Notes under the pieces: model-generated | Databases searched by the model: none | Seen by the model: only the letters and a program-made list of their open reading frames with translations | What the model was told of the DNA's origin: nothing | Origin: an uncultured Litoreibacter sp. | Lineage (GTDB): Bacteria; Pseudomonadota; Alphaproteobacteria; Rhodobacterales; Rhodobacteraceae | Assembly (NCBI GenBank): GCA_947501685.1 | Contig: CANMWQ010000002.1 | Coordinates: 248,001-312,000, forward strand | Direction of reading: 5' to 3' | DNA length: 64,000 nt | Shown: piece after piece, positions 1 to 64,000 of the stretch | How positions within the stretch are numbered: position 1 is the first letter of the stretch | Layout of the letters: each line of letters opens with the position of its first letter | Position numbers and translations under genes: made by a program

Positions 1-236
1 TCTTCCATGAACCACTGAAACATGCGGTCATGGTTACCCTTGATAAACGTCCAGTTCCGGCCCGCGTCGCGTCCCTGCATCAGCCGTTCAATCACGCCCC
101 GGCTGTCAGGCCCACGGTCGGTGTAATCGCCGACAAACACGACCTCCGCATCCCGGCCCCCATCACGTTCGATGAGGGACAGGGCGCGGTCCAGCTGAGC
201 CAGTTGGCCGTGAATGTCGCCGACGACATAGACCAT
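1..236 (-). CDS. Metallophosphoesterase (Ser/Thr phosphatase type), 3' part cut by window edge
   Basis: Only the first 78 residues lie in the window. They show the calcineurin-like metal-binding motifs in order: GDIHG at residues 6-10, GDYTDRG at 36-42 and GNHDR at 67-71. This is the signature of PPP-type protein phosphatases and of symmetrical diadenosine tetraphosphatases, which share the fold and use two metal ions. The ATG shares a base with the serA stop codon (TGATG), so translation is probably coupled to serA. The substrate cannot be told from this fragment. The family call is firm; the exact function is open. Confidence 0.85.
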   Translation of the reverse strand, partial: MVYVVGDIHGQLAQLDRALSLIERDGGRDAEVVFVGDYTDRGPDSRGVIERLMQGRDAGRNWTFIKGNHDRMFQWFME

Positions 237-1831
237 CAGGCGACGTCAAATTGCAGGGTTTTCACCTGACTGAACATCCCGGTCTCCTCCAGCTGTTTCA
301 GGACGGCCGCAGGGACAACAGCGTCCACGTAAAGCAGCGCAATGGCGTCCGCACCAGCGCCCAATCGGCCCAAGGTAAAGTTCGCGATGTTCACCCCATT
401 CTCCCCCATGGTCTGGCCCAAAGTGCCGATGATACCCGGCACGTCCTCATTGGTCGTATAGAGCATATGCTGGCCAATCTCCGCATCAATATTGATGCCC
501 TTGATCTGAATGAACCGAGGCTTGCCGTCGGAGAACACCGTCCCCGCAATCGAGCGTTCCCGCTTATCCGTCACCGCGTTGATCTTGATATAGCCGTCAA
601 ACACGCCGGACTTGTCCTGCGTCGTGGTAGAGATTTTCACACCACGCTCCTTCGCAATCACCGGCGCGGAGACCATATTCACATCCGGGTTGCTCGCTTT
701 CATGATCCCCGCCACGCCCGCACAGTTCAGCGCTTCCAAATTCATCGACGACACCGAGCCGTTATAGGTGATCTGAATTTCCTTCAGCGCCTCGTCGGTC
801 ATCTGGCCAATAAAGGCCCCAAGATGCTCCGCCAGTTTGACCCATGGGCCCATGACCTTTGCCTCTTCGGCGGTCACAGACGGCATGTTCAGCGCGTTGG
901 AAACGGCCCCGGTCAGCAGGTAATCGGACATCTGCTCTGCAACCTGCAACGCCACGTTTTCCTGCGCCTCCGTGGTGGCAGCCCCAAGATGAGGGGTCAC
1001 GACGACATTGGGCAAGTTGAACAAAGGGCTCTCGGTGGCGGGCTCTACCGCGAAGACGTCGAACGCGGCCCCGGCCACTTTCCCGGCCTTCAGCGCCTCG
1101 GCCAAAGCCTCCTCATCGACCAGACCGCCACGCGCGCAATTCACGATTCGCACGCCGTCTTTCATCTTGGCGATGGCCTCTGCGCTGATCATGCCACGGG
1201 TCTTGTCGGTCGCAGGCACATGCATGGTGATGAAGTCCGCGCGGGCATAGAGCTCGTCCAGCTCGACCTTGGTGACGTTCAGCTTTTCGGCACGTTCTTC
1301 AGACAGGAAAGGGTCATAGGCGATCACCTTCATCTTAAGGCCCACAGCGCGTTCGCAGACGATGCCACCAATGTTGCCAGCCCCGATCACGCCAAGGGTT
1401 TTTCCGGTCAGCTCGACCCCCATAAATTTGGATTTCTCCCACTTGCCAGCATGGGTGGAGGCGCTGGCCTCCGGGATTTGACGCGCCACGGCGAACATCA
1501 TTGCGATCGCATGCTCGGCGGTGGTGATCATGTTGCCGAAGGGCGTGTTCATCACGATGATCCCCTTCTTCGAGGCCGCCGGAATGTCGACATTGTCGAC
1601 CCCGATGCCCGCGCGACCAATGACTTTCAGATTGTCGGCAGCGGCGATCAGCTTCTCGGTGGCCTTCGACGCGGAGCGAATGGCCAGCCCGTCATATTGC
1701 GGGATCAGCTCCAGCAGCTTGGCTTTGTCTTTGCCAAGGTCGGGCATGAAGTCGACATCAATGCCGCGGTCGCGGAAGATTTGAACGGCGGTTTCGGACA
1801 GTTTGTCGGAGACGAGTACTTTGGGGGCCAT
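236..1831 (-). CDS. serA: D-3-phosphoglycerate dehydrogenase
   Basis: Oxidises 3-phosphoglycerate to 3-phosphohydroxypyruvate with NAD, the first step of serine synthesis in the cytosol. The 531-residue length fits the long (type I) enzymes: a catalytic and Rossmann part with VIGAGNIGG, NCARGG and PHLGAAT, then the allosteric substrate-binding region, then a C-terminal ACT domain (DVPGIIGTLGQ). I start at MAPKVLVSDK rather than at an upstream ATG 14 codons earlier, because a GAGGAG ribosome site sits just before this ATG. It follows serC (73-base gap) and overlaps the phosphoesterase start. The ACT domain suggests end-product control. Confidence 0.97.
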   Translation of the reverse strand: MAPKVLVSDKLSETAVQIFRDRGIDVDFMPDLGKDKAKLLELIPQYDGLAIRSASKATEKLIAAADNLKVIGRAGIGVDNVDIPAASKKGIIVMNTPFGNMITTAEHAIAMMFAVARQIPEASASTHAGKWEKSKFMGVELTGKTLGVIGAGNIGGIVCERAVGLKMKVIAYDPFLSEERAEKLNVTKVELDELYARADFITMHVPATDKTRGMISAEAIAKMKDGVRIVNCARGGLVDEEALAEALKAGKVAGAAFDVFAVEPATESPLFNLPNVVVTPHLGAATTEAQENVALQVAEQMSDYLLTGAVSNALNMPSVTAEEAKVMGPWVKLAEHLGAFIGQMTDEALKEIQITYNGSVSSMNLEALNCAGVAGIMKASNPDVNMVSAPVIAKERGVKISTTTQDKSGVFDGYIKINAVTDKRERSIAGTVFSDGKPRFIQIKGINIDAEIGQHMLYTTNEDVPGIIGTLGQTMGENGVNIANFTLGRLGAGADAIALLYVDAVVPAAVLKQLEETGMFSQVKTLQFDVA

Positions 1832-1903
1832 GTGGGCTCTCCTCATGAGTTTGTACAAATTGGGGTAAGACAAAACGGGCCGGAACCCATTTTGTACAAA
1901 ATT

Positions 1904-3043
1904 CTAGGCGTTGATTTCGGCGTCAAATGCGTGGGCGATCCACGGCATCAGCGCCTCGATGTCGGAGGTCTCCACCGTCGCGCCGCACCAGATCCGAAGA
2001 CCCGCCCGAGCATCGCGATACGCGCCAATGTCATAGGCGACGCCTTCCTGATCCAACCGCTTAGCAACCGCCTTGGCGAATGCCGCGCCGTCGGTGATCC
2101 GGTCATCGGTGAACTTCAGACAAACGGAGGTGTTGGACCGGGTCGCGGGGTCCTCCGCAAGGTTTGCCAGCCAATCCGTGCCATCCGCAAAGTCGTTCAC
2201 CGCTTTCGCATTGGCATCGGCCCGCGCGATCAAGCCTTGCAGACCGCCAACTGACTTGGCCCAGTTCAGCGCGAAGATGTAATCCTCAACACAGAGCATC
2301 GACGGCGTATTGATCGTGGCGCCGGTGAAGATGGCGTCGATCAGCTTGCCGCCCTTGGTCAGGCGGAAAATCTTGGGCAAAGGCCATGCGGGCGTGTAGC
2401 TTTCCAGACGTTCCACGGCGCGTGGGCTTAGGATCAACACGCCATGCGCGGCTTCTCCGCCCAGCACCTTCTGCCAGCTGAACGTGGTCACGTCCAAACG
2501 GTCCCACGGCAGGTCCATCGCAAAGGCCGCCGAGGTCGCGTCGCAAAGCGTCAAGCCACCGCGATCCGCCGGAATAGAGTCTTTTGACGGCACCCGCACC
2601 CCGGAGGTTGTGCCGTTCCACGTAAAGCAAACGTCCTTGTCGAAATCGACGGTCGAAAGATCAACGATATGACCGTAATCAGCCGTCTTCACCTCGGCAT
2701 CCAGCTTCAACTGCTTGACCACATCCGTGACCCAGCCAGAGCCAAAGCTTTCCCAGGCCAGCATCTCGACCGGGCGCGCGCCCAGCAGATTCCACATCGC
2801 CATCTCATAGGCGCCGGTGTCAGAGGCGGGTACGATGCCGATCAGACAATCATCGGGGACCTGCAAAACCTCGCGGGTCAGGTCGATTGCCTCTTTCAGC
2901 TTCGCCTTTCCGGGGGCCGCGCGATGCGACCGGCCCAAGGGCGCGCCGGAGAGCTTTTGTAGGTCAAATGTCGGGGGTTTGGCGCAGGGGCCAGAAGAAA
3001 AACGCGGATTGGCCGGCCGCGTAGCCGGAGCTTGTATCGCCAT
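1904..3043 (-). CDS. serC: Phosphoserine aminotransferase
   Basis: Transfers an amino group from glutamate to 3-phosphohydroxypyruvate, the second serine step; it may also act in pyridoxal phosphate synthesis. The 379-residue protein opens with [13 protein letters not shown] and holds the expected PLP lysine in [11 protein letters not shown]. It belongs to the class V aminotransferase fold of the kind found in alphaproteobacteria. Start chosen at [10 protein letters not shown], behind GAGGAT at good spacing; the open frame runs 28 codons further upstream without a ribosome site. It is transcribed with serA, and serB points the other way from a shared intergenic region. Confidence 0.96.
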
Positions 3044-3197
3044 CAGTGGTATCCTCACAGATATATGCCCTTCGTTGGGGAAGGGTGTCCCACCTGCGCT
3101 GTTAGCGGCGGCTTGGCGCTTTCGCAAGATTTAATTGACGGCTATAGCGGCGGTTAACACGCTTTTTGCGACACTCTCTATAGGGACCAATTTTTCG
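3044..3197 (+). promoter_or_regulatory. Divergent serC / serB intergenic region
   Basis: This 154-base stretch separates the leftward serC-serA genes from the rightward serB gene, so it must carry both promoters. A TTGACG hexamer lies at 3134-3139, but no convincing -10 box follows it. I see no riboswitch or strong hairpin. Promoter placement is inference only. Confidence 0.4.
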
Positions 3198-4073
3198 ATG
3201 TATATCGCTTCGATATTAACCTCTCCGGACACCCCCGTTCTGGAGCCTGCGCTGGTCGAATCTCTGCGCAACGCATGGGGTGGGGGTGACGCGCAATGGC
3301 TGATGCCCGACGTCGCGGCGGAGTTCGCTTTGGCTTCTTTGCCCGACAATCTTGATGCCGTTTGGAGCGATCTTCAGGGGTTGAAACTGGACCTCTTGGT
3401 GCATCCCAGCGCGGGCCGTCGCAAGCGGCTGTTGCTGGCTGATATGGACAGCACGATGATTCAGCAGGAATGTATCGACGAGCTGGCGGATGTTGCGGGG
3501 GTTGGCGCGCAGGTTGCCGGGATCACGGCCGGCGCGATGAACGGCGAGATCGCGTTTGAAGGCGCTTTGCGGGAACGCGTCGGGCTGCTGAAAGGGTTAA
3601 GTTCCACAGTAATAGACACTGTTCTGGCGGAGCGGATCACCTATATGCCCGGCGGCAAGACCCTGCTGTCCACGATGAAGGCCCATGGTGGATATGCGGC
3701 ACTTGTCTCGGGCGGGTTCACAGCCTTCACGGCCCCTGTTGCTGCGCATCTTGGGTTTGATGAGCACCGTTCAAATCAGTTTGTGATCACAGACGGAGAG
3801 CTGACCGGCGACGTGCACCCACCGATCTTCGGAAAAGAGGCCAAGGTGGAAGCATTGGACGATCTGACGGCGCGCCTAGGGCTAAGCGACGCCGATGTAT
3901 TGGCAGTAGGCGATGGCGCCAATGATCTGGGCATGCTGACCCGCGCGGGCATGGGTGTCGCGCTGCATGCGAAACCATCTGTGCAAGCCCAGGCGCAGTT
4001 TCGTGTTAACCATGGAGACCTGACCGCCTTGCTGTTCCTGCAAGGCTATTCCGCTGAGGAGTTCTCAACATGA
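3198..4073 (+). CDS. serB: Phosphoserine phosphatase
   Basis: Hydrolyses O-phosphoserine to serine, the last step of the pathway. It is a HAD-superfamily enzyme: the nucleophile motif DMDSTMIQ lies in the middle of the protein, followed by a lysine region and GDGANDLGML near the C-terminus that binds magnesium. An N-terminal extension of about 80 residues comes before the catalytic domain, as in E. coli SerB. I start at MYIASILTSP (ATG, behind AGGGA) instead of a TTG 21 codons upstream. The stop overlaps the next ATG (ATGA), so the methyltransferase is probably translated with it. Confidence 0.95.
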   Translation: MYIASILTSPDTPVLEPALVESLRNAWGGGDAQWLMPDVAAEFALASLPDNLDAVWSDLQGLKLDLLVHPSAGRRKRLLLADMDSTMIQQECIDELADVAGVGAQVAGITAGAMNGEIAFEGALRERVGLLKGLSSTVIDTVLAERITYMPGGKTLLSTMKAHGGYAALVSGGFTAFTAPVAAHLGFDEHRSNQFVITDGELTGDVHPPIFGKEAKVEALDDLTARLGLSDADVLAVGDGANDLGMLTRAGMGVALHAKPSVQAQAQFRVNHGDLTALLFLQGYSAEEFST

Positions 4074-4693
4074 CCAAACCCGATCTGGAAGGCGCATATG
4101 CCCTGAAAACACCCGAGGATTCGGTGAAATTATACGGCGACTGGGCGGAAACCTACGATGACAGCTTCGCCGCCGCCTCAGGTTACCAACTGCCCGAGGC
4201 CGTGGCAGAAGCCTTCGCCCGCGCAGACGGGACGGGTCCAGTTTTGGACGTCGGCGCTGGCACCGGGCTGGTCGGTGTGGCGCTGCATGAGCTTGGCATC
4301 GGCTTGGTCGACGGCACCGATATCTCATCCGCCATGCTGGCCGAGGCGGCGTTGAAAGACTGCTACGAGAACCTGTTTGAAGGCGATCTGACCGGGGCGC
4401 TGGACGTCGAAGACGGCCTTTATCAAGGCGTCGTCAGCGCAGGCACATTCACCCACGGTCATGTCGGCCCGGAGGCGTTTGACGAGCTGTTGCGCATCGC
4501 GGCCAAGGGCGCGCTGTTCGTGCTGTCGATCAATGCAGAACATTTCGAGGCACGTGGGTTTGCGGCCAAGTTTGATGCGTTGAAAGATCAGATACAGGGT
4601 CTAGCACTGCACAAAACAGGAATTTACAGCGACGCACGGACCGATGCGCATGCGGGCGACAGCGCGTTACTTGCCTTGTTCCGAAAGGCCTAG
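4070..4693 (+). CDS. Class I SAM-dependent methyltransferase, substrate unknown
   Basis: A 207-residue protein with the SAM-binding motif VLDVGAGTGLVG near residue 62 and the acidic loop VDGTDIS about 20 residues later, as in the methyltransferase domain 11/25 families. It opens with a short helix region containing YGDWAETYDDSF, typical of small-molecule methyltransferases. It overlaps serB by four bases, which suggests a shared transcript, but no serine-pathway role is known to me. Its stop codon is interlocked with that of the opposing CaiD-like gene in a CTAG. Confidence 0.85.
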   Translation: MTKPDLEGAYALKTPEDSVKLYGDWAETYDDSFAAASGYQLPEAVAEAFARADGTGPVLDVGAGTGLVGVALHELGIGLVDGTDISSAMLAEAALKDCYENLFEGDLTGALDVEDGLYQGVVSAGTFTHGHVGPEAFDELLRIAAKGALFVLSINAEHFEARGFAAKFDALKDQIQGLALHKTGIYSDARTDAHAGDSALLALFRKA

Positions 4694-5472
4694 CGCCCCT
4701 TCCAGACCGGGTCGCGCTTTTCAGCAAAGGCCTTTGCGCCTTCCAGCTGATCTTCGCTGGAATAGAGCCTGTCTACGGTCTCGAATTTGCGCCCGGTGAT
4801 CATGTCCATCGTGTCCTGGAAATTGTGATCCTCCGCGTGGCGGACGATCTCTTTGATGGCGGCATAAACCAGCGGCGGGCCGGAGGCGAGCAGGCGCGCG
4901 ATTTCCCAAGTACGATCCATCAGCTGGGCCTGTGGGACGATCTCGTTCACCAAACCCCAGCGATGCGCGTCTTCTGCGTCAAACCAGCGCCCCGTGAACA
5001 GCAATTCCATCGCGATATGGTAAGGGATCCGTTTAGGAAGTTTAACAGAGGCCGCATCCGCGACGGTGCCGGACCGAATTTCAGGCAGAGCGAAACTGGC
5101 GTGATCGGCAGCGATGATCATGTCGGCGCTGAGCGCCAGCTCCAACCCGCCGCCGCAGGCGATCCCGTTAACGGCGGCAATGACCGGCTTGTTGAGATTG
5201 GGCAGCTCTTGAAGGCCACCGAAGCCGCCGACGCCATAATCGCCGTCCACGGCGTCACCCTCGGCTGCGGCTTTGAGATCCCAACCGGGGCAAAAGAACT
5301 TATCGCCCCCACCGGTGATGATCGCGACCCTCAGCTCGGGGTCATCGCGGAAATCGGCAAACACATCGCCCATGATCCGGGAGGTCGCCAGATCAATGGC
5401 GTTGGCCTTGGGGCGGTCCAGTGTGACCTGAAGGATTGGGCCGTCTCGATGGGTTCGTATAGGGTCTATCAC
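4690..5472 (-). CDS. Enoyl-CoA hydratase family, carnitinyl-CoA dehydratase-like
   Basis: A 260-residue crotonase-fold protein. The oxyanion-hole segments are visible as FCPGWDLKA and NGIACGGGLELALSADM, with the acidic residue in LPEIRSGTVADA. The pattern is close to CaiD, which hydrates crotonobetainyl-CoA, but other small enoyl-CoAs are possible. Translation starts at a GTG that overlaps the stop of the acyl-CoA ligase upstream (GTGA), so the two are coupled. It is the last gene of a leftward set with ligase, acyl-CoA dehydrogenase and aldolase. Family secure; substrate inferred. Confidence 0.88.
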   Translation of the reverse strand: MIDPIRTHRDGPILQVTLDRPKANAIDLATSRIMGDVFADFRDDPELRVAIITGGGDKFFCPGWDLKAAAEGDAVDGDYGVGGFGGLQELPNLNKPVIAAVNGIACGGGLELALSADMIIAADHASFALPEIRSGTVADAASVKLPKRIPYHIAMELLFTGRWFDAEDAHRWGLVNEIVPQAQLMDRTWEIARLLASGPPLVYAAIKEIVRHAEDHNFQDTMDMITGRKFETVDRLYSSEDQLEGAKAFAEKRDPVWKGR

Positions 5473-7490
5473 TGGGATTTCCGTATCAATGCGTCCACGG
5501 CGAGCGCCTCGGAAGGGGTGCAGAGGAGGGGGTTGATCTCAAGCTCTTCCACGCTGTCCGCGTGATCTGTGACGTAACTCTGCACGGCTTGAATCGCGTC
5601 CAGAATGGCGGCGCGGTCTGCGGATGGCTTGCCGCGATATCCGGCCAACAAAGGCGCGATGCGCAAGCTGTCCAGTGCCGCACTGATCTGAGCGTCGCTC
5701 GCGGGGACCAGCAGGCAGGCCGTATCCTGCCAAAGCTCCGCCAGCGTGCCGCCTGCGCCAATGGTTAACACAAAGCCATGTGCGGGATCACGGATGACGC
5801 CGACCAGCAGTTCTGCGACGGCGTCAGCAACCATCTCCTCGATCAAAACGGTGCCCTCAGCGAGGGTCTTGAGCGCCTCGGCCACCTCCTCCGCATTCGT
5901 TAACCTTAACGCGATGCCGTTCGCATCGGTCTTATGAGCAAGCCCTTGCACCTTTGCGACCACGGGATAGGCCAGATCGAACAATTGGTCCATATCCTGC
6001 CGGTCTTCCAGAATGACGGCTTTCGGAACGGCCAGCCCGTAAGCCCAAAGCGCGCGCTTGCCCTCGGCCTCCGTCAAAAGAGAGGCATCGCGGTCGCCAC
6101 CGGGCAAAAGCAAAGGGTCTTCCTGAGGATGGCGTGCGACGGCCGTGGCGACCGCGCGCAAACCGTCGGCCAAGCCGTTCAGTGGAATGACCCCATCCGC
6201 GGTCAATTGCGCGGCAATATCCTCGGGCATCAGCTCGGGCAGGGTGGCGATCATAGCGACTTGACCGGACGTGTTCGCCTTTATCTTCAGTGCCGCCTGC
6301 ACCGCGCAGTCCCAGTCGCCCGGATCACAACGATCGGCCCGTGGGACATCAACGATCAACAGGCAAATCGCAATGGAGGGGGACACCATCGGCTGCCAGG
6401 CCGCCGCCATCTGATCGGAATCGCGCCAGATATAGGTGTGGTAGTCGAGCGGATTTGCCAAAGCGACCTTGTCCCCAAGGGCTTTTCGCAAGCTGGTGGT
6501 TTGTGCTGTGTCCAAGGGTGGAAATTCCAACCCAAACTCCTGCGCCAAATCCGCACAAAGGGAGGCCTCCCCGCCAGAGCAGCTGACCGACGAGATCTGG
6601 TTCGTGGGCAGCGGCCCGGCGAAATGTAGCAGCTTTAGAGTCTCAATAAAGACCGCCAGGTCGTTGCACCGCGCAATCCCGAGCCGATCCAAAAGCGCTT
6701 GGGCGCCGCTGTCTTGTCCGGCTAGTGACGCAGTATGCGACACCGTGGCCTGCCGCGCCTGTTCCGACGCGCCGACCTTGAGCGCCACGATCGGCACCGA
6801 TCTTGCGTGCGCCTTTGCAGCCAGCTTTTCCCACGCACGTAAGTCAGTGAAGCCTTCGATATGCATGCCGATGGCGGTGACACGCGGGTCGTCTAACAGC
6901 CCTTCCGCAATCTCGGCCTGGCTCAGCTGTGCCTGGTTCCCGCAGGCGATCATATATCCAATGGGCAGGCTGCGTGTCTGCATGGTGAGGTTAATCGAGA
7001 TGTTTGACGATTGGGTGAGGATGGCGACGCCGGACTCGACGGGTTGCATGCCGTGCTGATCCGGCCAGACAGCAACCCGGTCGAACGCGTTGATAAAGCC
7101 GTAGCAGTTCGGGCCCAGTATCGGCATATCGCCTGCCGCGCGCAGCAACCGTTCCTGTGCATCGGCGCCGGTTGCATCCTCGGCGGTGGCTTCGGCAAAA
7201 CCAGACGCAAAACAAATGGCGCCTCCACTTCCCCTTTTGCGCAAACGCTCAACGGCTCCAACAGTAGCCTCCCGGTTGATCCCGATAAACGTCGCGTCGG
7301 GCGGCTCCGGCAAAACATGCGCTCCGGTAAAGGTCTCGACGCCTGCTATCTCTTTCTTGCTGGGGTGTACGGCGTAGAGCGTGCCTTGGTAGCCAAACTT
7401 TTGGGCCTGAAGAAGAACGGCCTCTCCCCAAGCGCCACCACCGATGACGGCGAGGGATTTTGGACGAAACAGACGAGACAGTGGCTGCAT
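5469..7490 (-). CDS. ADP-forming acyl-CoA synthetase (acetate-CoA ligase family)
   Basis: A 673-residue fused enzyme. The N-terminal CoA-binding Rossmann domain starts with FRPKSLAVIGGGAWG, a succinyl-CoA-ligase-like region follows with the probable phospho-histidine in SHTASLAGQ, and an ATP-grasp domain forms the last 230 residues (ALWAYGLAVPKA onward). Such enzymes activate a carboxylate to its CoA ester with ATP, giving ADP. No acetyltransferase domain is attached. In this set it most likely activates the pathway substrate for the acyl-CoA dehydrogenase. The ribosome site AAGGG sits at the edge of the inverted repeat upstream. Confidence 0.88.
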   Translation of the reverse strand: MQPLSRLFRPKSLAVIGGGAWGEAVLLQAQKFGYQGTLYAVHPSKKEIAGVETFTGAHVLPEPPDATFIGINREATVGAVERLRKRGSGGAICFASGFAEATAEDATGADAQERLLRAAGDMPILGPNCYGFINAFDRVAVWPDQHGMQPVESGVAILTQSSNISINLTMQTRSLPIGYMIACGNQAQLSQAEIAEGLLDDPRVTAIGMHIEGFTDLRAWEKLAAKAHARSVPIVALKVGASEQARQATVSHTASLAGQDSGAQALLDRLGIARCNDLAVFIETLKLLHFAGPLPTNQISSVSCSGGEASLCADLAQEFGLEFPPLDTAQTTSLRKALGDKVALANPLDYHTYIWRDSDQMAAAWQPMVSPSIAICLLIVDVPRADRCDPGDWDCAVQAALKIKANTSGQVAMIATLPELMPEDIAAQLTADGVIPLNGLADGLRAVATAVARHPQEDPLLLPGGDRDASLLTEAEGKRALWAYGLAVPKAVILEDRQDMDQLFDLAYPVVAKVQGLAHKTDANGIALRLTNAEEVAEALKTLAEGTVLIEEMVADAVAELLVGVIRDPAHGFVLTIGAGGTLAELWQDTACLLVPASDAQISAALDSLRIAPLLAGYRGKPSADRAAILDAIQAVQSYVTDHADSVEELEINPLLCTPSEALAVDALIRKSQ

Positions 7491-7498
7491 CAGACCGG

Positions 7499-7700
7499 CC
7501 CTTCGGGGAGGATATTTTTAAACATGGAAAGCAATATTTCTTTAACACCCGTAGGTTTATGTGAGGTGGCGGTACAGGCGGGGACGCCGATGGCCGTAAC
7601 GTGGAAAGACGCCCTATCTGCCTGACGTGGATAGGGCGTTGGACCTCGGAGATATACGCAATCTGGTCTTTCCATGTTTAAAAATATCCTCGCCGAAGGC
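7499..7700. repeat. 200-base element with 24-base perfect inverted ends
   Basis: The same 24-base core occurs at 7508-7531 and, reversed, at 7668-7691; the match extends outward into CCTTCGG on both sides. Between them lies a perfect 10-bp stem, 7609-7618 with 7630-7639 (ACGCCCTATC), with an 11-base loop. It occupies the gap between the acyl-CoA dehydrogenase and ligase genes. Short reading frames cross it but have no credible start. It may be two copies of a dispersed motif or one small mobile element. Related copies are at 13549 and 56186. Confidence 0.75.
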
Positions 7701-7735
7701 ATGTCAGAACGGGGGCCGTTAACCTTAACGCTTGC

Positions 7736-8896
7736 TTAAGCGCCAAGCGGACGCAAGAGGTCACGGGCGATGATGTGGCGCTGGATCTCCGATGTGCCGT
7801 CCCAAATACGTTCCACCCGGGCGTCTCGCCAAAAGCGTTCCAGCGGGTAGTCATCCATCAACCCCATTCCGCCATGTATCTGAATGGCCGCATCTGTCAC
7901 ACGGGCGAGCATTTCGCTGGCATAGAGTTTCGCAGACGCGATCTCCCGATTGGAAGGCATTGCCTTGTCCAGCCGGTCAGCGGCGGCGAGGGTGAGCATG
8001 TCCGCCGCGTCGATTTCGGTGATCATATCGGCGATTTGAAACCCCACGCCCTGGAATTTGCCAATCGGCTGGCCAAATTGCTCGCGTTCCGCCGCGTAGC
8101 TTAGAGCATAGTCAAACACCCGCCTCGCACGGCCGACCGACATTGCAGCGACCGTGATCCGGGTGGCATAGAGCCATTCGTTCATCACGGCGAAACCGCC
8201 ATCGACCTCTCCCAAGACCTGCGCGTCGGGCAGGCGGCAGTCGTCAAATTCGAGGATCATGTTCTTGTAGCCGCGATGGGACACGGATTTGTAGCCGTCG
8301 CGGATCGTGAAACCCGGCGTGCCGCGATCGACCAGAAATGTGGTGATGCGCTTCTTCGGGCCTCGGGGGGTTTGGTCCTCGCCGGTGGCGATGAAGACGA
8401 TGATGAAATCGGCGTGCTCGGCGCCGGAGATGAAGTGCTTGGTACCATTCACCACCCAATCGCCGCCGTCACGGACAGCACTACATTTCATGCCCCGCAC
8501 ATCGGAGCCGGCGCCCGGTTCGGTCATCGCCAAAGCATCCATCTTTTCACCTTTGACGGCGGGCATGAGGTACCGTTCCTTCTGATCGCCCTCGCAGGCC
8601 ATCAGGATGTTTTGCGGGCGGCCAAAGAAATGATTGAGCGCCATTGAGCCGCGCCCTAGCTCACGTTCAACCAGCGCGAAATCAATATGGCTGAGCCCGG
8701 CGCAGCCGACGCTTTCGGGGAAGTTGCAGGCGTAGAACCCCAGTTTTAGGGTCTTTTCTTTGATGTCTTGCGCGATCTCGGCAGGGACCTCGCCTGTGCG
8801 CTCCACCAGCTCCTCATGCGGGTAGATCTCGTTCTCGACAAAGCTGCGCACGGTGGAGACGATCATCTCCTGCTCTTCACTCAGGCCGTATTGCAT
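7736..8896 (-). CDS. Acyl-CoA dehydrogenase
   Basis: A 386-residue flavoenzyme that would introduce a 2,3 double bond into an acyl-CoA and pass electrons to ETF. The FAD-binding signatures are clear: AMTEPGAGSDV, the WVVNGTKHFISGA segment, and the C-terminal IQIHGGMGLMDDYPLERFWRD. At the position where many family members have the catalytic Glu (YEGT) this protein has Asp366 in IWDGT, which may mean a different base or a special subgroup. It lies 15 bases after the aldolase gene. Substrate is not readable from sequence; context suggests a carnitine-like or branched acyl-CoA. Confidence 0.92.
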   Translation of the reverse strand: MQYGLSEEQEMIVSTVRSFVENEIYPHEELVERTGEVPAEIAQDIKEKTLKLGFYACNFPESVGCAGLSHIDFALVERELGRGSMALNHFFGRPQNILMACEGDQKERYLMPAVKGEKMDALAMTEPGAGSDVRGMKCSAVRDGGDWVVNGTKHFISGAEHADFIIVFIATGEDQTPRGPKKRITTFLVDRGTPGFTIRDGYKSVSHRGYKNMILEFDDCRLPDAQVLGEVDGGFAVMNEWLYATRITVAAMSVGRARRVFDYALSYAAEREQFGQPIGKFQGVGFQIADMITEIDAADMLTLAAADRLDKAMPSNREIASAKLYASEMLARVTDAAIQIHGGMGLMDDYPLERFWRDARVERIWDGTSEIQRHIIARDLLRPLGA

Positions 8897-8911
8897 GGAA
8901 GCGGGTCCGTC

Positions 8912-9661
8912 TTATTGGGAATACTGCGAGGCCTCTTCATCCAGCAGCGCCTTTAGCTCTGCCAGATGGCGGATGTCTTGCTCAGGGTAGTCTTCGATCT
9001 CGTCGGCGGTTTTGGCGGCGATGTCATCGGGCAGGATCGAGAGCGGCTGGCCGGTTTGCAGGGCCCGGATATAGACCTCGCAGGCGCGCTCGAACATGTA
9101 CATTCGGTTAAAGGTCTGCGCGACCGTGTCGCCGATCACCATGATGCCGTGATTGCCCATGACCATGACGAATTTCTTGGGATCATGCAGCAGTTGCGCG
9201 CAACGCTCACCCTCTTCCTCAAACGCCAGCCCGCCGTAATTGTCGTCAACCACCTGCCGGTCAAAGAACATCGCGGCGTTCTGATCGAGCGGCGGTAGCA
9301 TCTTGTTTTGTAGGCAGGCCAGTACCGTGGCGTGGATGGAATGGACATGCATGGCGCAACGCGCATGCGGGCAGTGGCGATGGATGGCGCCGTGCAGCCC
9401 CCATGCGGTGGGATCCGGCGCATTAGGGCCTTCCAGCGTGGACGGGTCGTTGGCGTCGATCATCAGCATGTCGGAGGCCTTGATCCGCGCGAAATGCATC
9501 TGGTTCGGGTTCATCAGGAACTGCGTGCCGTCCTCGTTCACCGCGAGGGAGAAATGGTTGGCGACGGCCTCGTGCATGTTCAGCCGCGCGGTCCAGCGGA
9601 AGGCGGCGGCCAGATCAACGCGTTCTTGCCAATGTTCGATGTTGTTGCGGGTTCCGTGCAT
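8912..9661 (-). CDS. Class II aldolase / adducin family protein
   Basis: A 249-residue zinc-dependent aldolase-fold protein. The metal-binding histidines are in HVHSIHATV and in GNHGIMVIG. Relatives split phosphorylated sugars or act on hydroxy-acids and may be non-sugar enzymes. I start at MHGTRNNIEH, preceded by AAGGAG at correct spacing, not at an ATG ten codons earlier. It is the first gene of the leftward set ending in the CaiD-like hydratase and is divergent from ade. Its role in an acyl-CoA pathway is uncertain. Confidence 0.85.
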   Translation of the reverse strand: MHGTRNNIEHWQERVDLAAAFRWTARLNMHEAVANHFSLAVNEDGTQFLMNPNQMHFARIKASDMLMIDANDPSTLEGPNAPDPTAWGLHGAIHRHCPHARCAMHVHSIHATVLACLQNKMLPPLDQNAAMFFDRQVVDDNYGGLAFEEEGERCAQLLHDPKKFVMVMGNHGIMVIGDTVAQTFNRMYMFERACEVYIRALQTGQPLSILPDDIAAKTADEIEDYPEQDIRHLAELKALLDEEASQYSQ

Positions 9662-9762
9662 GAGATGCTCCTTGCGAGTTTCGCCAAGCAAACCACGGCC
9701 ACACGCGACACGCTAGCCCATTTACGACTTGCGCCAGCCCGCGTTCTGTTGAGAATTGGTCC

Positions 9763-11565
9763 ATGGAATACCCTTCTTTGAAAACGTGGGCGGAGTGCGG
9801 CGCGACTTTGGTTGCGGTGGCCGCCGGACGCGCGCCTGCTGAGACGGTGATCCGGGGCGGCAAAATCGTTAATGTCCACACGCGCGAGGTGCTTGACGGC
9901 TGGCAGGTGGCCATGGTCGAGGGGCGATTTGCCTATGTCGGGCCCGATGCCAGCCATTGCGTTGGCCCTGACACGCAGGTGATTGAGGCCGCTGGGCGCT
10001 ACCTGATCCCGGGGCTCTGCGACGGGCATATGCATATCGAAAGCGGCATGCTGACCCCTGCGGAATTTGCCGCAGCCGTGATCCCGCATGGCACGACGAC
10101 GATGTTCACCGACCCGCATGAGATTGCGAATGTGTTGGGGTTGGATGGCGTGCGCTTGATGCATAATGAGGCTCTAATCCAGCCCATTTCGATCTATACC
10201 CAGATGCCCAGCTGCGCTCCCAGCGCGCCGGGGCTGGAGACAACCGGCTATGAAATCGGCCCCGACGACGTGGCGGAGGCGATGGTGTGGCCGGGGATCA
10301 TCGGCTTGGGGGAGATGATGAATTTCCCCGGCGTGGTCAGCGGCAGCCAGCAGATGCTGGCCGAGATTGCGGCGACGCAGAAGGCGGGGAAGACCGTTGG
10401 CGGGCACTATGCCTCCCCCGATCTTGGGCCTGACTTTCATGCCTATGCGGCGGGCGGGCCTGCGGATGATCACGAGGGCACTTGCGAGGCCGACGCGATT
10501 GCCCGCGTGCGGCAGGGGATGCGGTCGATGATGCGGCTGGGCTCTGCATGGTATGATGTGGAAACGCAGATCACGGCGATCACCAAAAAGGGCCTTGATC
10601 CGCGTGGGTTTATTCTGTGCACGGATGATTGCCATTCGGGCACTTTGGTCAATGACGGGCATATGAACCGGGTGGTGCGCCATGCGATTGACTGTGGTTG
10701 CGACCCTTTGATTGCGTTGCAGATGGCCACGATCAACACCGCCACGCATTTCGGGCTGGAGCGTGAATTAGGCTCTATTGCACCGGGACGCAGGGCGGAT
10801 GTGATCCTGACCTCTGACCTGAAGACGCTGCCGATTGAGCATGTGATTGCGCAGGGCAAGACGGTCGCCAAGGACGGTGTGATCGCAACCACATGCCCGC
10901 ACCTCGACTGGCCGGAGACGGCGCGCAACACGGTGCATCTGGGTAAGAAACTTGAAGCCAATGATTTTGTGATCACAGCGTCGGAGGGCGCAGAGATACT
11001 GACCGCGAATGTGATCGGGGTGGTGGAGAACCAAGCGCCCACAAAGGCTCTAAAACGGCAAGTTGAGGCCAAAGACGGCGTCGTCTCCGCCCAAAATGGC
11101 ATTGCGCAGATTGCGCTGGTGGAACGTCACCGCGGCACCGGAGGCGTTGTGAACGCGCTGGTCGAGGGGTTTGGGTATGAGGGCAAGATGGCGATGGCCT
11201 CAACCGTGGCCCATGACAGCCACCATATGATCGTGATCGGCACCTGCCGCGAGATGATGGCCGCAGCCGCCAATCGTCTGGGCGAGGTGGGCGGCGGTGT
11301 GACGGTCTGGAAAGACGGGGCGGAACAGGCTCTGATTGAGCTGCCAATTGCGGGCCTTATGTCGGATAGCCCGGCCCGTGAGGTCGCGGCCAAGGCCGAC
11401 CAAATGGTGGCCGCCATGCAAGCCTGCGGCTGCACATTGAACAACGCTTATATGCAGCATTCGCTGCTGGCGCTGGTTGTCATACCAGAGTTACGGATCT
11501 CTGATCTGGGGCTGGTGGACGTTAGCACATTCCAAATGACCGAGCTTTTTGAGGCCACCACATGA
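9763..11565 (+). CDS. ade: Adenine deaminase
   Basis: Converts adenine to hypoxanthine and ammonia. The 600-residue length and the amidohydrolase motifs fit the bacterial Ade family: metal-binding HMHIES at 89-94, TDPHEIANVLG, GHYASPD, and DDCHSG further on. It overlaps the AMP nucleosidase gene by four bases (ATGA). Together the two enzymes turn AMP into adenine and ribose 5-phosphate and then adenine into hypoxanthine, a route for recycling purine nucleotides. The gene is divergent from the class II aldolase gene with about 100 bases between. Confidence 0.95.
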   Translation: MEYPSLKTWAECGATLVAVAAGRAPAETVIRGGKIVNVHTREVLDGWQVAMVEGRFAYVGPDASHCVGPDTQVIEAAGRYLIPGLCDGHMHIESGMLTPAEFAAAVIPHGTTTMFTDPHEIANVLGLDGVRLMHNEALIQPISIYTQMPSCAPSAPGLETTGYEIGPDDVAEAMVWPGIIGLGEMMNFPGVVSGSQQMLAEIAATQKAGKTVGGHYASPDLGPDFHAYAAGGPADDHEGTCEADAIARVRQGMRSMMRLGSAWYDVETQITAITKKGLDPRGFILCTDDCHSGTLVNDGHMNRVVRHAIDCGCDPLIALQMATINTATHFGLERELGSIAPGRRADVILTSDLKTLPIEHVIAQGKTVAKDGVIATTCPHLDWPETARNTVHLGKKLEANDFVITASEGAEILTANVIGVVENQAPTKALKRQVEAKDGVVSAQNGIAQIALVERHRGTGGVVNALVEGFGYEGKMAMASTVAHDSHHMIVIGTCREMMAAAANRLGEVGGGVTVWKDGAEQALIELPIAGLMSDSPAREVAAKADQMVAAMQACGCTLNNAYMQHSLLALVVIPELRISDLGLVDVSTFQMTELFEATT

Positions 11566-13046
11566 TGAAATCCGATTCTAACCTTCCCGTCGAGACGGTG
11601 CCCGTGCCCGCGCCGGAGTATTTCTCTGACCCCGTGAAAGCGGTCGACCGCTTGTGCGAACTCTACAGCGCCGCGACCGAATTCCTGACTCAGAATTTCA
11701 GCGCTACATTGAATGGCGAGATGCCGAAAGCGCGATTTAGAGCCTATTATCCGGAGGTGCGCCTGACCACAACCACCTATGCCAAGGTCGATAGCCGGTT
11801 GAGCTATGGCCATGTTTCAGCACCCGGCACCTATACGGCGACGATCACCCGGCCGGACCTGTTTCGGAACTATCTCGAACAGCAGCTACAGCTTTTGATG
11901 GAGCATCACGGCGTGGAAATCCTGATCGGCGCGTCGGAGACCCCCATGCCCGTCCATTTCGCCGCCGGCGCCGGGGAGGGCGTGACCGTGCCGCAAGATG
12001 GCGCCATGGATTTCACGCTGCGCGATGTGTTTGACGTGCCGGATCTTGTGACGACAAACGATGCCATCGTGAATGGCGAGAGCACGACCCATGCCGATGG
12101 GACATGCCACCTGGCAGCCTTCACGGCGCAGCGCGTCGACTACTCGCTGGCGCGGCTGTCGCACTACACAGCGACCGACCCGGAGCATTTTCAGAACCAC
12201 GTTCTGTTCACCAACTACCAGTTTTATGTCGAGGAATTCGAAGCCTATGCCCGCGCGGCGCTGGCGGACCCGGAAAGCGGCTATGTGGCGTTTGTCTCGA
12301 CCGGAAACCATAGTCTAACAAAGCCCGATGGGACGATTCCGCCTGTGGACAAAATGCCCCAGATGCCGACCTATCATTTGAAGAAAGCCGACGGGTCGGG
12401 GATCACCTTGGTCAATATCGGGGTAGGGCCTTCCAACGCGAAAACTGCGACGGATCATATCGCGGTGCTCAGGCCTCATGTTTGGCTGATGGTCGGGCAT
12501 TGTGCGGGGCTGCGAAACTCGCAAAGCCTCGGGGATTTTGTGCTGGCCCATGCCTATCTGCGCGAGGACCATGTGCTGGATGACGACCTGCCGGTCTGGG
12601 TGCCGATCCCGCCGCTGGCGGAGGTACAGATTGCCTTGGAAGACGCGGTTGAGGAGGTCACGAAACTGGAGGGCTATGACCTGAAACGGATCATGCGCAC
12701 CGGGACGGTGGCCACTATCGACAATCGCAATTGGGAGCTGCGCGACCAGTCCGGGCCGGTCCATCGACTGAGCCAATCCCGTGCCATCGCCCTTGATATG
12801 GAGAGTGCCACGATTGCCGCCAACGGGTTCCGGTTCCGGGTGCCCTACGGGACGTTGCTCTGCGTGTCGGACAAGCCGCTGCATGGGGAGCTGAAACTGC
12901 CCGGCATGGCCTCTGATTTCTATAAAACGCAGGTTACACGGCATCTTTTGATCGGGATAAATGCGATGGAGCGGCTCGCCAAAATGCCTCTGGAGCGGCT
13001 GCATTCCCGCAAATTGCGGAGTTTTGACGAAACAGCCTTCCTGTAA
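11562..13046 (+). CDS. amn: AMP nucleosidase
   Basis: Splits AMP into adenine and ribose 5-phosphate. The 494 residues comprise an N-terminal AMN domain (about 1-180) and a C-terminal nucleoside-phosphorylase-like domain with VNIGVGPSNAKTATDH, MVGHCAGLRNSQSLGDFVLA and ALDMESATIAANGFRFRVPYGTLLCVSDKP. Length and order match E. coli Amn. Translation begins inside the ade stop (ATGA). In E. coli this enzyme is activated by ATP and inhibited by phosphate; whether that holds here is unknown. Confidence 0.95.
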   Translation: MMKSDSNLPVETVPVPAPEYFSDPVKAVDRLCELYSAATEFLTQNFSATLNGEMPKARFRAYYPEVRLTTTTYAKVDSRLSYGHVSAPGTYTATITRPDLFRNYLEQQLQLLMEHHGVEILIGASETPMPVHFAAGAGEGVTVPQDGAMDFTLRDVFDVPDLVTTNDAIVNGESTTHADGTCHLAAFTAQRVDYSLARLSHYTATDPEHFQNHVLFTNYQFYVEEFEAYARAALADPESGYVAFVSTGNHSLTKPDGTIPPVDKMPQMPTYHLKKADGSGITLVNIGVGPSNAKTATDHIAVLRPHVWLMVGHCAGLRNSQSLGDFVLAHAYLREDHVLDDDLPVWVPIPPLAEVQIALEDAVEEVTKLEGYDLKRIMRTGTVATIDNRNWELRDQSGPVHRLSQSRAIALDMESATIAANGFRFRVPYGTLLCVSDKPLHGELKLPGMASDFYKTQVTRHLLIGINAMERLAKMPLERLHSRKLRSFDETAFL

Positions 13047-13175
13047 CCCCCGAAAATCGCGGAATATCGCAGAAAAATAGGGGTTTTCGTACACAAAGCG
13101 TTGTGCGCGACCACCATATTCAGTTAGATTCGCCGAATAACACCCAATTACTGGGACAAACGAGGGAGACAGCCC
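13047..13175 (+). promoter_or_regulatory. amn-hup intergenic region with probable HU promoter
   Basis: Just after the amn stop, AACCCC and GGGGTT could pair around an A/T-rich loop, a weak terminator candidate. A possible promoter follows: TTGTGC at 13101-13106 and TTAGAT at 13124-13129 with a 17-base spacer. Each box matches the sigma-70 consensus at only three of six bases, so this is tentative. GAGGGAGA supplies the ribosome site of the HU gene. Confidence 0.4.
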
Positions 13176-13466
13176 ATGGCGTCGAAACCAATGACCAAGA
13201 CACAACTGGTCGCAGCACTGGCCGAAGAAGCCGGCACCGACAAGAAGGCCGCCTCGGCTGCGCTTGACGGCATCATCAACATTATCACCCGTGAAGTTTC
13301 TGGCGGTGGCGCAGTGACACTGCCCGGCGTTGGCAAAATTTATTGCCGCGAACGCCCCGCTCGCATGGTGCGCAACCCTGCCACCGGTGAGCAGATTTCC
13401 AAAGAAGCCGACAAGGTGGTCAAAATGACCATTGCCAAAGCGCTCAAAGACAGCGTGAACGGCTAA
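13176..13466 (+). CDS. HU family DNA-binding protein
   Basis: A 96-residue nucleoid protein that bends DNA as a dimer. It opens with MTKTQLVAALAEEAG, has the dimer core helices, and the beta-arm region holds RNPATGE before the C-terminal helix, all typical of HU. The tip of the arm is shorter and less basic than in E. coli HU, a form often seen in Rhodobacteraceae. It stands alone between amn and a strong terminator, so it is likely transcribed on its own. Confidence 0.95.
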   Translation: MASKPMTKTQLVAALAEEAGTDKKAASAALDGIINIITREVSGGGAVTLPGVGKIYCRERPARMVRNPATGEQISKEADKVVKMTIAKALKDSVNG

Positions 13467-13493
13467 TCGCCAACTTGGTAAAGAGTAAATTGG

Positions 13494-13523
13494 GGGTCGC
13501 CTTTAAGGCGGCCCTTTTCTTTT
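13494..13523 (+). terminator. Rho-independent terminator of the HU gene
   Basis: A 9-bp stem, GGGTCGCCT at 13494-13502 with AGGCGGCCC at 13506-13514 (one G-T pair) and a three-base loop, is followed by TTTTCTTTT. It starts 27 bases after the HU stop. Confidence 0.9.
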
Positions 13524-13540
13524 GGGGCAGGCCGTGGGAC

Positions 13541-13573
13541 GCCTCCGGCAGGCATATTTGAGCCAAGATGAAA
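13541..13573 (+). repeat. Variant copy of the dispersed ATATTT motif
   Basis: GCCTCCGGCAGG followed by CATATTTGAGCCAAGATGAAA resembles the copies at 7508 and 56186 in layout: C/G-rich arm, A/T core, ATG-GAAA end. It lies between the HU terminator and the ribosome site of the EamA transporter gene. Confidence 0.5.
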
Positions 13574-13587
13574 CTAGGAGGCGGGCT

Positions 13588-14454
13588 GTGGATGTCAAAG
13601 CGATCGCGATGGGGCTGGCCTTTGCGCTGATCTGGTCATCGGCGTTTACATCGGCGCGGATCATTGTGACCCAGGCGCCGCCGCTGACAATCTCGGCGCT
13701 GCGGTTTTTACTGGCGGGGCTGATTGCCTTGGCGCTGGCGAAAGCGATGGGGCAATCGTGGCGGCTGACGCGGGGCCAATGGCGGATGGTGGTGATCTTC
13801 GGCATTTGCCAGAACGCGATTTATCTGGGGCTGAATTTTGTCGCCATGCAAACGGTGGAGGCGTCGCTGGCGGCGATCATCGCCTCCTCCATGCCGCTGC
13901 TGGTGGCGTTGATCGGCTGGGTTGTGCTCCGGGACCGGATCTCGGGCTTGGGGGTCTTTGGCCTGCTCGTGGGCTTTGCCGGGGTCGCTTTGATCATGGG
14001 CGCGCGGATCGCGGGGCAGGTGGACATGATCGGGGTGGCGCTATGTGTGACCGGGGCCTTGGCTTTGGCGGTGGCGACGCTCGCGATGCGGGGCGCGTCG
14101 GCGGGGGGAAACCTGATGATGGTCGTGGGCCTTCAGATGCTGGTGGGCAGCGCAGTTCTGGCGGTGGCGGCGTTAATCTTTGAGGACATGGTGATCAATT
14201 GGAACCTCGAGCTGGGCTTGGCCTTTGCCTACACCACGCTGGTGCCGGGGGTCTTGGCGACGTTTATCTGGTTTGTCTTGGTGGCCCGGATCGGGGCGAT
14301 CAAGGCGGCGACGTTTCACTTCTTGAACCCGTTCTTCGGGGTCCTGATCGCCTCCCTTTTGCTATCAGAGAGGTTGGGGGTTTGGGATGTGATCGGCGTG
14401 GCGGTGATCACTTTGGGGATCTTGGCGGTGCAGCTTTCAAAGCAAAAAGCCTAG
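13588..14454 (+). CDS. EamA-family (DMT superfamily) transporter
   Basis: A 288-residue inner-membrane protein with about ten predicted helices arranged as two EamA repeats; FALIWSSAFTSARI opens the first and ATFHFLNPFFGVLIASLLLSE closes the second. Relatives export amino acids or other small metabolites. I place the start at the GTG of VDVKAIAMG because AGGAGG lies seven bases before it; the frame is open 22 codons further upstream through the ATATTT motif but without a ribosome site. Substrate unknown. Confidence 0.88.
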   Translation: MDVKAIAMGLAFALIWSSAFTSARIIVTQAPPLTISALRFLLAGLIALALAKAMGQSWRLTRGQWRMVVIFGICQNAIYLGLNFVAMQTVEASLAAIIASSMPLLVALIGWVVLRDRISGLGVFGLLVGFAGVALIMGARIAGQVDMIGVALCVTGALALAVATLAMRGASAGGNLMMVVGLQMLVGSAVLAVAALIFEDMVINWNLELGLAFAYTTLVPGVLATFIWFVLVARIGAIKAATFHFLNPFFGVLIASLLLSERLGVWDVIGVAVITLGILAVQLSKQKA

Positions 14455-14457
14455 GCA

Positions 14458-14471
14458 CGACTCGCGAGTCG
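14458..14471. other. Perfect 14-base palindrome holding two GANTC sites
   Basis: CGACTCGCGAGTCG reads the same on both strands and lies between the convergent ends of the EamA gene and aroC. It contains GACTC at 14459-14463 and GAGTC at 14466-14470, both targets of the CcrM methylase encoded at 53.8 kb. It could form a short bidirectional hairpin, but no T-run follows on the plus strand. Confidence 0.6.
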
Positions 14472-14529
14472 GATTGAGCTAAGGCACTGGAGTGAAACAG
14501 ATATCCAAATTCTGTTTACCTTTCCTTTA

Positions 14530-15624
14530 CTAGCCAATCTTGCCCTGATTTCCACCATTTTGCCCGCGATGCAGCAGGATGTGATCCAGGATCACGCAGG
14601 CCATCATCGCCTCGCCCACAGGGACGGCGCGGATGCCGACGCAGGGGTCATGGCGGCCTTTGGTGATGATCTCGGTGTCTTCGCCAGATTTCGTCACTGT
14701 CTTGCGGGTCGTCAGGATCGAGCTGGTCGGCTTCACGGCGAAACGCACCACCAAATCTTGACCTGTCGAGATGCCGCCCAAGATGCCGCCCGCGTGGTTC
14801 GAGCTGTAGACAGGCCCGTCTGGACCCATGGAGATCTCGTCTGCATTCTCTTCGCCGGTCAGCATAGCGGCCTGCATGCCTGCGCCGATCTCGACGCCCT
14901 TGACGGCGTTGATCGACATCATGGCAGCCGCCAGATCGGTGTCTATCTTGGCGTAAACAGGCGCACCCAGCCCGGCAGGGGCCCCCGACGCCACAACCTC
15001 GATCATCGCTCCCACAGAGCTGCCGGACTTCCGCAGACCGTCAAGATAGTCGGCCCACGTCTCTGCCGCCTTAGCATCGGGCACCCAGAACGGGTTCTGG
15101 TCGACTTGGGACATGTCACGCGTGTCAGTTTTATGAATGCCCATCTGCACCATATAGCCAGTGATCGTCAGGCCGGGCGCAAGCATCTTGATCGCCTCCC
15201 GCGCCACGCCACCCGCGGCCACCCGCGCCGCGGTTTCGCGCGCGGAGGAGCGCCCACCGCCGCGATAATCGCGGATGCCGTATTTCTGCCAATAGGTGAT
15301 ATCGGCATGGCCGGGGCGGAATTTCTCGGCGATGTCGCCGTAATCCTTGGACCGCTGATCGGTGTTCTCAATCATCAACTGAATGGGCGTGCCGGTGGTC
15401 TTGCCCTCGAACACGCCGGAGAGAATGCGGACCTGATCGGCCTCGCGGCGCTGCGTGGTGTATTTGTTCTGCCCCGGTTTGCGCTTGTCGAGCCAGACTT
15501 GGATCATCTCTTCCGTCAGCGGCACGTTCGGAGGGCAACCGTCGACCGTGGCACCCAAAGCGGGCCCGTGGCTTTCGCCCCAGGTGGTCACGCGGAAAAG
15601 ATGGCCAAAGCTGTTGATCGACAT
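14530..15624 (-). CDS. aroC: Chorismate synthase
   Basis: Makes chorismate from 5-enolpyruvylshikimate 3-phosphate, the last shared step of aromatic amino acid synthesis, using reduced FMN as cofactor. The 364-residue protein carries the three family signatures: [18 protein letters not shown] at the N-terminus, a middle [16 protein letters not shown], and [17 protein letters not shown] near the end. ATG is preceded by GGGAG. It stands alone, divergent from the thiamine transport operon and convergent with the EamA gene. Confidence 0.97.
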
Positions 15625-15716
15625 CGGATGCTCCCTTTCTCTGCGGTCTAAACGCAGGGCGGGGCGCTCTCAAGGGGTTTCGCCTTGCTCATGGGGCGCG
15701 CGCGACATAGAAACAT

Positions 15717-15803
15717 CATACCTCGGGGGGCCATCCATATGGCTGAGATTGCGAAAGCTGACCCGTAGAACCTGAACCGGTTAAGACCGGCGGAGGGAAG
15801 GTT
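15717..15803 (+). ncRNA. TPP (THI-box) riboswitch
   Basis: The conserved thiamine pyrophosphate aptamer elements occur in order: CTCGGGG near the start, GGCTGAGATT, then GACCC, GAACCTGA, and the closing CGGAGGGAAGG. It lies directly upstream of thiB and about 50 bases before its start codon, so it should switch thiBPQ off when TPP is plentiful. No clear terminator follows, so control of translation start is more likely than transcription stop. The family is certain; the mechanism is inferred. Confidence 0.95.
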
Positions 15804-15853
15804 TGAGATGGTCTCACACCCCAACCCCCGTCCGGCGTTTTGGAGGAAAGACC

Positions 15854-16939
15854 ATGAAACAGACCCTTCTTAAGCGCATTGCACGGAATTTGAATCGAAA
15901 GTCGCTGCCTCTCGCTGATGCTCGAACGCGACTTTCGATCAACTTTCATTCCAAGCACGTGCAATACGCTATGAGCGCAGGATTGATTGCATTTGCTACG
16001 CCCGTTTTTGCGGAAAAAGCAGAGCTGACAATCTACGCACCTGACTATTTTACATCCGAATGGGGCCCCGGCCCGAAGATCGAGGCGGCGTTCGAGGCCA
16101 CCTGCGACTGCGACATCAAATACCTGCCCGGTGACATCCTGCCGCGCCTGCTTCTGGAAGGCGAACGCACCAAGGCGGATGTGGTTATTGGCCTGAACAC
16201 CGACGTCACCAAGAAAGCGCGAGAAACGGGTCTATTCCTGCCCCATGGGCAAGATACAAGTGACCTGACGCTGCCGATCGAATGGACAGACGACGTGTTT
16301 TTGCCCTTCAACTGGGGCCATACTGCGTTCATCTATAACAATGAAAAGATGACGGATGCGCCGACCTCTTTTGACGCGTTTTTGAACTCTGATGATGACG
16401 TGAAAGTGGTGGTGCAGGACCCTCGGTCGTCGATCTCGGGGCTGGCGCTGATGTTGTGGATGAAAGCGGTCTACGGCGACAACGTGGAAGAGGCCTTCGC
16501 CAAGCTGGCGCCGAAAGTGCTGACCGTGACCAAAGGCTGGTCGGAAAGCTACGGCATGTTCACTGACGGCGAGGCCGACATGGTGCTGAGCTACACGACA
16601 TCGCCCGCCTACCACATCATCGCGGAGGAGGACGAAACCAAGTTGGCCGCGATTTTCGACGAGGGGCACTATTTCATGACCGAGCTGGTCGGCATGGTTA
16701 AGACGACCGAGCAGCCGGAACTGGCGCAGAAGTTCATGGATTTCGTGCTGTCGGAAACCTTCCAGGAGATGATCCCGACGGCCAACTGGTCCTTCCCGGC
16801 GAAACTGGACGAAGACAAGTGGCCTGAGGGCTTCAAGAAGCTGGCCTTGCCTGAGAAAGCGCTGTTCTACACCGAGGATGAAGCCGCTGCGCTGCGGGAC
16901 GAGGTGCTGGACGCATGGCTCGCCGCGTTCAGCCAATAA
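15854..16939 (+). CDS. thiB: Thiamine ABC transporter, periplasmic binding protein
   Basis: Binds thiamine or its phosphates in the periplasm and delivers them to ThiPQ. The mature part from about residue 55 (AELTIYAPDYFTSEWGPGP) is a typical TbpA: EGERTKADVVIGLNTD, FNWGHTAFIYN and QDPRSSISGLALMLWM. Start chosen at MKQTLLKRIA behind GGAGG. The leader is odd: after MKQTLL come 33 mostly polar, basic residues encoded by a 99-base palindrome, then the hydrophobic stretch MSAGLIAFATPVFA and cleavage site. Without those residues the leader would be normal. Regulated by the TPP riboswitch; overlaps thiP. Confidence 0.93.
   Translation: MKQTLLKRIARNLNRKSLPLADARTRLSINFHSKHVQYAMSAGLIAFATPVFAEKAELTIYAPDYFTSEWGPGPKIEAAFEATCDCDIKYLPGDILPRLLLEGERTKADVVIGLNTDVTKKARETGLFLPHGQDTSDLTLPIEWTDDVFLPFNWGHTAFIYNNEKMTDAPTSFDAFLNSDDDVKVVVQDPRSSISGLALMLWMKAVYGDNVEEAFAKLAPKVLTVTKGWSESYGMFTDGEADMVLSYTTSPAYHIIAEEDETKLAAIFDEGHYFMTELVGMVKTTEQPELAQKFMDFVLSETFQEMIPTANWSFPAKLDEDKWPEGFKKLALPEKALFYTEDEAAALRDEVLDAWLAAFSQ
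15872..15970. repeat. 99-base palindromic element inserted in the thiB signal-peptide region
   Basis: Outer arms 15873-15885 (AGCGCATTGCACG) and 15958-15970 (CGTGCAATACGCT) pair with one mismatch; inner arms 15894-15905 (ATCGAAAGTCGC) and 15928-15939 pair perfectly over 12 bp around a 22-base loop. A GGAAT/ATTCC pair lies between them. The unit is 99 bases, 33 codons with no stop, and exactly separates MKQTLL from MSAGLIAF. This is the pattern of an in-frame palindromic insertion. No second copy was noticed in the window. Confidence 0.75.
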
Positions 16940-18459
16940 GCACTTACCTTGGGGCGGCTGCGGCCGCCCTTTTGGTGCTGTTAACCCTCGGCACGTTGGG
17001 CGCGGTTGCCTGGCGTGCGGAGGGGCTTTCGGGGCTCCGTACCTCGGACTGGCTGGCGGTGCGGTTTACCGTGTTGCAAGCGTTCCTGTCGGCGCTGATA
17101 TCTGTTGTTCTGGCGGTGCCTATGGCGCGTGCTTTGGCGCGCAGGAAATTTCGCGGGCGTGGGCTCTTGATCACGCTACTGGGCGCGCCGTTCATCTTGC
17201 CTGTGATCGTGGCTGTGCTTGGATTGCTGGCCGTGTTTGGACGCAATGGATTGGTCAACTCAGCGCTGGTTTGGGGCGGGTTAGAGCCTGTTTCGATCTT
17301 CGGGCTGCAAGGCGTGTTGCTGGCGCACGTCTTCTTCAACCTGCCGCTGGCCACGCGGTTGTTGTTGCAAGGCTGGCTGGCCATTCCGGGGGAGAGATTC
17401 CGGCTGGCGGCGTCTCTGGGCTTCTCGGACCGTGACGTTTTTCGCCATTTGGAGCTGCCTCTCTTGAAGGCGGTCTTGCCGGGCGCGTTCATGGTAATTT
17501 TCCTGATCTGCACGACCAGCTTTGCGGTGGCTTTGGCGCTGGGTGGAGGGCCTCGGGCGACGACGATCGAGCTGGCGATTTACCAAGCATTTCGATTTGA
17601 TTTTGACCTGTCGAAAGCGGCGTTGCTGGCACTTGTGCAGTTCGGGCTTTGTGCGCTGGCCGCGACGCTGTCGCTGTGGATCAGCGTGCCGATGGGGCAA
17701 GGCGCGGGGCTGGGGCGGGTGGTGCCTCGGAGAGGTGGGTCAGTGTGGCTGGACGCGCTCGTGCTGCTGCTGGCGAGCGCGTTTTTACTGGTGCCGCTGG
17801 TGATGATCATCGGAAAAGGGGCGGGCACGGTGTTTACCTTACCGGACAGCACTTGGGGCGCGGCTTGGCGGTCGGTTTGGGTGGCGGTGGCCTCGGCCCT
17901 AACCACGATTGCGCTGGCCTTGCCGTTGGCGTTGGCGGCGTTGAATCTGAGGGCGCGGATCGTGGAAGGCGTGGGCTACCTCTCCATCGCGGCCTCGCCG
18001 CTGGTGATCGGCACGGGGCTGTTCATCATGGTCTACCGCTGGGCGGACCCGGTCGCGCTGGCCTTGCCGATCTTGATCCTGGTGAACGCGGCCATGAGCT
18101 TGCCCTTTGCGTTGCGCGCAATCAGCCCGGCGCTGGCGGAGATCGAGGCGGATTACGGCAAACTGGCGGACAGTTTGGACCTGTCGGGCTGGGCGCGGAT
18201 GCGGGTGTTGATCCTGCCGAGGCTCAGGCGACCAATGGGATTCGGCGCGGGGCTGGCGGCGGCGCTGTCGATGGGTGACCTTGGGGTGATCGCGCTGTTC
18301 GCGGACCCGGAGAACCAGACCTTGCCGTTGGCCTTGTACCAATTGATGAACGCCTACCGGCTGGACGATGCGTTCGGCGCGGCTCTGCTGTTGTTAACCC
18401 TGAGCCTGACGCTGTTCTGGCTGTTTGACCGAGGAGGGCGCGCGGATGTTGACGCTTGA
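16915..18459 (+). CDS. thiP: Thiamine ABC transporter, permease
   Basis: A 514-residue inner-membrane permease with two homologous halves, each holding the binding-protein-dependent transport domain (first half around RFRLAASLGFSDRDVFRHLELPLL, second around EADYGKLADSLDLSGWARMRVLILPRL, the loops that contact the ATPase). About twelve helices are expected. Its ATG lies 25 bases inside the end of thiB and its end overlaps the ThiQ region, so the three genes form one tight operon under the TPP riboswitch. Confidence 0.93.
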   Translation: MARRVQPISTYLGAAAAALLVLLTLGTLGAVAWRAEGLSGLRTSDWLAVRFTVLQAFLSALISVVLAVPMARALARRKFRGRGLLITLLGAPFILPVIVAVLGLLAVFGRNGLVNSALVWGGLEPVSIFGLQGVLLAHVFFNLPLATRLLLQGWLAIPGERFRLAASLGFSDRDVFRHLELPLLKAVLPGAFMVIFLICTTSFAVALALGGGPRATTIELAIYQAFRFDFDLSKAALLALVQFGLCALAATLSLWISVPMGQGAGLGRVVPRRGGSVWLDALVLLLASAFLLVPLVMIIGKGAGTVFTLPDSTWGAAWRSVWVAVASALTTIALALPLALAALNLRARIVEGVGYLSIAASPLVIGTGLFIMVYRWADPVALALPILILVNAAMSLPFALRAISPALAEIEADYGKLADSLDLSGWARMRVLILPRLRRPMGFGAGLAAALSMGDLGVIALFADPENQTLPLALYQLMNAYRLDDAFGAALLLLTLSLTLFWLFDRGGRADVDA

Positions 18460-19141
18460 GGGGCTGAAGGCGACCCAAGGCGCGTTCACGCTGCGTGCGG
18501 ATTTGGCCGTTAAAGAAGGCGAACGGGTCGCGGTTATTGGCGCGTCCGGGTCGGGCAAATCGACGCTGTTGAATGCCATCGCGGGGTTCCTGTCGCTCGA
18601 TACGGGGGCCGTGACGGTGAACGGCGAGGCCATAGAACATATGCTTCCGGGCAAGCGGCCTTTGTCGATTGTGTTTCAGGACAGCAACCTGTTCCCGCAT
18701 CTGACGGTGGCGCAGAACGTGGGGCTTGGGATCAGGCCCGGCCTGCGTCTGTCGGCGGCGGAACATGCCCAGATTGAGGCCGCGTTGGGCCAAGTGGGTC
18801 TTACAGGCTTCGGGGCGCGCAAACCCAGTGCATTATCGGGCGGTCAGCAAAGCCGGGTGGCGCTGGCGCGGGTGCTCTTGCGCAAACGGCCTTTGTTGTT
18901 GCTGGACGAGCCCTTTGCGGCCCTCGGGCCTGCGTTGCGGCAGGAGATGCTGGCGCTGGTTGGCGAGATCGCTGAGGCGCAGAAGCTGACTGTGTTGATG
19001 GTCACGCATGATCCGGGTGATGCGGAGGCGTTAACCGATCAGAGCATCTTTGTTGAGGACGGTTTGGCGCATCCTCCGGTGCCTACAAAAGAACTGCTCA
19101 GCAACCCTCCGCAGGCGTTGAAAGATTATCTGGGACATTAA
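18446..19141 (+). CDS. thiQ: Thiamine ABC transporter, ATP-binding protein
   Basis: A 231-residue ABC ATPase that powers thiamine uptake. Walker A GASGSGKST is at 32-40, the Q-loop at FQDSNLFPH, the signature SGGQQSR at 131-137, Walker B LLLDEPFAAL around 151-160 and the switch histidine in MVTHDPGDA. I start at the ATG of MLTLEGLKA, eight bases after GAGGAGG, not at the TTG seven codons earlier. Last gene of thiBPQ, followed by a strong terminator. Confidence 0.94.
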   Translation: MLTLEGLKATQGAFTLRADLAVKEGERVAVIGASGSGKSTLLNAIAGFLSLDTGAVTVNGEAIEHMLPGKRPLSIVFQDSNLFPHLTVAQNVGLGIRPGLRLSAAEHAQIEAALGQVGLTGFGARKPSALSGGQQSRVALARVLLRKRPLLLLDEPFAALGPALRQEMLALVGEIAEAQKLTVLMVTHDPGDAEALTDQSIFVEDGLAHPPVPTKELLSNPPQALKDYLGH

Positions 19142-19169
19142 AAAGGCGCGCCGGTAAGGGCGCGCCTTT
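19142..19169. terminator. Bidirectional terminator between thiQ and petC
   Basis: AAAGGCGCGCC at 19142-19152 pairs perfectly with GGCGCGCCTTT at 19159-19169 around a six-base loop. The A and T ends give a T-tract on either strand, serving the convergent thiBPQ and petABC operons. Confidence 0.85.
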
Positions 19170-19194
19170 GAAATTTCAGCTCAGGCCGTTCGGC

Positions 19195-20007
19195 TTATGC
19201 GACGTCCTTGCGCTTGGCTTTCGCCCAGATGCGCTTGTTGGTCAGATAGAGCAACACCGACAGCACCGTCAGGAAGAACACGGCGACAAAGCCGGTCTGC
19301 TTGCGGGCAACGAGCTTGGGCTCTGCCGTCCACATCAAGAAGGCGGAGACGTCTTCGGAGATGTGCGACAGATCGTTTGCATGACCATCGTCAAAATCCA
19401 CGTCTTCGCCGTAGAGCGGCGGTGCCATCGAAATCCAGCCACCTGGAAAGGCGGTGTTTTCATACAGCGTGACGCCTGCTTCTTCTTTCTCTTCGCCGGT
19501 GTATCCGGTCAGCAGAGAATAGACATATTCCGCGCCACCGATGCCCTTGGTGAATTGGTTGATACCAAGGCCGTAGGGGCCGTGGAAACCAGCACGCGCT
19601 TTGGCCATCAAGGACAGGTCAGGCGCCCCGGCCGAATTCACGGCTGGAAAGTTGTCGGTCGGTTGCAGCGCGCGGAGCTCTTCGAGCTCAGGGTCATAGA
19701 GATGCTGGTTGGCTGGCTCGTCGGCAACGAACATCTCAGCGACATAGGCCTTCATCTGATCTTCGGGCAGGTGTGGCCCGCCTTCGTCAGCCAAAGTCCG
19801 CAGCGGCACGAATTTGAGGCCGTGACAGCTGGAGCAAACCTCCGTGTAGACCTTCAGACCGCGTTGCAGCTGGTTTTGGTCATAGACGCCGAACGGGCCT
19901 TCAAAGCTGAAGTCCTTATCGGTGATCTTGCCTTCAGCACCTGCCGCAACAGCGGCAGATGTCAGAGCGGCAAGGGCCAGCGCGGAGAGTGAGAGTTTCT
20001 TAAACAT
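19195..20007 (-). CDS. petC: Cytochrome c1 of the bc1 complex
   Basis: The haem c subunit that passes electrons from the Rieske protein to cytochrome c. The 270-residue precursor has a signal peptide ([22 protein letters not shown]), the haem site CSSCHG at 58-63, and a single C-terminal membrane anchor ([17 protein letters not shown]) with a basic tail. The axial Met region is likely around SLMAKAR. Start taken at MFKKLSLS behind AGAGGAAAG; the frame extends 21 codons upstream into petB. Last gene of petABC. Confidence 0.96.
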
Positions 20008-20020
20008 GTGTGCTTTCCTC

Positions 20021-21355
20021 TTACTCAGCAGGCTGCGAAGCAGCGTCTTTTTTGGCGGGGTAATGTTCATCGAAATCTTCCTCGATGGTCGCTGGCCGCG
20101 CCAAAGGTTTCTCGATCACGCCAAGCAGCGGCAGGATGATCAAGAAATAGGCGAACCAGTAGGCCGAGGCGATCAATGAGATCGTCGCATAGGGCTCTTC
20201 CGCAGGGCGTGCACCGACCCACATCAGAACCATGAAGTCGACACACAGGATGGCGAACCACCACTTGAACATCGGACGGTAGCGGCCAGAGCGGACCGAC
20301 GAAGTGTCGAGCCATGGAGCCGCAGCCATCACCGCAATCGCGCCGAACATCGCCGCCACACCGAAGAACTTTGCGTCCACGATGCCACCGGTCAGGAAAC
20401 CGACCAATTGCACAGCCCAGACGTCGTCGGTGAAGGCCCGCAGGATCGCGTAGAATGGCAAGAAGTACCATTCGGGCACGATGTGCGCGGGTGTCGCTAG
20501 CGCGTTCGCCTCGATGTAGTTGTCGGGGTGGCCAAGGTAGTTCGGCATGAAGCCGACAATCGCCCAGAACACCACCATGATAACCGCCAGCGCGAACAAG
20601 TCTTTGATCACGAAGTAGGGCCAGAAGGGCAGCGTGTCTTTCTTGGCGTCTTCTTTCGACGTGCGGCGCACCTCAACCCCGGTTGGGTTGTTGTTGCCGG
20701 TCGTGTGGAAGGCCCAGATGTGGACGATGACCAGACCCGCAATCACAAACGGCAGCAGGTAGTGCAGCGAGAAGAAGCGGTTCAGCGTGGCATTATCCAC
20801 CGCTGGCCCACCCAAGAGCCAGGTTTGCAGCGCCTCGCCGATGCCCGGGATCGCGCCAAACAGACCGGTGATCACGGTCGCACCCCAGAAGGACATCTGA
20901 CCCCATGGCAGCACGTATCCCATAAAGGCGGTGCCCATCATGGCGAGATAGATGATCATGCCGATGATCCACGTGACCTCGCGCGGGGCCTTGTAAGACC
21001 CGTAATACAGACCGCGGAAGATGTGCAGATACACCGCCACAAAGAACAGCGACGCGCCGTTTTGGTGGATGTAACGGATCATATGCCCGCCATTGACGTT
21101 GCGCATGATGTGCTCGACCGACGCGAAGGCCTGATCGACATGCGGCGTGTAATGCATTGCAAGCACGATGCCGGTGATGATTTGCAGCACCAGACAGAAG
21201 GTCAGCACGATGCCCCAGATCCACATCCAGTTCAGGTTCTTGGGCGTCGGGATCATCAGCGTGTCATAGAGCAGCCCGACGATCGGCAGGCGCTTGTGCA
21301 GCCACTTTTCGCCGCCAGATTTCGGTTCGTAATGGTCGTGTGGGATACCAGCCAT
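20021..21355 (-). CDS. petB: Cytochrome b of the bc1 complex
   Basis: The central membrane subunit holding the two b haems and both quinol sites. The 444-residue, full-length (eight-helix) form is that of alphaproteobacteria. Visible landmarks are [11 protein letters not shown] with a haem histidine, [44 protein letters not shown] (Qo site), [13 protein letters not shown] and [15 protein letters not shown]. It lies between petA and petC with gaps of only 15 and 13 bases. Confidence 0.97.
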
Positions 21356-21370
21356 GTTCTCTTCTCTCCC

Positions 21371-21934
21371 CTAACCGAGTGTCAATGTGTCGCCGTCGAA
21401 CGCAGCGACAGGCACAGGCAAATTCTTTGGCGCAGGCCCTTTGCGGATACGCCCGGCGGTGTCGTAATGCGAGCCGTGGCAGGGGCAGAACCACCCGCCA
21501 AAATCGCCCGCATCGCCCAAAGGCACACAGCCCAGATGGGTGCACACCCCGATCATCACCAGCCATTCGCCAGCCTCATCCAGAGTGCGGTTCTCGTCAG
21601 CGGCATCTGCCCCGTTCAGGTTCGCGTTTTCCGCGCCTTGGTCGGGCAGCTCGCTCAGTTCTACGTTGCGGGCAGCTTCGATCTCTTCCTCGGTGCGGCG
21701 ACGGATGAAGACGGGCTTGCCCAGCCATTTCACCGTCATCTGCGTGCCGGGCTCCACGCCAGACACATCCACATCAATGGAGGACAGCGCCTGCACATCG
21801 GCCGACGGGTTCATCTGGTTGACCAGCGGCCACACAGCGGCCCCGGCGGTCACAGCGCCCGCGCCTGCGGTTGCGTAGTAAAGAAAGTCGCGGCGGGTGT
21901 TGCCGCTATGGTCATCTGCTTGGGACACGGACAT
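21371..21934 (-). CDS. petA: Rieske iron-sulfur protein of the bc1 complex
   Basis: Carries the 2Fe-2S cluster that takes the first electron from quinol. The 187-residue protein has a twin-arginine motif (TRRDFLYY, Arg14-Arg15) and an uncleaved N-terminal anchor, so it should be folded before export by Tat. The cluster ligands are CTHLGC at 131-136 and CPCHGSH at 150-156. An insert of about 40 residues ([18 protein letters not shown] onward) comes before the cluster domain, as in other alphaproteobacteria. First gene of petABC. Confidence 0.97.
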
Positions 21935-21948
21935 TTCTCCATTGTCTG

Positions 21949-21970
21949 CCTGGCATGCCAGGAATATTCC
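21949..21970. promoter_or_regulatory. Two adjoining palindromes upstream of petA
   Basis: CCTGGCATGCCAGG (21949-21962) is a perfect palindrome and shares its last GG with a second, GGAATATTCC (21961-21970). They begin 15 bases upstream of the petA ATG, so they lie in the leader or promoter of petABC. They may be a protein-binding site or an mRNA hairpin; nothing identifies the factor. Confidence 0.5.
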
Positions 21971-22078
21971 TCATCACGAACTGTCAGAGGGATTCCCCCT
22001 GAGATCACGCTCTCGCGCGGTTCATAAGGCCTAGGTAGGTCACTCGTCCAGTGTGGAAAGCGTTTGGAGGCAAGCCAA

Positions 22079-22528
22079 TTGTCGCACCACGTCCAATTAG
22101 CCGCGTTTCAACCCGATTTGGCCCCGAATCTGGGGTCTCTGATACGCTTGGGGGCCTGCTTTGCCGCGCCTGTCCACGTGATCGAGCCCTGCGGCTTCCC
22201 TTTTTCCCTAAAATTGCTCCGAACCCGCGCGCTGGACTACGCGGATAAGGCCGATATCAAGCATCATGACAGCTGGGAGGCGTTTCAGGCCGCCCGTACC
22301 GGCCGGTTGGTTTTGCTGAGCACCAAGGCCACGGAGGACCTGTGGGATTTCGCGTTTCAGCCGGGGGATTGCCTGCTCGTCGGTCAGGAAAGTGCCGGTG
22401 TCCCGCAGGAGGTGGCGGGTGTCTGTGACCACGCGCTGCGGATTTCCATGCCGGGCGGCGGGCGCAGCCTGAACGTGGCAATCGCGGCCTCCATCGCGCT
22501 GGCGGAGGCCACGCGGCAGCTGCGCTAA
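22079..22528 (+). CDS. trmL: tRNA (cytidine/uridine-34 2'-O)-methyltransferase
   Basis: A small SPOUT methyltransferase that modifies the wobble base of certain leucine tRNAs. In 149 residues it shows the knot motifs: PNLGSLIRLGACFAAP near the start, DCLLVGQESAGVPQEV in the middle and MPGGGRSLNVAIAASI near the end. The start appears to be a TTG (MSHHVQLAAF) eight bases after GGAGG; an earlier TTG overlaps that ribosome site. The end interlocks with the opposing acetyltransferase stop (CTAA). Confidence 0.92.
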   Translation: MSHHVQLAAFQPDLAPNLGSLIRLGACFAAPVHVIEPCGFPFSLKLLRTRALDYADKADIKHHDSWEAFQAARTGRLVLLSTKATEDLWDFAFQPGDCLLVGQESAGVPQEVAGVCDHALRISMPGGGRSLNVAIAASIALAEATRQLR

Positions 22529-22944
22529 AGTTTCAATGACATGTCGCGATGTGGGATCCCTGCATCGTCATATTCGGGGCCATAGGCCGCAAAGCCCAGC
22601 TTCTCGTAAAACCCAATTGCATGGGTTTGAGAGCCCAGCACGGCGGCTTTGAAACCGCGCTTGCGCAGGTCATCCAGAATGAAGCGCATCAGCTTCGACC
22701 CCGCGCCGCCGGAGCGCGCCTGTTCCAGCACCGCCACGCGCTGAATTTTGGCCTTCTCGCCGAGCGGTAAAACGCGCGCGGTGGCGGTGGCCGTTCCGCC
22801 CAGACGCCCGATATAATGCAGGCAGTCGGGGTCACGGCCATCGACCTCCTCATGTTCGGGGACGTCCTGCCCGTCGATGAAGACGACGCGGCGGATGGCA
22901 AGACATGTCTCCAGCTCCTCGGGCGTGGCGGCGGTGATCTGCAT
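22525..22944 (-). CDS. GNAT-family N-acetyltransferase
   Basis: A 139-residue acetyltransferase. The acetyl-CoA binding loop is seen in IQRVAVLEQARSGGAGSKLM, followed by the C-terminal HAIGFYEKLGFAAYGPEYDDAGIPH, which resembles the ElaA/YjcF subgroup. Substrate is unknown; small amines or protein N-termini are typical for GNAT proteins. The ATG comes 11 bases after the upstream GST stop codon. Its stop overlaps that of trmL by four bases. Confidence 0.87.
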   Translation of the reverse strand: MQITAATPEELETCLAIRRVVFIDGQDVPEHEEVDGRDPDCLHYIGRLGGTATATARVLPLGEKAKIQRVAVLEQARSGGAGSKLMRFILDDLRKRGFKAAVLGSQTHAIGFYEKLGFAAYGPEYDDAGIPHRDMSLKL

Positions 22945-22955
22945 GGGGCGCGCGC

Positions 22956-23564
22956 TCAGCCGACCGGGATGGTCGAGGTCATGCTCTCGCGCGTCTCAAA
23001 CACCTTGTACCACGTGGCCAGCGCGTCGCGGCCTTTGCGCCAATCGTTGTCGGCATAGCGCAGATCAAGATAGCCCAACGCGCAGCCCATGGCGATCTGG
23101 CCGATATTCAGCGGGCCGGACAGGTGGCTCATCCAACGGCTCTCAACCGCGTCCAGCGCACGGGTGATCTTGGCCCATTGCCCGTCTGCCCAAGGCGCGA
23201 ACCGCTTGTCTTCGGGCCGGACGCGTTCCTCGTAGACACCCAAAAGGGCTGCATCGAGGATACCGTCGGCCGTGGCCTCCAGCGTCAGCAGCTCCCACTG
23301 CCGCGCGCCGCTGCTGTAAAGCCCGGCCGCCGCGCGATCATCGAAGAAGCGGCAGATGACCCGGCTGTCATAGAGGGTCACGCCAGTGCTTTGCTCAAGT
23401 GCGGGGATTTTGCCCAAAGGGTTCAAATGCACTGGAATAGAGCCTGGATCGAGCGGGGTGCCGCCGGACATGATCATCTCGACATCATCCAGTTGGCCGG
23501 TTTCTTGCAGCAGCACGAGCACTTTGCGCACATAGGGCGAGGTGGGGCTTGTATAAAACTTCAT
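22956..23564 (-). CDS. Glutathione S-transferase family protein
   Basis: A 202-residue protein with an N-terminal thioredoxin-like domain (MKFYTSPTSPYVRKVLVLLQE, with Ser or Tyr near residue 9 as likely catalytic residue, then NPLGKIPAL and the glutathione-binding DSRVICRF) and an alpha-helical C-terminal domain. The pattern is that of the YibF-like or beta-class relatives. Start at the ATG behind AGGAGAC; a TTG one codon upstream is less likely. It probably shares a transcript with the downstream acetyltransferase. Confidence 0.88.
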   Translation of the reverse strand: MKFYTSPTSPYVRKVLVLLQETGQLDDVEMIMSGGTPLDPGSIPVHLNPLGKIPALEQSTGVTLYDSRVICRFFDDRAAAGLYSSGARQWELLTLEATADGILDAALLGVYEERVRPEDKRFAPWADGQWAKITRALDAVESRWMSHLSGPLNIGQIAMGCALGYLDLRYADNDWRKGRDALATWYKVFETRESMTSTIPVG

Positions 23565-23582
23565 CAAAAGTCTCCTGTTGGT

Positions 23583-24197
23583 CTATTTCGCGCCAAGCAT
23601 GAGCGCGGCGAGTGTCTGTATCTCAAGCCCCTGCCCGTAGGCGGCGACCTGATTGGCGGCGCGTTCGCGCACATCGTCGGGTTTGTTCTGGTTCAGCTTC
23701 CACGTGCCCTCGATCTTTGTGACCTCATAGCGGAAGGGCAGGATCATGCGCATCATCTTTTCCATCACCCCCTCGCTCATCTTGTCGGTGGTCCAAGGAG
23801 CTTTGGGCAATAACAGGGTCTCAAAATGCGCCGACAGCCGGTCCAGCATCGGGTGCAGATCGTCCTGCGACATCGGATGCAACACCCCGCGCAAACGCAC
23901 GGCGACATAGTTCCACGTGGGCACTTGGTCGGGCACCTCGTACCAATCCGGAGAGATATAACTGTCCGGCCCCATCACCGTAACGATGGCTTTCTCTGGG
24001 GCCTTGATCCGAGCAATGGGGTTGGAGCGCACCAGATGCAATTCGGCACTTTCGCCGTCTGCTTCCAGCAAGAACGGCACATGGCAGGTTTCCGGCCCGT
24101 CCTCGCCATTGATTGCCAAGGTCCCAAACGCCCGTTCACGCGCAAAGGCGATATTGCGTTGTGCATCGTCGGTGTGAAAGGCGGGGTTCGGGTGCAT
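23583..24197 (-). CDS. FMN-binding PaiB-like protein
   Basis: A 204-residue split-barrel flavin-binding protein of the PaiB family (MHPNPAFHTDD, FGTLAINGE, HLVRSNPIAR, SYISPDWYEVPDQVPTWNYVAVRLRG). PaiB from Bacillus was described as a negative regulator of sporulation and protease genes; in proteobacteria the role is unclear and a flavin-linked enzyme is equally possible. I start at MHPNPAF, skipping two codons of open frame. It sits 16 bases upstream of the GST gene that follows it. Confidence 0.85.
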   Translation of the reverse strand: MHPNPAFHTDDAQRNIAFARERAFGTLAINGEDGPETCHVPFLLEADGESAELHLVRSNPIARIKAPEKAIVTVMGPDSYISPDWYEVPDQVPTWNYVAVRLRGVLHPMSQDDLHPMLDRLSAHFETLLLPKAPWTTDKMSEGVMEKMMRMILPFRYEVTKIEGTWKLNQNKPDDVRERAANQVAAYGQGLEIQTLAALMLGAK

Positions 24198-24239
24198 CAG
24201 CAAAGCCTAGCGGTGCGCGCAGGGCAGTCCAAGAGGCAT

Positions 24240-24866
24240 TCAGCCGGGAAACACCGTCACCGGATCGCCCGCCTGCCATTTGGGGTATTTCCCCATGATC
24301 GTGGCAAAGCGCGGGCTGTCGGTGAAGGCGGTGAGCCAGCGTTTCAGCTGCGCCCAATCCTGCGCGTCGAACCACGCGCGATCCGTATTCGCAAACTGGC
24401 GAATGAAAGTCAGGATCGCCATATCAGGCAGCGTGGGGTTGGGGCCGTAAAGGTAGGCTTGCCCGTCCAACTGCGCGTCGAGTTTGCGCAGAAATTTGGA
24501 GGCCTCCGCGCGCTCTGCCTCAGGATCCGCGCCGTGGCGGCTGTGGTATTTGTAGCGGTCCAACGCGGTCTTGAACGGCCCGTCGCATTCTTCGATCAAC
24601 GCACGGCCCTCTGGCGGGAAATCAAGCCAGCCCTCGGGGTCATTTTGCACCAAAGCCCAGTCCATGATGTCGAGGCTTTCCTCGATGGTTTGGTCCTGCG
24701 CGACGATGACAGGCACGGTGCCTTTGGGGGAGGCTTCCAGAAATTCAGGAGCTTTGTCGCGCAGCAAGATTTCGCGCAATTCAGTGTCTATTCCGGCGGA
24801 AACCAAGGCCAGACGCGCGCGCATCGCATAGGGGCAGCGCCGGAAGGAATAGAGGATCGGCCTCAT
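24240..24866 (-). CDS. Glutathione S-transferase family protein (second)
   Basis: A 208-residue thioredoxin-fold protein. The N-terminus PILYSFRRCPYAMRARLAL has a CPYA motif, so the catalytic residue could be Cys12, as in omega-class or glutaredoxin-2-like GSTs, which act as thiol reductases. KGTVPVIVAQ and EESLDIMDWAL form the glutathione site and the remainder is a helical domain. Its ATG overlaps the mtaB stop (ATGA). It is only distantly similar to the GST at 22956. Confidence 0.87.
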   Translation of the reverse strand: MRPILYSFRRCPYAMRARLALVSAGIDTELREILLRDKAPEFLEASPKGTVPVIVAQDQTIEESLDIMDWALVQNDPEGWLDFPPEGRALIEECDGPFKTALDRYKYHSRHGADPEAERAEASKFLRKLDAQLDGQAYLYGPNPTLPDMAILTFIRQFANTDRAWFDAQDWAQLKRWLTAFTDSPRFATIMGKYPKWQAGDPVTVFPG

Positions 24867-26122
24867 GCGACCAGCTGTTGATCGGCGACACCCATGATCT
24901 GCGTCCGCACGATCTGGCCCTCAGCTTGGTCGATCGCAAACGAGACCTCCGTGAACTGCGCGGTGCGGCCCATCCGGGGGTTTTCCATCAGCACGTCATG
25001 GGTCTTGCCAACCTGGTCTTGGAGGTGCCGCGCAACCTGCCGCTGCCCGGCCTCGCGCAACTGCGCGGCGCGCGCCTTGATCGCGGTGCCGTTGACCTGA
25101 GGCATCTTGGCCGCGGGCGTGCCGGGGCGCGGCGAGTAGGGGAAGACATGCAGCCAAGTCAGGTCGCATTCGGTGACCAGCTTGAGGGAATTTTCGAACA
25201 TCGCGTCGGTCTCCGTCGGGAAGCCCGCGATGATATCCGCGCCGAAGGTCATGTCGGGGCGCAGCTTCTTGGCGTCTTCGCAAAACCGGATGGCGTCGTT
25301 GCGCAGATGGCGGCGCTTCATGCGTTTCAGGATCATGTCGTCGCCCGCCTGCAAGGACAGGTGCATATGCGGCATCAAACGCGGCTCCGTCGCGATGGCC
25401 TGCATCAGCGCCTCGTCCACCTCAATCGAATCGATGGAGGAGATACGTAGCCGGGGCAGGTCAGGCACCAGCTTCAGGATACGCGCCACCAGATCGCCAA
25501 GCTGCGGCGTCGAGGGCAGGTCCGCGCCCCAGCTGGTCAGGTCCACGCCGGTTAGCACCACCTCGTTGAAGCCGCGCTGAATCAGCCGCTTGATCTGATC
25601 GACAATGACGCCCGCCGGGACCGACCGCGAATTGCCGCGACCATAGGGAATGATGCAAAACGTGCAGCGATGGTCGCAGCCATTTTGCACCTGCACATAG
25701 GCGCGGGAGCGCGTGCCGAACCCGTCAATCAGATGCTGCGCGGTCTCGGTCACGGACATGATGTCATCGACCAAAACAGACTCTGTTTCACCGATAAAGC
25801 TGCCGCCAAGCTGTTGCCATGTGGCGGGGCTCATCTTCTCGGTGTTGCCCATGACCACGTCCACCTCGTCCATTGCGGCGAAGGTTTCGGGCTCGATCTG
25901 GGCGGCGCAGCCGGTGACAATCATGCGGGCATCGGGGTTGTCGCGGCGCAGCTTGCGGATCTCCTGGCGGGCCTTGCGCACGGCCTCGGCGGTCACGGCA
26001 CAGGTGTTCACGATCACCGCATCGCCAACGCCCGCCGCCGCGGTCAGCTCTTTCATCGCCTGGGTCTCGTAGCTGTTGAGGCGGCAGCCGAGCGTGGCAA
26101 AAATGGGAGGCTTAGCGGTCAT
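24863..26122 (-). CDS. mtaB: tRNA t6A37 methylthiotransferase
   Basis: Adds a methylthio group to N6-threonylcarbamoyl-adenosine 37 of ANN-decoding tRNAs. The 419-residue radical-SAM protein has the N-terminal cluster cysteines C13, C41 and C72 and the radical-SAM cysteines C149, C153 and C156 (CDHRCTFC), followed by [15 protein letters not shown] and a TRAM-like tail. Motif spacing matches MtaB rather than MiaB or RimO. It overlaps the end of dapF by 11 bases and the next GST gene by four. Confidence 0.93.
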
Positions 26123-26957
26123 GGATCCCGTCCAGAAAGGCAGGGGTCAGAACGCCCGAAAACACATGCGCGGTGGGCCCGGTCATCCAGACCCCGTCGT
26201 CGCGCCAGTCAATGTCGATGCGGCCACCGTCAAGATCAATCACGACTTTGCGCCCAGTTAGACCCTTACGCGCGGCGGCGACGGCCACAGCACAGGAGGA
26301 GGAGCCGGAGGCAAGGGTGACGCCCACCCCGCGCTCCCAGACGCGCATGCGCAGATGATCGGGGGCGATGACATGGGCAAACTGCACATTGGTGCGTTGC
26401 GGGAAAAGCGGGTGATGCTCCATCTCCGCGCCGCGCGCCTCAAGGTCAACGGCGTCGGCGTCGGGGACAAAGAAGGTGCAATGCGGGTTGCCCATGCCGG
26501 TGGCGGTGGGCGCGCCGTCAATTGGCAGCTCAAGCGTGTCCATTTCGCGGGCCAGCGGCACGTCTTGCCACTCCAGCAGCGGAGCCCCCATATTGACCGA
26601 CACCCGCGCAGCATCAGCCTGTTTGGCCTGCAACACGCCGCGCTCGGTCCTGAGGGTCAGCGCGTCAAGGCCGCGCCGGGTCATCTCGAACTGTGCGATG
26701 CAGCGCGTGGCGTTGCCGCAGGCTCCGGCGATGGAGCCATCCGCATTAAAAAACGTCAGCCCGATATCGGCACCGTCCACATCGTCGAGCACCGCCAGCT
26801 GATCAAATCCCACGCCGCGATGCCGGTCGCCCAGCGCGCGCGCTAAAGGCGCATCGACCACAGCTCCGCCTCCCCGTTGGTCGATGACCACGAAGTCGTT
26901 GCCAAGCCCGTGCATTTTCATGAACGGCAGGCCCTCTGGAGCGGTATTGCGTCGCAT
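26112..26957 (-). CDS. dapF: Diaminopimelate epimerase
   Basis: Interconverts LL- and meso-diaminopimelate for lysine and peptidoglycan. The two catalytic cysteines are in ACGNATRC and SGSSSCAVA, and the N-terminal [14 protein letters not shown] is diagnostic. I chose [15 protein letters not shown] as start (281 residues); the open frame has another ATG ten codons earlier without a better ribosome site. The gene leads a leftward run into mtaB. Interestingly the next gene upstream is a tRNA for lysine, but no functional link is implied. Confidence 0.95.
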
Positions 26958-27014
26958 CTGCCGCCATATAATCGGCTTGGACGGCATTTGAAAGCGCTGG
27001 CGGGGTTTTAGGGC

Positions 27015-27042
27015 TTGACCGGGCCCGACACGGTTCTTAGAA
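27015..27042 (+). promoter_or_regulatory. Probable promoter of tRNA-Lys
   Basis: TTGACC at 27015-27020 and TTAGAA at 27037-27042 are 16 bases apart and end 11 bases before the tRNA. A TTGAC -35 box fits alphaproteobacterial stable-RNA promoters; the -10 box is weak. Confidence 0.5.
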
Positions 27043-27053
27043 GCACCCCTCGT

Positions 27054-27129
27054 GGGCCCTTAGCTCAGTTGGTAGAGCAACTGACTTTTAATCAGTAGGT
27101 CGATGGTTCGAACCCATCAGGGCTCACCA
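27054..27129 (+). tRNA. tRNA-Lys (anticodon UUU)
   Basis: A 76-base cloverleaf with encoded CCA. Acceptor GGGCCCT pairs with AGGGCTC, the D-arm contains AGCTCAGTTGGTAGAGC, the anticodon stem ACTGA/TCAGT encloses CTTTTAA (anticodon TTT), and the T-arm has GGTTCGAACCC. It lies between dapF and the hydroxylase gene, which are both on the other strand. Confidence 0.98.
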
Positions 27130-27215
27130 CTTTTTCTCGGTGAAAGACGATACGAAGAGGGCGGCTTTGCTGGCCTCTTGCTTTCCATGCGCGGTCCGGG
27201 TCGAGCGCCGCGCCG

Positions 27216-28196
27216 CTACTTGCCCATGATCCTGTTGCGCCGGTCCTGCATCTTCTCATTGGCGGCGACGGTGCCGTCGTGGAACGACCCAAACCACTTG
27301 TCCCAGGGAATTTCGAGGCTGCCATAGTTACACTCGAAATAGCGGTGGTGCATCTGGTGGTGGAACGTGCCCAAGGCAAGCCGGTTCTTGTCGCCGACCA
27401 GCAGCCCCTGAAAGCCGGTATGGGACGTGATGGCGGTCAGGAAGAAATATTGCATGTGGAACAGGATATGCACCGGATGCGCCCCGATGATCAGGTGCAC
27501 AAAGACCGAGCCAAGGAAGAAGAACTGCTCCACCGGGTGCATCGACATGCCCGACCACGGCCCGACATTGATGTTGCGGTGATGCAGGGAATGGACGTGC
27601 TTATAGAGAAACGGAATGTGCAGCGCGCGGTGGATGACGTAGAAATAGAAGCTCTCCCAGATCGGGATCAGAAAGAAGATCGCGACGAACCAGACCGGAT
27701 TGGCCTCGAAGGTCACAAGTCGGATATAGCCATTGGCCAGCGCCCAGAACAGCAGCGCTTCGATGGCGGTCCAGAGCAGAACGCCGCTGCCCAGCGTCCA
27801 GAACATGTTGTCCCGCACCTGCCCGCCCAGCGTGAATTGACGCCCGTTGACCATCAGGGGGCGGGGGTCGAATTTCAGTTGCTGGCCTTGCGCGGAGTAG
27901 CTGTAGAACCACAGATGCAGCGACCCCGCGACCAACAGGGTCAGCACGATGTTGCGCGCATAGATCTGCGCGACCCAGCCCAGCTCGAACGTCTGCACAG
28001 TCTCTAACGCGGGCTGAAACCAGAAGTAGCAGGCGAAGGCGACCCCGACGATGATCAGCTTTTCGGTGAACAGGAACCACGAATTCCAGATCCATTTCAC
28101 CATCGCGACCGGGTTCAGCGGCCAGATGAAAAACGGAGAGGTCTTCAGTGGAAGCTCGGGCAGGTGGTTCCACCCTTTCAATTGCTCATCAGGCAT
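27216..28196 (-). CDS. Sterol desaturase / fatty acid hydroxylase family protein
   Basis: A 326-residue membrane di-iron enzyme. The metal-binding histidine clusters are HRALH at 189-193, HVHSLHH at 200-206 and HHQMHH at 279-284, set among several hydrophobic helices (about 45-65, 80-100, 130-155 and 168-188). Family members hydroxylate or desaturate lipids, sterols or carotenoids using oxygen. The product cannot be predicted; a membrane lipid modification is plausible. It stands alone, with a 226-base gap upstream. Confidence 0.88.
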   Translation of the reverse strand: MPDEQLKGWNHLPELPLKTSPFFIWPLNPVAMVKWIWNSWFLFTEKLIIVGVAFACYFWFQPALETVQTFELGWVAQIYARNIVLTLLVAGSLHLWFYSYSAQGQQLKFDPRPLMVNGRQFTLGGQVRDNMFWTLGSGVLLWTAIEALLFWALANGYIRLVTFEANPVWFVAIFFLIPIWESFYFYVIHRALHIPFLYKHVHSLHHRNINVGPWSGMSMHPVEQFFFLGSVFVHLIIGAHPVHILFHMQYFFLTAITSHTGFQGLLVGDKNRLALGTFHHQMHHRYFECNYGSLEIPWDKWFGSFHDGTVAANEKMQDRRNRIMGK

Positions 28197-28371
28197 TATG
28201 CGTCCCCCCTTATGGTGGTGTCACACTGGCACGAGACCCTTCCTGCAACAAACAAAATGACAAGATGACCTCATTCCGGAATGCAGAGGAAGGACGCCTG
28301 TTCCGGAACCCGGTAAAACGGGCGGTTGCAATTTACCCCGCCGAACCTCTTTGCGGGCACTGTTCAACGCA

Positions 28372-28401
28372 AAATGGCCGCCCGGTGGGGGGCGGCCATT
28401 T
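28372..28401 (-). terminator. Probable terminator of the PstS-OmpA gene
   Basis: AAATGGCCGCCC (28372-28383) pairs perfectly with GGGCGGCCATTT (28390-28401). On the minus strand the stem ends in TTTT and lies just after the stop of the gene at 28423. The T-run is short, so the strength is uncertain. Confidence 0.7.
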
Positions 28402-28422
28402 CCAGTCTGTTTAGACCCTAAC

Positions 28423-30006
28423 TTAGGATTTTTTCGACGCGATATCCTGCATCCATACTTCCACGCGGCGGTTGATGCTGCGGCCGGCGCGGGTCTCGTT
28501 GCAGCCCAGTGGGGAAATTTCGCCAAAACCGACCGAACGCGCTTTGATGCGGGTCGCCAGCTCCGGGTGCTTCTCAAGCAGGGCTTTGCGGACCAGCTCT
28601 GCGCGTTGCAGGGCCAGCAATTGGTTCAGGTCAGCGCGGCCCACCGAGTCGGAGAAGCCCATGAAGTAGAACTCCTTATCAGCGTATTCCGCTGTGCTCA
28701 GCATCTCGCCAAGACGTTCCACATCGGCCTGCGCGCTGGCGTCCAGACGGCTGTTGCCTTGGGTGAAACGCACGGTGGTGCTGAGCCGGTCAGAGGCCAT
28801 CAGCATCGACAGCATGTTGCGGATCGAGCCAATATCGCCGTTCGCTTCTTTATGCAGCAGCAGCGTGGAGGCCACACGGGTGCCTTGCGCGTTCAGCGCC
28901 TCGCTGGAGATCGTTTGCCCCACGAAACCAGCCGCCGCGACCATCTTCTGGCCCTCTTCCGAGGTCACGTAGTTCACGAATTCCTCGGTGTGGCCGTTGG
29001 TGGTGCCGCTGGCTGAATACAGATACAGCGGACGTGTCAGCGGGTATTCACCGGTTTTAATGGTGAAGCTGGTCGCCGGTGTCCGCAAACCGCAAACGCC
29101 TTCGATGGCCAGCGGTTTCACGGTGTCGCTGGCATACACCATCGACGTGAAGCCAAACCCGTTCGGGTCTTTTGCAACGGCAGCGGCCACGTCGGCATCT
29201 GTCAGCAATTGGTTGGCATCAGGCGAAACCCTCTCGCGGTTGGACCGCATCAGCATTTCGTCAAACAGGCTGCGTGCGCCGCTGCCTTCTTCGCGGACAT
29301 AGACGTTGATCGGGGCGTCTTCGCCGCCCAGCTCGGACCAGTTCTTGATCTTGCCGGAGAAAATCTGAGCCGCCGCGGCCTCGGAAATGGCGCGCATGCC
29401 ATTGGCGTTGTTGGTCACCAGAAGCAGGCCATCATAGCCGATCACATGCTCATGTGCGACGCTACGCAGCGCCGGAATACCGCTGGCCTTGGCCGCGTTG
29501 GCCTCCGCTTCGCTGGCCGGGCGTGTTGTCAGCGCCAGACCGACTTCGCGTTTCACCAAAGCCTCAAACGCGGAGGTCGCGCCGGAAGAGGTCAGCGTCA
29601 ACGCGCCCTCGCCGATGCTTTCCGAATTCAGCTCATAGACGCGCTTCTCGGCGTCGCCTTCGGTCATGTCCGCAGAGCCGCCGATCGCAAGGGAGTAGCC
29701 AGCCAGAAGAGCAGGCATCAGGCGGTCTGTCAGCGTCGGGGAGCCGACAAGGGTGATTTCGTTATTGACCTCGATGACCGGGCAGGCGTCGCCGTTACAG
29801 GTCACCATATCCATGGCCACGCGCATCGTGCCGATGGAGGTCTCGATGACGTATTTGTCGTCCTCAACGCCGACCAGTTCGCCGCGCAGGCTTGTGTCGG
29901 AATTGGGCGAAGTCAACGTGACCTCGCCGGCCAGTGACGGGGTGGCTGCCAAAAACACGCTCATTGAGGCGCCTGACAGAAGAAGGGATAATTTTTTCAG
30001 GGACAT
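28423..30006 (-). CDS. Secreted PstS-like / OmpA fusion protein (copy 1)
   Basis: A 527-residue exported protein with three parts: a signal peptide (LSLLLSGASMSVFLAATPSLAG), a small N-terminal region ending in a CX4C pair (VTCNGDACP), a phosphate-binding-protein-like domain (HEHVIGYDGLLLVTNN, YVREEGSGARSLFDEML), and a C-terminal OmpA domain (GFSDSVGRADLNQLLALQRAELV, NRRVEVW) that should hold peptidoglycan. Start at MSLKKLSLLL behind GGAGACG. It is a paralog of the protein at 31280 with the same order of parts. Last gene of the block; likely a periplasmic sensor or scaffold. The ligand is not known. Confidence 0.85.
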   Translation of the reverse strand: MSLKKLSLLLSGASMSVFLAATPSLAGEVTLTSPNSDTSLRGELVGVEDDKYVIETSIGTMRVAMDMVTCNGDACPVIEVNNEITLVGSPTLTDRLMPALLAGYSLAIGGSADMTEGDAEKRVYELNSESIGEGALTLTSSGATSAFEALVKREVGLALTTRPASEAEANAAKASGIPALRSVAHEHVIGYDGLLLVTNNANGMRAISEAAAAQIFSGKIKNWSELGGEDAPINVYVREEGSGARSLFDEMLMRSNRERVSPDANQLLTDADVAAAVAKDPNGFGFTSMVYASDTVKPLAIEGVCGLRTPATSFTIKTGEYPLTRPLYLYSASGTTNGHTEEFVNYVTSEEGQKMVAAAGFVGQTISSEALNAQGTRVASTLLLHKEANGDIGSIRNMLSMLMASDRLSTTVRFTQGNSRLDASAQADVERLGEMLSTAEYADKEFYFMGFSDSVGRADLNQLLALQRAELVRKALLEKHPELATRIKARSVGFGEISPLGCNETRAGRSINRRVEVWMQDIASKKS

Positions 30007-30076
30007 GCTGCGTCTCCATATTTGCCCACGTTTTGGGGCGTTTTCGCTCATTACTCGGGGGGTGTGTGCTAAAAGG

Positions 30077-31057
30077 CTATCCATTTTTCTGCTTCGCCTT
30101 CTCTGCCTTGCGCCGTGCCTTCAGCGAATGGCCGTACACTTTCACATTCGGAATACCCGCGATTTCGTTGGCCATGAACCAATCGACTGTCGCCAGCGCG
30201 CCGTTGTTGCAATAGGTGATAACCTCGTCATATTCCCAATCGAGGCCCGCCTGTTTGATCTTAATGAAGATCGACAGATCATCTGCCGCCTTGCCGTTTT
30301 TGCCAGCGACAAGGTCCTCGGCATTCAGGGTAAAGGACCCCTCCAAGGACGCGTCTTCCATAATCTGGTGCAATGGCCGCGCATCCAGAAGCTGCGCCGT
30401 GCTGGTTCCGTCCAGAACCGCGTCAACATCTTCATGCGTCGCCAGCCACTCGTCATTGATAAAGGCCTGGGTGTCAGATTTGACGATCTTGACCTTATCC
30501 GTGGACATCTCGCCGCCGGAGGCCTTCCACTCGGCGATCCCGCCATTGAGGATGGACATATTGGTAAAGCCCGCCGTTTTCAGCGTCCAATAGGCGAAGG
30601 TCGCAAAGCCAAAGTTGCCCTTGGCGCCGCTGGAATGAACCAGCACGACGGGACGGTCATAGCTGAGCCCCATGGATTGCACCAATTTGGTAAAATCTTC
30701 TTCCGACGGGGTGGAGAGCGGATCGTTCCACAGCTTGCGGAATTTCGAGAACGGAACATTCACCGCGGTCGGGATGTGCCCCGCCGCGTAGCTGTAGTTC
30801 CAAAGGAAGGCCTTGGGCTGCCGGATGTCAACGATTTGCGGGTCGCCGATCTCCATCAGTGTTTTCAGATCTTCCGCGCCAAGCAATGGCGGCACCAGAA
30901 TTTCATCTTTTACGACTTCAGGTTCCGGCTCCTGGCCTGCAACCTGAAATTTCGCCGCGCGTCGAGCGGTTTGAGCGGCGAGGGAGCTTGTCATCATCCC
31001 GGCTGCTGCAAACGTCGCGACTCCCAATACGGCATCTCGGCGTGTCAAATTCTTCAT
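30077..31057 (-). CDS. Tat-exported tandem rhodanese (sulfurtransferase)
   Basis: A 326-residue protein with a Tat-like leader (KNLTRRDAVLGVATFAAAGMMTSSLAA) and two rhodanese domains. The first (IVDIRQPKAF, AGHIPTAVNVPF, LNGGIAEWKASGG) has HSSGAKG where a catalytic Cys would be; the second has Cys283 in YCNNGA, so only it should be active, the usual arrangement. Rhodaneses move sulfane sulfur. It lies between two PstS-OmpA paralogs, 70 bases upstream of one. Start at MKNLTRRD is chosen for the Tat signal. The C-terminal tail is lysine- and arginine-rich. Confidence 0.85.
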   Translation of the reverse strand: MKNLTRRDAVLGVATFAAAGMMTSSLAAQTARRAAKFQVAGQEPEPEVVKDEILVPPLLGAEDLKTLMEIGDPQIVDIRQPKAFLWNYSYAAGHIPTAVNVPFSKFRKLWNDPLSTPSEEDFTKLVQSMGLSYDRPVVLVHSSGAKGNFGFATFAYWTLKTAGFTNMSILNGGIAEWKASGGEMSTDKVKIVKSDTQAFINDEWLATHEDVDAVLDGTSTAQLLDARPLHQIMEDASLEGSFTLNAEDLVAGKNGKAADDLSIFIKIKQAGLDWEYDEVITYCNNGALATVDWFMANEIAGIPNVKVYGHSLKARRKAEKAKQKNG

Positions 31058-31279
31058 TGGTAATTCCCCAATCATGTGTATTGGGAAATCTCGCCTCCAA
31101 ATCCGTCCCTTCTGGGGCACCAATCTGTTGTTTTAGGGAATATTAACTTTGTTTCAGAGAGAATTGCGCGAATAGGCGGGGGATTGTGGCGAATCTAAGA
31201 CGTCAAGACTGGCCTGATCACAATTTTAGGCCTCGTTCGGCCTGAATCCCTGTCATACGAAGCCGCCTAAAAGGGCCAA
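31058..31279. other. Intergenic region between PstS-OmpA copy 2 and the rhodanese gene
   Basis: This 222-base stretch is A/T-richer than its surroundings. AGGCC at 31228-31232 and GGCCT at 31239-31243 form a small stem, followed on the minus strand by AAAATTG, a poor terminator candidate. A promoter for the rhodanese gene is likely here but cannot be placed. Confidence 0.35.
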
Positions 31280-32842
31280 TCAGCTATTGGCAGATTTCTC
31301 GATCCATACCTCGACCCGGCGGTTCATGCGACGGCCTTGCTCAACAGTGTTGCACGCGGTCGGCGCAACTTCGCCGTAGCCAGTATGGGTCATCGTCACA
31401 CCCTTCAAACGGTCGCCAGCAAACGCGACAAGCGCGTCTTTTACCTGCGCGGCGCGGCCTTCGGACAGCTCACGGTTCTTCGAAAACGACCCGACATTAT
31501 CCGAAAACCCGACGAAAACGATATTCGTGCCGGCGGGCATGGTCTCAAGATAGCTGGTGAGCCGCTCCATATCGACAGCCCCGCGCGCATCCAGCGAGGT
31601 GGAGCCGGTGCGGAACCGGAACGTGGTCGACAGGCGATCATGCTCTATCATCGACAAAAGCATCTTGTGGATGGTCTCCATCTCGTAGCCTTGCACGTTG
31701 GGGTTGAACATCGCACGGGCCCGCACGCCGTCAAGCGGCTGCGCGCGCACGGCGATATCAAAGTTGGTAAACCCGGCCTCTTTCAGCAAAGCGTCGGCCT
31801 CAGCTGAGGTGGCGTAGTCCAGAAACCCTGCCGCATCCTCGCTGAGCGTGTCGCCCCGGTTGTAAAGATACAGGCGGCGCTGAAACGCGTATTCTTCTGA
31901 CTTCGCGGAGAACGCGTCCGGGGTCAGCGTCATGCCGCATTCATTGACCAGTGCCATCGCCTGCGTGTCGCCATCAAACGCGGAGCTGACATAGCCCAAA
32001 GCGCCGGGGTTGGCGTTGACCATGGAAAGCGCGGCCTCTGAGTCGCTCGCGATCAGCGCATCTTGCGCAATAGCGGCGCGTTTGCCGTCGAACAGACCCT
32101 CTTCAAGGGCGTCGCGCAGGCCGGAGCCGTCTTCGCGCGAGACCAGCACAACCGGCAGGTCCGGCCCGCCAACACTCGACCAATTGGTGATCTCCCCGGA
32201 ATAGACTTTGGCCAGGTCGCTGACGCTGAGCGTTTTGACCGGGTTGGACGGGTGGGTGATGGCAACAACGCTGTCGACCGCAACGACATGTTCCTGCTCA
32301 AGCATATCCCCCGCGCCAGCACGGCTCAGATCGCGCGCTTCGGTGGTGGAGATTTTGCGGGAGGTCATCCCGATCTCTGCGGTGCCAGTGCGCAAGGCTT
32401 CGAACGCCTCCTCCGAGCTGGTGGAGGTCAATTGGTAATTGGCAATTGGGACGCCGTCCTTCTCGAAAACGGACAGGGTGGTTTGCGCACCCTCAACCTG
32501 CATATCAGCCGTCGCATTCATGGCGTTGGCGTAGCCTGCCAGCAGCTGCGGCATTAAGGTCATGCCAGCTGCATCTGCCCCGGCAATGTTAATTTGCGGC
32601 GTAACCCGAAGACAATCGCTGCCCGTGCAAGTGACCTGTGCTGCGGCCACGCGCATCTCGCCAAGTTCGGTGCGCACGGTGTAGTGGCCATCCGCGAAGC
32701 TGACGAACTCCCCCACGATATTCACGCTGTTATCGGCTGTGCTCAGGGCGATCTCGCCTGCAACGCCAAAGCTTGGCAGCAAGCTCGCCCCAAGCAGGCC
32801 CAAGGCACGTAGCGTTGAAGTCTTGGATGTGGAGATTGGCAT
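31280..32842 (-). CDS. Secreted PstS-like / OmpA fusion protein (copy 2)
   Basis: A 520-residue paralog of the protein at 28423: signal peptide (ALGLLGASLLPSFGVAG), a small region with a CX4C pair (VTCTGSDC), a PstS-like domain (EHVVAVDSVVAITHPSNP, SREDGSGLRDALEEGL) and an OmpA domain (GFSDNVGSFSKNRELSEGRAAQV, NRRVEVW). The identity between copies looks moderate, so the duplication is old. Binding to phosphate is possible, but these may bind another anion or only serve as sensors. It sits alone between 167- and 222-base gaps, with a probable promoter of its own. Confidence 0.85.
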   Translation of the reverse strand: MPISTSKTSTLRALGLLGASLLPSFGVAGEIALSTADNSVNIVGEFVSFADGHYTVRTELGEMRVAAAQVTCTGSDCLRVTPQINIAGADAAGMTLMPQLLAGYANAMNATADMQVEGAQTTLSVFEKDGVPIANYQLTSTSSEEAFEALRTGTAEIGMTSRKISTTEARDLSRAGAGDMLEQEHVVAVDSVVAITHPSNPVKTLSVSDLAKVYSGEITNWSSVGGPDLPVVLVSREDGSGLRDALEEGLFDGKRAAIAQDALIASDSEAALSMVNANPGALGYVSSAFDGDTQAMALVNECGMTLTPDAFSAKSEEYAFQRRLYLYNRGDTLSEDAAGFLDYATSAEADALLKEAGFTNFDIAVRAQPLDGVRARAMFNPNVQGYEMETIHKMLLSMIEHDRLSTTFRFRTGSTSLDARGAVDMERLTSYLETMPAGTNIVFVGFSDNVGSFSKNRELSEGRAAQVKDALVAFAGDRLKGVTMTHTGYGEVAPTACNTVEQGRRMNRRVEVWIEKSANS

Positions 32843-33009
32843 GTCGATATCCTCTGCGGCATAGCGTATTGATAAGGCGGCCCGAGGTGGGGCCGCGCTG
32901 AACCTACTTGCAGATAAAATTCATTCCAAAAGTGGCAAAAATTAGGGTGTATTCTTGTCTTTTTGGAGAATTGCCAAACCGCTTGTGGACAAGTCAGGCA
33001 AGCAACCGC

Positions 33010-33783
33010 CTACCGTGCTGCGCGGGCCCATGCCAAAGCGACCTCGGGCAAGCTGCCTTCTGCCGTGGCCATCACCACTTGCGCGCCTTTGAGGCTGACA
33101 AAATGCGCCAGTGACCCGCCCGGCAAAACGCCATCGAGCGTCACGATGCTATCCGCCGCTGTACCGCGCAACCGCATATGAGCCTGCGACACCGCTGCCC
33201 ATTTTGGTCCCAGCGCCTCAAGCGCTGCCGCCAAATCCGCATCCCCTTTGACGGGCGTGATCGCGCCGTCTGCGATCTGCGCATAGCCGCCGAGCACCTC
33301 GTAAAGATCACCCATCAGGGTCGAAACCGAGCCGGTCACGGCCACGGGCGGAGGCCCCAAAACCTTGCTCAAATCCTGTTGTCCCAGCCCTGCAGTCCCA
33401 GCATCCAAAGCTGTCGAAGCAGTCTGGCGCTTCACCGTCAAGACGCCCTCCGCTGCAAAGAGCGCGCGCAGGACGGTGGCGAGGGACTGCACAGCGTCAG
33501 TCTCGTCAACATTTACTGGCTGGCCAACCAGCCCTTCGGCCATCAAATCCGGTGACGTGTCGGCGACATGGCGCACCCGTTTGCCGCTGACTGCCAGCGT
33601 CACAAAGGAGGTCCCGACGGCGAACACCATATCCCGTGGCAGCATGGTCATGTCGATGGAACGCAGTATGGCTTGCGTCGTCTCGGGCGCTCCGGCGGGC
33701 CCCAGCACCATCGCGCCGTCCTCAAACACAGCATCTTGCGTCAGCGCCTCGATCTTGCCGCTCAGCTGTGGGTCATCGCTCAT
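33010..33783 (-). CDS. Protein of unknown function, coupled to roadblock-like gene
   Basis: I do not recognise this 257-residue protein. It has no signal peptide, no membrane segment and no cysteine-rich motif. It alternates hydrophobic strands and helices (for example MVFAVGTSFVTLAVSG, and ADSIVTLDGVLPGG near the end), which suggests a soluble alpha/beta protein; the C-terminal part loosely resembles the roadblock layout. Its start overlaps the preceding small gene by four bases (ATGA), so the two products probably work together. Confidence 0.7.
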   Translation of the reverse strand: MSDDPQLSGKIEALTQDAVFEDGAMVLGPAGAPETTQAILRSIDMTMLPRDMVFAVGTSFVTLAVSGKRVRHVADTSPDLMAEGLVGQPVNVDETDAVQSLATVLRALFAAEGVLTVKRQTASTALDAGTAGLGQQDLSKVLGPPPVAVTGSVSTLMGDLYEVLGGYAQIADGAITPVKGDADLAAALEALGPKWAAVSQAHMRLRGTAADSIVTLDGVLPGGSLAHFVSLKGAQVVMATAEGSLPEVALAWARAAR

Positions 33784-34115
33784 GCGCTGTCACCGCTGAT
33801 TGCCGTCAGACAGGCCTGCGCTGCCGGAACAAATGTCGTAAAATCGGTGCCGGGCGCGCAGATACAGCACAAGGCGTCCGACTGGTCAGCGGCTGAACGC
33901 AAAAAAACGTGAACATGGTCTGCGGTGGCGGCCATCGCGATCTGGCCCTCATCGAGAAGCAAAGCAGCCTCCGCGCAGAGCAGATTTAATGTGTCTTGGC
34001 TTTCAGGAGTATCGGCATTGGTGACCAGCACCATGCGTGTCGACAGATCAACAAAGGCGAGGGACTCGCATCCTTGGGTGTCATTGCACACCTTGTCCAA
34101 AGCGTCCTGAACCAT
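33780..34115 (-). CDS. Small roadblock/LC7-like protein (tentative)
   Basis: A 111-residue soluble protein. Its pattern (helix, then GCESLAFVDLSTRMVLVTNAD, a long helix LNLLCAEAALLLDE, then strands VHVFLRSA and CCICAPGTDF and a last helix) resembles Roadblock/LC7 proteins, which regulate small GTPases such as MglA. The match is by layout only. It sits 77 bases after two dynamin-like GTPase genes and overlaps the unknown gene at 33010. A GTPase partner role would fit but is inference. Confidence 0.55.
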   Translation of the reverse strand: MVQDALDKVCNDTQGCESLAFVDLSTRMVLVTNADTPESQDTLNLLCAEAALLLDEGQIAMAATADHVHVFLRSAADQSDALCCICAPGTDFTTFVPAAQACLTAISGDSA

Positions 34116-34192
34116 CGTGATCCCATACCAAAATCAACCGCCCCCTTTGGGTAATCCAAGTGACGGCGTTTGGGAAGGTCATTCGTGGCAGG

Positions 34193-35221
34193 TTAGGGCG
34201 CGGCGCTTTCGTCTTCGGCGGCCACGGCGGGGCTACTTCCGAAGATATTGTTCAGCGGCTCCCGAGCGGCGGCCAGTTTCGGAACCGGGCGACTGGCGCG
34301 CATCATGTCGATGACTTGCTCTTTCGTCTGCGGACGCGCCGGGCGGTCAGACCGCGCCCCGGAGGCATGCTGAATACGGCGTGGCGAAATGCGTGGCGCG
34401 CTGTCGTCAGACATAGCCTCGGCGGGGGCGATATCCTCCAGCGCCGTGGCATCTGGCGCGTCAATCGACGCGGTTTCGGACGCTGGTGCCGCCTGAACGT
34501 CGGGGGTCGAACTTGCAGCAGCACGCGGCGTTTGCGTTTGCCCCACGGCTTGGTTCAAATCGTCGATCATCTTGTTCAAATGTTCAAAGAACGCCCCGCC
34601 GCCGCTGGCCTCAAAGGCCTCTTCATTGTCGCCCGCATCCAGCGCTTGTGTCAGAGAGATTGGGAAAGTAGCGGCAAACAGGCCTTGGGTTTCCTTGTTC
34701 AAACGGGCCATCACGCGGAAGCGGTCACGCTCGTTGATCAGCTTGTCGAACCGGGTGACCAGCAGCACAGATTTTTCGCGCACGGCCTGCGGGATTGTCT
34801 CCCAAACGGCGGCCTCAGACTGGCGCCAGGCTTGGGTTGCGTGGGTGCACCACAGCACGGCGTCAACCTCATCCAACACGCGCTGCCACACCTCGGCGGA
34901 CATGTTGGGGTCAGAGATGCCGGGAAAATCAATCAGGTCGCAGGCGCCCAGAATGTCGGCCTCGAAAAACAGCCGGATCACGCGGGTTTCTTCAACGGAG
35001 ATACCCTCAAGCGCGTCAATCGAAATGGGCTCTTCAGTGCCGTCCACATCAATCCGGTAAGGGGCCTGTGTGCCTTGCGACATCCAGACCGGGGACAGCC
35101 GCGTGGCGGTGACCTTCTCTGGCAGCGGACGCGCGCCAAGCAGCAGGTTCGACAGTGTACTTTTGCCAGCGCTGAACTCGCCCATCAGGGCGATGCGGGG
35201 CTTGCGGTGGGTGGGGCTCAT
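34193..35221 (-). CDS. Dynamin-like GTPase (small)
   Basis: A 342-residue GTPase. The P-loop GEFSAGKST is at 14-22, the switch motif DFPG at 98-101 and TRFDK, standing in for T/NKxD, at 156-160. The GTPase domain ends near residue 215; the rest is low-complexity (Ala, Pro, Ser) with a short basic tail. GEFSAGKS is the pattern of bacterial dynamin-like proteins. Its ATG overlaps the stop of the larger dynamin-like gene by four bases, so the pair may form a two-part dynamin, as known for some bacterial systems. Localisation is likely at the inner face of the membrane. Confidence 0.85.
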   Translation of the reverse strand: MSPTHRKPRIALMGEFSAGKSTLSNLLLGARPLPEKVTATRLSPVWMSQGTQAPYRIDVDGTEEPISIDALEGISVEETRVIRLFFEADILGACDLIDFPGISDPNMSAEVWQRVLDEVDAVLWCTHATQAWRQSEAAVWETIPQAVREKSVLLVTRFDKLINERDRFRVMARLNKETQGLFAATFPISLTQALDAGDNEEAFEASGGGAFFEHLNKMIDDLNQAVGQTQTPRAAASSTPDVQAAPASETASIDAPDATALEDIAPAEAMSDDSAPRISPRRIQHASGARSDRPARPQTKEQVIDMMRASRPVPKLAAAREPLNNIFGSSPAVAAEDESAAP

Positions 35222-37383
35222 GCGGCCTCTCCTTTGTTGAGCGACGCTTTGGAGTGTGGGCGGGTCGGCCGTGCGGGCTGCGGATCGGGGTCTGCGATGT
35301 CCTCAACGTCGGAACCCACAGAGAACTCATCGAACAGCATGTCGAAAATGGCTTCGCGCTCTTCTTGTTCAGTGATGCCGAACAGGCCTTTCAGCTCGCC
35401 CACGGAGATCTGCGACTTGTTGCTGACATCGGTCAGGATACCGCCTTGCTCCAGCAGGAAATCCTCAAGCTGCGCCAGCGCGATTCGGCGAATTTCAGCA
35501 ACCTGCACGCTTTTCATGTCGTTCAGGATCGGCGCGGTTTCGGCCTCGATCAACTCGTAAAAGCTGTCGGCATAGGCGCGGTAGCCCTTGCGGCGCTGCC
35601 ACCAGCCTTTCCACCAAGAACTTTGCAGATCCAAAGCAATCGTCTGACCCAATGACACCGGCGGCGGGAAGCTTGGCGCGGTCGGCGCAGAGACAGAGAA
35701 CCCCTCCACCTCGATCGACAAGAGGTCGCGGTAAGTCACGGACAGATCGTCAGCCGCGGAATTCAGCGCGGCGACACAGGTGTTGGCAGTTTTCTTGCAC
35801 ATGGAGTGGTAGCTGGAGCGCAACAACATGCGCAGCCCCTCAGGGGAGTATTGCCACAGCTCCTTGTCGCCATGTTTCTCGAGATGTTGCAACAGCGACT
35901 CGAGCGCGCGGTCCAGGAATCGTTTATGGGCCTGATCAATCCGCGTCGTATACGCCTCAAACAGCGGTTTCAACGCGGCGTCGAGCCCGGCCATGTGACG
36001 GTCTTCGATCTCGTCTAGCCGCTTGGCCAGAACGGCAGGCTCCATCATCTTGAGGTCCTGATTGTCGATCCGCATCGACACGATATTGCTGGAGGCCCTC
36101 AGCCCGTGCAGATGGTTCAGCGCCCGCTTGCGCAGCGCGGTGATCATCTGCGCGCCTTCTCCGACACTGATCCGCTCGGAAATGGCGTCGTAAAGCGCGG
36201 GCATGCCGGACATGTCCCAGACATCAGCAGCAGTGATGGGCGCACCTTCTTCCAGCTTGGACTTGGCAAAGTTCTGCAAGGAAGCAGCGCTGTCAGGCAC
36301 CAGATCGTCGATGGTTTCCTGCAACGCCATATTCGCCCAATAGGCGGAGCCAAAGACCAGATGCAGCCCGCTTGGGCCGTTATTGTCGGCCAGCGTTTTC
36401 AGAATGGACTCGCGGATTTCGTCGATTTGCTCGGCGGGGTTCGGCAGCTCGTCGATACGGTTGACGAAGACCACGACCTCGCGCGAGTCGATATTGGAGA
36501 TCAGCCGGATCAGCCCCATATCCATGGAGCTCAGCGCCTGATTGGCCGACAGCACGACAACACAAATTCGGCTGCCGCGCAGCGCGTTGATCGTGATCTG
36601 CTCACGCATCATAAAGGTGTCATTCACGCCGGGCGTGTCGCGGATGCACAGCGGCATCGGCAGCGACGGGGCGTCCAGATAAAGATCAGCCGATTTCGTG
36701 ATATCGGCAAACTGGCCTTGGGCATCCAGCATCTCGGGGTCGCCAAAATCGTCGCCCATGCAGACATAGCGCTGCATCAGCTCTTCATCGAGATGGCGGT
36801 AATTATGGGTCTGACCCAACAGCAATTCGAATTTTCGGCCAAGACGCGCCTTGGTCTTTTCGCGCATCTCCGCAATCTGTTCGCGCACTTTGACCAGCTC
36901 TTCATCGGCCCCGGCGCGGCTGGACAGCTCGCCAATGCGACCGCCATTCTCTATCAGAAAATCCCACTCGTCCTTGTCAAAGAACCGGAACGACGCCACC
37001 GGGTCGTCCGCCTTGCGCCGGGTGTTGAGATGCAGGGACGTCACCACAGAGGTCCACGGGTTCACGTCAGCCGGCAGCAATTCGGGGCGCCCGGCGATGG
37101 CGTTGACCAGCGAGGTCTTGCCCGACTTGATCTGGCCAATCATCGTGATCGACGGTTCAAACTCATGGGCGGATTGAATGAGGGTCTCGGCCTTCTTCTC
37201 GGCCTCCCGGCCGCCGAAGCTCTCGATGTCGAGCAGCGCCTCTTCGAGATTATGCATGTTTTCGGCAAAGCCGTTCATCTGCTCAAGACCGTGCCGGGCA
37301 AAGGCCGGGGTCAGAGCAGGCTGCTGAAGGGGCATGGAGGCCTCAACGCCGGTTTCGTCACCGGCTGGAACATCGTCGATCAT
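35218..37383 (-). CDS. Dynamin-like GTPase (large)
   Basis: A 721-residue dynamin-family protein. P-loop GQIKSGKTS is at 83-91, DTPGVND at 249-255 and NRID at 308-311. After the GTPase domain comes a long helical part (roughly 400-700) with a segment LQSSWWKGWWQRRKGYRAY that could touch membrane. The 54-residue tail is acidic, then proline/arginine-rich. Bacterial dynamins bend or fuse membranes, and some protect against phage. A 158-base gap separates it from the P-loop gene upstream, so it may start its own transcript. Confidence 0.87.
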   Translation of the reverse strand: MIDDVPAGDETGVEASMPLQQPALTPAFARHGLEQMNGFAENMHNLEEALLDIESFGGREAEKKAETLIQSAHEFEPSITMIGQIKSGKTSLVNAIAGRPELLPADVNPWTSVVTSLHLNTRRKADDPVASFRFFDKDEWDFLIENGGRIGELSSRAGADEELVKVREQIAEMREKTKARLGRKFELLLGQTHNYRHLDEELMQRYVCMGDDFGDPEMLDAQGQFADITKSADLYLDAPSLPMPLCIRDTPGVNDTFMMREQITINALRGSRICVVVLSANQALSSMDMGLIRLISNIDSREVVVFVNRIDELPNPAEQIDEIRESILKTLADNNGPSGLHLVFGSAYWANMALQETIDDLVPDSAASLQNFAKSKLEEGAPITAADVWDMSGMPALYDAISERISVGEGAQMITALRKRALNHLHGLRASSNIVSMRIDNQDLKMMEPAVLAKRLDEIEDRHMAGLDAALKPLFEAYTTRIDQAHKRFLDRALESLLQHLEKHGDKELWQYSPEGLRMLLRSSYHSMCKKTANTCVAALNSAADDLSVTYRDLLSIEVEGFSVSAPTAPSFPPPVSLGQTIALDLQSSWWKGWWQRRKGYRAYADSFYELIEAETAPILNDMKSVQVAEIRRIALAQLEDFLLEQGGILTDVSNKSQISVGELKGLFGITEQEEREAIFDMLFDEFSVGSDVEDIADPDPQPARPTRPHSKASLNKGEAA

Positions 37384-37541
37384 AAAGCTTCCACCCTAAA
37401 ACAAGGTCTTTCTCAGTTACGTTTCACGAATCCCGGTCATTTTGACGGGATTGTTCTGGTCCAGAGGATAATGGCTCCTCCAACGCGACAATATTGCGGC
37501 GACAATTTGATATTTATTGGAAACCAAGGCGCGCAGGCACG
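37384..37541. other. Gap upstream of the dynamin pair, with a hairpin
   Basis: A stem forms from AATCCC (37429-37434) with GGGATT (37447-37452), continued by GTCA/TGAC past one unpaired G, leaving a three-base loop. There is no T-run, so it is not a simple terminator. It may be a leader structure or operator for the dynamin genes. The A/T-rich part nearest 37500 may hold a promoter. Confidence 0.45.
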
Positions 37542-38786
37542 CTAAGACGCCAGCATTTGCTGCATTTCCTGCTTGACCTGTACCATGACGCTGACGCTGT
37601 CGCTGGCGACTGTTTCGCTGGTTTCAAGCTGAATGAGCTGTACCAAATCAGCCGCATCCATCGCTGTTTCGCGCAGCTGTGCCATAGCGAGGTCATCAGC
37701 TTCGCCGCTTTCGGCCAGATAATCCGACAACCAGACCACGGTATCGACGCAGATATCCACGATCTCCCCATCACTCAGGCCGACATCGCTGAGCGCCTGC
37801 CCCATCATCGTGCCTTCGGCGGTCAATTGCGCCACAGCCTGCTCACACGCCTCGCGCGACACAGGCCCAAGGGACCGGGAAACCGGAACCTCAACCACAG
37901 CCTCAACCGGGGTCTCAGTCGGCACAGGAGCTTCGACGGGCGCGGGCGCGTGTGCTTCCGGGTCAAACGCGATTTGGCGCAGGAAAATGTCGGCCTGATC
38001 GCGCGCACCCTGATGCCCGGTCTCAACCATGCGCAGGATCGCCGAGATCACAGCCATCCCGCCGGAGCTGCGCAGCATGTCTTTGTCGACCGTCCCATCT
38101 AAATTACGGGCCGCGATCGCGGACGTCGTGCCAATTGGCAGCACCTGCCGGAACTGGTCTTGCATGACATAGACCGCCCGATCAACGCGGCCCGGATAGG
38201 CCTCTTCGACCGCGGGGTTGTCGGCATGAGTCATCAGCAGGAACGCATGATCCTGCAACGCCGCGGGCATCTGTGCCCAAAGAGCCTGCTCGTCACGACC
38301 AAACGCGCCCTTGGAGCACCAAAGCGCCACGTCGCTGCGTTTGGAGGCCCAGCTCATCGCGCGTTGTTGTTCGCGCAGGGACGCACCCGCGCTGACCTCA
38401 AGGATGGAAATTTTCTTCAGCGCCGGCAGCGGCATCGTGGCGTCCACAAACGCCGGCTTCAAGGCGGTGATCGCCCGCATGTCATCCATTGGCAGGGCCT
38501 CAAGCGTGCCATCGGGCAGCGTGCAATTGGCAACTGCCGCGTCACCATAGCTCAGTTGCAGCGTGGGCAGTTTCGTCTTTCCGGGCAGCACATCCGCGCC
38601 TGCCAGAAAGTTCAGTATCTGCGACTTGCCGCTGCCCGGAAGGCCGAAAATGGCCAGCCTCACAGGGCGTTCAATTTGATCGAGGATCGCCTGCGCGCGG
38701 GCTTTCAGTGGCGCGCTCAGACCCGCCTGCGCAATAGCGCGGCGCAGATCACTGACACCGTCACGGGGCGGCGCAGCCTGTGTCAT
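37542..38786 (-). CDS. P-loop NTPase, degenerate GTPase-like
   Basis: A 414-residue protein with a clear Walker A (FGLPGSGKSQILNFLAG, P-loop at 48-55). The later GTPase motifs are weak: ILEVSAG stands where DxxG would be and THADN where NKxD would be. A Pro/Ala/Val-rich linker (about residues 275-300) leads to a helical C-terminal region. It overlaps the PP2C gene by four bases, so it belongs to the kinase-FHA-phosphatase operon. It may be a third, partner GTPase of the two dynamins or a regulatory NTPase. The family is not recognised further. Confidence 0.7.
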   Translation of the reverse strand: MTQAAPPRDGVSDLRRAIAQAGLSAPLKARAQAILDQIERPVRLAIFGLPGSGKSQILNFLAGADVLPGKTKLPTLQLSYGDAAVANCTLPDGTLEALPMDDMRAITALKPAFVDATMPLPALKKISILEVSAGASLREQQRAMSWASKRSDVALWCSKGAFGRDEQALWAQMPAALQDHAFLLMTHADNPAVEEAYPGRVDRAVYVMQDQFRQVLPIGTTSAIAARNLDGTVDKDMLRSSGGMAVISAILRMVETGHQGARDQADIFLRQIAFDPEAHAPAPVEAPVPTETPVEAVVEVPVSRSLGPVSREACEQAVAQLTAEGTMMGQALSDVGLSDGEIVDICVDTVVWLSDYLAESGEADDLAMAQLRETAMDAADLVQLIQLETSETVASDSVSVMVQVKQEMQQMLAS

Positions 38787-39736
38787 CGGGGCGCGCCCAC
38801 GGCGACTTTGGAGGGGGCATCCTCTTCGGGAGATGCGGCGTCCTGGTCTTTCTTGACCTCATCAAGATGCACCACGCGGGTCGAGTTGGCGGCGGCATGA
38901 TCATCCGCATCCACCGGCTTGGGCGCAATCGCGCGTTCCATCGGTTTGTTATGGTTCAGCTTGATCACCGCGAAGGAGACATTGTCCTGGTCCGGGTCTG
39001 CCAGCGCCTCGATGGCGGCCAGCAAGTGGCCCGCAATTTCCGCGCTTTTGCGGCGGCGGTAGCGGTGCAGGATCTGCTTGATTTTGGTTTCTTCAAGATA
39101 TTGCAACCCGTCGCTGGACACCACGACGATGTCGCCAACCTGCACCTCAAACGGGGTGTTGGGACAGTCCGACTTGGCCACGCGCCCGCCCAGAATAACG
39201 GATGTCAGCGCATTGCGGTCCGGGTGGTTCTTGGCCGCCTCCGCGTCCAACAGGCCTTGCTTGGCCATGAAATCAATCTGCGGTGCCATCGAATGATCTT
39301 CGTTGAGCTGCTTCAGCTTGCCAGAGCGGAAATGATAGAGCGGGCTGTCGCCAATCGACATCCAGAACATCCGGTTCTCAACCAGCACCAGCGACACCAG
39401 CGTGGCCCCCATGCCGCGCACGGCAGGGTTGTCGGACACATGGTCGCTGACCGCCAGATTGGCCTGCGACGCAGCATTTGCCATCAGGTCGGGAATCTTC
39501 TTCTCTTGCTGCACGAAATTCGCGCTTTGGAATTTCAGCTCGGAGAACACTTCGGTGACGACAATCTTGGAGGCCACGTCACCAGCGGCATGGCCGCCCA
39601 TACCATCGGCCAACACGACCATTCCGGTATCGGTGCCAAAGGGAAAGTCGGTGATGATGGCGTCTTCTTGATAGTCACGCCCGCCCTGACAAATCGCGGA
39701 AGCTACGTCGAATCTTGGTTCAGGCGATCGCCACAT
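38783..39736 (-). CDS. PP2C-type Ser/Thr protein phosphatase
   Basis: A 317-residue metal-dependent phosphatase. The PP2C motifs are in order: GGRDYQEDA, LADGMGGHAAGDVAS, GMGATLVSLVL, WMSIGDSPLY, VSSDGLQYL and DNVSFAVIKL. The catalytic domain fills the first 240 residues; the tail is charged and disordered. Start at MWRSPEPRFD, behind GAGGAGAG, overlaps the end of the FHA gene by 17 bases. With the kinase and FHA protein it would reverse threonine phosphorylation, like PppA of type VI secretion regulation. Confidence 0.92.
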   Translation of the reverse strand: MWRSPEPRFDVASAICQGGRDYQEDAIITDFPFGTDTGMVVLADGMGGHAAGDVASKIVVTEVFSELKFQSANFVQQEKKIPDLMANAASQANLAVSDHVSDNPAVRGMGATLVSLVLVENRMFWMSIGDSPLYHFRSGKLKQLNEDHSMAPQIDFMAKQGLLDAEAAKNHPDRNALTSVILGGRVAKSDCPNTPFEVQVGDIVVVSSDGLQYLEETKIKQILHRYRRRKSAEIAGHLLAAIEALADPDQDNVSFAVIKLNHNKPMERAIAPKPVDADDHAAANSTRVVHLDEVKKDQDAASPEEDAPSKVAVGAPR

Positions 39737-40592
39737 CTTCGCTCTCCTCTGGGTTGGACCCGTCGTTCCAGTTGAATTCCGCTGTGCAGAGGGCCACGAA
39801 ATGCAGCGTCGTTTCACCCAGCTTGATCTGGTCACCCGTAGTGAGCGTTTCGTTTGAAATCACCGGGGTGCCGTTTAGTCGCACGATATTCTTCTTGCCG
39901 CCATGGCCCAGCATAAAGCTGTGCGTTTCGGGGTCATAAACAACAGCGGCGTGGTTCACGCGCGAGATCGAATTGTCGCCGAAATCAAGCTTGATCGCCT
40001 GATCATCGCCACGGCCAATCTCTGACATACCAGCCTCAAGGGAGAAGCATTCGCCACGGCCCGGACCCTCGACAACAAGCAACCAGCCAACCGGGAACTT
40101 GGCGCGCGCAGCGCCGGTTGCTTTTTCCGCCGTGTCAAACATGGAAACGACGTCGCTTTGCGGGTTGTCGAACCCCAGAACGCGGGTCTGGTTGCGACGG
40201 CGGCGTGGTGATGGGGCAGCTTCAGGCGTCGCGGCAAGCTCAGGCCCGTCATCTTCAATGTCCCAAATGTTGACCGGTGCCGCTGGCATTGCGGCCTCCT
40301 CCCCCACACTGGCGTTGATTTTCTCAAGGATATCGGCGGCGGCTTTCGCCTCTTCTTCAGCAGCTTTCGCCTCCTCTTCAGCGATTTGCGCCATCGCTGC
40401 AGCTTCCACTTCCGCAAATTTGCGTTCTTTTTCAGCCTCTTGGGCGCGCAATTCCTCGGCAGACAACATGTTGGGGCGCGTGTCCAGCGGCACATCTTCC
40501 TGCGGAGCAATGTCCACAACTGTGCGCTCTACCTCCTTGGAGGCCTCGGCCTTGCTGGCCTTGCGGGAAAGAAAGTTACGAAAAAAGCTCAT
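39720..40592 (-). CDS. FHA-domain protein with coiled-coil segment
   Basis: A 290-residue cytosolic protein. Residues 45-90 are rich in Ala, Glu and Lys and should form a coiled coil; a basic patch (SPRRRRNQTR) follows near 128. The FHA domain, which binds phosphothreonine, covers about 165-275: SEIGRGDDQ, NSISRVNHAAVVYDP and KNIVRLNGTPV. It lies 24 bases after the kinase stop, and the PP2C start is inside its end. It is the likely phospho-reader of this system, joining the kinase to other partners. Confidence 0.9.
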   Translation of the reverse strand: MSFFRNFLSRKASKAEASKEVERTVVDIAPQEDVPLDTRPNMLSAEELRAQEAEKERKFAEVEAAAMAQIAEEEAKAAEEEAKAAADILEKINASVGEEAAMPAAPVNIWDIEDDGPELAATPEAAPSPRRRRNQTRVLGFDNPQSDVVSMFDTAEKATGAARAKFPVGWLLVVEGPGRGECFSLEAGMSEIGRGDDQAIKLDFGDNSISRVNHAAVVYDPETHSFMLGHGGKKNIVRLNGTPVISNETLTTGDQIKLGETTLHFVALCTAEFNWNDGSNPEESEDVAIA

Positions 40593-40616
40593 GATCTTGC
40601 CTCTAAGTGATTGGCG

Positions 40617-42767
40617 CTAAACGCTGCCGTTGTAAGTGTAATATGCGACCCACATGGAGCCATCGCGGGAGACCGCGAAACTGAACTCGTCGGTGCCGTT
40701 TTCCAGCTCTCGCGTGAAAATGCTCGGCAGCGAAGTGCGCTCAATGACCGGCTCGGAGGTGCTCATATAGGCGATCAGCTCGTCGCCGATCTGCAGTTCG
40801 GTTTCGCCCTCGGCAATGGCGGTGACGCGGGTCGTCCACGCCTCTCCGTTAAAGCGGGTCATAAAGACGGTGCCGTCGCCCAACTGAGTTTCCTGAATGA
40901 TTGCAGGCTCCCACTCCACGGTGCTTTCAGCGCCACCACGTTTGACAGTCAGCTGCATCGGTTGAGACACCGCGTCTTGCGGCGTGGCGCTGGCGCGCAA
41001 AGCCTCGTCAAACTCGATCATATTGGAGACCGGAGTGCCATTGACCGCGACAATCTCAGTACCTGCGCGGGCCCAGTCGGGGGCGTCGCCGGTCGCTTCG
41101 GTGATGCGGGTGTTGTTGGCGCCGGTGGTAAAGGGTTTCTCGACACTCCAGTTGGATTGCAGCACGGGTACGTCTGCGGCAACCTCTGCCTGCGCGGCGG
41201 CCTCAACTTCGGCGGCTTGTACTTCTGCCAGACGCTCTGCCTCTGCGGCAGCCTCAGCTTCGGCGGCTTGTGCTTCAGCCAGACGCTCTGCCTCTGCGGC
41301 AGCCTCAGCTTCGGCGGCCTGTGCTTCAGCCAGACGCTCTGCTTCCGCGGCAGCCTCAGCAGCTGCAACTTCGGCGAGGCGCGCGGCCTCGGCCTCCTGT
41401 GCGGCAATCGCTTCGGCTGCGGCAATCTCTTCCAGACGGCGGGCTTCGGCGGTGGTCGCTGCTTGCACAATGGCAAGCTGAGCGGCGGCTTCGGCGGCTC
41501 TGATCTGCTCTGTAGCGGCAAACCTTGCGCTTTCCGCAACGCCCTGCATCGGCGTCCACTCAAAAGCGGGCGCGGTTTCAATGGTTTCGATAACGGCTGG
41601 CTCTGGCGCTGCGGCTTGCACGACAGGGGCGGGCTCAAGCGTTTCAACAGGGGCCACGGCGGCCTCTTGTGTCGTCGTTCCCGTGGGCAGGTAGCCCGCG
41701 AAATACAGGCCCCCAACCGCCAGCAAAGCCACGGCAGCAACCGAGCCAAACAGCGCTACCAGACCGGGTTTGCGCTCTGCATCAAGCGTGGCGGCGGCTG
41801 CCGAAGACAGCGGCGCGGTTTGAGATGGAACACGCGACAGCTGGCGCGATTGGTTCAGCATGGCGACCCATTCGTCAGCCGATTGCATCCGGTCTTTCGG
41901 CAGGATGGCCAGCGCCTTGTCGATGGACAGCAGGAACTTGCGGTCGAACCCTTTGATCCGGTCTGCCAGCGGTTCGTAAATGTCCTTGTCGCCGGCCGCA
42001 ATCGCGGCCAGACGGGCTTGGCTGTTGGGGGGCAGCTCGCCGTCAATCAGGTGGTAAAAGCTGGCGGCCAGTGCATAAAGATCGCTCGCAGGCGTCTGCG
42101 GGCTGCCTTGCACATAGAATTCCTGCGGGGAGTACCCGTCCTTAACGACACGCAGCGCTGACAGCACGCGGGTCTGTTTGCTGGCCTCTTCGCGCGCAGC
42201 ACCAAAATCAATCAATACGGGGCGCATGTCACCATCCAGCAGGATGTTATCTGGCGAGATATCGCGGTGCAGCACGCCCCGGTCATGGACGTATTGCACA
42301 GCGCCCAGCACATCGCGCAGGATGCCTTGCACCTGCAACCCGGTCAGCCCGTGGTCAGGATCGTCGAGTGTGTCCAGAAGATCGCGCCCTTCGACAAAGT
42401 CGAGGACCATATAGGCGGTCTGATTCTCTTCAAACACCTCATGCACGCCGACAATATTGGGGTGATTCATCTTCGCGAGGCTACGCGCCTCTTGGATAAA
42501 CAGCCCGACAATCGCACGCAATTCGTCGGTATGCGCGTCAGAGCGCGCCTGAACGAGGGCGCGGCTACGATGACAAAATGCGGAAGGGAAACATTCCTTG
42601 ATAACCACCTTACGATCAAGGCTATTGGTCGCAAGATAGGTGATGCCGAAGCCGCCGGAATTCAGAAAGCAGTTGATCGTATACTGGCCGTGCAGCAGTT
42701 TCGTACCCGGTCGCAGCTCGTCGAGATAGCTTTCAGACTGATCGTCTTTGATCTGTGCGTTGCCCAT
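40617..42767 (-). CDS. Transmembrane Ser/Thr protein kinase with coiled coil and PDZ-like domain
   Basis: A 716-residue kinase. The catalytic domain (about 28-300) has the glycine loop NSGGFGITY at 36-44, Lys57, HRDISPDN at 168-175 and DFG at 187-189. A single membrane helix lies at about 335-358. Outside it come an Ala/Glu-rich coiled coil with three 17-residue repeats, then a PDZ-like domain (AGTEIVAVNGTPVSNMIEFDEAL) and a beta-rich C-terminus. It would sense the periplasm and phosphorylate cytosolic proteins. Start at MGNAQIKDD; the frame is open 14 codons upstream. First gene of the operon. Confidence 0.92.
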   Translation of the reverse strand: MGNAQIKDDQSESYLDELRPGTKLLHGQYTINCFLNSGGFGITYLATNSLDRKVVIKECFPSAFCHRSRALVQARSDAHTDELRAIVGLFIQEARSLAKMNHPNIVGVHEVFEENQTAYMVLDFVEGRDLLDTLDDPDHGLTGLQVQGILRDVLGAVQYVHDRGVLHRDISPDNILLDGDMRPVLIDFGAAREEASKQTRVLSALRVVKDGYSPQEFYVQGSPQTPASDLYALAASFYHLIDGELPPNSQARLAAIAAGDKDIYEPLADRIKGFDRKFLLSIDKALAILPKDRMQSADEWVAMLNQSRQLSRVPSQTAPLSSAAAATLDAERKPGLVALFGSVAAVALLAVGGLYFAGYLPTGTTTQEAAVAPVETLEPAPVVQAAAPEPAVIETIETAPAFEWTPMQGVAESARFAATEQIRAAEAAAQLAIVQAATTAEARRLEEIAAAEAIAAQEAEAARLAEVAAAEAAAEAERLAEAQAAEAEAAAEAERLAEAQAAEAEAAAEAERLAEVQAAEVEAAAQAEVAADVPVLQSNWSVEKPFTTGANNTRITEATGDAPDWARAGTEIVAVNGTPVSNMIEFDEALRASATPQDAVSQPMQLTVKRGGAESTVEWEPAIIQETQLGDGTVFMTRFNGEAWTTRVTAIAEGETELQIGDELIAYMSTSEPVIERTSLPSIFTRELENGTDEFSFAVSRDGSMWVAYYTYNGSV
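41231..41383 (-). repeat. Three 51-base tandem repeats inside the kinase gene
   Basis: Units begin at 41231, 41282 and 41333 (each GACGCTCTGC-like on the plus strand) with period 51 bases, coding for 17 residues of the form AEAERLAEAQAAEAEAA. The first two are nearly identical, the third diverges. They form part of the predicted periplasmic coiled coil and could vary in number between strains. Confidence 0.8.
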
Positions 42768-42926
42768 AGCGAATGTCACCCTTCGTCCCACAGCACGCGG
42801 TAATTCCACGTGCCTCTGGCAAGAGTTTCTCAGGCAATTCTGTCTAAAACGGGGCAGACATTTGGTGTTTCTAGGACGGAAACACTGACCTCAATTCTGG
42901 GTCTTTATCCACGGAAACGGGGCAGC
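42768..42926. other. Gap between kinase and FAH-family gene
   Basis: Holds the probable promoter of the kinase operon. A hairpin GTGTTTC (42865-42871) with GAAACAC (42879-42885) has a seven-base loop. The 11-mer AAACGGGGCAG occurs twice, near 42848 and 42917. No coding region is visible. Confidence 0.4.
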
Positions 42927-43610
42927 CTAGACAACGTCGACCCGAAGGACATCCAGCCCGGCAATCGACAATTCCATTGCGTCGCCACGGACCACCGGGC
43001 CAACGCCTGAGGGTGTGCCTGACAAGATCACATCGCCCGCCGCCAGCTCAAAATACGCCGACAGGTAGGAGATCATCTCCGGCACCTTCCAGATCATCTG
43101 ATCCAGATCACCGCTTTGCCGCAGCTCGCCGTTAACAGTTAACGAAATCTCACCAGAACTCAGATGCCCCACATCGCTGACCGGGTGCAGCGGGCCCACA
43201 GGCGCGGAGCGCTCAAAGGATTTCCCGATCTCCCACGGACGGCCCATCTTCTTGGCCTCGCCTTGCAGGTCGCGGCGGGTCATATCAAGGCAAGGCGCGT
43301 AGCCCCAAACGTGGGCGAGCGCGTCTTGGGTGGTGATGTCGGTCCCGCCCGAGTGCAACGCCACCAAAAGCTCCGCTTCGTGATGCACGTCCTGGCTTTT
43401 CACGGGGTAGGGAAACTGACCGCTCGCATCCAGGCTGTCAGGGTTTTTTTGAAAAAAGAACGGAGGCTCCCGGTCCGGGTCATGCCCCATCTCAACCGCA
43501 TGCGCGGCGTAGTTGCGCCCGATGCAATAGACCCGGCGGACCGGAAACGCGCCCCCGCCCACGACCGGCAATTGCGCTTGGGCGGGGGCGGGGATCACGA
43601 AACCTGTCAT
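42927..43610 (-). CDS. Fumarylacetoacetate hydrolase family protein
   Basis: A 227-residue metal-dependent hydrolase. Key signatures: VYCIGRNYAAHAVEMG, the metal-binding HHEAELLVAL, KSFERSAPVGP and the C-terminal GDVILSGTPSGVGPVVRGD. Small FAH proteins act as fumarylpyruvate hydrolase, acylpyruvase or oxaloacetate decarboxylase. The acylpyruvase type (YcgM/FAHD1-like) fits the length best. It lies four bases downstream of the isocitrate dehydrogenase stop, so it may be co-transcribed and might act near the TCA cycle. Confidence 0.88.
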   Translation of the reverse strand: MTGFVIPAPAQAQLPVVGGGAFPVRRVYCIGRNYAAHAVEMGHDPDREPPFFFQKNPDSLDASGQFPYPVKSQDVHHEAELLVALHSGGTDITTQDALAHVWGYAPCLDMTRRDLQGEAKKMGRPWEIGKSFERSAPVGPLHPVSDVGHLSSGEISLTVNGELRQSGDLDQMIWKVPEMISYLSAYFELAAGDVILSGTPSGVGPVVRGDAMELSIAGLDVLRVDVV

Positions 43611-43613
43611 GGC

Positions 43614-45830
43614 TCAGCCGATGATCGCGTTCAGCGTGGCCGAAGGCCGCATCACAGCCGCGGCTTTCGCCGGATCCGCCCGGTAATAGCCGCCCGTGTC
43701 AGCGGGCTTGCCTTGCACGGCGGCCAGCTCTGCGACGATCTTCTGCTCGGATGCGGCAAGGCTTTCGGCAATCGGCGCAAAATGCGCGGCCAGATCAGCG
43801 TCTTGGCTTTGCGCGGCCAAAGCCTGCGCCCAGTAGAGCGCAAAGTAGAAATGGCTGTCGCGGTTGTCGGGCTGCCCGACCTTGCGGCCCGGAGATTTGT
43901 CGTGATCCAGAATACCCTGCGTCGCGGCATCCACCGCCGCGCCCAGCACATGGGCTTTGTTGTTGCCCTTGACCTGACCGAGGAACTTCAGGCTTTCGCC
44001 CAGCGCGCAGAACTCGCCAAGGCTGTCCCAGCGCAGATGGTTCTCCTCCATCAGCTGCTCGACATGCTTCGGCGCAGAGCCGCCAGCCCCCGTTTCAAAC
44101 AAGCCGCCGCCCTGCATCAGTTTCACAATCGACAGCATCTTGGCCGAGGTGCCCAGCTCCAGAATGGGGAACAGGTCCGTCAGGTAGTCGCGCAGCACGT
44201 TGCCCGTCACCGCAATGGAGGTTTTGCCTGCTCGGATGGTGGCAAAGCTGACCTTCGTGGCCTCCTCCGGGTTGAGGATTTGGAACTTCTCCGAGACGCC
44301 TGCCTTGTCCAGCAAAGGCCGCACGTATTTCAGCAACTCGGCGTCATGAGCGCGGGTCTCGTCGAGCCAGAAAATCGCCTCGCAATTTTCCAGCGCTTGG
44401 CGGTCAATCGCCAGCTGCACCCAATCTTCAATCGGTGCCTTGCGCGTAGAGGCCGAGCGCCAGATATCGCCCGCCTCAACGCTATGCTCATGGATCACGT
44501 CGCCATTGTCCAACACCATGCGCACCGTGCCGTCATGCGGGATCTCGAACGTGGTTGGGTGGGAGCCGTATTCCTCAGCCTTTTGCGCCATCAGTCCGAC
44601 ATTTTGCACAGTGCCAGCCGTCGCCGGATCAAGCGCGCCATTGGCCTTACAATCCTTGACAGACGCATCATAAATGGCGGCGTAAGAGCTATCCGGGATC
44701 ACGCAATTCGTGTCACCCTCTTTGCCATCCGGGCCCCAGCCCTTGCCGCCCGCACGGATCAGCGCAGGCATTGAGGCGTCGATGATCACGTCAGACGGCA
44801 CGTGCAAATTGGTGATGCCTTTGTCGGAATTCACCATATAAAGCGGCGGTTGGTCGGCCATGGTCTTGTCAATCGCGGCCAAAATCTCGTCGGCCTTGGG
44901 GCTCTCCGCGATGGCGTCCAGAACCGCACCCAAACCGGAGTTTGGGTTCGCGTCCACGGCGTCCAACTCGGCGGCGTAGGTCTCGAAGACGGGCTTCAGG
45001 AAAGCGCGCACGGCATGGCCAAAGATGATCGGGTCGGAGACCTTCATCATCGTCGCCTTCATATGGATCGAGAACAGCGTGCCCTCGGCCTTTGTCGCGG
45101 CGATCTGCTCTTCCAGAAAGGCACCAAGCGCCTTGGCCGACATGAACGTCGCGTCCACGATGGTGCCCGCAGGGTAGGACAACCCGTCCTTCAGCACGGT
45201 CACAGACCCATCCTTGCCCACCAATTCGATCTTCGCGGAGGCCTCTTTGGCCAGTGTTACTGAGGTCTCGTTAGAACGGAAATCATTGGCATCCATCGTC
45301 GCTACACGGGTCTTGCTGTCTGCCGACCACGCGCCCATCCGGTGCGGGTTGGACTGCGCGTAATTCTTGACGGCCGCAGCGGCCCGGCGGTCCGAATTGC
45401 CCTCGCGCAACACCGGGTTCACGGCAGAGCCCTTGATCGCATCATAGCGCGCGCGGATCTCTTTCTCCGCCTCGGTCTCAGGGTTTTCCGGGTAGTCCGG
45501 CAAAGCGTAGCCCTTGCCTTGCAGCTCGGTCACCGCCTCAACCAGTTGCGGCACGGAGGCCGAAATGTTGGGCAGCTTGATCACATTGGCCTCGGGCGTT
45601 TTGACCAGCTTGCCAAGCGCTGCCAGATCGTCGCTCTGGCGCTGCGCCTCGGTCAGATGATCGGGGAAGGTGGCAATGATGCGCCCGGCCAAAGAGATGT
45701 CGCGCTGGCCCACCGTGACGCCCGCCGCCGAAGTGAAGCTTTGGATGATCGGCAGAAAAGACGCGGAGGCAAGCTCAGGCGCCTCATCTACTTTGGTGTA
45801 AACAATGTCGGGAATGTTCGTATCTGCCAT
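43614..45830 (-). CDS. icd: NADP-dependent isocitrate dehydrogenase, monomeric type
   Basis: Oxidatively decarboxylates isocitrate to 2-oxoglutarate in the TCA cycle. The 738-residue length and motifs ([87 protein letters not shown]) are those of the monomeric (type II) enzyme rather than the common dimeric one. Start at [12 protein letters not shown]; an ATG 11 codons upstream is in frame but lacks a good ribosome site. The next gene, an FAH protein, follows at four bases. Confidence 0.96.
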
Positions 45831-45914
45831 GACGCGGGGGACCTTTTTGCTGTTTGCGAGCAATCCCTAAACAACCACCGGGCCAAGGTCCACACACGGG
45901 GCTTCAAATTTCCC

Positions 45915-46811
45915 CTAGAGCCTAATCAACGCGCCGTGGTGGCAGATGACCTCGGCGGCACATGCCTGACCCGCCTGAACGGCCTGTGCCCCATCTGAAT
46001 TCTGCAAAAAGCTCGCCAGAAACGCGCCATTGAACGAGTCCCCCGCCCCTGTCGTGTCCACCGGGGCTGCGACGGACGGTGTGGGGTAAAGCTGCGTCTC
46101 ACCACCCAAATGGCACAACACATCCTGCGCGCCGTTTTTGACCACCACCTGCTCAGCCCCGTAGCCGCGATACCGCTCAAGGCTGGCTTGCGGCGTGGCG
46201 TCACCAAACGCGGCCTGCTCGTCGTCAAAGCTGGGAAAGACCAGCGATGCGAGCGATGCCGTCTTGCCGATGGTCGCGCGCAGATGCTCAGGGCTGCGCC
46301 ACAGCGCGGGTCGGATATTGGGGTCAAACGCCACAAAACACCCCGCCGCACGGGCCTTGGCCAAAGCGGCATGCAGATGCTCAAGATCGGCATCCGACAG
46401 GATCGCCAGCGTGATGCCAGACAGATACACCACATCCGCCGCGCCGAGCACCGTCTCCAGATGCGCGGGATCTGCTGCCAATTGGCGCGCCGCGGAGGTG
46501 TCTCTCCAATAGGAAAAGCTGCGCTCCGCCCCATCAAGATGGATCATGTAAAGCCCCGGACGGTGCTGCGGCAGACGGCGCACCGGGTCGCAGGAAATGC
46601 CAGCTTCCTCAATGAAGCTGACCATCTCGTCGGAGGTCGGGTCGGTGCCAACGGCGGACAAAAACGCCACCGACCAGTCCTCAGGCAAACCCGCCCGCGC
46701 ATACCAAAGGGAGTTGAACACGTCGCCCGCAAAGGATTTGCGCATCAAGCCGCCCTCGGCCTGCGACAGCTCCACCATGCATTCCCCGATCCCGACAAGT
46801 TTGCGCGCCAT
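45915..46811 (-). CDS. kdgK: 2-keto-3-deoxygluconate kinase (PfkB family)
   Basis: A 298-residue ribokinase-like sugar kinase: GECMVELSQ at the N-terminus, GDVFNSLWYARAG, SFDDEQAAFGD and the C-terminal anion-hole motif DTTGAGDSFNGAFLA. The early GECMxELS plus AGDxxNxAxYxAR pattern is that of KdgK, which phosphorylates 2-keto-3-deoxygluconate in hexuronate or Entner-Doudoroff breakdown. Start at MARKLVGIGE. It is followed at 84 bases by icd. A LacI/GntR-like regulator lies 1.2 kb away and could control it; a TGTTAACA palindrome is at 46912-46919 upstream. Confidence 0.88.
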   Translation of the reverse strand: MARKLVGIGECMVELSQAEGGLMRKSFAGDVFNSLWYARAGLPEDWSVAFLSAVGTDPTSDEMVSFIEEAGISCDPVRRLPQHRPGLYMIHLDGAERSFSYWRDTSAARQLAADPAHLETVLGAADVVYLSGITLAILSDADLEHLHAALAKARAAGCFVAFDPNIRPALWRSPEHLRATIGKTASLASLVFPSFDDEQAAFGDATPQASLERYRGYGAEQVVVKNGAQDVLCHLGGETQLYPTPSVAAPVDTTGAGDSFNGAFLASFLQNSDGAQAVQAGQACAAEVICHHGALIRL

Positions 46812-46911
46812 GACATCCAACCTTTCCGTTTTCAGCCGTGACATGACCGAAAGTCACCCGCCCTGTCGAGGGCAAAGGCGCGGCTTGGCGTTTCCACTGC
46901 CCCGCGAACAG

Positions 46912-46919
46912 TGTTAACA
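46912..46919. promoter_or_regulatory. TGTTAACA palindrome between kdgK and small membrane protein gene
   Basis: TGTTAACA is made of the same half-sites (TGTTA, TAACA) as the operator at 49147-49162, but overlapped with no spacer. It lies about 100 bases upstream of kdgK and 50 upstream of the opposing small gene. Binding by the same regulator is possible only if spacing is flexible; I rate it weak. Confidence 0.3.
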
Positions 46920-46968
46920 TTACGAAAGTGTCGGTCGCATCTGGCCGGCTCAACAGGAAAGACAAGCT

Positions 46969-47148
46969 ATGCAAACGATAGGCGGCCTTCTGATTTTTGT
47001 CCTCGATATCTGGGCAATCGCATCCATCTTCAGCTCGAACGTTGAAACGAGCAAAAAGATCCTGTGGATCCTGCTGGTGCTGCTCCTGCCACTGATCGGG
47101 TTCCTGATCTGGTTCTTCATCGGCCCCAAGGGCAAATTGGGCTCTTAA
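46969..47148 (+). CDS. Small membrane protein, PLDc_N (phospholipase D N-terminal-like) domain
   Basis: A 59-residue protein too short for common gene-finding cut-offs. It has two membrane helices (GGLLIFVLDIWAIASIF and ILWILLVLLLPLIGFLIWFFIGP) joined by a short polar turn and ends in GPKGKLGS. This matches the PLDc_N domain that is found alone or in front of cardiolipin synthases. AGGAAAG lies eight bases before the ATG. Function of stand-alone PLDc_N proteins is not known to me. Its TAA is interlocked with the opposing regulator's TAA (TTAA). Confidence 0.85.
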   Translation: MQTIGGLLIFVLDIWAIASIFSSNVETSKKILWILLVLLLPLIGFLIWFFIGPKGKLGS

Positions 47149-47921
47149 CGGCTGCTCAGAATAAACGCCTGGCTGACGGCGCTGCGCACCTGATCATCGA
47201 GATAGGGTTTCGCAATAATAAAGACCGGCTCCTCCTTGGTGCCGGTCAACAGCTTTTCGGGATAGGGTGTCACAAAGACTGACGAGACCCTCGCGTGCTG
47301 GGCGCTGATCCGGCGCGCGGCCTCTAACCCGCAGGACTTATCCGCCAGCGTCAGCGCCGTAATGATCAGGTCAGGCGTGGAGGAGGCGGCGAACAAAACC
47401 GCCTCGGACGCAGTGCGCGCCACGCCGGTCACGGTGCACCCCATATCGCCAAGGCAGCTCGACATATCCATCGCCATCATCGGGTCATCTTCAATGATCA
47501 AAACCCGGCTGCCTGTGTGGTAGGGCATTTCTTGCAATGCGGTTTCAAACAGCTCGGGCACCAGCTGCAAAGACACCCCAAGAATGCGCGCGATCTGCTC
47601 AAAGGAGAACTCCTCAATCGCACGCAAGAGCAGCGTTTCGCGTGACCCCGGTGTCAGCGCCCCGATCTGCCGCCACGCGGCCGTCTGGCTGAAAGAGCGG
47701 CCCAGCAAGGCGTTCCAGGCGCTGTTCAGATTGGCAAAAAGCTGAAGCCGAATGTCGATGGCAGACAGCGCGCTCAGGTCGGGCTGCGTCACCCTGCGCG
47801 CCTTTGCGGCCAGAGTGTCGCCGCTCATCTGATGTCCCGTCAGGGCACGGCCATAGCGCCGCAGAAAGGGCATGGCCGCGTCAAGAATATCTCCTGCTGC
47901 GCGCCGTGCGCCATTGGCCAT
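47145..47921 (-). CDS. PhyR-like response regulator, phospho-acceptor apparently lost
   Basis: A 258-residue protein with a sigma-factor-like N-terminal domain (helices from about 15 to 130, ending EFSFEQIARILGVSLQLVPELFETAL) and a C-terminal receiver domain (VLIIEDDPMMAMD at 140-152, FVTPYPEKLLTG at 216-227, IIAKPY at 235-240). This is the PhyR layout: anti-anti-sigma factor of the alphaproteobacterial general stress response. Where PhyR has the phosphorylated Asp (DLVLAD) this one reads DLIITA, with Ala189. No nepR or ecfG is nearby. It may act without phosphorylation, or be a pseudo-receiver. Confidence 0.85.
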   Translation of the reverse strand: MANGARRAAGDILDAAMPFLRRYGRALTGHQMSGDTLAAKARRVTQPDLSALSAIDIRLQLFANLNSAWNALLGRSFSQTAAWRQIGALTPGSRETLLLRAIEEFSFEQIARILGVSLQLVPELFETALQEMPYHTGSRVLIIEDDPMMAMDMSSCLGDMGCTVTGVARTASEAVLFAASSTPDLIITALTLADKSCGLEAARRISAQHARVSSVFVTPYPEKLLTGTKEEPVFIIAKPYLDDQVRSAVSQAFILSSR

Positions 47922-48034
47922 CTACATGCCTCAACTGACTTACCAATTTTCGGGAGTGCCGCAGCCATAGCGCGCAGAGATGAATAAATCTGTAAGAGCC
48001 GGCGTAATTACGGCGCAACTACAAGGACGCTTGC

Positions 48035-49066
48035 CTAGCGCACTGTCCCGCCCGGTGCAAAAATCGGCGACAATTCGACCAATCGCTCTGCGGCGGTCTC
48101 GGGCTTGCGCAACGCCTCGGCGATCAGCTCCGCCGCCTTCCGGCCGATCTCCACCCGGCAGCTGTCCATCGTCGCCAACTGCTTGGGCATCCCGTCCAAC
48201 AGCTCAAGCCCGTTGAACCCCGCCAGCCCAATGTCGCCCGGCACGTCATACCCGGCCTCGGTGCAATAAAGCAGCCCGCCTGCGCCGATCATGTCATTGG
48301 AATAATACAGAAAATCGAGGTCCTTTGACCGGGTCAAAATCGCCTCCGTCATCTCGCGGCCCTTCGCCAATGCCGAGCCGCCAGAGTAATATTCCTCATC
48401 CGCCAGCGACAATCCAGCCTCGCTCAACACGGATTTGAACCCTTCGAACCGCTTGCGCGCCCGGTGGTCCAGCGGCATTTTGCTGCCCAGAAACCCGATC
48501 TTGCGATACCCGCGTTTCAGAATTTCCTTGGCCGTTTCGCGCCCCGCGCGCTGATGGCTGATCCCGACGCAAGCGTCAATCACGGGGCCGTCCACATCCA
48601 TAATTTCTACCACCGGGATGCCGGAATTCTGCATCATCTTGCGTGCCGCATCCGTGTGCTCCAACCCCGCCACAATCAACCCGGTCGGCCGCCAGGAAAG
48701 CATCTCGAAGATGACCTCCTCCTCCTTTTCGGGCAGGTAGCCGCTCACCCCGACCACCGGCTGCAAGGGCGTGTCATCCAGCACCTTCGAGATACCCATC
48801 ATCACCTCGGGAAACACCATATTCGACAGTGAGGGAATGATGACGCCCACCAGATTAACCGTGTTTGACGCCAGCGCGCCCGCGATTTTATTGGGCACAT
48901 AGCCCATCTCTCGTGCCGCCTTGAGAACCTTTTCCCGCGTTGTGTCAGAGACCTCACCGCGGTTGCGCAGCACCCGGCTGACGGTCATTTCCGAGACTCC
49001 AGACGCCTCGGAGACGTCACGAAGGGTCAGGCTGGGCCGGTAATCCGGGTCGGATCTGGAGGTCAA
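48035..49066 (-). CDS. LacI/GntR-family transcriptional regulator
   Basis: A 343-residue repressor-type protein: N-terminal helix-turn-helix (LTLRDVSEASGVSEMTVSRVLRNRGEVSDTTREKV) with hinge helix NKIAGALAS, then a periplasmic-binding-protein-like sensor domain. The hinge and HTH resemble gluconate regulator GntR. The start is a TTG (MTSRSDPDYRP) behind AAGGGC; no ATG is available before the HTH. An ATGTTA-N4-TAACAA site 80 bases upstream is a probable operator, suggesting autoregulation. A sugar acid such as gluconate is the likely ligand; kdgK is nearby. Confidence 0.88.
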   Translation of the reverse strand: MTSRSDPDYRPSLTLRDVSEASGVSEMTVSRVLRNRGEVSDTTREKVLKAAREMGYVPNKIAGALASNTVNLVGVIIPSLSNMVFPEVMMGISKVLDDTPLQPVVGVSGYLPEKEEEVIFEMLSWRPTGLIVAGLEHTDAARKMMQNSGIPVVEIMDVDGPVIDACVGISHQRAGRETAKEILKRGYRKIGFLGSKMPLDHRARKRFEGFKSVLSEAGLSLADEEYYSGGSALAKGREMTEAILTRSKDLDFLYYSNDMIGAGGLLYCTEAGYDVPGDIGLAGFNGLELLDGMPKQLATMDSCRVEIGRKAAELIAEALRKPETAAERLVELSPIFAPGGTVR

Positions 49067-49146
49067 ATGATGCGGCCCTTATCCAAGAAATCGGTCCCTC
49101 TTCATAACCTGCATTCGAGGGCTTGTCCAAACCGTTATGTGCAGCT

Positions 49147-49162
49147 ATGTTACCGCTAACAA
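49147..49162. promoter_or_regulatory. GntR-type operator upstream of the LacI-family gene
   Basis: ATGTTA-CCGC-TAACAA matches the known E. coli GntR site pattern ATGTTA-N4-TAACAT at 11 of 12 half-site bases, and it lies 81 bases upstream of a GntR-like regulator gene. Likely autoregulation and/or control of a rightward transcript ending at the terminator at 49203. Confidence 0.6.
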
Positions 49163-49202
49163 AGATAGGTTTGCCCGTCGGAAACGCCGGACCAGACCAC
49201 TG

Positions 49203-49243
49203 AAAAGGGGACGCGCTTGGGCCAATTGCGCATCCCCTTTTTT
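49203..49243 (+). terminator. Terminator with no gene in front of it
   Basis: AAAAGGGGA (49203-49211) pairs with TCCCCTTTT (49233-49241), with partial inner pairing of GCGC and TGCGC, and the run of six T follows. No coding region precedes it on the plus strand back to 49067, so it may end a short untranslated RNA starting near the operator at 49147. Confidence 0.65.
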
Positions 49244-49281
49244 GTTGCCTAACGCCCCAGAATTCCCCAAAACACCCCCGT

Positions 49282-49358
49282 GGTCCCGTGGCTCAACTGG
49301 ATAGAGCAGCCCCCTCCTAAGGGGCAGGTTGCAGGTTCGAATCCTGCCGGGGTCACCA
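49282..49358 (+). tRNA. tRNA-Arg (anticodon CCU)
   Basis: A 77-base cloverleaf with encoded CCA. Acceptor GGTCCCG pairs with CGGGGTC (two G-T pairs), D-arm GGCTCAACTGGATAGAGC, anticodon stem GCCCC/GGGGC around CTCCTAA (anticodon CCT), T-arm GCAGGTTCGAATCCTGC. It decodes the rare AGG codon. It lies 76 bases before the P450 gene. Confidence 0.97.
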
Positions 49359-49433
49359 TTTTTCTGCGCCTTATTGTCGTGACCAGGCCGAGCCGCTAGC
49401 GTTCCGGCTCCTTACCTGCCGCAGGATACCCGC

Positions 49434-50615
49434 ATGATGACCGCCACTGCCCCGATCTGTGATCTCGATTTCTACGCAGACGCGCATGTGGCGGATCCGG
49501 TGGCGGCTTACCGGCGGATGCTGGAGCGTGGCCCGGTGGTTTGGTTGCCGCAGAACGGGCTGCATGCCGTTTGCGGCCATAACGCGCTGACCTCTTGTCT
49601 GCGCAATCACCGGGTGTTTCGGTCCGGCAAAGGCGTCTCCGTCAATGAGGACGTCAACGCGTTTCTCACCGGCAGCACGCTGAATTCCGACCCGCCTGCC
49701 CATGACAACAGCCGCGCTATCACCTTCGCGCCGCTCACACCGCGCGCGCTGGAGAATGTGCGGGCGCAGGTTGAGGCGCAGTCTCGGATCATCGCGGATA
49801 AGGTCTGCAAGATGGGCCGTTTTGATGCGGTCAGCGATCTGGCCACATACCTGCCCCTGACCATCGTGCGGGATCTTGTCGGGCTGGGGGAGGGCGGCAA
49901 AGACAATATGCTGAATTGGGCAGGCGCCACGTTCGAGCTGATGGGTGACCCGAAATCTCGGAGGGCGGAGGCGATGGCGCAGCTTGCCAGCCTGCGCGCC
50001 TTTCTGGATGACCCGGACGTGCTAAACGGGCTCAGTGCCGATGGCTGGGCCAATCGCGCCACACAAGCGGCAATCGAGGCGGGGGTCCCTGCGGCCAAGG
50101 CCGTGACCCTGATGCGCGACTATATCGCCCCCAGCCTTGATACGACGATCTCTGCCATCGGCTACGGGGTCATGCTCTTTGCGCAAAACCCGGAGCAATG
50201 GGACAAGCTGCGCGCCGACCGCTCCCTCATGCGCAACGCGGTGGAGGAGATTGTGCGCCTCAACACCCCGATCAAGGCCTTCACCCGCTGGGTGGCCGAG
50301 GATATCGAGGTCGCAGGCACCACCCTGCACAAGGACACGCGGGCGCTGATGGTGTACGGCGCGGCCAACAGGGACGCGGCCAAGTTCGACAATCCCCACA
50401 GCTTCGACATTACCCGCAACACGCGCGGCCATCTGGGCTTTGGCCACGGGGTGCATGCCTGCCTCGGGATGCATCTGGCCCGGCTTGAAATGACGACGCT
50501 GTTTGACGTGCTGGCCGACCGCATTTCCCGCTTCACGCTGCTGGAGGAGCCCGTCCCCGCAATCAACAGCACCATCCACGCGCTGGCGCGTCTGGACGTC
50601 GAGGTCACAGCCTAA
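49434..50615 (+). CDS. Cytochrome P450
   Basis: A 393-residue soluble bacterial P450. The haem-binding motif GFGHGVHACLG carries Cys343, the ExxR motif is EEIVR, and the oxygen-binding I-helix reads APSLDTTISA, where the usual acid-alcohol pair is Asp-Thr but AGxDT is altered to PSLDT. It needs a ferredoxin and reductase, which are not next to it. Two ATGs in a row begin the gene behind AGGA. The stop interlocks with the opposing SDR gene (CTAA). Substrate unknown. Confidence 0.93.
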   Translation: MMTATAPICDLDFYADAHVADPVAAYRRMLERGPVVWLPQNGLHAVCGHNALTSCLRNHRVFRSGKGVSVNEDVNAFLTGSTLNSDPPAHDNSRAITFAPLTPRALENVRAQVEAQSRIIADKVCKMGRFDAVSDLATYLPLTIVRDLVGLGEGGKDNMLNWAGATFELMGDPKSRRAEAMAQLASLRAFLDDPDVLNGLSADGWANRATQAAIEAGVPAAKAVTLMRDYIAPSLDTTISAIGYGVMLFAQNPEQWDKLRADRSLMRNAVEEIVRLNTPIKAFTRWVAEDIEVAGTTLHKDTRALMVYGAANRDAAKFDNPHSFDITRNTRGHLGFGHGVHACLGMHLARLEMTTLFDVLADRISRFTLLEEPVPAINSTIHALARLDVEVTA

Positions 50616-51373
50616 AGCGACAGCGCCTCGGTCATCGCGATCGCGCCCATGCCGCCGTCAATGGCAATATCCTGCCCCTTGATCCAGTGGCTGTCGGGGG
50701 AGGCGAGAAAGGCGATCACGTCGGCGACCTCTTCCGGGGTGCCCGCTCGCCCGACCCGCGCGATATTGGCGGCGACCTTGGGCCCGAACGCCTTGACGAA
50801 ATCATCAAGGATCCCGGTGCTGACCGCCGCCGGGCTGACCGCGTTCATCCGCAAATCGCGTGCGATCATTTCTGCGCAGCGGCCATATGTCATCACGATC
50901 ACCGCCTCTTTCGACAGGTTATAGGCCCGTGTGGCGTCTATTCCGTGTGCGCTCAGAAATTCCGGCACGCTTGCCGCAGGCAAGGCCCTCAACGCCTGCA
51001 CCTCTTCAAGGTTTTGCTGCCACATCGCCCCGGCGCGGGAGGCCACGTTCACAATCGCGCCGCCCGGGCTGAGCTGGTCCAGCATCCCGTCCAGAAAGGC
51101 CACAAGGCCAAACCAGTTGATCTGCAACACTTGCGCGGCCATCCCCTCACGCGGCGGGATCCCGGCATTGTTGATCAACGCGTCAAACGGACCCTCAGCC
51201 GCCCGAACCGCGCCCTCAATCGAGGCAGCATCGCTTAAATCGGTCTCGACCCAGTGGTCCACGCCCGCAGGCTCGGTGATGTCAAAGCTGGTGACATGGT
51301 GGCCCGCAGCCTGCATCTTGCGCAGCACCGCCGCGCCAATTCCGCTCGCCCCGCCTGTCAACGCTACCCGCAT
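50612..51373 (-). CDS. Short-chain dehydrogenase/reductase
   Basis: A 253-residue NAD(P)-dependent oxidoreductase of the SDR family. The cofactor site TGGASGIG is at 7-14, NNAG near 76-79, catalytic Ser in VNVASRAG, and Tyr-x3-Lys in AYNLSKEA; the C-terminal SHWIKGQDIAIDGGM is typical of hydroxysteroid-dehydrogenase-like SDRs. An insert between Ser and Tyr is longer than usual, as in 3-alpha-hydroxysteroid types. Start at MRVALTGGAS. It faces the P450 gene, but whether they share substrates is unknown. Confidence 0.9.
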   Translation of the reverse strand: MRVALTGGASGIGAAVLRKMQAAGHHVTSFDITEPAGVDHWVETDLSDAASIEGAVRAAEGPFDALINNAGIPPREGMAAQVLQINWFGLVAFLDGMLDQLSPGGAIVNVASRAGAMWQQNLEEVQALRALPAASVPEFLSAHGIDATRAYNLSKEAVIVMTYGRCAEMIARDLRMNAVSPAAVSTGILDDFVKAFGPKVAANIARVGRAGTPEEVADVIAFLASPDSHWIKGQDIAIDGGMGAIAMTEALSL

Positions 51374-51439
51374 ATGTCCAGCCCCTCTGTGATCCGCACC
51401 CGGCAAACCATCCGAGAGGCCAAGCCCATATGCAAGGGG

Positions 51440-52138
51440 CTAGACCATGCGGATGGCGCCGGGCTCCACGGCCAGCACATAGCCCTTGCGGGCGATGTTC
51501 TTGATCAGCAGTTCGCTCATCAGCTGGTTGCCCAGATGGTCGCGCAGGCGCTTGATGCGCACGGCCCCGGCGGCCTCGTCGCATTCGGCAGTGGGTTTGC
51601 CGGAGATCACGCTTTCGATCTCGAGCCCCGACAGGATGTCATCGTCCAGCCGGGCCTCCGCCAGAACTGACAGGGTCTCAAGCGCGGCGGCTGTCAGCTT
51701 GAATTCCATGTCGTTGATCTGCACCACCCGCGCGTCGCGATGCACGGTCAGCGCGTTCACCTGGATGCCGGATTTCTCCACCTCCGCCATGCGCCGCGCC
51801 AGCCCGACAAGGGCCACCATCGACACCAGCGCGGCGATCAGAAGCGCGGTGGCAAACACCATCAGCACGAAAATGATGAACCGGTAAGAGGCCAGCGTCT
51901 CGGAAAACGCGGTGCCGGAGCCTGCCAGAATTTCCAGCAGCTTGATCTCCGCCTGACCCGTCAGCGAGTCGTTCTCCATAAACAACTGCTCCACCCGCGT
52001 ATTGAACGCGTTGGCGTCGGGCAGGTTGGCAAACAGCACCAAAGCGGCCAGCGTCAGGATCACCACGATGGCGGCGACGCCTATGACGATCACCCGCGCG
52101 GGCGTCAGTTTAGAAACGGAGGTAGAATGGCCCGGCAC
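51440..52138 (-). CDS. Membrane-anchored winged-helix regulator
   Basis: A 232-residue protein with two membrane helices (about 16-38 and 87-113), a short loop of about 48 residues between them, and a cytosolic OmpR/PhoB-like winged helix at the C-terminus (LTAAALETLSVLAEARLDDDILSGLEIESVI, ending ARKGYVLAVEP). It resembles ToxR/CadC-type regulators in idea but with the DNA-binding part at the C-terminal end. Start is a GTG six bases after AGAGGAAA, inside the end of the upstream small secreted protein gene (29-base overlap), so the two are coupled. Confidence 0.8.
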   Translation of the reverse strand: MPGHSTSVSKLTPARVIVIGVAAIVVILTLAALVLFANLPDANAFNTRVEQLFMENDSLTGQAEIKLLEILAGSGTAFSETLASYRFIIFVLMVFATALLIAALVSMVALVGLARRMAEVEKSGIQVNALTVHRDARVVQINDMEFKLTAAALETLSVLAEARLDDDILSGLEIESVISGKPTAECDEAAGAVRIKRLRDHLGNQLMSELLIKNIARKGYVLAVEPGAIRMV

Positions 52139-52400
52139 TGGCTTTCCTCTCTGAAAGTCCCGCGTCGTCAAAGACGCTGAGCACATTTAGCAGCGTCCAG
52201 CCCTCGCGCGCCAGTCGCGGCGCAATCGCGGCGGCGACATTCCCGCCGTTGCACAGCGATTGCGGCAGCTCGATGACACCGTAATGCAGCTGCAACGGGT
52301 TGTCTTTCTTGGCTTTGTAATCGGCGTAACACCCGGCATGGGCGGCGGTCGCGCCGAGGGCCAACGCAAGCAGCGCGGCGGGGAGGGCTCTATATATCAT
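52110..52400 (-). CDS. Small secreted protein with two cysteines, unknown function
   Basis: A 96-residue precursor with a signal peptide (IYRALPAALLALALGATAAHA, cleavage about residue 22). The mature 74 residues have Cys24 and Cys50, probably a disulfide, and a C-terminal GPFYLRF. I do not recognise a family. The ATG is preceded by GAGAGG; the longer open frame upstream of it is an accident. It overlaps the membrane regulator gene, so it may feed a periplasmic signal to it. Confidence 0.75.
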   Translation of the reverse strand: MIYRALPAALLALALGATAAHAGCYADYKAKKDNPLQLHYGVIELPQSLCNGGNVAAAIAPRLAREGWTLLNVLSVFDDAGLSERKASAGPFYLRF

Positions 52401-52550
52401 GCGCCTCTCATGGGCCTGAGCGGCGCTGTTATTCAATATCAAACAGCCGAAAGCGCCTTTCATTGCGCTGAAATTGTTTAGCACCGGACCGGGGGTCAGT
52501 TTTGGGGGACAGGTCCATGCGACCACATACCAAACCCCGGAGGAACCCCG

Positions 52551-53015
52551 ATGAGACGCCCCCTTATAGCAACTATTCTTAGCATCGCCCTTGCGGCGAC
52601 CAGCTTCACCGCCGCCCCGGCCCGCGCCGATGAAGACGTGTTCAAAGTCATTGCCGGGCTGGTCGTCATTGGGGCCTTGGCCAATGCGGCCAACAAAAAG
52701 CGCGACCGCGAAAAGGAGCGCGCCCGTGCCGCCCAAGTGTCCCGCAAGGCCCAACAGCCCACGCCGCTCTATCAGCAAAACCGGCGGGCAACCCGTATCG
52801 ACCGCGCAATTGACCGCGCCCGCGTGGCCCCACAGCGTTGCGTGCGTGAGCAATGGACCCATCGCGGCACCCGTGAGGTTTACGGCGCGCGCTGCATGCA
52901 ACGCCACGCCCGCGCCCAGCTGCCGCAAACCTGCCTGCGCCAGAACCAGACCAATAGCGGCCCGCGCTATTTCTACGCGCCGCGCTGTCTGCGCCAGCAA
53001 GGGTGGCGCGCATAA
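52551..53015 (+). CDS. Small secreted basic protein with duplicated cysteine module
   Basis: A 154-residue precursor: signal peptide to about residue 26 (AAPARA), a hydrophobic stretch (VFKVIAGLVVIGALANA) and an Arg/Lys-rich linker, then two repeats of a CX17C module (PQRCVREQW...YGARCMQRH and PQTCLRQNQ...YAPRCLRQQ). Each repeat has the same cysteine spacing and a conserved Tyr, so it is an internal duplication. GGAGG lies before the ATG. No known family. It is divergent from the other small secreted gene at 52110. Confidence 0.8.
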   Translation: MRRPLIATILSIALAATSFTAAPARADEDVFKVIAGLVVIGALANAANKKRDREKERARAAQVSRKAQQPTPLYQQNRRATRIDRAIDRARVAPQRCVREQWTHRGTREVYGARCMQRHARAQLPQTCLRQNQTNSGPRYFYAPRCLRQQGWRA

Positions 53016-53104
53016 TGCGGGACGCGTGCGCACAAACGGGGGTGACCGCGCAGGTCGCCCCCTTTCTCTTTGCCTTTCCCGGCTGGCCGGTGTTTGAACG
53101 ACCC

Positions 53105-53713
53105 ATGACACCTGATTTCTCATTCGAGGCCGCGCTGATCGCCGACGGCATGTCCCACATCGCAGGCGTGGACGAGGCCGGGCGCGGCCCGCTCTCTGGC
53201 CCCGTGGTCGCCGCCGCCGTGGTGCTGAACCCCGGCGATATCCCCGAGGGGCTCAACGATTCCAAAAAGCTGAGCGCCACCAAGCGCGAGGCACTGTTCG
53301 AGCAGATCAAGCTGCGCGCCAAATACTGCATTGCCGAGGCCAGCGTCGAGGAGATCGACAGCCTCAACATCTATCACGCCTCGCATCTGGCCATGTGCCG
53401 CGCGGTAGCGGGGCTGAACGGCGTCGATCATGTGCTGGTCGACGGCAATAAGGTACCCCGCGACCTGCCGCACCCCGCCACGCCTTTGGTCAAAGGAGAC
53501 GCCCGCTCCCAAACCATTGCGGCGGCATCCATTCTGGCAAAAGTCACCCGAGACCGGATCATGTGTGCATTGGCGCAACAATACCCCGCCTTCAATTGGG
53601 GCAAAAATATGGGCTACCCCACCAAAGAGCATCTCAGTGCATTAGAGCAACACGGGGTAACACCACATCATCGGCGTTCCTATAAACCCGTCCACAACAT
53701 CTTGTGTCGATGA
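53105..53713 (+). CDS. rnhB: Ribonuclease HII
   Basis: Cuts RNA of RNA-DNA hybrids and single ribonucleotides in DNA. The 202-residue protein has the catalytic motif AGVDEAGRGPLSGPV with the DEAGRG acid pair, LNDSKKLS, and a later acidic site VDGNKVP and ASILAKVTRDR. Start taken at MTPDFSFEAAL; the same frame extends 30 codons upstream to an ATG overlapping the previous stop, with weak support either way. ccrM follows after 108 bases. Confidence 0.93.
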   Translation: MTPDFSFEAALIADGMSHIAGVDEAGRGPLSGPVVAAAVVLNPGDIPEGLNDSKKLSATKREALFEQIKLRAKYCIAEASVEEIDSLNIYHASHLAMCRAVAGLNGVDHVLVDGNKVPRDLPHPATPLVKGDARSQTIAAASILAKVTRDRIMCALAQQYPAFNWGKNMGYPTKEHLSALEQHGVTPHHRRSYKPVHNILCR

Positions 53714-53743
53714 TTTTATGTAAGCAATTGAAACTTATAGTTT

Positions 53744-54925
<1,182 letters not shown>

Positions 54926-54990
54926 CAATTTCCACAGAAAACAACAGTTACCGCCCGTGCCTGCGGCCATAACCGCTGGCACATACCTAA

Positions 54991-55028
54991 GCCCTGTCGT
55001 CTCCCCAAGAGCGACAGGGCATTTTTTT
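54991..55028 (+). terminator. Rho-independent terminator of ccrM
   Basis: GCCCTGTCG (54991-54999) pairs perfectly with CGACAGGGC (55012-55020), loop 12 bases, followed by ATTTTTTT. It lies 65 bases after the ccrM stop. Confidence 0.92.
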
Positions 55029-55081
55029 ATGCCAGTGGCTGGGCTAGGCTGTACGCTCTGCTTTGAAGGAGCGCCCATCCC

Positions 55082-56110
55082 ATGACCAAAACCCAGTCCA
55101 TCACTCTCGCCTCGCGCCCCTCCGGCGCGCCCGTTGCCGAGAATTTCGCGCTCAAAACAGCTGAGCTGCCCGCCCCCGGCACAGGCGAATTCCTTGTGCG
55201 CATCATCTGGCTGTCGCTTGACCCCTATATGCGCGGGCGGATGGATGACGCCAAATCCTACGCAGACCCCGTGGCCATCGGCGGCATCATGGAAGGCGGC
55301 GCGGTGGGGGAGGTCATGACCTCCGCGCATCCGGATTTTGCCAAGGGCGACATTGTCACCGGGCAATTTGGCTGGACCACACACGCGATCTCCGACGGGG
55401 AGGGGGTGCGGAAAGTCGACCCTGAGGTCGCGCCAATCTCCACCGCTTTGGGCGTCTTGGGCATGCCGGGGATCACGTCTTGGGTGGGTTTGAACGAAAT
55501 TCTGGGCGGCAAGTCAGGGGAAACCATCGTGGTCTCAGCTGCCTCCGGCGCAGTCGGCGCCATGGTCTGCCAACTGGCCCGCGCCAAGGGCATGCACGTC
55601 ATCGGCGTGGCCGGCGGCCCCGAGAAATGCGCATTTGTGGAACAGGAGCTAAGCTGCGACATCTGCCTTGACCACCGCGCCCATGACGCCAAATCGCTGG
55701 CCGCCGCGTTGAAAGACGCGGCCCCGAACGGCGTTGATTGCTACTTTGAGAATGTCGGCGGCAAAACGTTGGAGGCCGTGCTGACCCGCATGAACACCGG
55801 CGGGCGCATCGCTGTCTGCGGCATGATCGCCTGGTATTCGGGCCAAGGCCTTGCCGAGGCGCAGCCCTTGCCCGCTGTCTGGCGCAACATCCTGACCCGG
55901 CGTTTGCGGGTGCAGGGGTTCATCATCTTCGATCATTTCCACCTGATGGGGCAGTTTCAAAAAGAAGTCGGGCCACTGGTGGGCAATGGCACAATCAAGG
56001 TGAAGGAAAGCGTGGCTGAGGGGCTAGAAAACGCGCCCGAGGCCTTCATGGCGCTGCTAAGCGGCGGCAATTTCGGCAAGCAATTGGTGCGGGTCGGCGA
56101 CGATCCTTAA
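55082..56110 (+). CDS. Zinc-free MDR oxidoreductase (leukotriene B4 dehydrogenase / CurA-like)
   Basis: A 342-residue NADP-dependent reductase of the medium-chain family. DPYMRGRMDDAKSY and GGIMEGGAVGEV are typical of the PTGR/CurA subgroup, which reduces alpha,beta-unsaturated ketones and aldehydes; the cofactor site is VSAASGAVGAMVCQLA and the C-terminus has the family's NILTRRLRVQGFIIFDH. The zinc ligands of alcohol dehydrogenases are absent. It stands alone after the ccrM terminator. Confidence 0.93.
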   Translation: MTKTQSITLASRPSGAPVAENFALKTAELPAPGTGEFLVRIIWLSLDPYMRGRMDDAKSYADPVAIGGIMEGGAVGEVMTSAHPDFAKGDIVTGQFGWTTHAISDGEGVRKVDPEVAPISTALGVLGMPGITSWVGLNEILGGKSGETIVVSAASGAVGAMVCQLARAKGMHVIGVAGGPEKCAFVEQELSCDICLDHRAHDAKSLAAALKDAAPNGVDCYFENVGGKTLEAVLTRMNTGGRIAVCGMIAWYSGQGLAEAQPLPAVWRNILTRRLRVQGFIIFDHFHLMGQFQKEVGPLVGNGTIKVKESVAEGLENAPEAFMALLSGGNFGKQLVRVGDDP

Positions 56111-56148
56111 AGGGGTGCGTGCCGCACGTTTGTTTTATTGTGCTCTTT

Positions 56149-56165
56149 GGGGAGCTTTGCTCCCC
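56149..56165. other. Perfect 7-bp hairpin between the MDR gene and alkB
   Basis: GGGGAGC (56149-56155) and GCTCCCC (56159-56165) form a stem with a TTT loop. No T-run follows on either strand, so it may be a weak terminator or protein-stall site for the convergent genes. Confidence 0.5.
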
Positions 56166-56178
56166 AGCCGCACGGGCA

Positions 56179-56214
56179 AACCCCTCAGGATATTTCTGAA
56201 CATGGAAAGGGGTT
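56179..56214. repeat. Copy of the dispersed ATATTT motif after alkB
   Basis: The 24-base core at 56186-56209 matches the copy at 7508 at about 20 positions (CAGGATATTT then ACATGGAAAG). It is enclosed by AACCCCT (56179-56185) and AGGGGTT (56208-56214), which can pair. It overlaps the alkB stop codon by two bases, so it lies just in the 3' end of that transcript. Confidence 0.65.
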
Positions 56215-57352
56215 AGCGCGGCATCGGGTTTGACGCGGTTTTGTAAGGCGTCCAATCGGTGATTTCGGGGTAATACATCGCCCGCCATTTGCGCACGCGC
56301 GGGTTCATGATGCGCCGAAACAGCGGTGGGATCATCGCGCAGATCGTCATTACGGGATAGCCATGCGGCAGCTGCGGCGCGTCTTGTTCGGTGTAGGTCT
56401 GCAGCAAAGGAAAGCGGCGGTCGGGCTTGTAATGGTGATCCGAGTGGCGTTGCAGGTTGATCAAGAACCAGTTCGACGCACGCTGCGCCGCGTTCCAGGA
56501 ATGGCGGGGCAAGACGTGTTCGTATTTGCCATCGCCCAGATGTTTGCGGGTCAGGCCGTAATGCTCGATGTAATTGACCAATTCCAGCTGCCAGATGGCG
56601 ACGAAGGACTGAAACAGGAAAAGTCCTATGCCGGCCCAGCCGCCGATCAGCGCGGACAGGATCAAGAAGCCCGATTGCAGCGCAGCGTAGCGCCAGAACG
56701 GATTGCGTCGGTCTGTAGCGGGCAGGTTCTTGCGGGCGAGCATTTTGGTCTCCGCCTGCCATGCGGATGTGACGCATTGATGCAGCACGCGTGGGAAATA
56801 GCGGTGGAAGCCTTCATTGTAGCGGGCTGTCACCGGGTCTTTGGGGGTCGCCACGTAGCGGTGATGGTTCAGCAAATGCTCAGACCGGAAATGGCTGTAG
56901 AGCACCGAGGCCAAAAGCAAGTCGGCCAGCCAGCGCTCCATTCGGTTTTTCTGGTGCATCAGCTCGTGGGAATAGTTGATGCCGACGGAGCCGGTCACCA
57001 CCCCAATGCCGAAGAACAGCCAGATCACCTCCGACGTGGACAAGTGGTCTGCGTTCACCGCGTAGGCCATGGTGCCGAAGATCGTGACAAGCTGCACCGG
57101 GAACCAGATCAGCGTGATTGCCCTATACCAGAAGAGGTCACCCTCTTCCGTTTCAGGGTCCGCATTATCGGTGTTTGCGCCCACAAACGCGTCCAGCACG
57201 GAGAACATGCCCCAGCCAAAAAGCGGGATCAGCGCGATGGTCCAGCCGCCTTGCGTGGCCGCGATGACCACCAGCGGGATCATGGCCAGTGACAGCCAAA
57301 ACGGGGCGGCGGCGCTGATCGACTTAACCTGAGCGGGTGAAAGAGTGGCCAT
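56213..57352 (-). CDS. alkB: Alkane 1-monooxygenase
   Basis: Hydroxylates the end carbon of medium or long alkanes with oxygen and reduced rubredoxin. The 379-residue membrane protein has several helices at the N-terminus and the AlkB histidine boxes HELMH, EHLLNHHRYVATPKD and QRHSDHHYKP, plus the diagnostic NYIEHYGLTR. No rubredoxin or regulator gene is next to it. It lies 26 bases from mutY (upstream on the same strand). A dispersed motif lies at its end. Confidence 0.94.
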   Translation of the reverse strand: MATLSPAQVKSISAAAPFWLSLAMIPLVVIAATQGGWTIALIPLFGWGMFSVLDAFVGANTDNADPETEEGDLFWYRAITLIWFPVQLVTIFGTMAYAVNADHLSTSEVIWLFFGIGVVTGSVGINYSHELMHQKNRMERWLADLLLASVLYSHFRSEHLLNHHRYVATPKDPVTARYNEGFHRYFPRVLHQCVTSAWQAETKMLARKNLPATDRRNPFWRYAALQSGFLILSALIGGWAGIGLFLFQSFVAIWQLELVNYIEHYGLTRKHLGDGKYEHVLPRHSWNAAQRASNWFLINLQRHSDHHYKPDRRFPLLQTYTEQDAPQLPHGYPVMTICAMIPPLFRRIMNPRVRKWRAMYYPEITDWTPYKTASNPMPR

Positions 57353-57378
57353 GGTGTCAGATTACCGGGCGCGCGCAG

Positions 57379-58431
57379 TCAATCAAGGGCCAGTGCGGGC
57401 GACGCCACGTCATAGACCTTGCGCATCACTGTGGGCAGGTCGGCGGGGCTGAACCGGTCATGGGCGATGAAGTGACCACGGTCCGGCTGCAATGCGGTGA
57501 ACGCGGTGAGCACCTGTAGCTTCAGGTGGAAATGCGTGAACGTATGGCGCACCTCGACACCTGTGTCTTGCCAATCAGCGGTGGCAGGCGGCGCGGGGGC
57601 GGGCGCGTCGGACCAGTCCGAGCCGGGCCAGCCCAACATGCCGCCCAACAGACCCTTTTCAGGCCGGGTTTCCAGAAGCCACGCGCCATCGCGGCGGCGC
57701 AGCACATAGACAATGCCCAACCGGGTGGGTTTTTGCTTTTTCGGCAGCTTCTTTGGCAGCTCAGCCGCGATGCCCTGCGCGCGGGCCTGGCACGCGTCCA
57801 TCCATGGGCAAATGCCGCAGGCAGGTGATTTGGGTGTGCAGATCGTGGCCCCCAGATCCATCACTGCCTGGTTGTAATCGCCTTGCCGCGCATCAGGCGT
57901 CAGCCCGGTGGCCAGCGCGGTCAGCTCAGGCTTGGATGTGGGCAACGGGACCTCGACCGCGTAGAGCCGCGACATGACGCGCTCCACATTGCCGTCCACA
58001 ACCGTCGCCTGTCGGTCAAACGCGATGGAGGCGATGGCGGCGGAGGTATAAGGTCCGATGCCGGGCAGGGTTTGCAGCGCCTCGACCGTGTCAGGGAACT
58101 GCCCGCCATGATCTGCCACCACCGCCCGCGCGCATTTCAGCAGGTTGCGGGCGCGGGCGTAATAGCCAAGCCCGGCCCAGGCGGCCATGACATCGGCATC
58201 CTCCGCAGCGGCCAGAGCGCGCACATTGGGCCAGAGCGTGGTGAACTTGATAAAGTAGCCACGCACGGCGGCCACGGTGGTTTGCTGCAACATGATCTCC
58301 GACAGCCACACCCGGTAGGGGTCCGGCGCGACACCAGCCTGCTTGTCAGCCGGAGGCACCCGCCACGGCATGGCGCGGGCATGGTCGTCATACCAGCTGA
58401 GCAGGGTTTGCGGGTCCGGGGTCTCACGCAA
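57379..58431 (-). CDS. mutY: A/G-specific adenine DNA glycosylase
   Basis: Removes adenine paired with 8-oxoguanine. The 350-residue protein has the helix-hairpin-helix LPGIGPYTSAAIAS, catalytic Asp in VDGNVERVMSRLYAV, the 4Fe-4S cysteines in CTPKSPACGICPWMDAC, and a C-terminal NUDIX-like domain that reads the oxoguanine strand. Divergent from the DciA-like gene, with 84 bases between. The first residues MRETPDPQTLLSWYD agree with family starts. Confidence 0.95.
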   Translation of the reverse strand: MRETPDPQTLLSWYDDHARAMPWRVPPADKQAGVAPDPYRVWLSEIMLQQTTVAAVRGYFIKFTTLWPNVRALAAAEDADVMAAWAGLGYYARARNLLKCARAVVADHGGQFPDTVEALQTLPGIGPYTSAAIASIAFDRQATVVDGNVERVMSRLYAVEVPLPTSKPELTALATGLTPDARQGDYNQAVMDLGATICTPKSPACGICPWMDACQARAQGIAAELPKKLPKKQKPTRLGIVYVLRRRDGAWLLETRPEKGLLGGMLGWPGSDWSDAPAPAPPATADWQDTGVEVRHTFTHFHLKLQVLTAFTALQPDRGHFIAHDRFSPADLPTVMRKVYDVASPALALD

Positions 58432-58515
58432 AGTTTATGTCTCCGGTCTCTTGGTTTATGCTGTGCAGATCGCAGCTATATCGTAAACTCTGCTTGAGCA
58501 CTTTCGAAAGGCGCC

Positions 58516-59076
58516 ATGGCCCAGAAACCGACATATGCCAAGCGCAACACAGCGCCAAGGCCCGCGGCCCGAAAGCGCGGCTACGGGTTCAAGGCCATGT
58601 CTGGCCTGATCCAGAACCGGGTCAAGGGAGCGGGCGAAAAGCGCGGCTTTGCGGTGATGCGGCTGCTGACCCATTGGGAGGACATCGTGGGCCCCGATCT
58701 GGCGCGCCTCGCCACCCCGGTGAAGATGGGGTATGGCCGCGAGGGCTTCGGCGCCACATTGACCATTTTGGTCACCGGGGCCAATGCGCCGATGGTGCAG
58801 ATGCAGCTGCCGCAAATCCGCGAGCGGGTGAACAGTTGCTACGGATATGCCGCTGTCAGCCGGGTGGCGATCACCCAGACAGCGCCGGTCGGGTTTCTCG
58901 AGGGGCGCACGCCCTTTGACGGCCCGCCCAAGAAGGAGAAACCTCCCGTCACGGCGGAGGTGAAAAAGGCCTCGGCTGATCTGTCGGACGGGGTGGAGGA
59001 CGAGGGGTTGCGGCGCGCGCTGGACCTGCTCGCCCGCAATGTTTTATCGCGCAAACATGCGCCTGAAAGGAACTGA
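58516..59076 (+). CDS. DciA-like protein (DUF721)
   Basis: A 186-residue protein with the DUF721 domain (AVMRLLTHWEDIVGPDLARLATPVKM, then VNSCYGYAAVSRVAITQT). DciA proteins load the replicative helicase DnaB in bacteria without DnaC, which fits alphaproteobacteria. The N-terminus is basic and the C-terminal part is low-complexity. Its stop codon is one base from the ATG of the DsbA-like gene, so they are co-transcribed. The family is likely; the DnaB-loading role is inferred. Confidence 0.83.
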   Translation: MAQKPTYAKRNTAPRPAARKRGYGFKAMSGLIQNRVKGAGEKRGFAVMRLLTHWEDIVGPDLARLATPVKMGYGREGFGATLTILVTGANAPMVQMQLPQIRERVNSCYGYAAVSRVAITQTAPVGFLEGRTPFDGPPKKEKPPVTAEVKKASADLSDGVEDEGLRRALDLLARNVLSRKHAPERN

Positions 59077-59077
59077 T

Positions 59078-59740
59078 ATGAACCGTAACCTACTGCTCGC
59101 TGGTCTGGCCGTTATGGCCGTCGCAATCGGCGGCTTTTTCATGATGAACCGCACCGCGTCGTCTGAACTGCCCAGTGTCGCCACGGCGGCGCAGGCGCAG
59201 ACGGCGGGCGATGTGGACACCTCCATCGTGCAGGAAATGACGCTGGGCGACGAGAACGCGCCGATCACCATGATCGAATACGCCTCCTACACCTGCCCGC
59301 ATTGCCAGCGCTTCCACAAGGATGTCTTCCCGCAGCTCAAGGCCGACTATATCGACACGGGCAAGGTGCGGTTCATCTACCGCGAGGTCTATTTCGACGG
59401 GCCGGGCCTCTGGGCGGGCATGACCGCGCGCTGTGGTGGGGAGGATCGCTTCTTCGGCATGGTCGATCTGATCTATGACAACCAGCGCGAATGGACACAA
59501 GGCGCGCCGGCGCAGATTGCGGCCAACCTCAAACGCATGGGCAAGCTTGCGGGCATGAGCGACGAGCAGCTCGACGCCTGCCTGCAAGACGGTGAGAAAG
59601 CCCGCGCGCTGACTGCCGTGTTTCAGGAAAACGCGGAGCGGGACGGCATCCGGTCGACCCCTAGCTTCATGATCGACGGCAAGCTGGAATCCAACATGTC
59701 CTACGCAGACATGAAGGCGCTGCTGGACGCAAAACTGTAA
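59078..59740 (+). CDS. DsbA-family thiol oxidoreductase, exported
   Basis: A 220-residue thioredoxin-fold protein with an N-terminal anchor or signal (LLLAGLAVMAVAIGGFFMM) and the redox pair CPHC at 73-76, the cis-Pro in RSTPSFMIDG near the end and the inserted helical domain. CPHC is the DsbA pattern, so it likely oxidises or isomerises periplasmic cysteines. Start at MNRNLLLAG, right after AAAGGAA, which overlaps the DciA gene stop. Sharing an operon with DciA is common in Rhodobacteraceae as I recall. Confidence 0.9.
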   Translation: MNRNLLLAGLAVMAVAIGGFFMMNRTASSELPSVATAAQAQTAGDVDTSIVQEMTLGDENAPITMIEYASYTCPHCQRFHKDVFPQLKADYIDTGKVRFIYREVYFDGPGLWAGMTARCGGEDRFFGMVDLIYDNQREWTQGAPAQIAANLKRMGKLAGMSDEQLDACLQDGEKARALTAVFQENAERDGIRSTPSFMIDGKLESNMSYADMKALLDAKL

Positions 59741-59746
59741 CGCGCT

Positions 59747-60721
59747 TTACCGGGGCAGGAGCGCGTCAAAGGCGCTCCAATCCTCGACCTCGAGGCGCAC
59801 AGGCAAAGTCAGAACCTCTGACCTGGAGGACGCGGGCAAACGCACCGCGTCCTTTTCTGTTGTCACCAGCTGCGCACCAAGCCTGCCCGCCTCGCTCAGA
59901 AGCCGGGTCATCAGCGCGTCCGACAGGGGCTGATGGTCGTCCAAAGCCTCCGATTTGACGATCACGGCGCCAAGCCGCTCCAGCGTGGCAAAGAACTTTT
60001 CGGGCATGCCGATTCCAGCGAAGGCCAGAACCCGCAGCCCCTCCCACGCCATCCCTGTCTGCAACGGGGTCAGCTGCCCGGTCATATGCGGCAGTGCCTC
60101 GGGTAAATCATTCAACCCGCCAAACCGCGCCTGCGCGCGGGGGGTGCCGATGCTCAGCAAGATATCCGCCCGCGCCAGCCCGACCTCCAGCGGTTCCCGC
60201 AGCGGTCCGGCGGGCAGCACGCGGCCATTGCCAAAACCGCGCACCGCATCAACCACCACCACCGAGATATCTTTATGCACGCTCGGGTTCTGATGCCCGT
60301 CATCCAACACGATCACCTCGGCCCCGGCGGCAGCGGCGGCACGCGCACCTGCGGCACGGTCCTTGGCCACCCAAACCGGCGCAAAAGCAGAGAGCAAAAG
60401 CGGCTCGTCGCCCACCTGATCGGCGCTATGCCCACGTTCATCGACCTGAACCGGGCCGTGCAGGCTGCCGCCATGCCCTCGGCTGACCACATGCGGGCGA
60501 AGACCGCGCGCCAAAAGCCGCTCCACCAGCGCCATCACGGTCGGCGTTTTCCCGGTGCCACCCACATTGATATTGCCGACACAGATCACGGGGATATCCA
60601 GCTTTTCAGGCACCGCCTTGGCAATCCGCCGCGCGGTGCCCGCCGCATAAAGCGCCGCAAACGGGGACAAAACGGCAGAGGCAAATCCGGCAGGGCGGTG
60701 CCAAAACGCCGGTGCCTTCAC
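59747..60721 (-). CDS. lpxK: Tetraacyldisaccharide 4'-kinase
   Basis: Phosphorylates the lipid A disaccharide at the 4' position in the inner membrane. The 324-residue protein has the N-terminal hydrophobic helix, Walker A in GNINVGGTGKTPTVMALVERL, HVVSRGHGG, VGDEPLLLS and VILDDGHQNPSV-type motifs. It overlaps waaA upstream (stop and ATG share bases), so lipid A kinase and Kdo transferase are co-translated. Its 3' end faces the DsbA-like gene six bases away. Confidence 0.95.
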   Translation of the reverse strand: MKAPAFWHRPAGFASAVLSPFAALYAAGTARRIAKAVPEKLDIPVICVGNINVGGTGKTPTVMALVERLLARGLRPHVVSRGHGGSLHGPVQVDERGHSADQVGDEPLLLSAFAPVWVAKDRAAGARAAAAAGAEVIVLDDGHQNPSVHKDISVVVVDAVRGFGNGRVLPAGPLREPLEVGLARADILLSIGTPRAQARFGGLNDLPEALPHMTGQLTPLQTGMAWEGLRVLAFAGIGMPEKFFATLERLGAVIVKSEALDDHQPLSDALMTRLLSEAGRLGAQLVTTEKDAVRLPASSRSEVLTLPVRLEVEDWSAFDALLPR

Positions 60722-62010
60722 GCCCCCACCTCAAGCGCGTCCAGCATGTCGGTGATCTCGGCCAAGGCGCGCTCCGTCGCGCCTGCGCCGCTGGACGTGA
60801 CCTCCCACGCCGCATGCGCATAGGAGGCCGCCTTATGCGGCTCCAACGTGTCGGTCACCGCGCGGGCAAGCTCCTTGGCGTTGCGCACCGGGATAGCCGC
60901 CCCCGCCTCGTCGAGCCGCGAATAAATGTCCGGCGCATTGGTGACATGGGGCCCGTGAATAATCGCCGAGCCAAGGGCGGCAGGTTCATAGGGGTTATGC
61001 CCGCCAATATTGACCAAAGAGCCGCCCAGAAATGTCGCAGGCGCAAGCCTGTACCACAGACCCATCTCGCCCAGAGTGTCGACCAGATAGACCTGCGTGG
61101 AGGGGTCCGGCTCCCGCCCCTCAGACCGGATCGCGACGCTCAGCCCCCGGCGGCGCAGCATCTCGGTTATCTCGGGCGTGCGTTCGGGGTGGCGCGGGGC
61201 AAGGATCAGCAACAGCCGATGGGCCGATTTCAGTGCGGCCAGATGCGCCTCCACGGCAATCTCTTCCTCGCCGGGATGGGTAGAGGCCGCCAGCCACACG
61301 GGCCGGGTCTTAAGCAGGTCCACGAAATGCAACCGCTCGGCCTCGTCATGCGGCAGTGCGCCGCTGCTTTCCTTTAGCGAGCCGATGACATGCAACGTGT
61401 CACGCCGCGCGCCCAGCCTGCGCAAATACCCCGCAGTGGCTTCGTCCTGCGCAAAAATGCTGCCAAACCGCCGCAACACCGCCTTTGAAGCAGATGGCAG
61501 CCACCGCCAGCGGTCATGCGACACCCGCGACATCCGCGCATTGAGCAGCATCATTTTGGTGCCCCGCGCCGCCGTCTGGGTGATCAGGTTCGGCCACAGC
61601 TCGCTTTCGGTCCAGATCGCCACATCAGGTTTCCAATGATCCAGAAACCGGGCGACATAAGGCCCCACATCCAGCGGCACAAATTGATGGATGATCTGCG
61701 CGGGCAGCCGGTCTACCAACACCTCCGCCGAGCTGCGGGTGCCGGTCGTCACCAGCACATTGAGGTCGGGAAACTCGTCCAGAATCTGGTCAATCAGCAG
61801 CAGCAGCGACAGCGATTCCCCCACGGAGGCCGCATGAAACCAGATCAACGTCCCCTGGGGCCGGGGCTGCGACGCCTCACCGCGCCGCTCATCCACCCGG
61901 TCAGGGTCTTCCTTTCCAGCCTTAAGCCGCGCCTGCAATTTGCGCTCCGCAAAGCCCATCATTCGGTTCGACACCGCTTGGTAGGCCAAAAGTCCCAAAG
62001 AGAACGCCAC
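60718..62010 (-). CDS. waaA: 3-deoxy-D-manno-octulosonic acid (Kdo) transferase
   Basis: Attaches Kdo sugars to the lipid A precursor at the inner membrane. The 430-residue GT30 enzyme has the acidic motif HAASVGESLSLLLLI, WTESELWPNLI, and STHPGEEEIAVEA, with GGHNPYEPAALG in the C-terminal half. It starts at a GTG (MAFSLGLLAYQ). Order waaA-lpxK with overlapping ends fits lipid A core synthesis in Rhodobacteraceae. The DUF4170 gene precedes it by 15 bases. Confidence 0.95.
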   Translation of the reverse strand: MAFSLGLLAYQAVSNRMMGFAERKLQARLKAGKEDPDRVDERRGEASQPRPQGTLIWFHAASVGESLSLLLLIDQILDEFPDLNVLVTTGTRSSAEVLVDRLPAQIIHQFVPLDVGPYVARFLDHWKPDVAIWTESELWPNLITQTAARGTKMMLLNARMSRVSHDRWRWLPSASKAVLRRFGSIFAQDEATAGYLRRLGARRDTLHVIGSLKESSGALPHDEAERLHFVDLLKTRPVWLAASTHPGEEEIAVEAHLAALKSAHRLLLILAPRHPERTPEITEMLRRRGLSVAIRSEGREPDPSTQVYLVDTLGEMGLWYRLAPATFLGGSLVNIGGHNPYEPAALGSAIIHGPHVTNAPDIYSRLDEAGAAIPVRNAKELARAVTDTLEPHKAASYAHAAWEVTSSGAGATERALAEITDMLDALEVGA

Positions 62011-62025
62011 GCGCGCAGGCCCGCC

Positions 62026-62271
62026 TTAGCTGTCGAGTTCTTCGGTCGGGCTCGCCGCGGCCTCTTCGTCGCGCAGCCGGTGAATATGGGCGATGAAATA
62101 GCGCATATGCGCATTGTCCACCGTCCGCTGCGCCTCGGATTTCCAGGCGTTATAGGCGCTGTCGTAATCCGGGAACATGCCGACGATATGAATGTCATCG
62201 ACATCCTTGAAGGCGTTTTTGGTCGGGTCGATCAGCTCGCCACCAAAGACCAGATGAAGACGTTGTGTCAT
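62026..62271 (-). CDS. DUF4170 protein
   Basis: An 81-residue soluble protein: RLHLVFGGELIDP, then DIHIVGMFPDYDSAYNAWKSEAQRTVDNAHMRYFIAHIHRL and an acidic tail. This is the conserved DUF4170 seen next to lipid A genes in alphaproteobacteria. Function unknown. Its position between cysQ-like and waaA genes suggests a link with lipid A modification or simply a shared transcript. Confidence 0.85.
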   Translation of the reverse strand: MTQRLHLVFGGELIDPTKNAFKDVDDIHIVGMFPDYDSAYNAWKSEAQRTVDNAHMRYFIAHIHRLRDEEAAASPTEELDS

Positions 62272-62349
62272 GAAGAAGCTCCCTTATTTCCGCGCCTGAG
62301 TTTACGGGAAGCGCCCGCCACGCAACAGAGGAGATTTACGCACCCGCAC

Positions 62350-63132
62350 TCAAAGCGCCCGCAGCCGGGGCAATAGCGCCGCATGCAAATCCGGTCCCGC
62401 CGCCAAACACCCCGAAGTTTGGGCAGTGGGGCTGTTGAACCGCAACGGCGCGCCAGAAATTTCGGTGGCCGCACCGCCTGCCTGCTGCACAATCAACGCG
62501 CCCGCTGCGATGTCCCATTCCCAGCACGGCCGCAGCGTCAGCATCGCGTCAAACCGCCCCTGCGCCACCAGCGACAAACGGTAAGCCAGCGATGGTCTGA
62601 AATGCCGCGTCACAGGCGGCACGCCGCCATGCCAATGCCGCTCTTCCATGTTGGATTTTGCCGCCAGTACCGTGGCCCCGTCCATCTCCGGCCGCGCCGT
62701 CGCGGTGATGGCCTCGCCATTCAACGTCGAAACCGCGCCTGTTTCTGCGGAATAGAGCCTATCAATCACCGGCGCCAGCACCACAGCCTTTGTGATCACA
62801 CCGCCCTCCGCAATCGCCAGCGAATGCGACCAGGTCTTCTCCCCCGCGATAAAAGCCCGCGTCCCGTCGATGGGATCGACAATAAACACCCGCTCCCGGT
62901 CCAGCCTGTCGCCGCTGTCTTCCGTCTCCTCCGAGAGCCAGCCATAATCAGGCCGCGCGGCGCGCAGTTCGGCTTTCAGCATCGTGTCAATCGCCAGATC
63001 AGCCTCCGTCACCGGGCCCTGATTGCCGCCCTTATCCCACGTCTCCGGGTCCTCCCGAAAGAAGCGCAGGGCGATCTCAGCGCTGGCGCGCGCAGCGTCA
63101 ATCAGCAGGGTCAGGTCGTCACTCACCGGCAA
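62350..63132 (-). CDS. cysQ: Inositol-phosphatase-like 3'(2'),5'-bisphosphate nucleotidase
   Basis: A 260-residue magnesium-dependent phosphatase. Motifs: SEETEDS, DPIDGTRAFIAG (metal site and signature), and WEWDIAAGALIVQQAGG. CysQ removes the 3'-phosphate from PAP made in sulfate assimilation; the family also includes inositol monophosphatases, so the substrate is not sure. Its ATG lies inside the end of the TldD/PmbA gene upstream (14-base overlap). A 78-base gap separates it from the DUF4170 gene. Confidence 0.88.
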   Translation of the reverse strand: MPVSDDLTLLIDAARASAEIALRFFREDPETWDKGGNQGPVTEADLAIDTMLKAELRAARPDYGWLSEETEDSGDRLDRERVFIVDPIDGTRAFIAGEKTWSHSLAIAEGGVITKAVVLAPVIDRLYSAETGAVSTLNGEAITATARPEMDGATVLAAKSNMEERHWHGGVPPVTRHFRPSLAYRLSLVAQGRFDAMLTLRPCWEWDIAAGALIVQQAGGAATEISGAPLRFNSPTAQTSGCLAAGPDLHAALLPRLRAL

Positions 63133-64000
63133 GGATCAGGCCTTCAACCGCGAGGCTCGGCACCACCCGGCTCAAATGCGCCCGCGCGTCATTGGCCGGG
63201 CGTAAGCTCAGCATCATATCCCGCAAATTGCCCGCCAGCGTGCATTCGTTCACCGGGTAGGCCAGCTGGCCGCCTTCGACCCAGAACCCCGACGCGCCCC
63301 GCGAATACTCGCCCGTATTCGGGTTAATCGTCGAGCCGATCATTGAGGTCACCAGCAACCCGGTGCCCATATCGGCCAGCATCTCCTCCAGCGATTGGGC
63401 CCCTTGCGTCAACGCAACATTGCTCAGCGACGGCGACGGCGGGCTCGACGTCCCCCGCGCCGCATTCGCGGTGCTGGCCATCCCCAATTTCCGCGCGTTC
63501 GCCAGATCCAGCGTCCAGCTTTGCAATACGCCGTCTTTCACAATATGGCGCGGCGTGGTGGCCAGCCCTTCGCCGTCAAACGGTTTAGACCCTGAAATCC
63601 GTGCACGATGCGGGTCCTCGATCACGTCCAGACCGGCGGGCAGCACCTGCTCCCCCATCGCGTCCTTCAACCAGCTGGACCCGCGCGCAATCATCGCGCC
63701 ATTCGTCGCCGTCAGCAAATGCCCGATCAGCCCGGAGGCCACGCGCTCGTCAAAGATCACCGGATACGCTCCGGTCTTCGGTCTGCGCGCGCCAAGCCGC
63801 TCAACCGTCCGCTCCCCGGCAATCCGGCCAATCTCTTCCGGAGACGTCAAATCCCCTTGATAGACCCTGCTTTCGCCAAAATAGTCCCGCTCCATCCCGG
63901 TGCAATCACCGGTGATCGCGACGCAGGACATATGCCGACTGGTCCGCGCATACCCCCCGCTGAACCCCTCCGAGCTGGCCAGATGGATGCGCTTGCTGCT
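63119..64000 (-). CDS. TldD/PmbA family metalloprotease, 5' part cut by window edge
   Basis: About 293 residues of the C-terminal part. Visible motifs: SSEGFSGGYART at the window edge, CVAITGDCTGMERDY, then SGLIGHLLTATNGAMIARGSSWLKDAMGEQV, and TGLLVTSMIGSTINPNTGEYSRGASGFWVEGG near the end. This is the PmbA/TldE type, which with TldD degrades unfolded peptides or matures antibiotics and cofactors. The reading frame continues off the window; the ATG at 63931 is internal. Confidence 0.88.
   Translation of the reverse strand, partial: SSKRIHLASSEGFSGGYARTSRHMSCVAITGDCTGMERDYFGESRVYQGDLTSPEEIGRIAGERTVERLGARRPKTGAYPVIFDERVASGLIGHLLTATNGAMIARGSSWLKDAMGEQVLPAGLDVIEDPHRARISGSKPFDGEGLATTPRHIVKDGVLQSWTLDLANARKLGMASTANAARGTSSPPSPSLSNVALTQGAQSLEEMLADMGTGLLVTSMIGSTINPNTGEYSRGASGFWVEGGQLAYPVNECTLAGNLRDMMLSLRPANDARAHLSRVVPSLAVEGLILAGE

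Follow-up and report, generated by a model that had tools for sequence, protein, structure and literature searches.

A kinase-FHA-phosphatase module kept together with dynamin-like and roadblock-fold genes in Rhodobacteraceae

A core of eight genes, here named K, F, P, A414, D721, D342, R111 and U257, was found to be kept together among relatives of the Litoreibacter whose DNA was analysed as one stretch of 64,000 nucleotides (the window). Of 120 relative loci, 77 had all eight genes in the same order, more than chance would give, and 23 more were cut or rearranged near the locus end (L065, L118 and L119 are counted as cut, yet they hold rearranged cassettes). From these parts and their conservation we infer, with a modest preference over other readings, an inner-membrane phospho-switch controlling a dynamin-like membrane-remodelling pair, the remodelling being suggested by the family membership of the proteins.

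Layout and distribution of the cassette

The eleven leftward genes of a preliminary description were recovered as minus-strand open reading frames at positions 28423-42767, most of them with Pfam matches, and all positions below refer to that strand of the window. Several of the genes overlap, as had been noted (F-P by 17 bases, P-A414, D721-D342 and R111-U257 by 4 each and Rho-PO2 by 8), and the remaining gaps are 24 (K-F), 158 (A414-D721), 77 (D342-R111), 167 (U257-PO1) and 204 bases (PO1-Rho, counted from the ATG that we chose for Rho). A distant Leisingera plasmid repeats the overlaps F-P, P-A414, D721-D342 and R111-U257 with the same lengths. Neither the promoter-like sites (3 vs a shuffle mean of 4.3) nor the terminator-like sites (21 vs a shuffle mean of 14.9, sd 4.0) were used as basis for any reading.

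Related loci were searched in the best 80 of 500 relatives, and in two wider samples, with three or four candidates scored per genome, the cassette was found only in the window's own family. The family consists mostly of marine bacteria. K and D721 occurred together in 76 of 244 genomes (K in 81, D721 in 83; Fisher p = 3e-48, uncorrected for kinship, the loci and genomes counted being interrelated and some genomes present twice). The co-occurrence check proposed in the preliminary description thus showed the core to be kept together across relatives, and joint conservation held for the eight core genes but not for PO1, Rho and PO2, which are optional partners. Photo_RC was present in 49 of 83 cassette genomes and 54 of 161 others (p = 2e-4), an association that we treat as kinship and not function. 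When the Photo_RC lists were examined by eye there was no clear trend within the genera that vary.

Five genomes had K without D721 (G008, G009, G060, G133 and G142); in G060 the genes K-F-P-PO1 adjoin the contig end and no D721 match was found anywhere in the genome, G133 looks decayed and in G009 the K-like frames seem to belong to a different system. D721 without K was found in seven genomes (G019, G063, G088, G094, G159, G210 and G237), and in the two of these that were read, G019 and G063 (loci L068 and L069), there were only the dynamins and a small roadblock-like gene. Both groups of genomes speak against the phospho-switch reading, as they indicate that input and core can each be lost without the other. 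In G096 no clean empty insertion site was found: FAA and IDH, both flanking genes, remain adjacent in convergent orientation, and the best match to FAH sits on a different contig, surrounded by genes that match positions 1-21 kb of the window.

Secreted partners of the core

The two PstS-OmpA fusions and the rhodanese that had been proposed were confirmed by Pfam as PO1 (31280..32842; PBP_like_2 113.3 and OmpA 37.8 bits), PO2 (28423..30084; 107.6 and 36.9 bits) and Rho (30077..31075; Rhodanese 84.3 bits in two stretches). Judged by eye, PO1 is secreted, and the N-terminus of Rho is Tat-like, in line with the Tat export described for it earlier.

The genes for secreted proteins appear to form an input layer whose members can be exchanged, with PO1 as an optional input partner. 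Of 54 loci with a transmembrane kinase, 23 have PstS-OmpA, PilJ or LysM genes beside it, against 0 of 33 with a short kinase (one without a transmembrane segment followed by a long outer part), counts in which two loci just under the hydropathy cut were moved (the strict cut gives 22/52 and 1/35). In four of the 33 short-kinase loci (L046, L050, L056 and L150) the kinase has a moderately hydrophobic stretch towards its C-terminus and might be anchored in the membrane. Given that the clade with short kinases, which lack a periplasmic part, shares the dynamin core but has none of these secreted partners in 33 loci, periplasmic sensing is suggested to be an exchangeable input and not a constant function. 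The coupling of the periplasmic state to membrane remodelling, as first proposed, therefore fits the window's type and seems not to extend to the short-kinase clade. Several genomes with one D721 hold multiple K-type kinases, in up to five places in G175, which is expected if many inputs feed one output.

The PstS-OmpA and rhodanese genes might instead be an independent envelope operon that merely adjoins the core, a reading that is compatible with our explanation of the core eight and that we consider doubtful. The gap ahead of PO1 fits with it, as do the PO1-type genes located far from the core in several genomes of genus g4 and the finding of Rho-PO2 close to the core at 4 of the 120 loci (L074, L077, L116 and L117; the flanks were at most about 10 kb and some were cut), and the Rho-PO2 pair is a sporadic accessory. 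However, PO1-type genes were present, linked or not, in 19 of 21 genomes with a close D721 and in 2 of 223 other genomes (cut-offs for both classes were fixed after the scores were seen). The two genomes with a close D721 and no PO1-type gene are G106, whose cassette carries three LysM genes instead, and G237, which has no K match.

Phosphorylation trio, dynamin-superfamily and roadblock-fold proteins

K (40617..42767, 716 aa; Pkinase 105.6 bits) is composed of a kinase domain, one transmembrane segment (about 41706-41762, by hydropathy), an Ala/Glu-rich linker and a weak PDZ-like periplasmic end. The transmembrane kinase of the preliminary description was hence upheld, with the catalytic motifs HRD and DFG in 30/31 and 31/31 homologues, whereas the PDZ-like outer domain scored below the cutoff of 27 bits (15.3 bits, and 18.3 in a close relative).

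The predicted FHA reader and PP2C phosphatase were both verified. F (39720..40592, 290 aa) has a variable, low-complexity N-terminal part and a C-terminal FHA domain (27.9 bits, cutoff 20.7) that was detected by hmmscan and missed in an FHA profile search of the own genome at E<=0.001; in its homologues the FHA signature 'GR' was found in 35/35 and an 'SR.NH'-like sequence in 32/35. The N-terminus of F looks amphipathic by eye. A conserved motif, TR[VL][LI]GF (mostly preceded by K, as KTR), is located ahead of the FHA domain in the F homologues, and in F itself it reads TRVLGF (40170..40187), a candidate phospho-threonine site. The looser form TR[VIL][LVI] was found anywhere in 33/35 F homologues, in register in the alignment rows inspected. 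With one strict DNA pattern for the motif the sole match in the genome was F and no other FHA clients were found, which is a weak negative given that the pattern misses AGR and TTR codons. P (38783..39736, 317 aa; PP2C_2 45.3 bits) has the sequence DGMGGH in 36/36 homologues and a similar motif, TRVV, in its C-terminal tail (38870..38881). TR[VIL][LVI] was found in 12/36 P homologues, 11 of these 12 being close relatives among the rows inspected, and this four-letter pattern also occurs in 7/31 K and 7/41 D342 homologues.

Two of the three P-loop proteins had been described as dynamin-like. This was borne out for D721 and D342, and the third, A414, belongs to the same superfamily. D721 (35218..37383; Dynamin_N 49.6 bits) is a large BDLP1/DLP1-like GTPase with 2j68 and 5owv_A (E 3.5e-10) as best PDB matches, and D342 (34193..35221; Dynamin_N 39.4 bits) matches DLP2 (5owv_C, E 8.1e-19); G1, G3 and G4 were intact in 41/41 homologues of each. 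The adjacent, overlapping D721 and D342 genes thus resemble the adjacent large and small DLP genes of Campylobacter jejuni, Cj-DLP1/Cj-DLP2 (PDB 5owv; PMC6104087). Unlike the Campylobacter pair, they are set among kinase, FHA, PP2C and roadblock genes, and D342, judged by length and alignment, appears too short for a DLP2-like neck/trunk stalk, whereas D721 appears long enough. Good conservation in D342 covers about the first 225 residues only and is followed by about 115 variable, low-complexity residues, in which a motif P[RKA]R[VI] was found in 37/41 homologues (each of the other seven core families had it in 0 to 6); in D342 it reads PRRI (34373..34384), a candidate docking motif. A further difference from Campylobacter is the eroded DLP2-like paralogue A414 (37542..38786), which scored below Pfam cutoffs but aligned with D342 by hhalign (99.9%, E 4.5e-34) and has a homologue in L066 with a Dynamin_N match (34.9 bits, cutoff 27). 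Walker A was found in 30/37 A414 homologues and the G3-like DxPG in 5/37, which makes A414, the third member of the superfamily, a candidate pseudo-GTPase.

For R111 (33780..34115) the proposed roadblock likeness was absent at the sequence level, with no Pfam roadblock match and no PDB match up to E 10, and present in the predicted structure. The AlphaFold2 model (pLDDT 93.1, pTM 0.83) is a confident one, and by Foldseek it matched the Streptomyces roadblock 3kye (probability 1.00, TM 0.77-0.81); MglB and LAMTOR also ranked within its best 50 matches. No significant profile match was found between R111 and A6, the small roadblock-like family of the minimal loci, and A6 had no PDB match up to E 1. 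U257 (33010..33783), described earlier as an unknown protein, has two alpha/beta parts (pLDDT 76, pTM 0.53) and its roadblock matches had probabilities of mostly 0.7-0.96, yet E of 0.2 or more; given that its best Foldseek match overall (E 0.068) is not a roadblock, the roadblock likeness of U257 is tentative.

These matches also bring in a GTPase signalling switch similar to conservons (Cvn) or MglA/MglB, in which the dynamin-like proteins would be regulatory switches governed by roadblock proteins and no membrane would be remodelled, a rival explanation that we regard as rather improbable. In these systems a sensor kinase, a roadblock protein and a GTPase are reported to be encoded in one operon, and the kinase input, the fold of R111, the degenerate paralogue A414 and a D342 made of a G domain and a variable tail are all compatible with such a switch. 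However, the cassette kinase is a Ser/Thr kinase and that of conservons histidine kinase-like (CvnA), and the GTPases are of the dynamin superfamily instead of Ras-like; there was no Pfam match to a Ras-like small GTPase, a CvnA-like histidine kinase or DUF742 among the window's eleven proteins. D721 is moreover a long dynamin that matches BDLP1, DLP1 and Fzo1, and strongly conserved positions extend past its G domain, including a Trp-rich WWxxWW segment.

An anti-phage or conflict system built on dynamins and a kinase is quite unlikely. In E. coli LeoABC bacterial dynamins are likewise encoded together, according to PMC4159319. In PADLOC, D721 matched LeoA (2.8e-11) and LeoBC (1.1e-6) and D342 matched LeoBC (3.9e-6), all partial matches, and K matched PD-T4-6 (5.7e-44). 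We know of no kinase, FHA, phosphatase or roadblock genes in Leo. The patchy distribution (83 of 244 genomes) and the copies on plasmids (18 records, from Leisingera, Ruegeria and Rhodobacter) would also fit with defence. On the other hand, K matches 34 PADLOC models, like any generic kinase, F, P, A414, R111 and U257 match none, 14 genomes of genus g4 retain the cassette, Pfam revealed neither a nuclease nor another killer domain in the core proteins, and secreted peptidoglycan-type partners and a phosphatase are unexpected for such a system. A type VI secretion system with genes outside the cassette is a very improbable target of the trio. Although kinase, FHA and PP2C genes are encoded together in the threonine phosphorylation pathway of that system (PpkA-PppA-Fha; PMC3953482) and its sheath family was found in 29/83 cassette genomes vs 37/161 others (p = 0.0497), the cassette has dynamins and a roadblock gene where secretion genes would be, and the sheath family PF05943 (VipB), the one family searched, had no match in 54/83 cassette genomes nor anywhere in the window's genome (G000), for which the link is rejected and the earlier remark that secretion genes are lacking holds.

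Proposed mechanism and implications

In the phospho-switch that we favour, K would phosphorylate F at the threonine of TR[VL][LI]GF and, in close relatives, also P at that of its C-terminal TRVV; the FHA domain of F would bind the phospho-threonine in cis or in trans, P would reset the switch, and F would recruit or release the dynamin pair at the membrane. A414 would be a non-hydrolysing regulatory partner, and R111 together with U257 may act as roadblock-type GTPase regulators or scaffolds, perhaps via the D342 tail with its P[RKA]R[VI] motif, or the two may have other targets. The kinase of the window's type would be set by peptidoglycan-associated periplasmic proteins, and in other lineages the input would come from LysM or PilJ proteins or from kinases that are short or tail-anchored. 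As a result the inner membrane would undergo fusion or fission, or be stabilised, upon envelope disturbance. More tentatively, with chances somewhat short of even, the cassette may represent a class of signal-gated dynamin machine, in which a conserved core of a DLP1/DLP2-like pair, a pseudo-GTPase and roadblock regulators would be driven via an FHA phospho-threonine relay by changing kinases and plug-in envelope sensors.

No description of such a cassette, nor of dynamins and roadblock regulators in one bacterial system, was found in the open-licence PMC literature. How bacterial dynamins are switched on is to our knowledge mostly an open question, and the cassette, which unites the two families, seems to place membrane-shaping, dynamin-type proteins under the control of a protein kinase. 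It genetically links a complete write-read-erase phosphorylation module to a roadblock protein and a dynamin pair while the sensors vary by lineage, and it offers a tractable entry to the signal control of bacterial membrane remodelling, for instance in the cultured relatives Leisingera and Yoonia. If true, the signal-gated dynamin machine would be a prokaryotic counterpart of membrane-GTPase control by receptor kinases and Ragulator-like complexes.

Gene set and its distribution

The preliminary description had placed eleven leftward genes at 28423-42767 and all of them were present there, each on the minus strand: a Ser/Thr kinase (K), an FHA protein (F), a PP2C phosphatase (P), the dynamin-superfamily proteins A414, D721 and D342, the roadblock-fold protein R111, the protein U257, two PstS-like/OmpA fusions (PO1 and PO2) and a rhodanese (Rho). 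The kinase, FHA, PP2C, two dynamin, two PBP-OmpA fusion and rhodanese assignments were backed by Pfam, and for A414, R111 and U257 no Pfam family match was obtained above the cut-off. In three plasmid records the relatives of these three proteins are labelled 'hypothetical protein', the one exception being the gene in the A414 position of the Ruegeria record, which is annotated as dynamin family protein.

Matches to D721 were found in 83/244 genomes of the order sample, representing 35/100 genera (E<=1e-5). The gene order was compared in 120 neighbourhoods (40 fetched and 80 with organism names, the latter being the best 80 of 500 relatives), which are not independent given that some genomes are present in both groups. 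The eight core genes K-F-P-A414-D721-D342-R111-U257 form a single unit, colinear on one strand in 77/120 of these loci, with another 23/120 classed as cut by locus or contig ends (among them L065, L118 and L119, which carry rearranged cassettes). The remaining 20/120 deviate, mostly in that K is missing beside F (the Rhodobacter/Tabrizicola types), K is displaced by LysM genes, U257 was not found or the locus is of a minimal type. In two wider samples, to which each genome contributed three or four scored candidates, D721 was detected in 2/289 (E<=1e-20) and 4/299 (E<=1e-12) genomes, in both cases within the window's own family only.

Four minimal loci (L067, L068, L069 and L070) have D721-D342 beside a small conserved protein, roadblock-like by eye, and within the stretch read they lack K, F and P. 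A second dynamin pair is present in L068 and L069. In Rhodobacter-like genomes a MotB-type gene directly follows the cassette (L131:14262-15239, MotB_plug 70.9 bits; L134:14371-15231), together with what by eye are flagellar hook genes.

GTPases, roadblock protein and linear motifs

The G1, G3 and G4 motifs of D721 were kept in 41/41 homologues, and past the G domain there is a strongly conserved LGQTIALDL...WWxxWW stretch, which is a candidate lipid-binding tip. The best solved relatives of D721 are BDLP1 and Cj-DLP1, followed by the mitofusin Fzo1, and the closest solved relative of D342 is Cj-DLP2. According to PMC6104087, Cj-DLP1/2 assemble in a 2:2 stoichiometry, the complex tethers liposomes, and both partners are required for GTP hydrolysis. 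A414 is a paralogue of D342; its homologues have Walker A in 30/37 cases and a G3-like motif in just 5/37.

R111 is predicted with confidence to have a roadblock fold: the model (pLDDT 93, pTM 0.83) runs helix, two strands, helix, three strands, helix, and Foldseek matched it with a probability of 1.00 to the Streptomyces roadblock structure 3kye as well as to LAMTOR and MglB. The modelled fold of U257 is less certain.

In F, the sequence TR[VL][LI]GF, mostly preceded by K, lies in a variable linker immediately before the FHA domain. The form TR[VIL][LVI] was found in 33/35 F homologues, elsewhere in 7/31 K, 7/41 D342, 5/41 D721, 3/37 A414 and 3/34 R111 homologues and in none of the U257 and PO1 homologues, and TRVV-like sites occur in the P tail of 12/36 homologues. 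GarA/OdhI is a phospho-switch of the FHA-domain type. In F, a Thr that occupies a conserved spot adjoining the FHA domain suggests a similar switch, with this Thr as a candidate site. The D342 tail carries P[RKA]R[VI] in 37/41 homologues, and each other core family has it in 0 to 6.

Secreted partners and kinase types

K could be scored in 87 loci. A strict hydropathy cut sorts these into 52 whose kinase crosses the membrane and continues into a long outer part, and 35 others; two loci just below the cut (L097 and L118) were assigned to the transmembrane type, giving 54 versus 33. Secreted partners (PO1, PilJ, LysM or Rho-PO2) were found in 23/54 transmembrane loci versus 0/33 others (Fisher p = 2e-6, uncorrected for kinship), or 22/52 versus 1/35 under the strict cut. 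The transmembrane loci without a partner belong mostly to Yoonia and kin. In a D721 tree (71 rows chosen by the author; built by a quick method, rooted at the midpoint and with long branches flagged) the short-kinase type forms one side of a single branch with support 83, below the starred level. Since the transmembrane type also takes in outer branches, it may be the older.

PO1-type genes, defined as scoring over 380 bits (a cut chosen once the scores were known), were present in 21 genomes, namely 19/21 genomes with a D721 close to the window's, plus G060 and G240. Within the window's genus, G059 carries D721 and K together with a PO1-type gene; all three are missing from G096, G209 and G219. 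PilJ-like proteins, secreted by eye, were found in 16 loci and Pfam bore out all four tested. PstS-OmpA fusions in general (E<=1e-30 to PO1) occur in 186/244 genomes, mostly as a single copy, and the PO1-type is a smaller subgroup within this PBP-OmpA family.

K-type kinases were detected in 81/244 genomes (E<=1e-40), 76 of which also have D721, and D721 without K was seen in 7 genomes. G060 carries K-F-P-PO1 close to a contig end and lacks a D721 match. G133 has a decayed-looking cassette (L196:3965-12927) without a dynamin and with the kinase region split over two frames; it retains K, F and P along with PilJ and a PO1 fragment, and transposase-like ORFs adjoin. The core locus of G175 has no K beside F, and K-type kinases are located at other places (K-LysM-LysM, K-F-P and kinases with a hydrophobic segment at the end), a pattern of which parts recur in its genus mates G155, G171 and G243. 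Elsewhere in the genome from which the window comes there is a second K-type kinase (contig 2, 86359-87528; L194:7372-9303); it stands alone, as a 644-codon frame with 52% identity over the matched part. Because of these additional kinases, one core may be fed by several kinases. In the stretch read (L068 and L069), G019 and G063 have only dynamins and a small roadblock-like gene, which counts against this reading and indicates that some of the core can occur where the phospho-module is absent. Two very large K-like frames of 1220 and 822 codons in G009 (L197:4694-11429), near ORFs that are FHA-like by eye, apparently belong to a separate kinase-FHA system.

Reading of the system

No T6SS sheath gene was found in the window's genome, for which a type VI secretion link was rejected on this ground, and the matches of the cassette to PADLOC were partial or generic. 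The host is probably phototrophic, given the photosynthetic reaction-centre genes (PF00124) on contig 2 of its genome at 10551-11309. The analysis establishes which genes make up the system, that they form a unit and which folds they have. In our reading it is a dynamin pair regulated by phosphorylation, assisted by a roadblock protein and equipped with exchangeable sensors, for which we infer the signalling direction, the phosphosites and the effect on the membrane.
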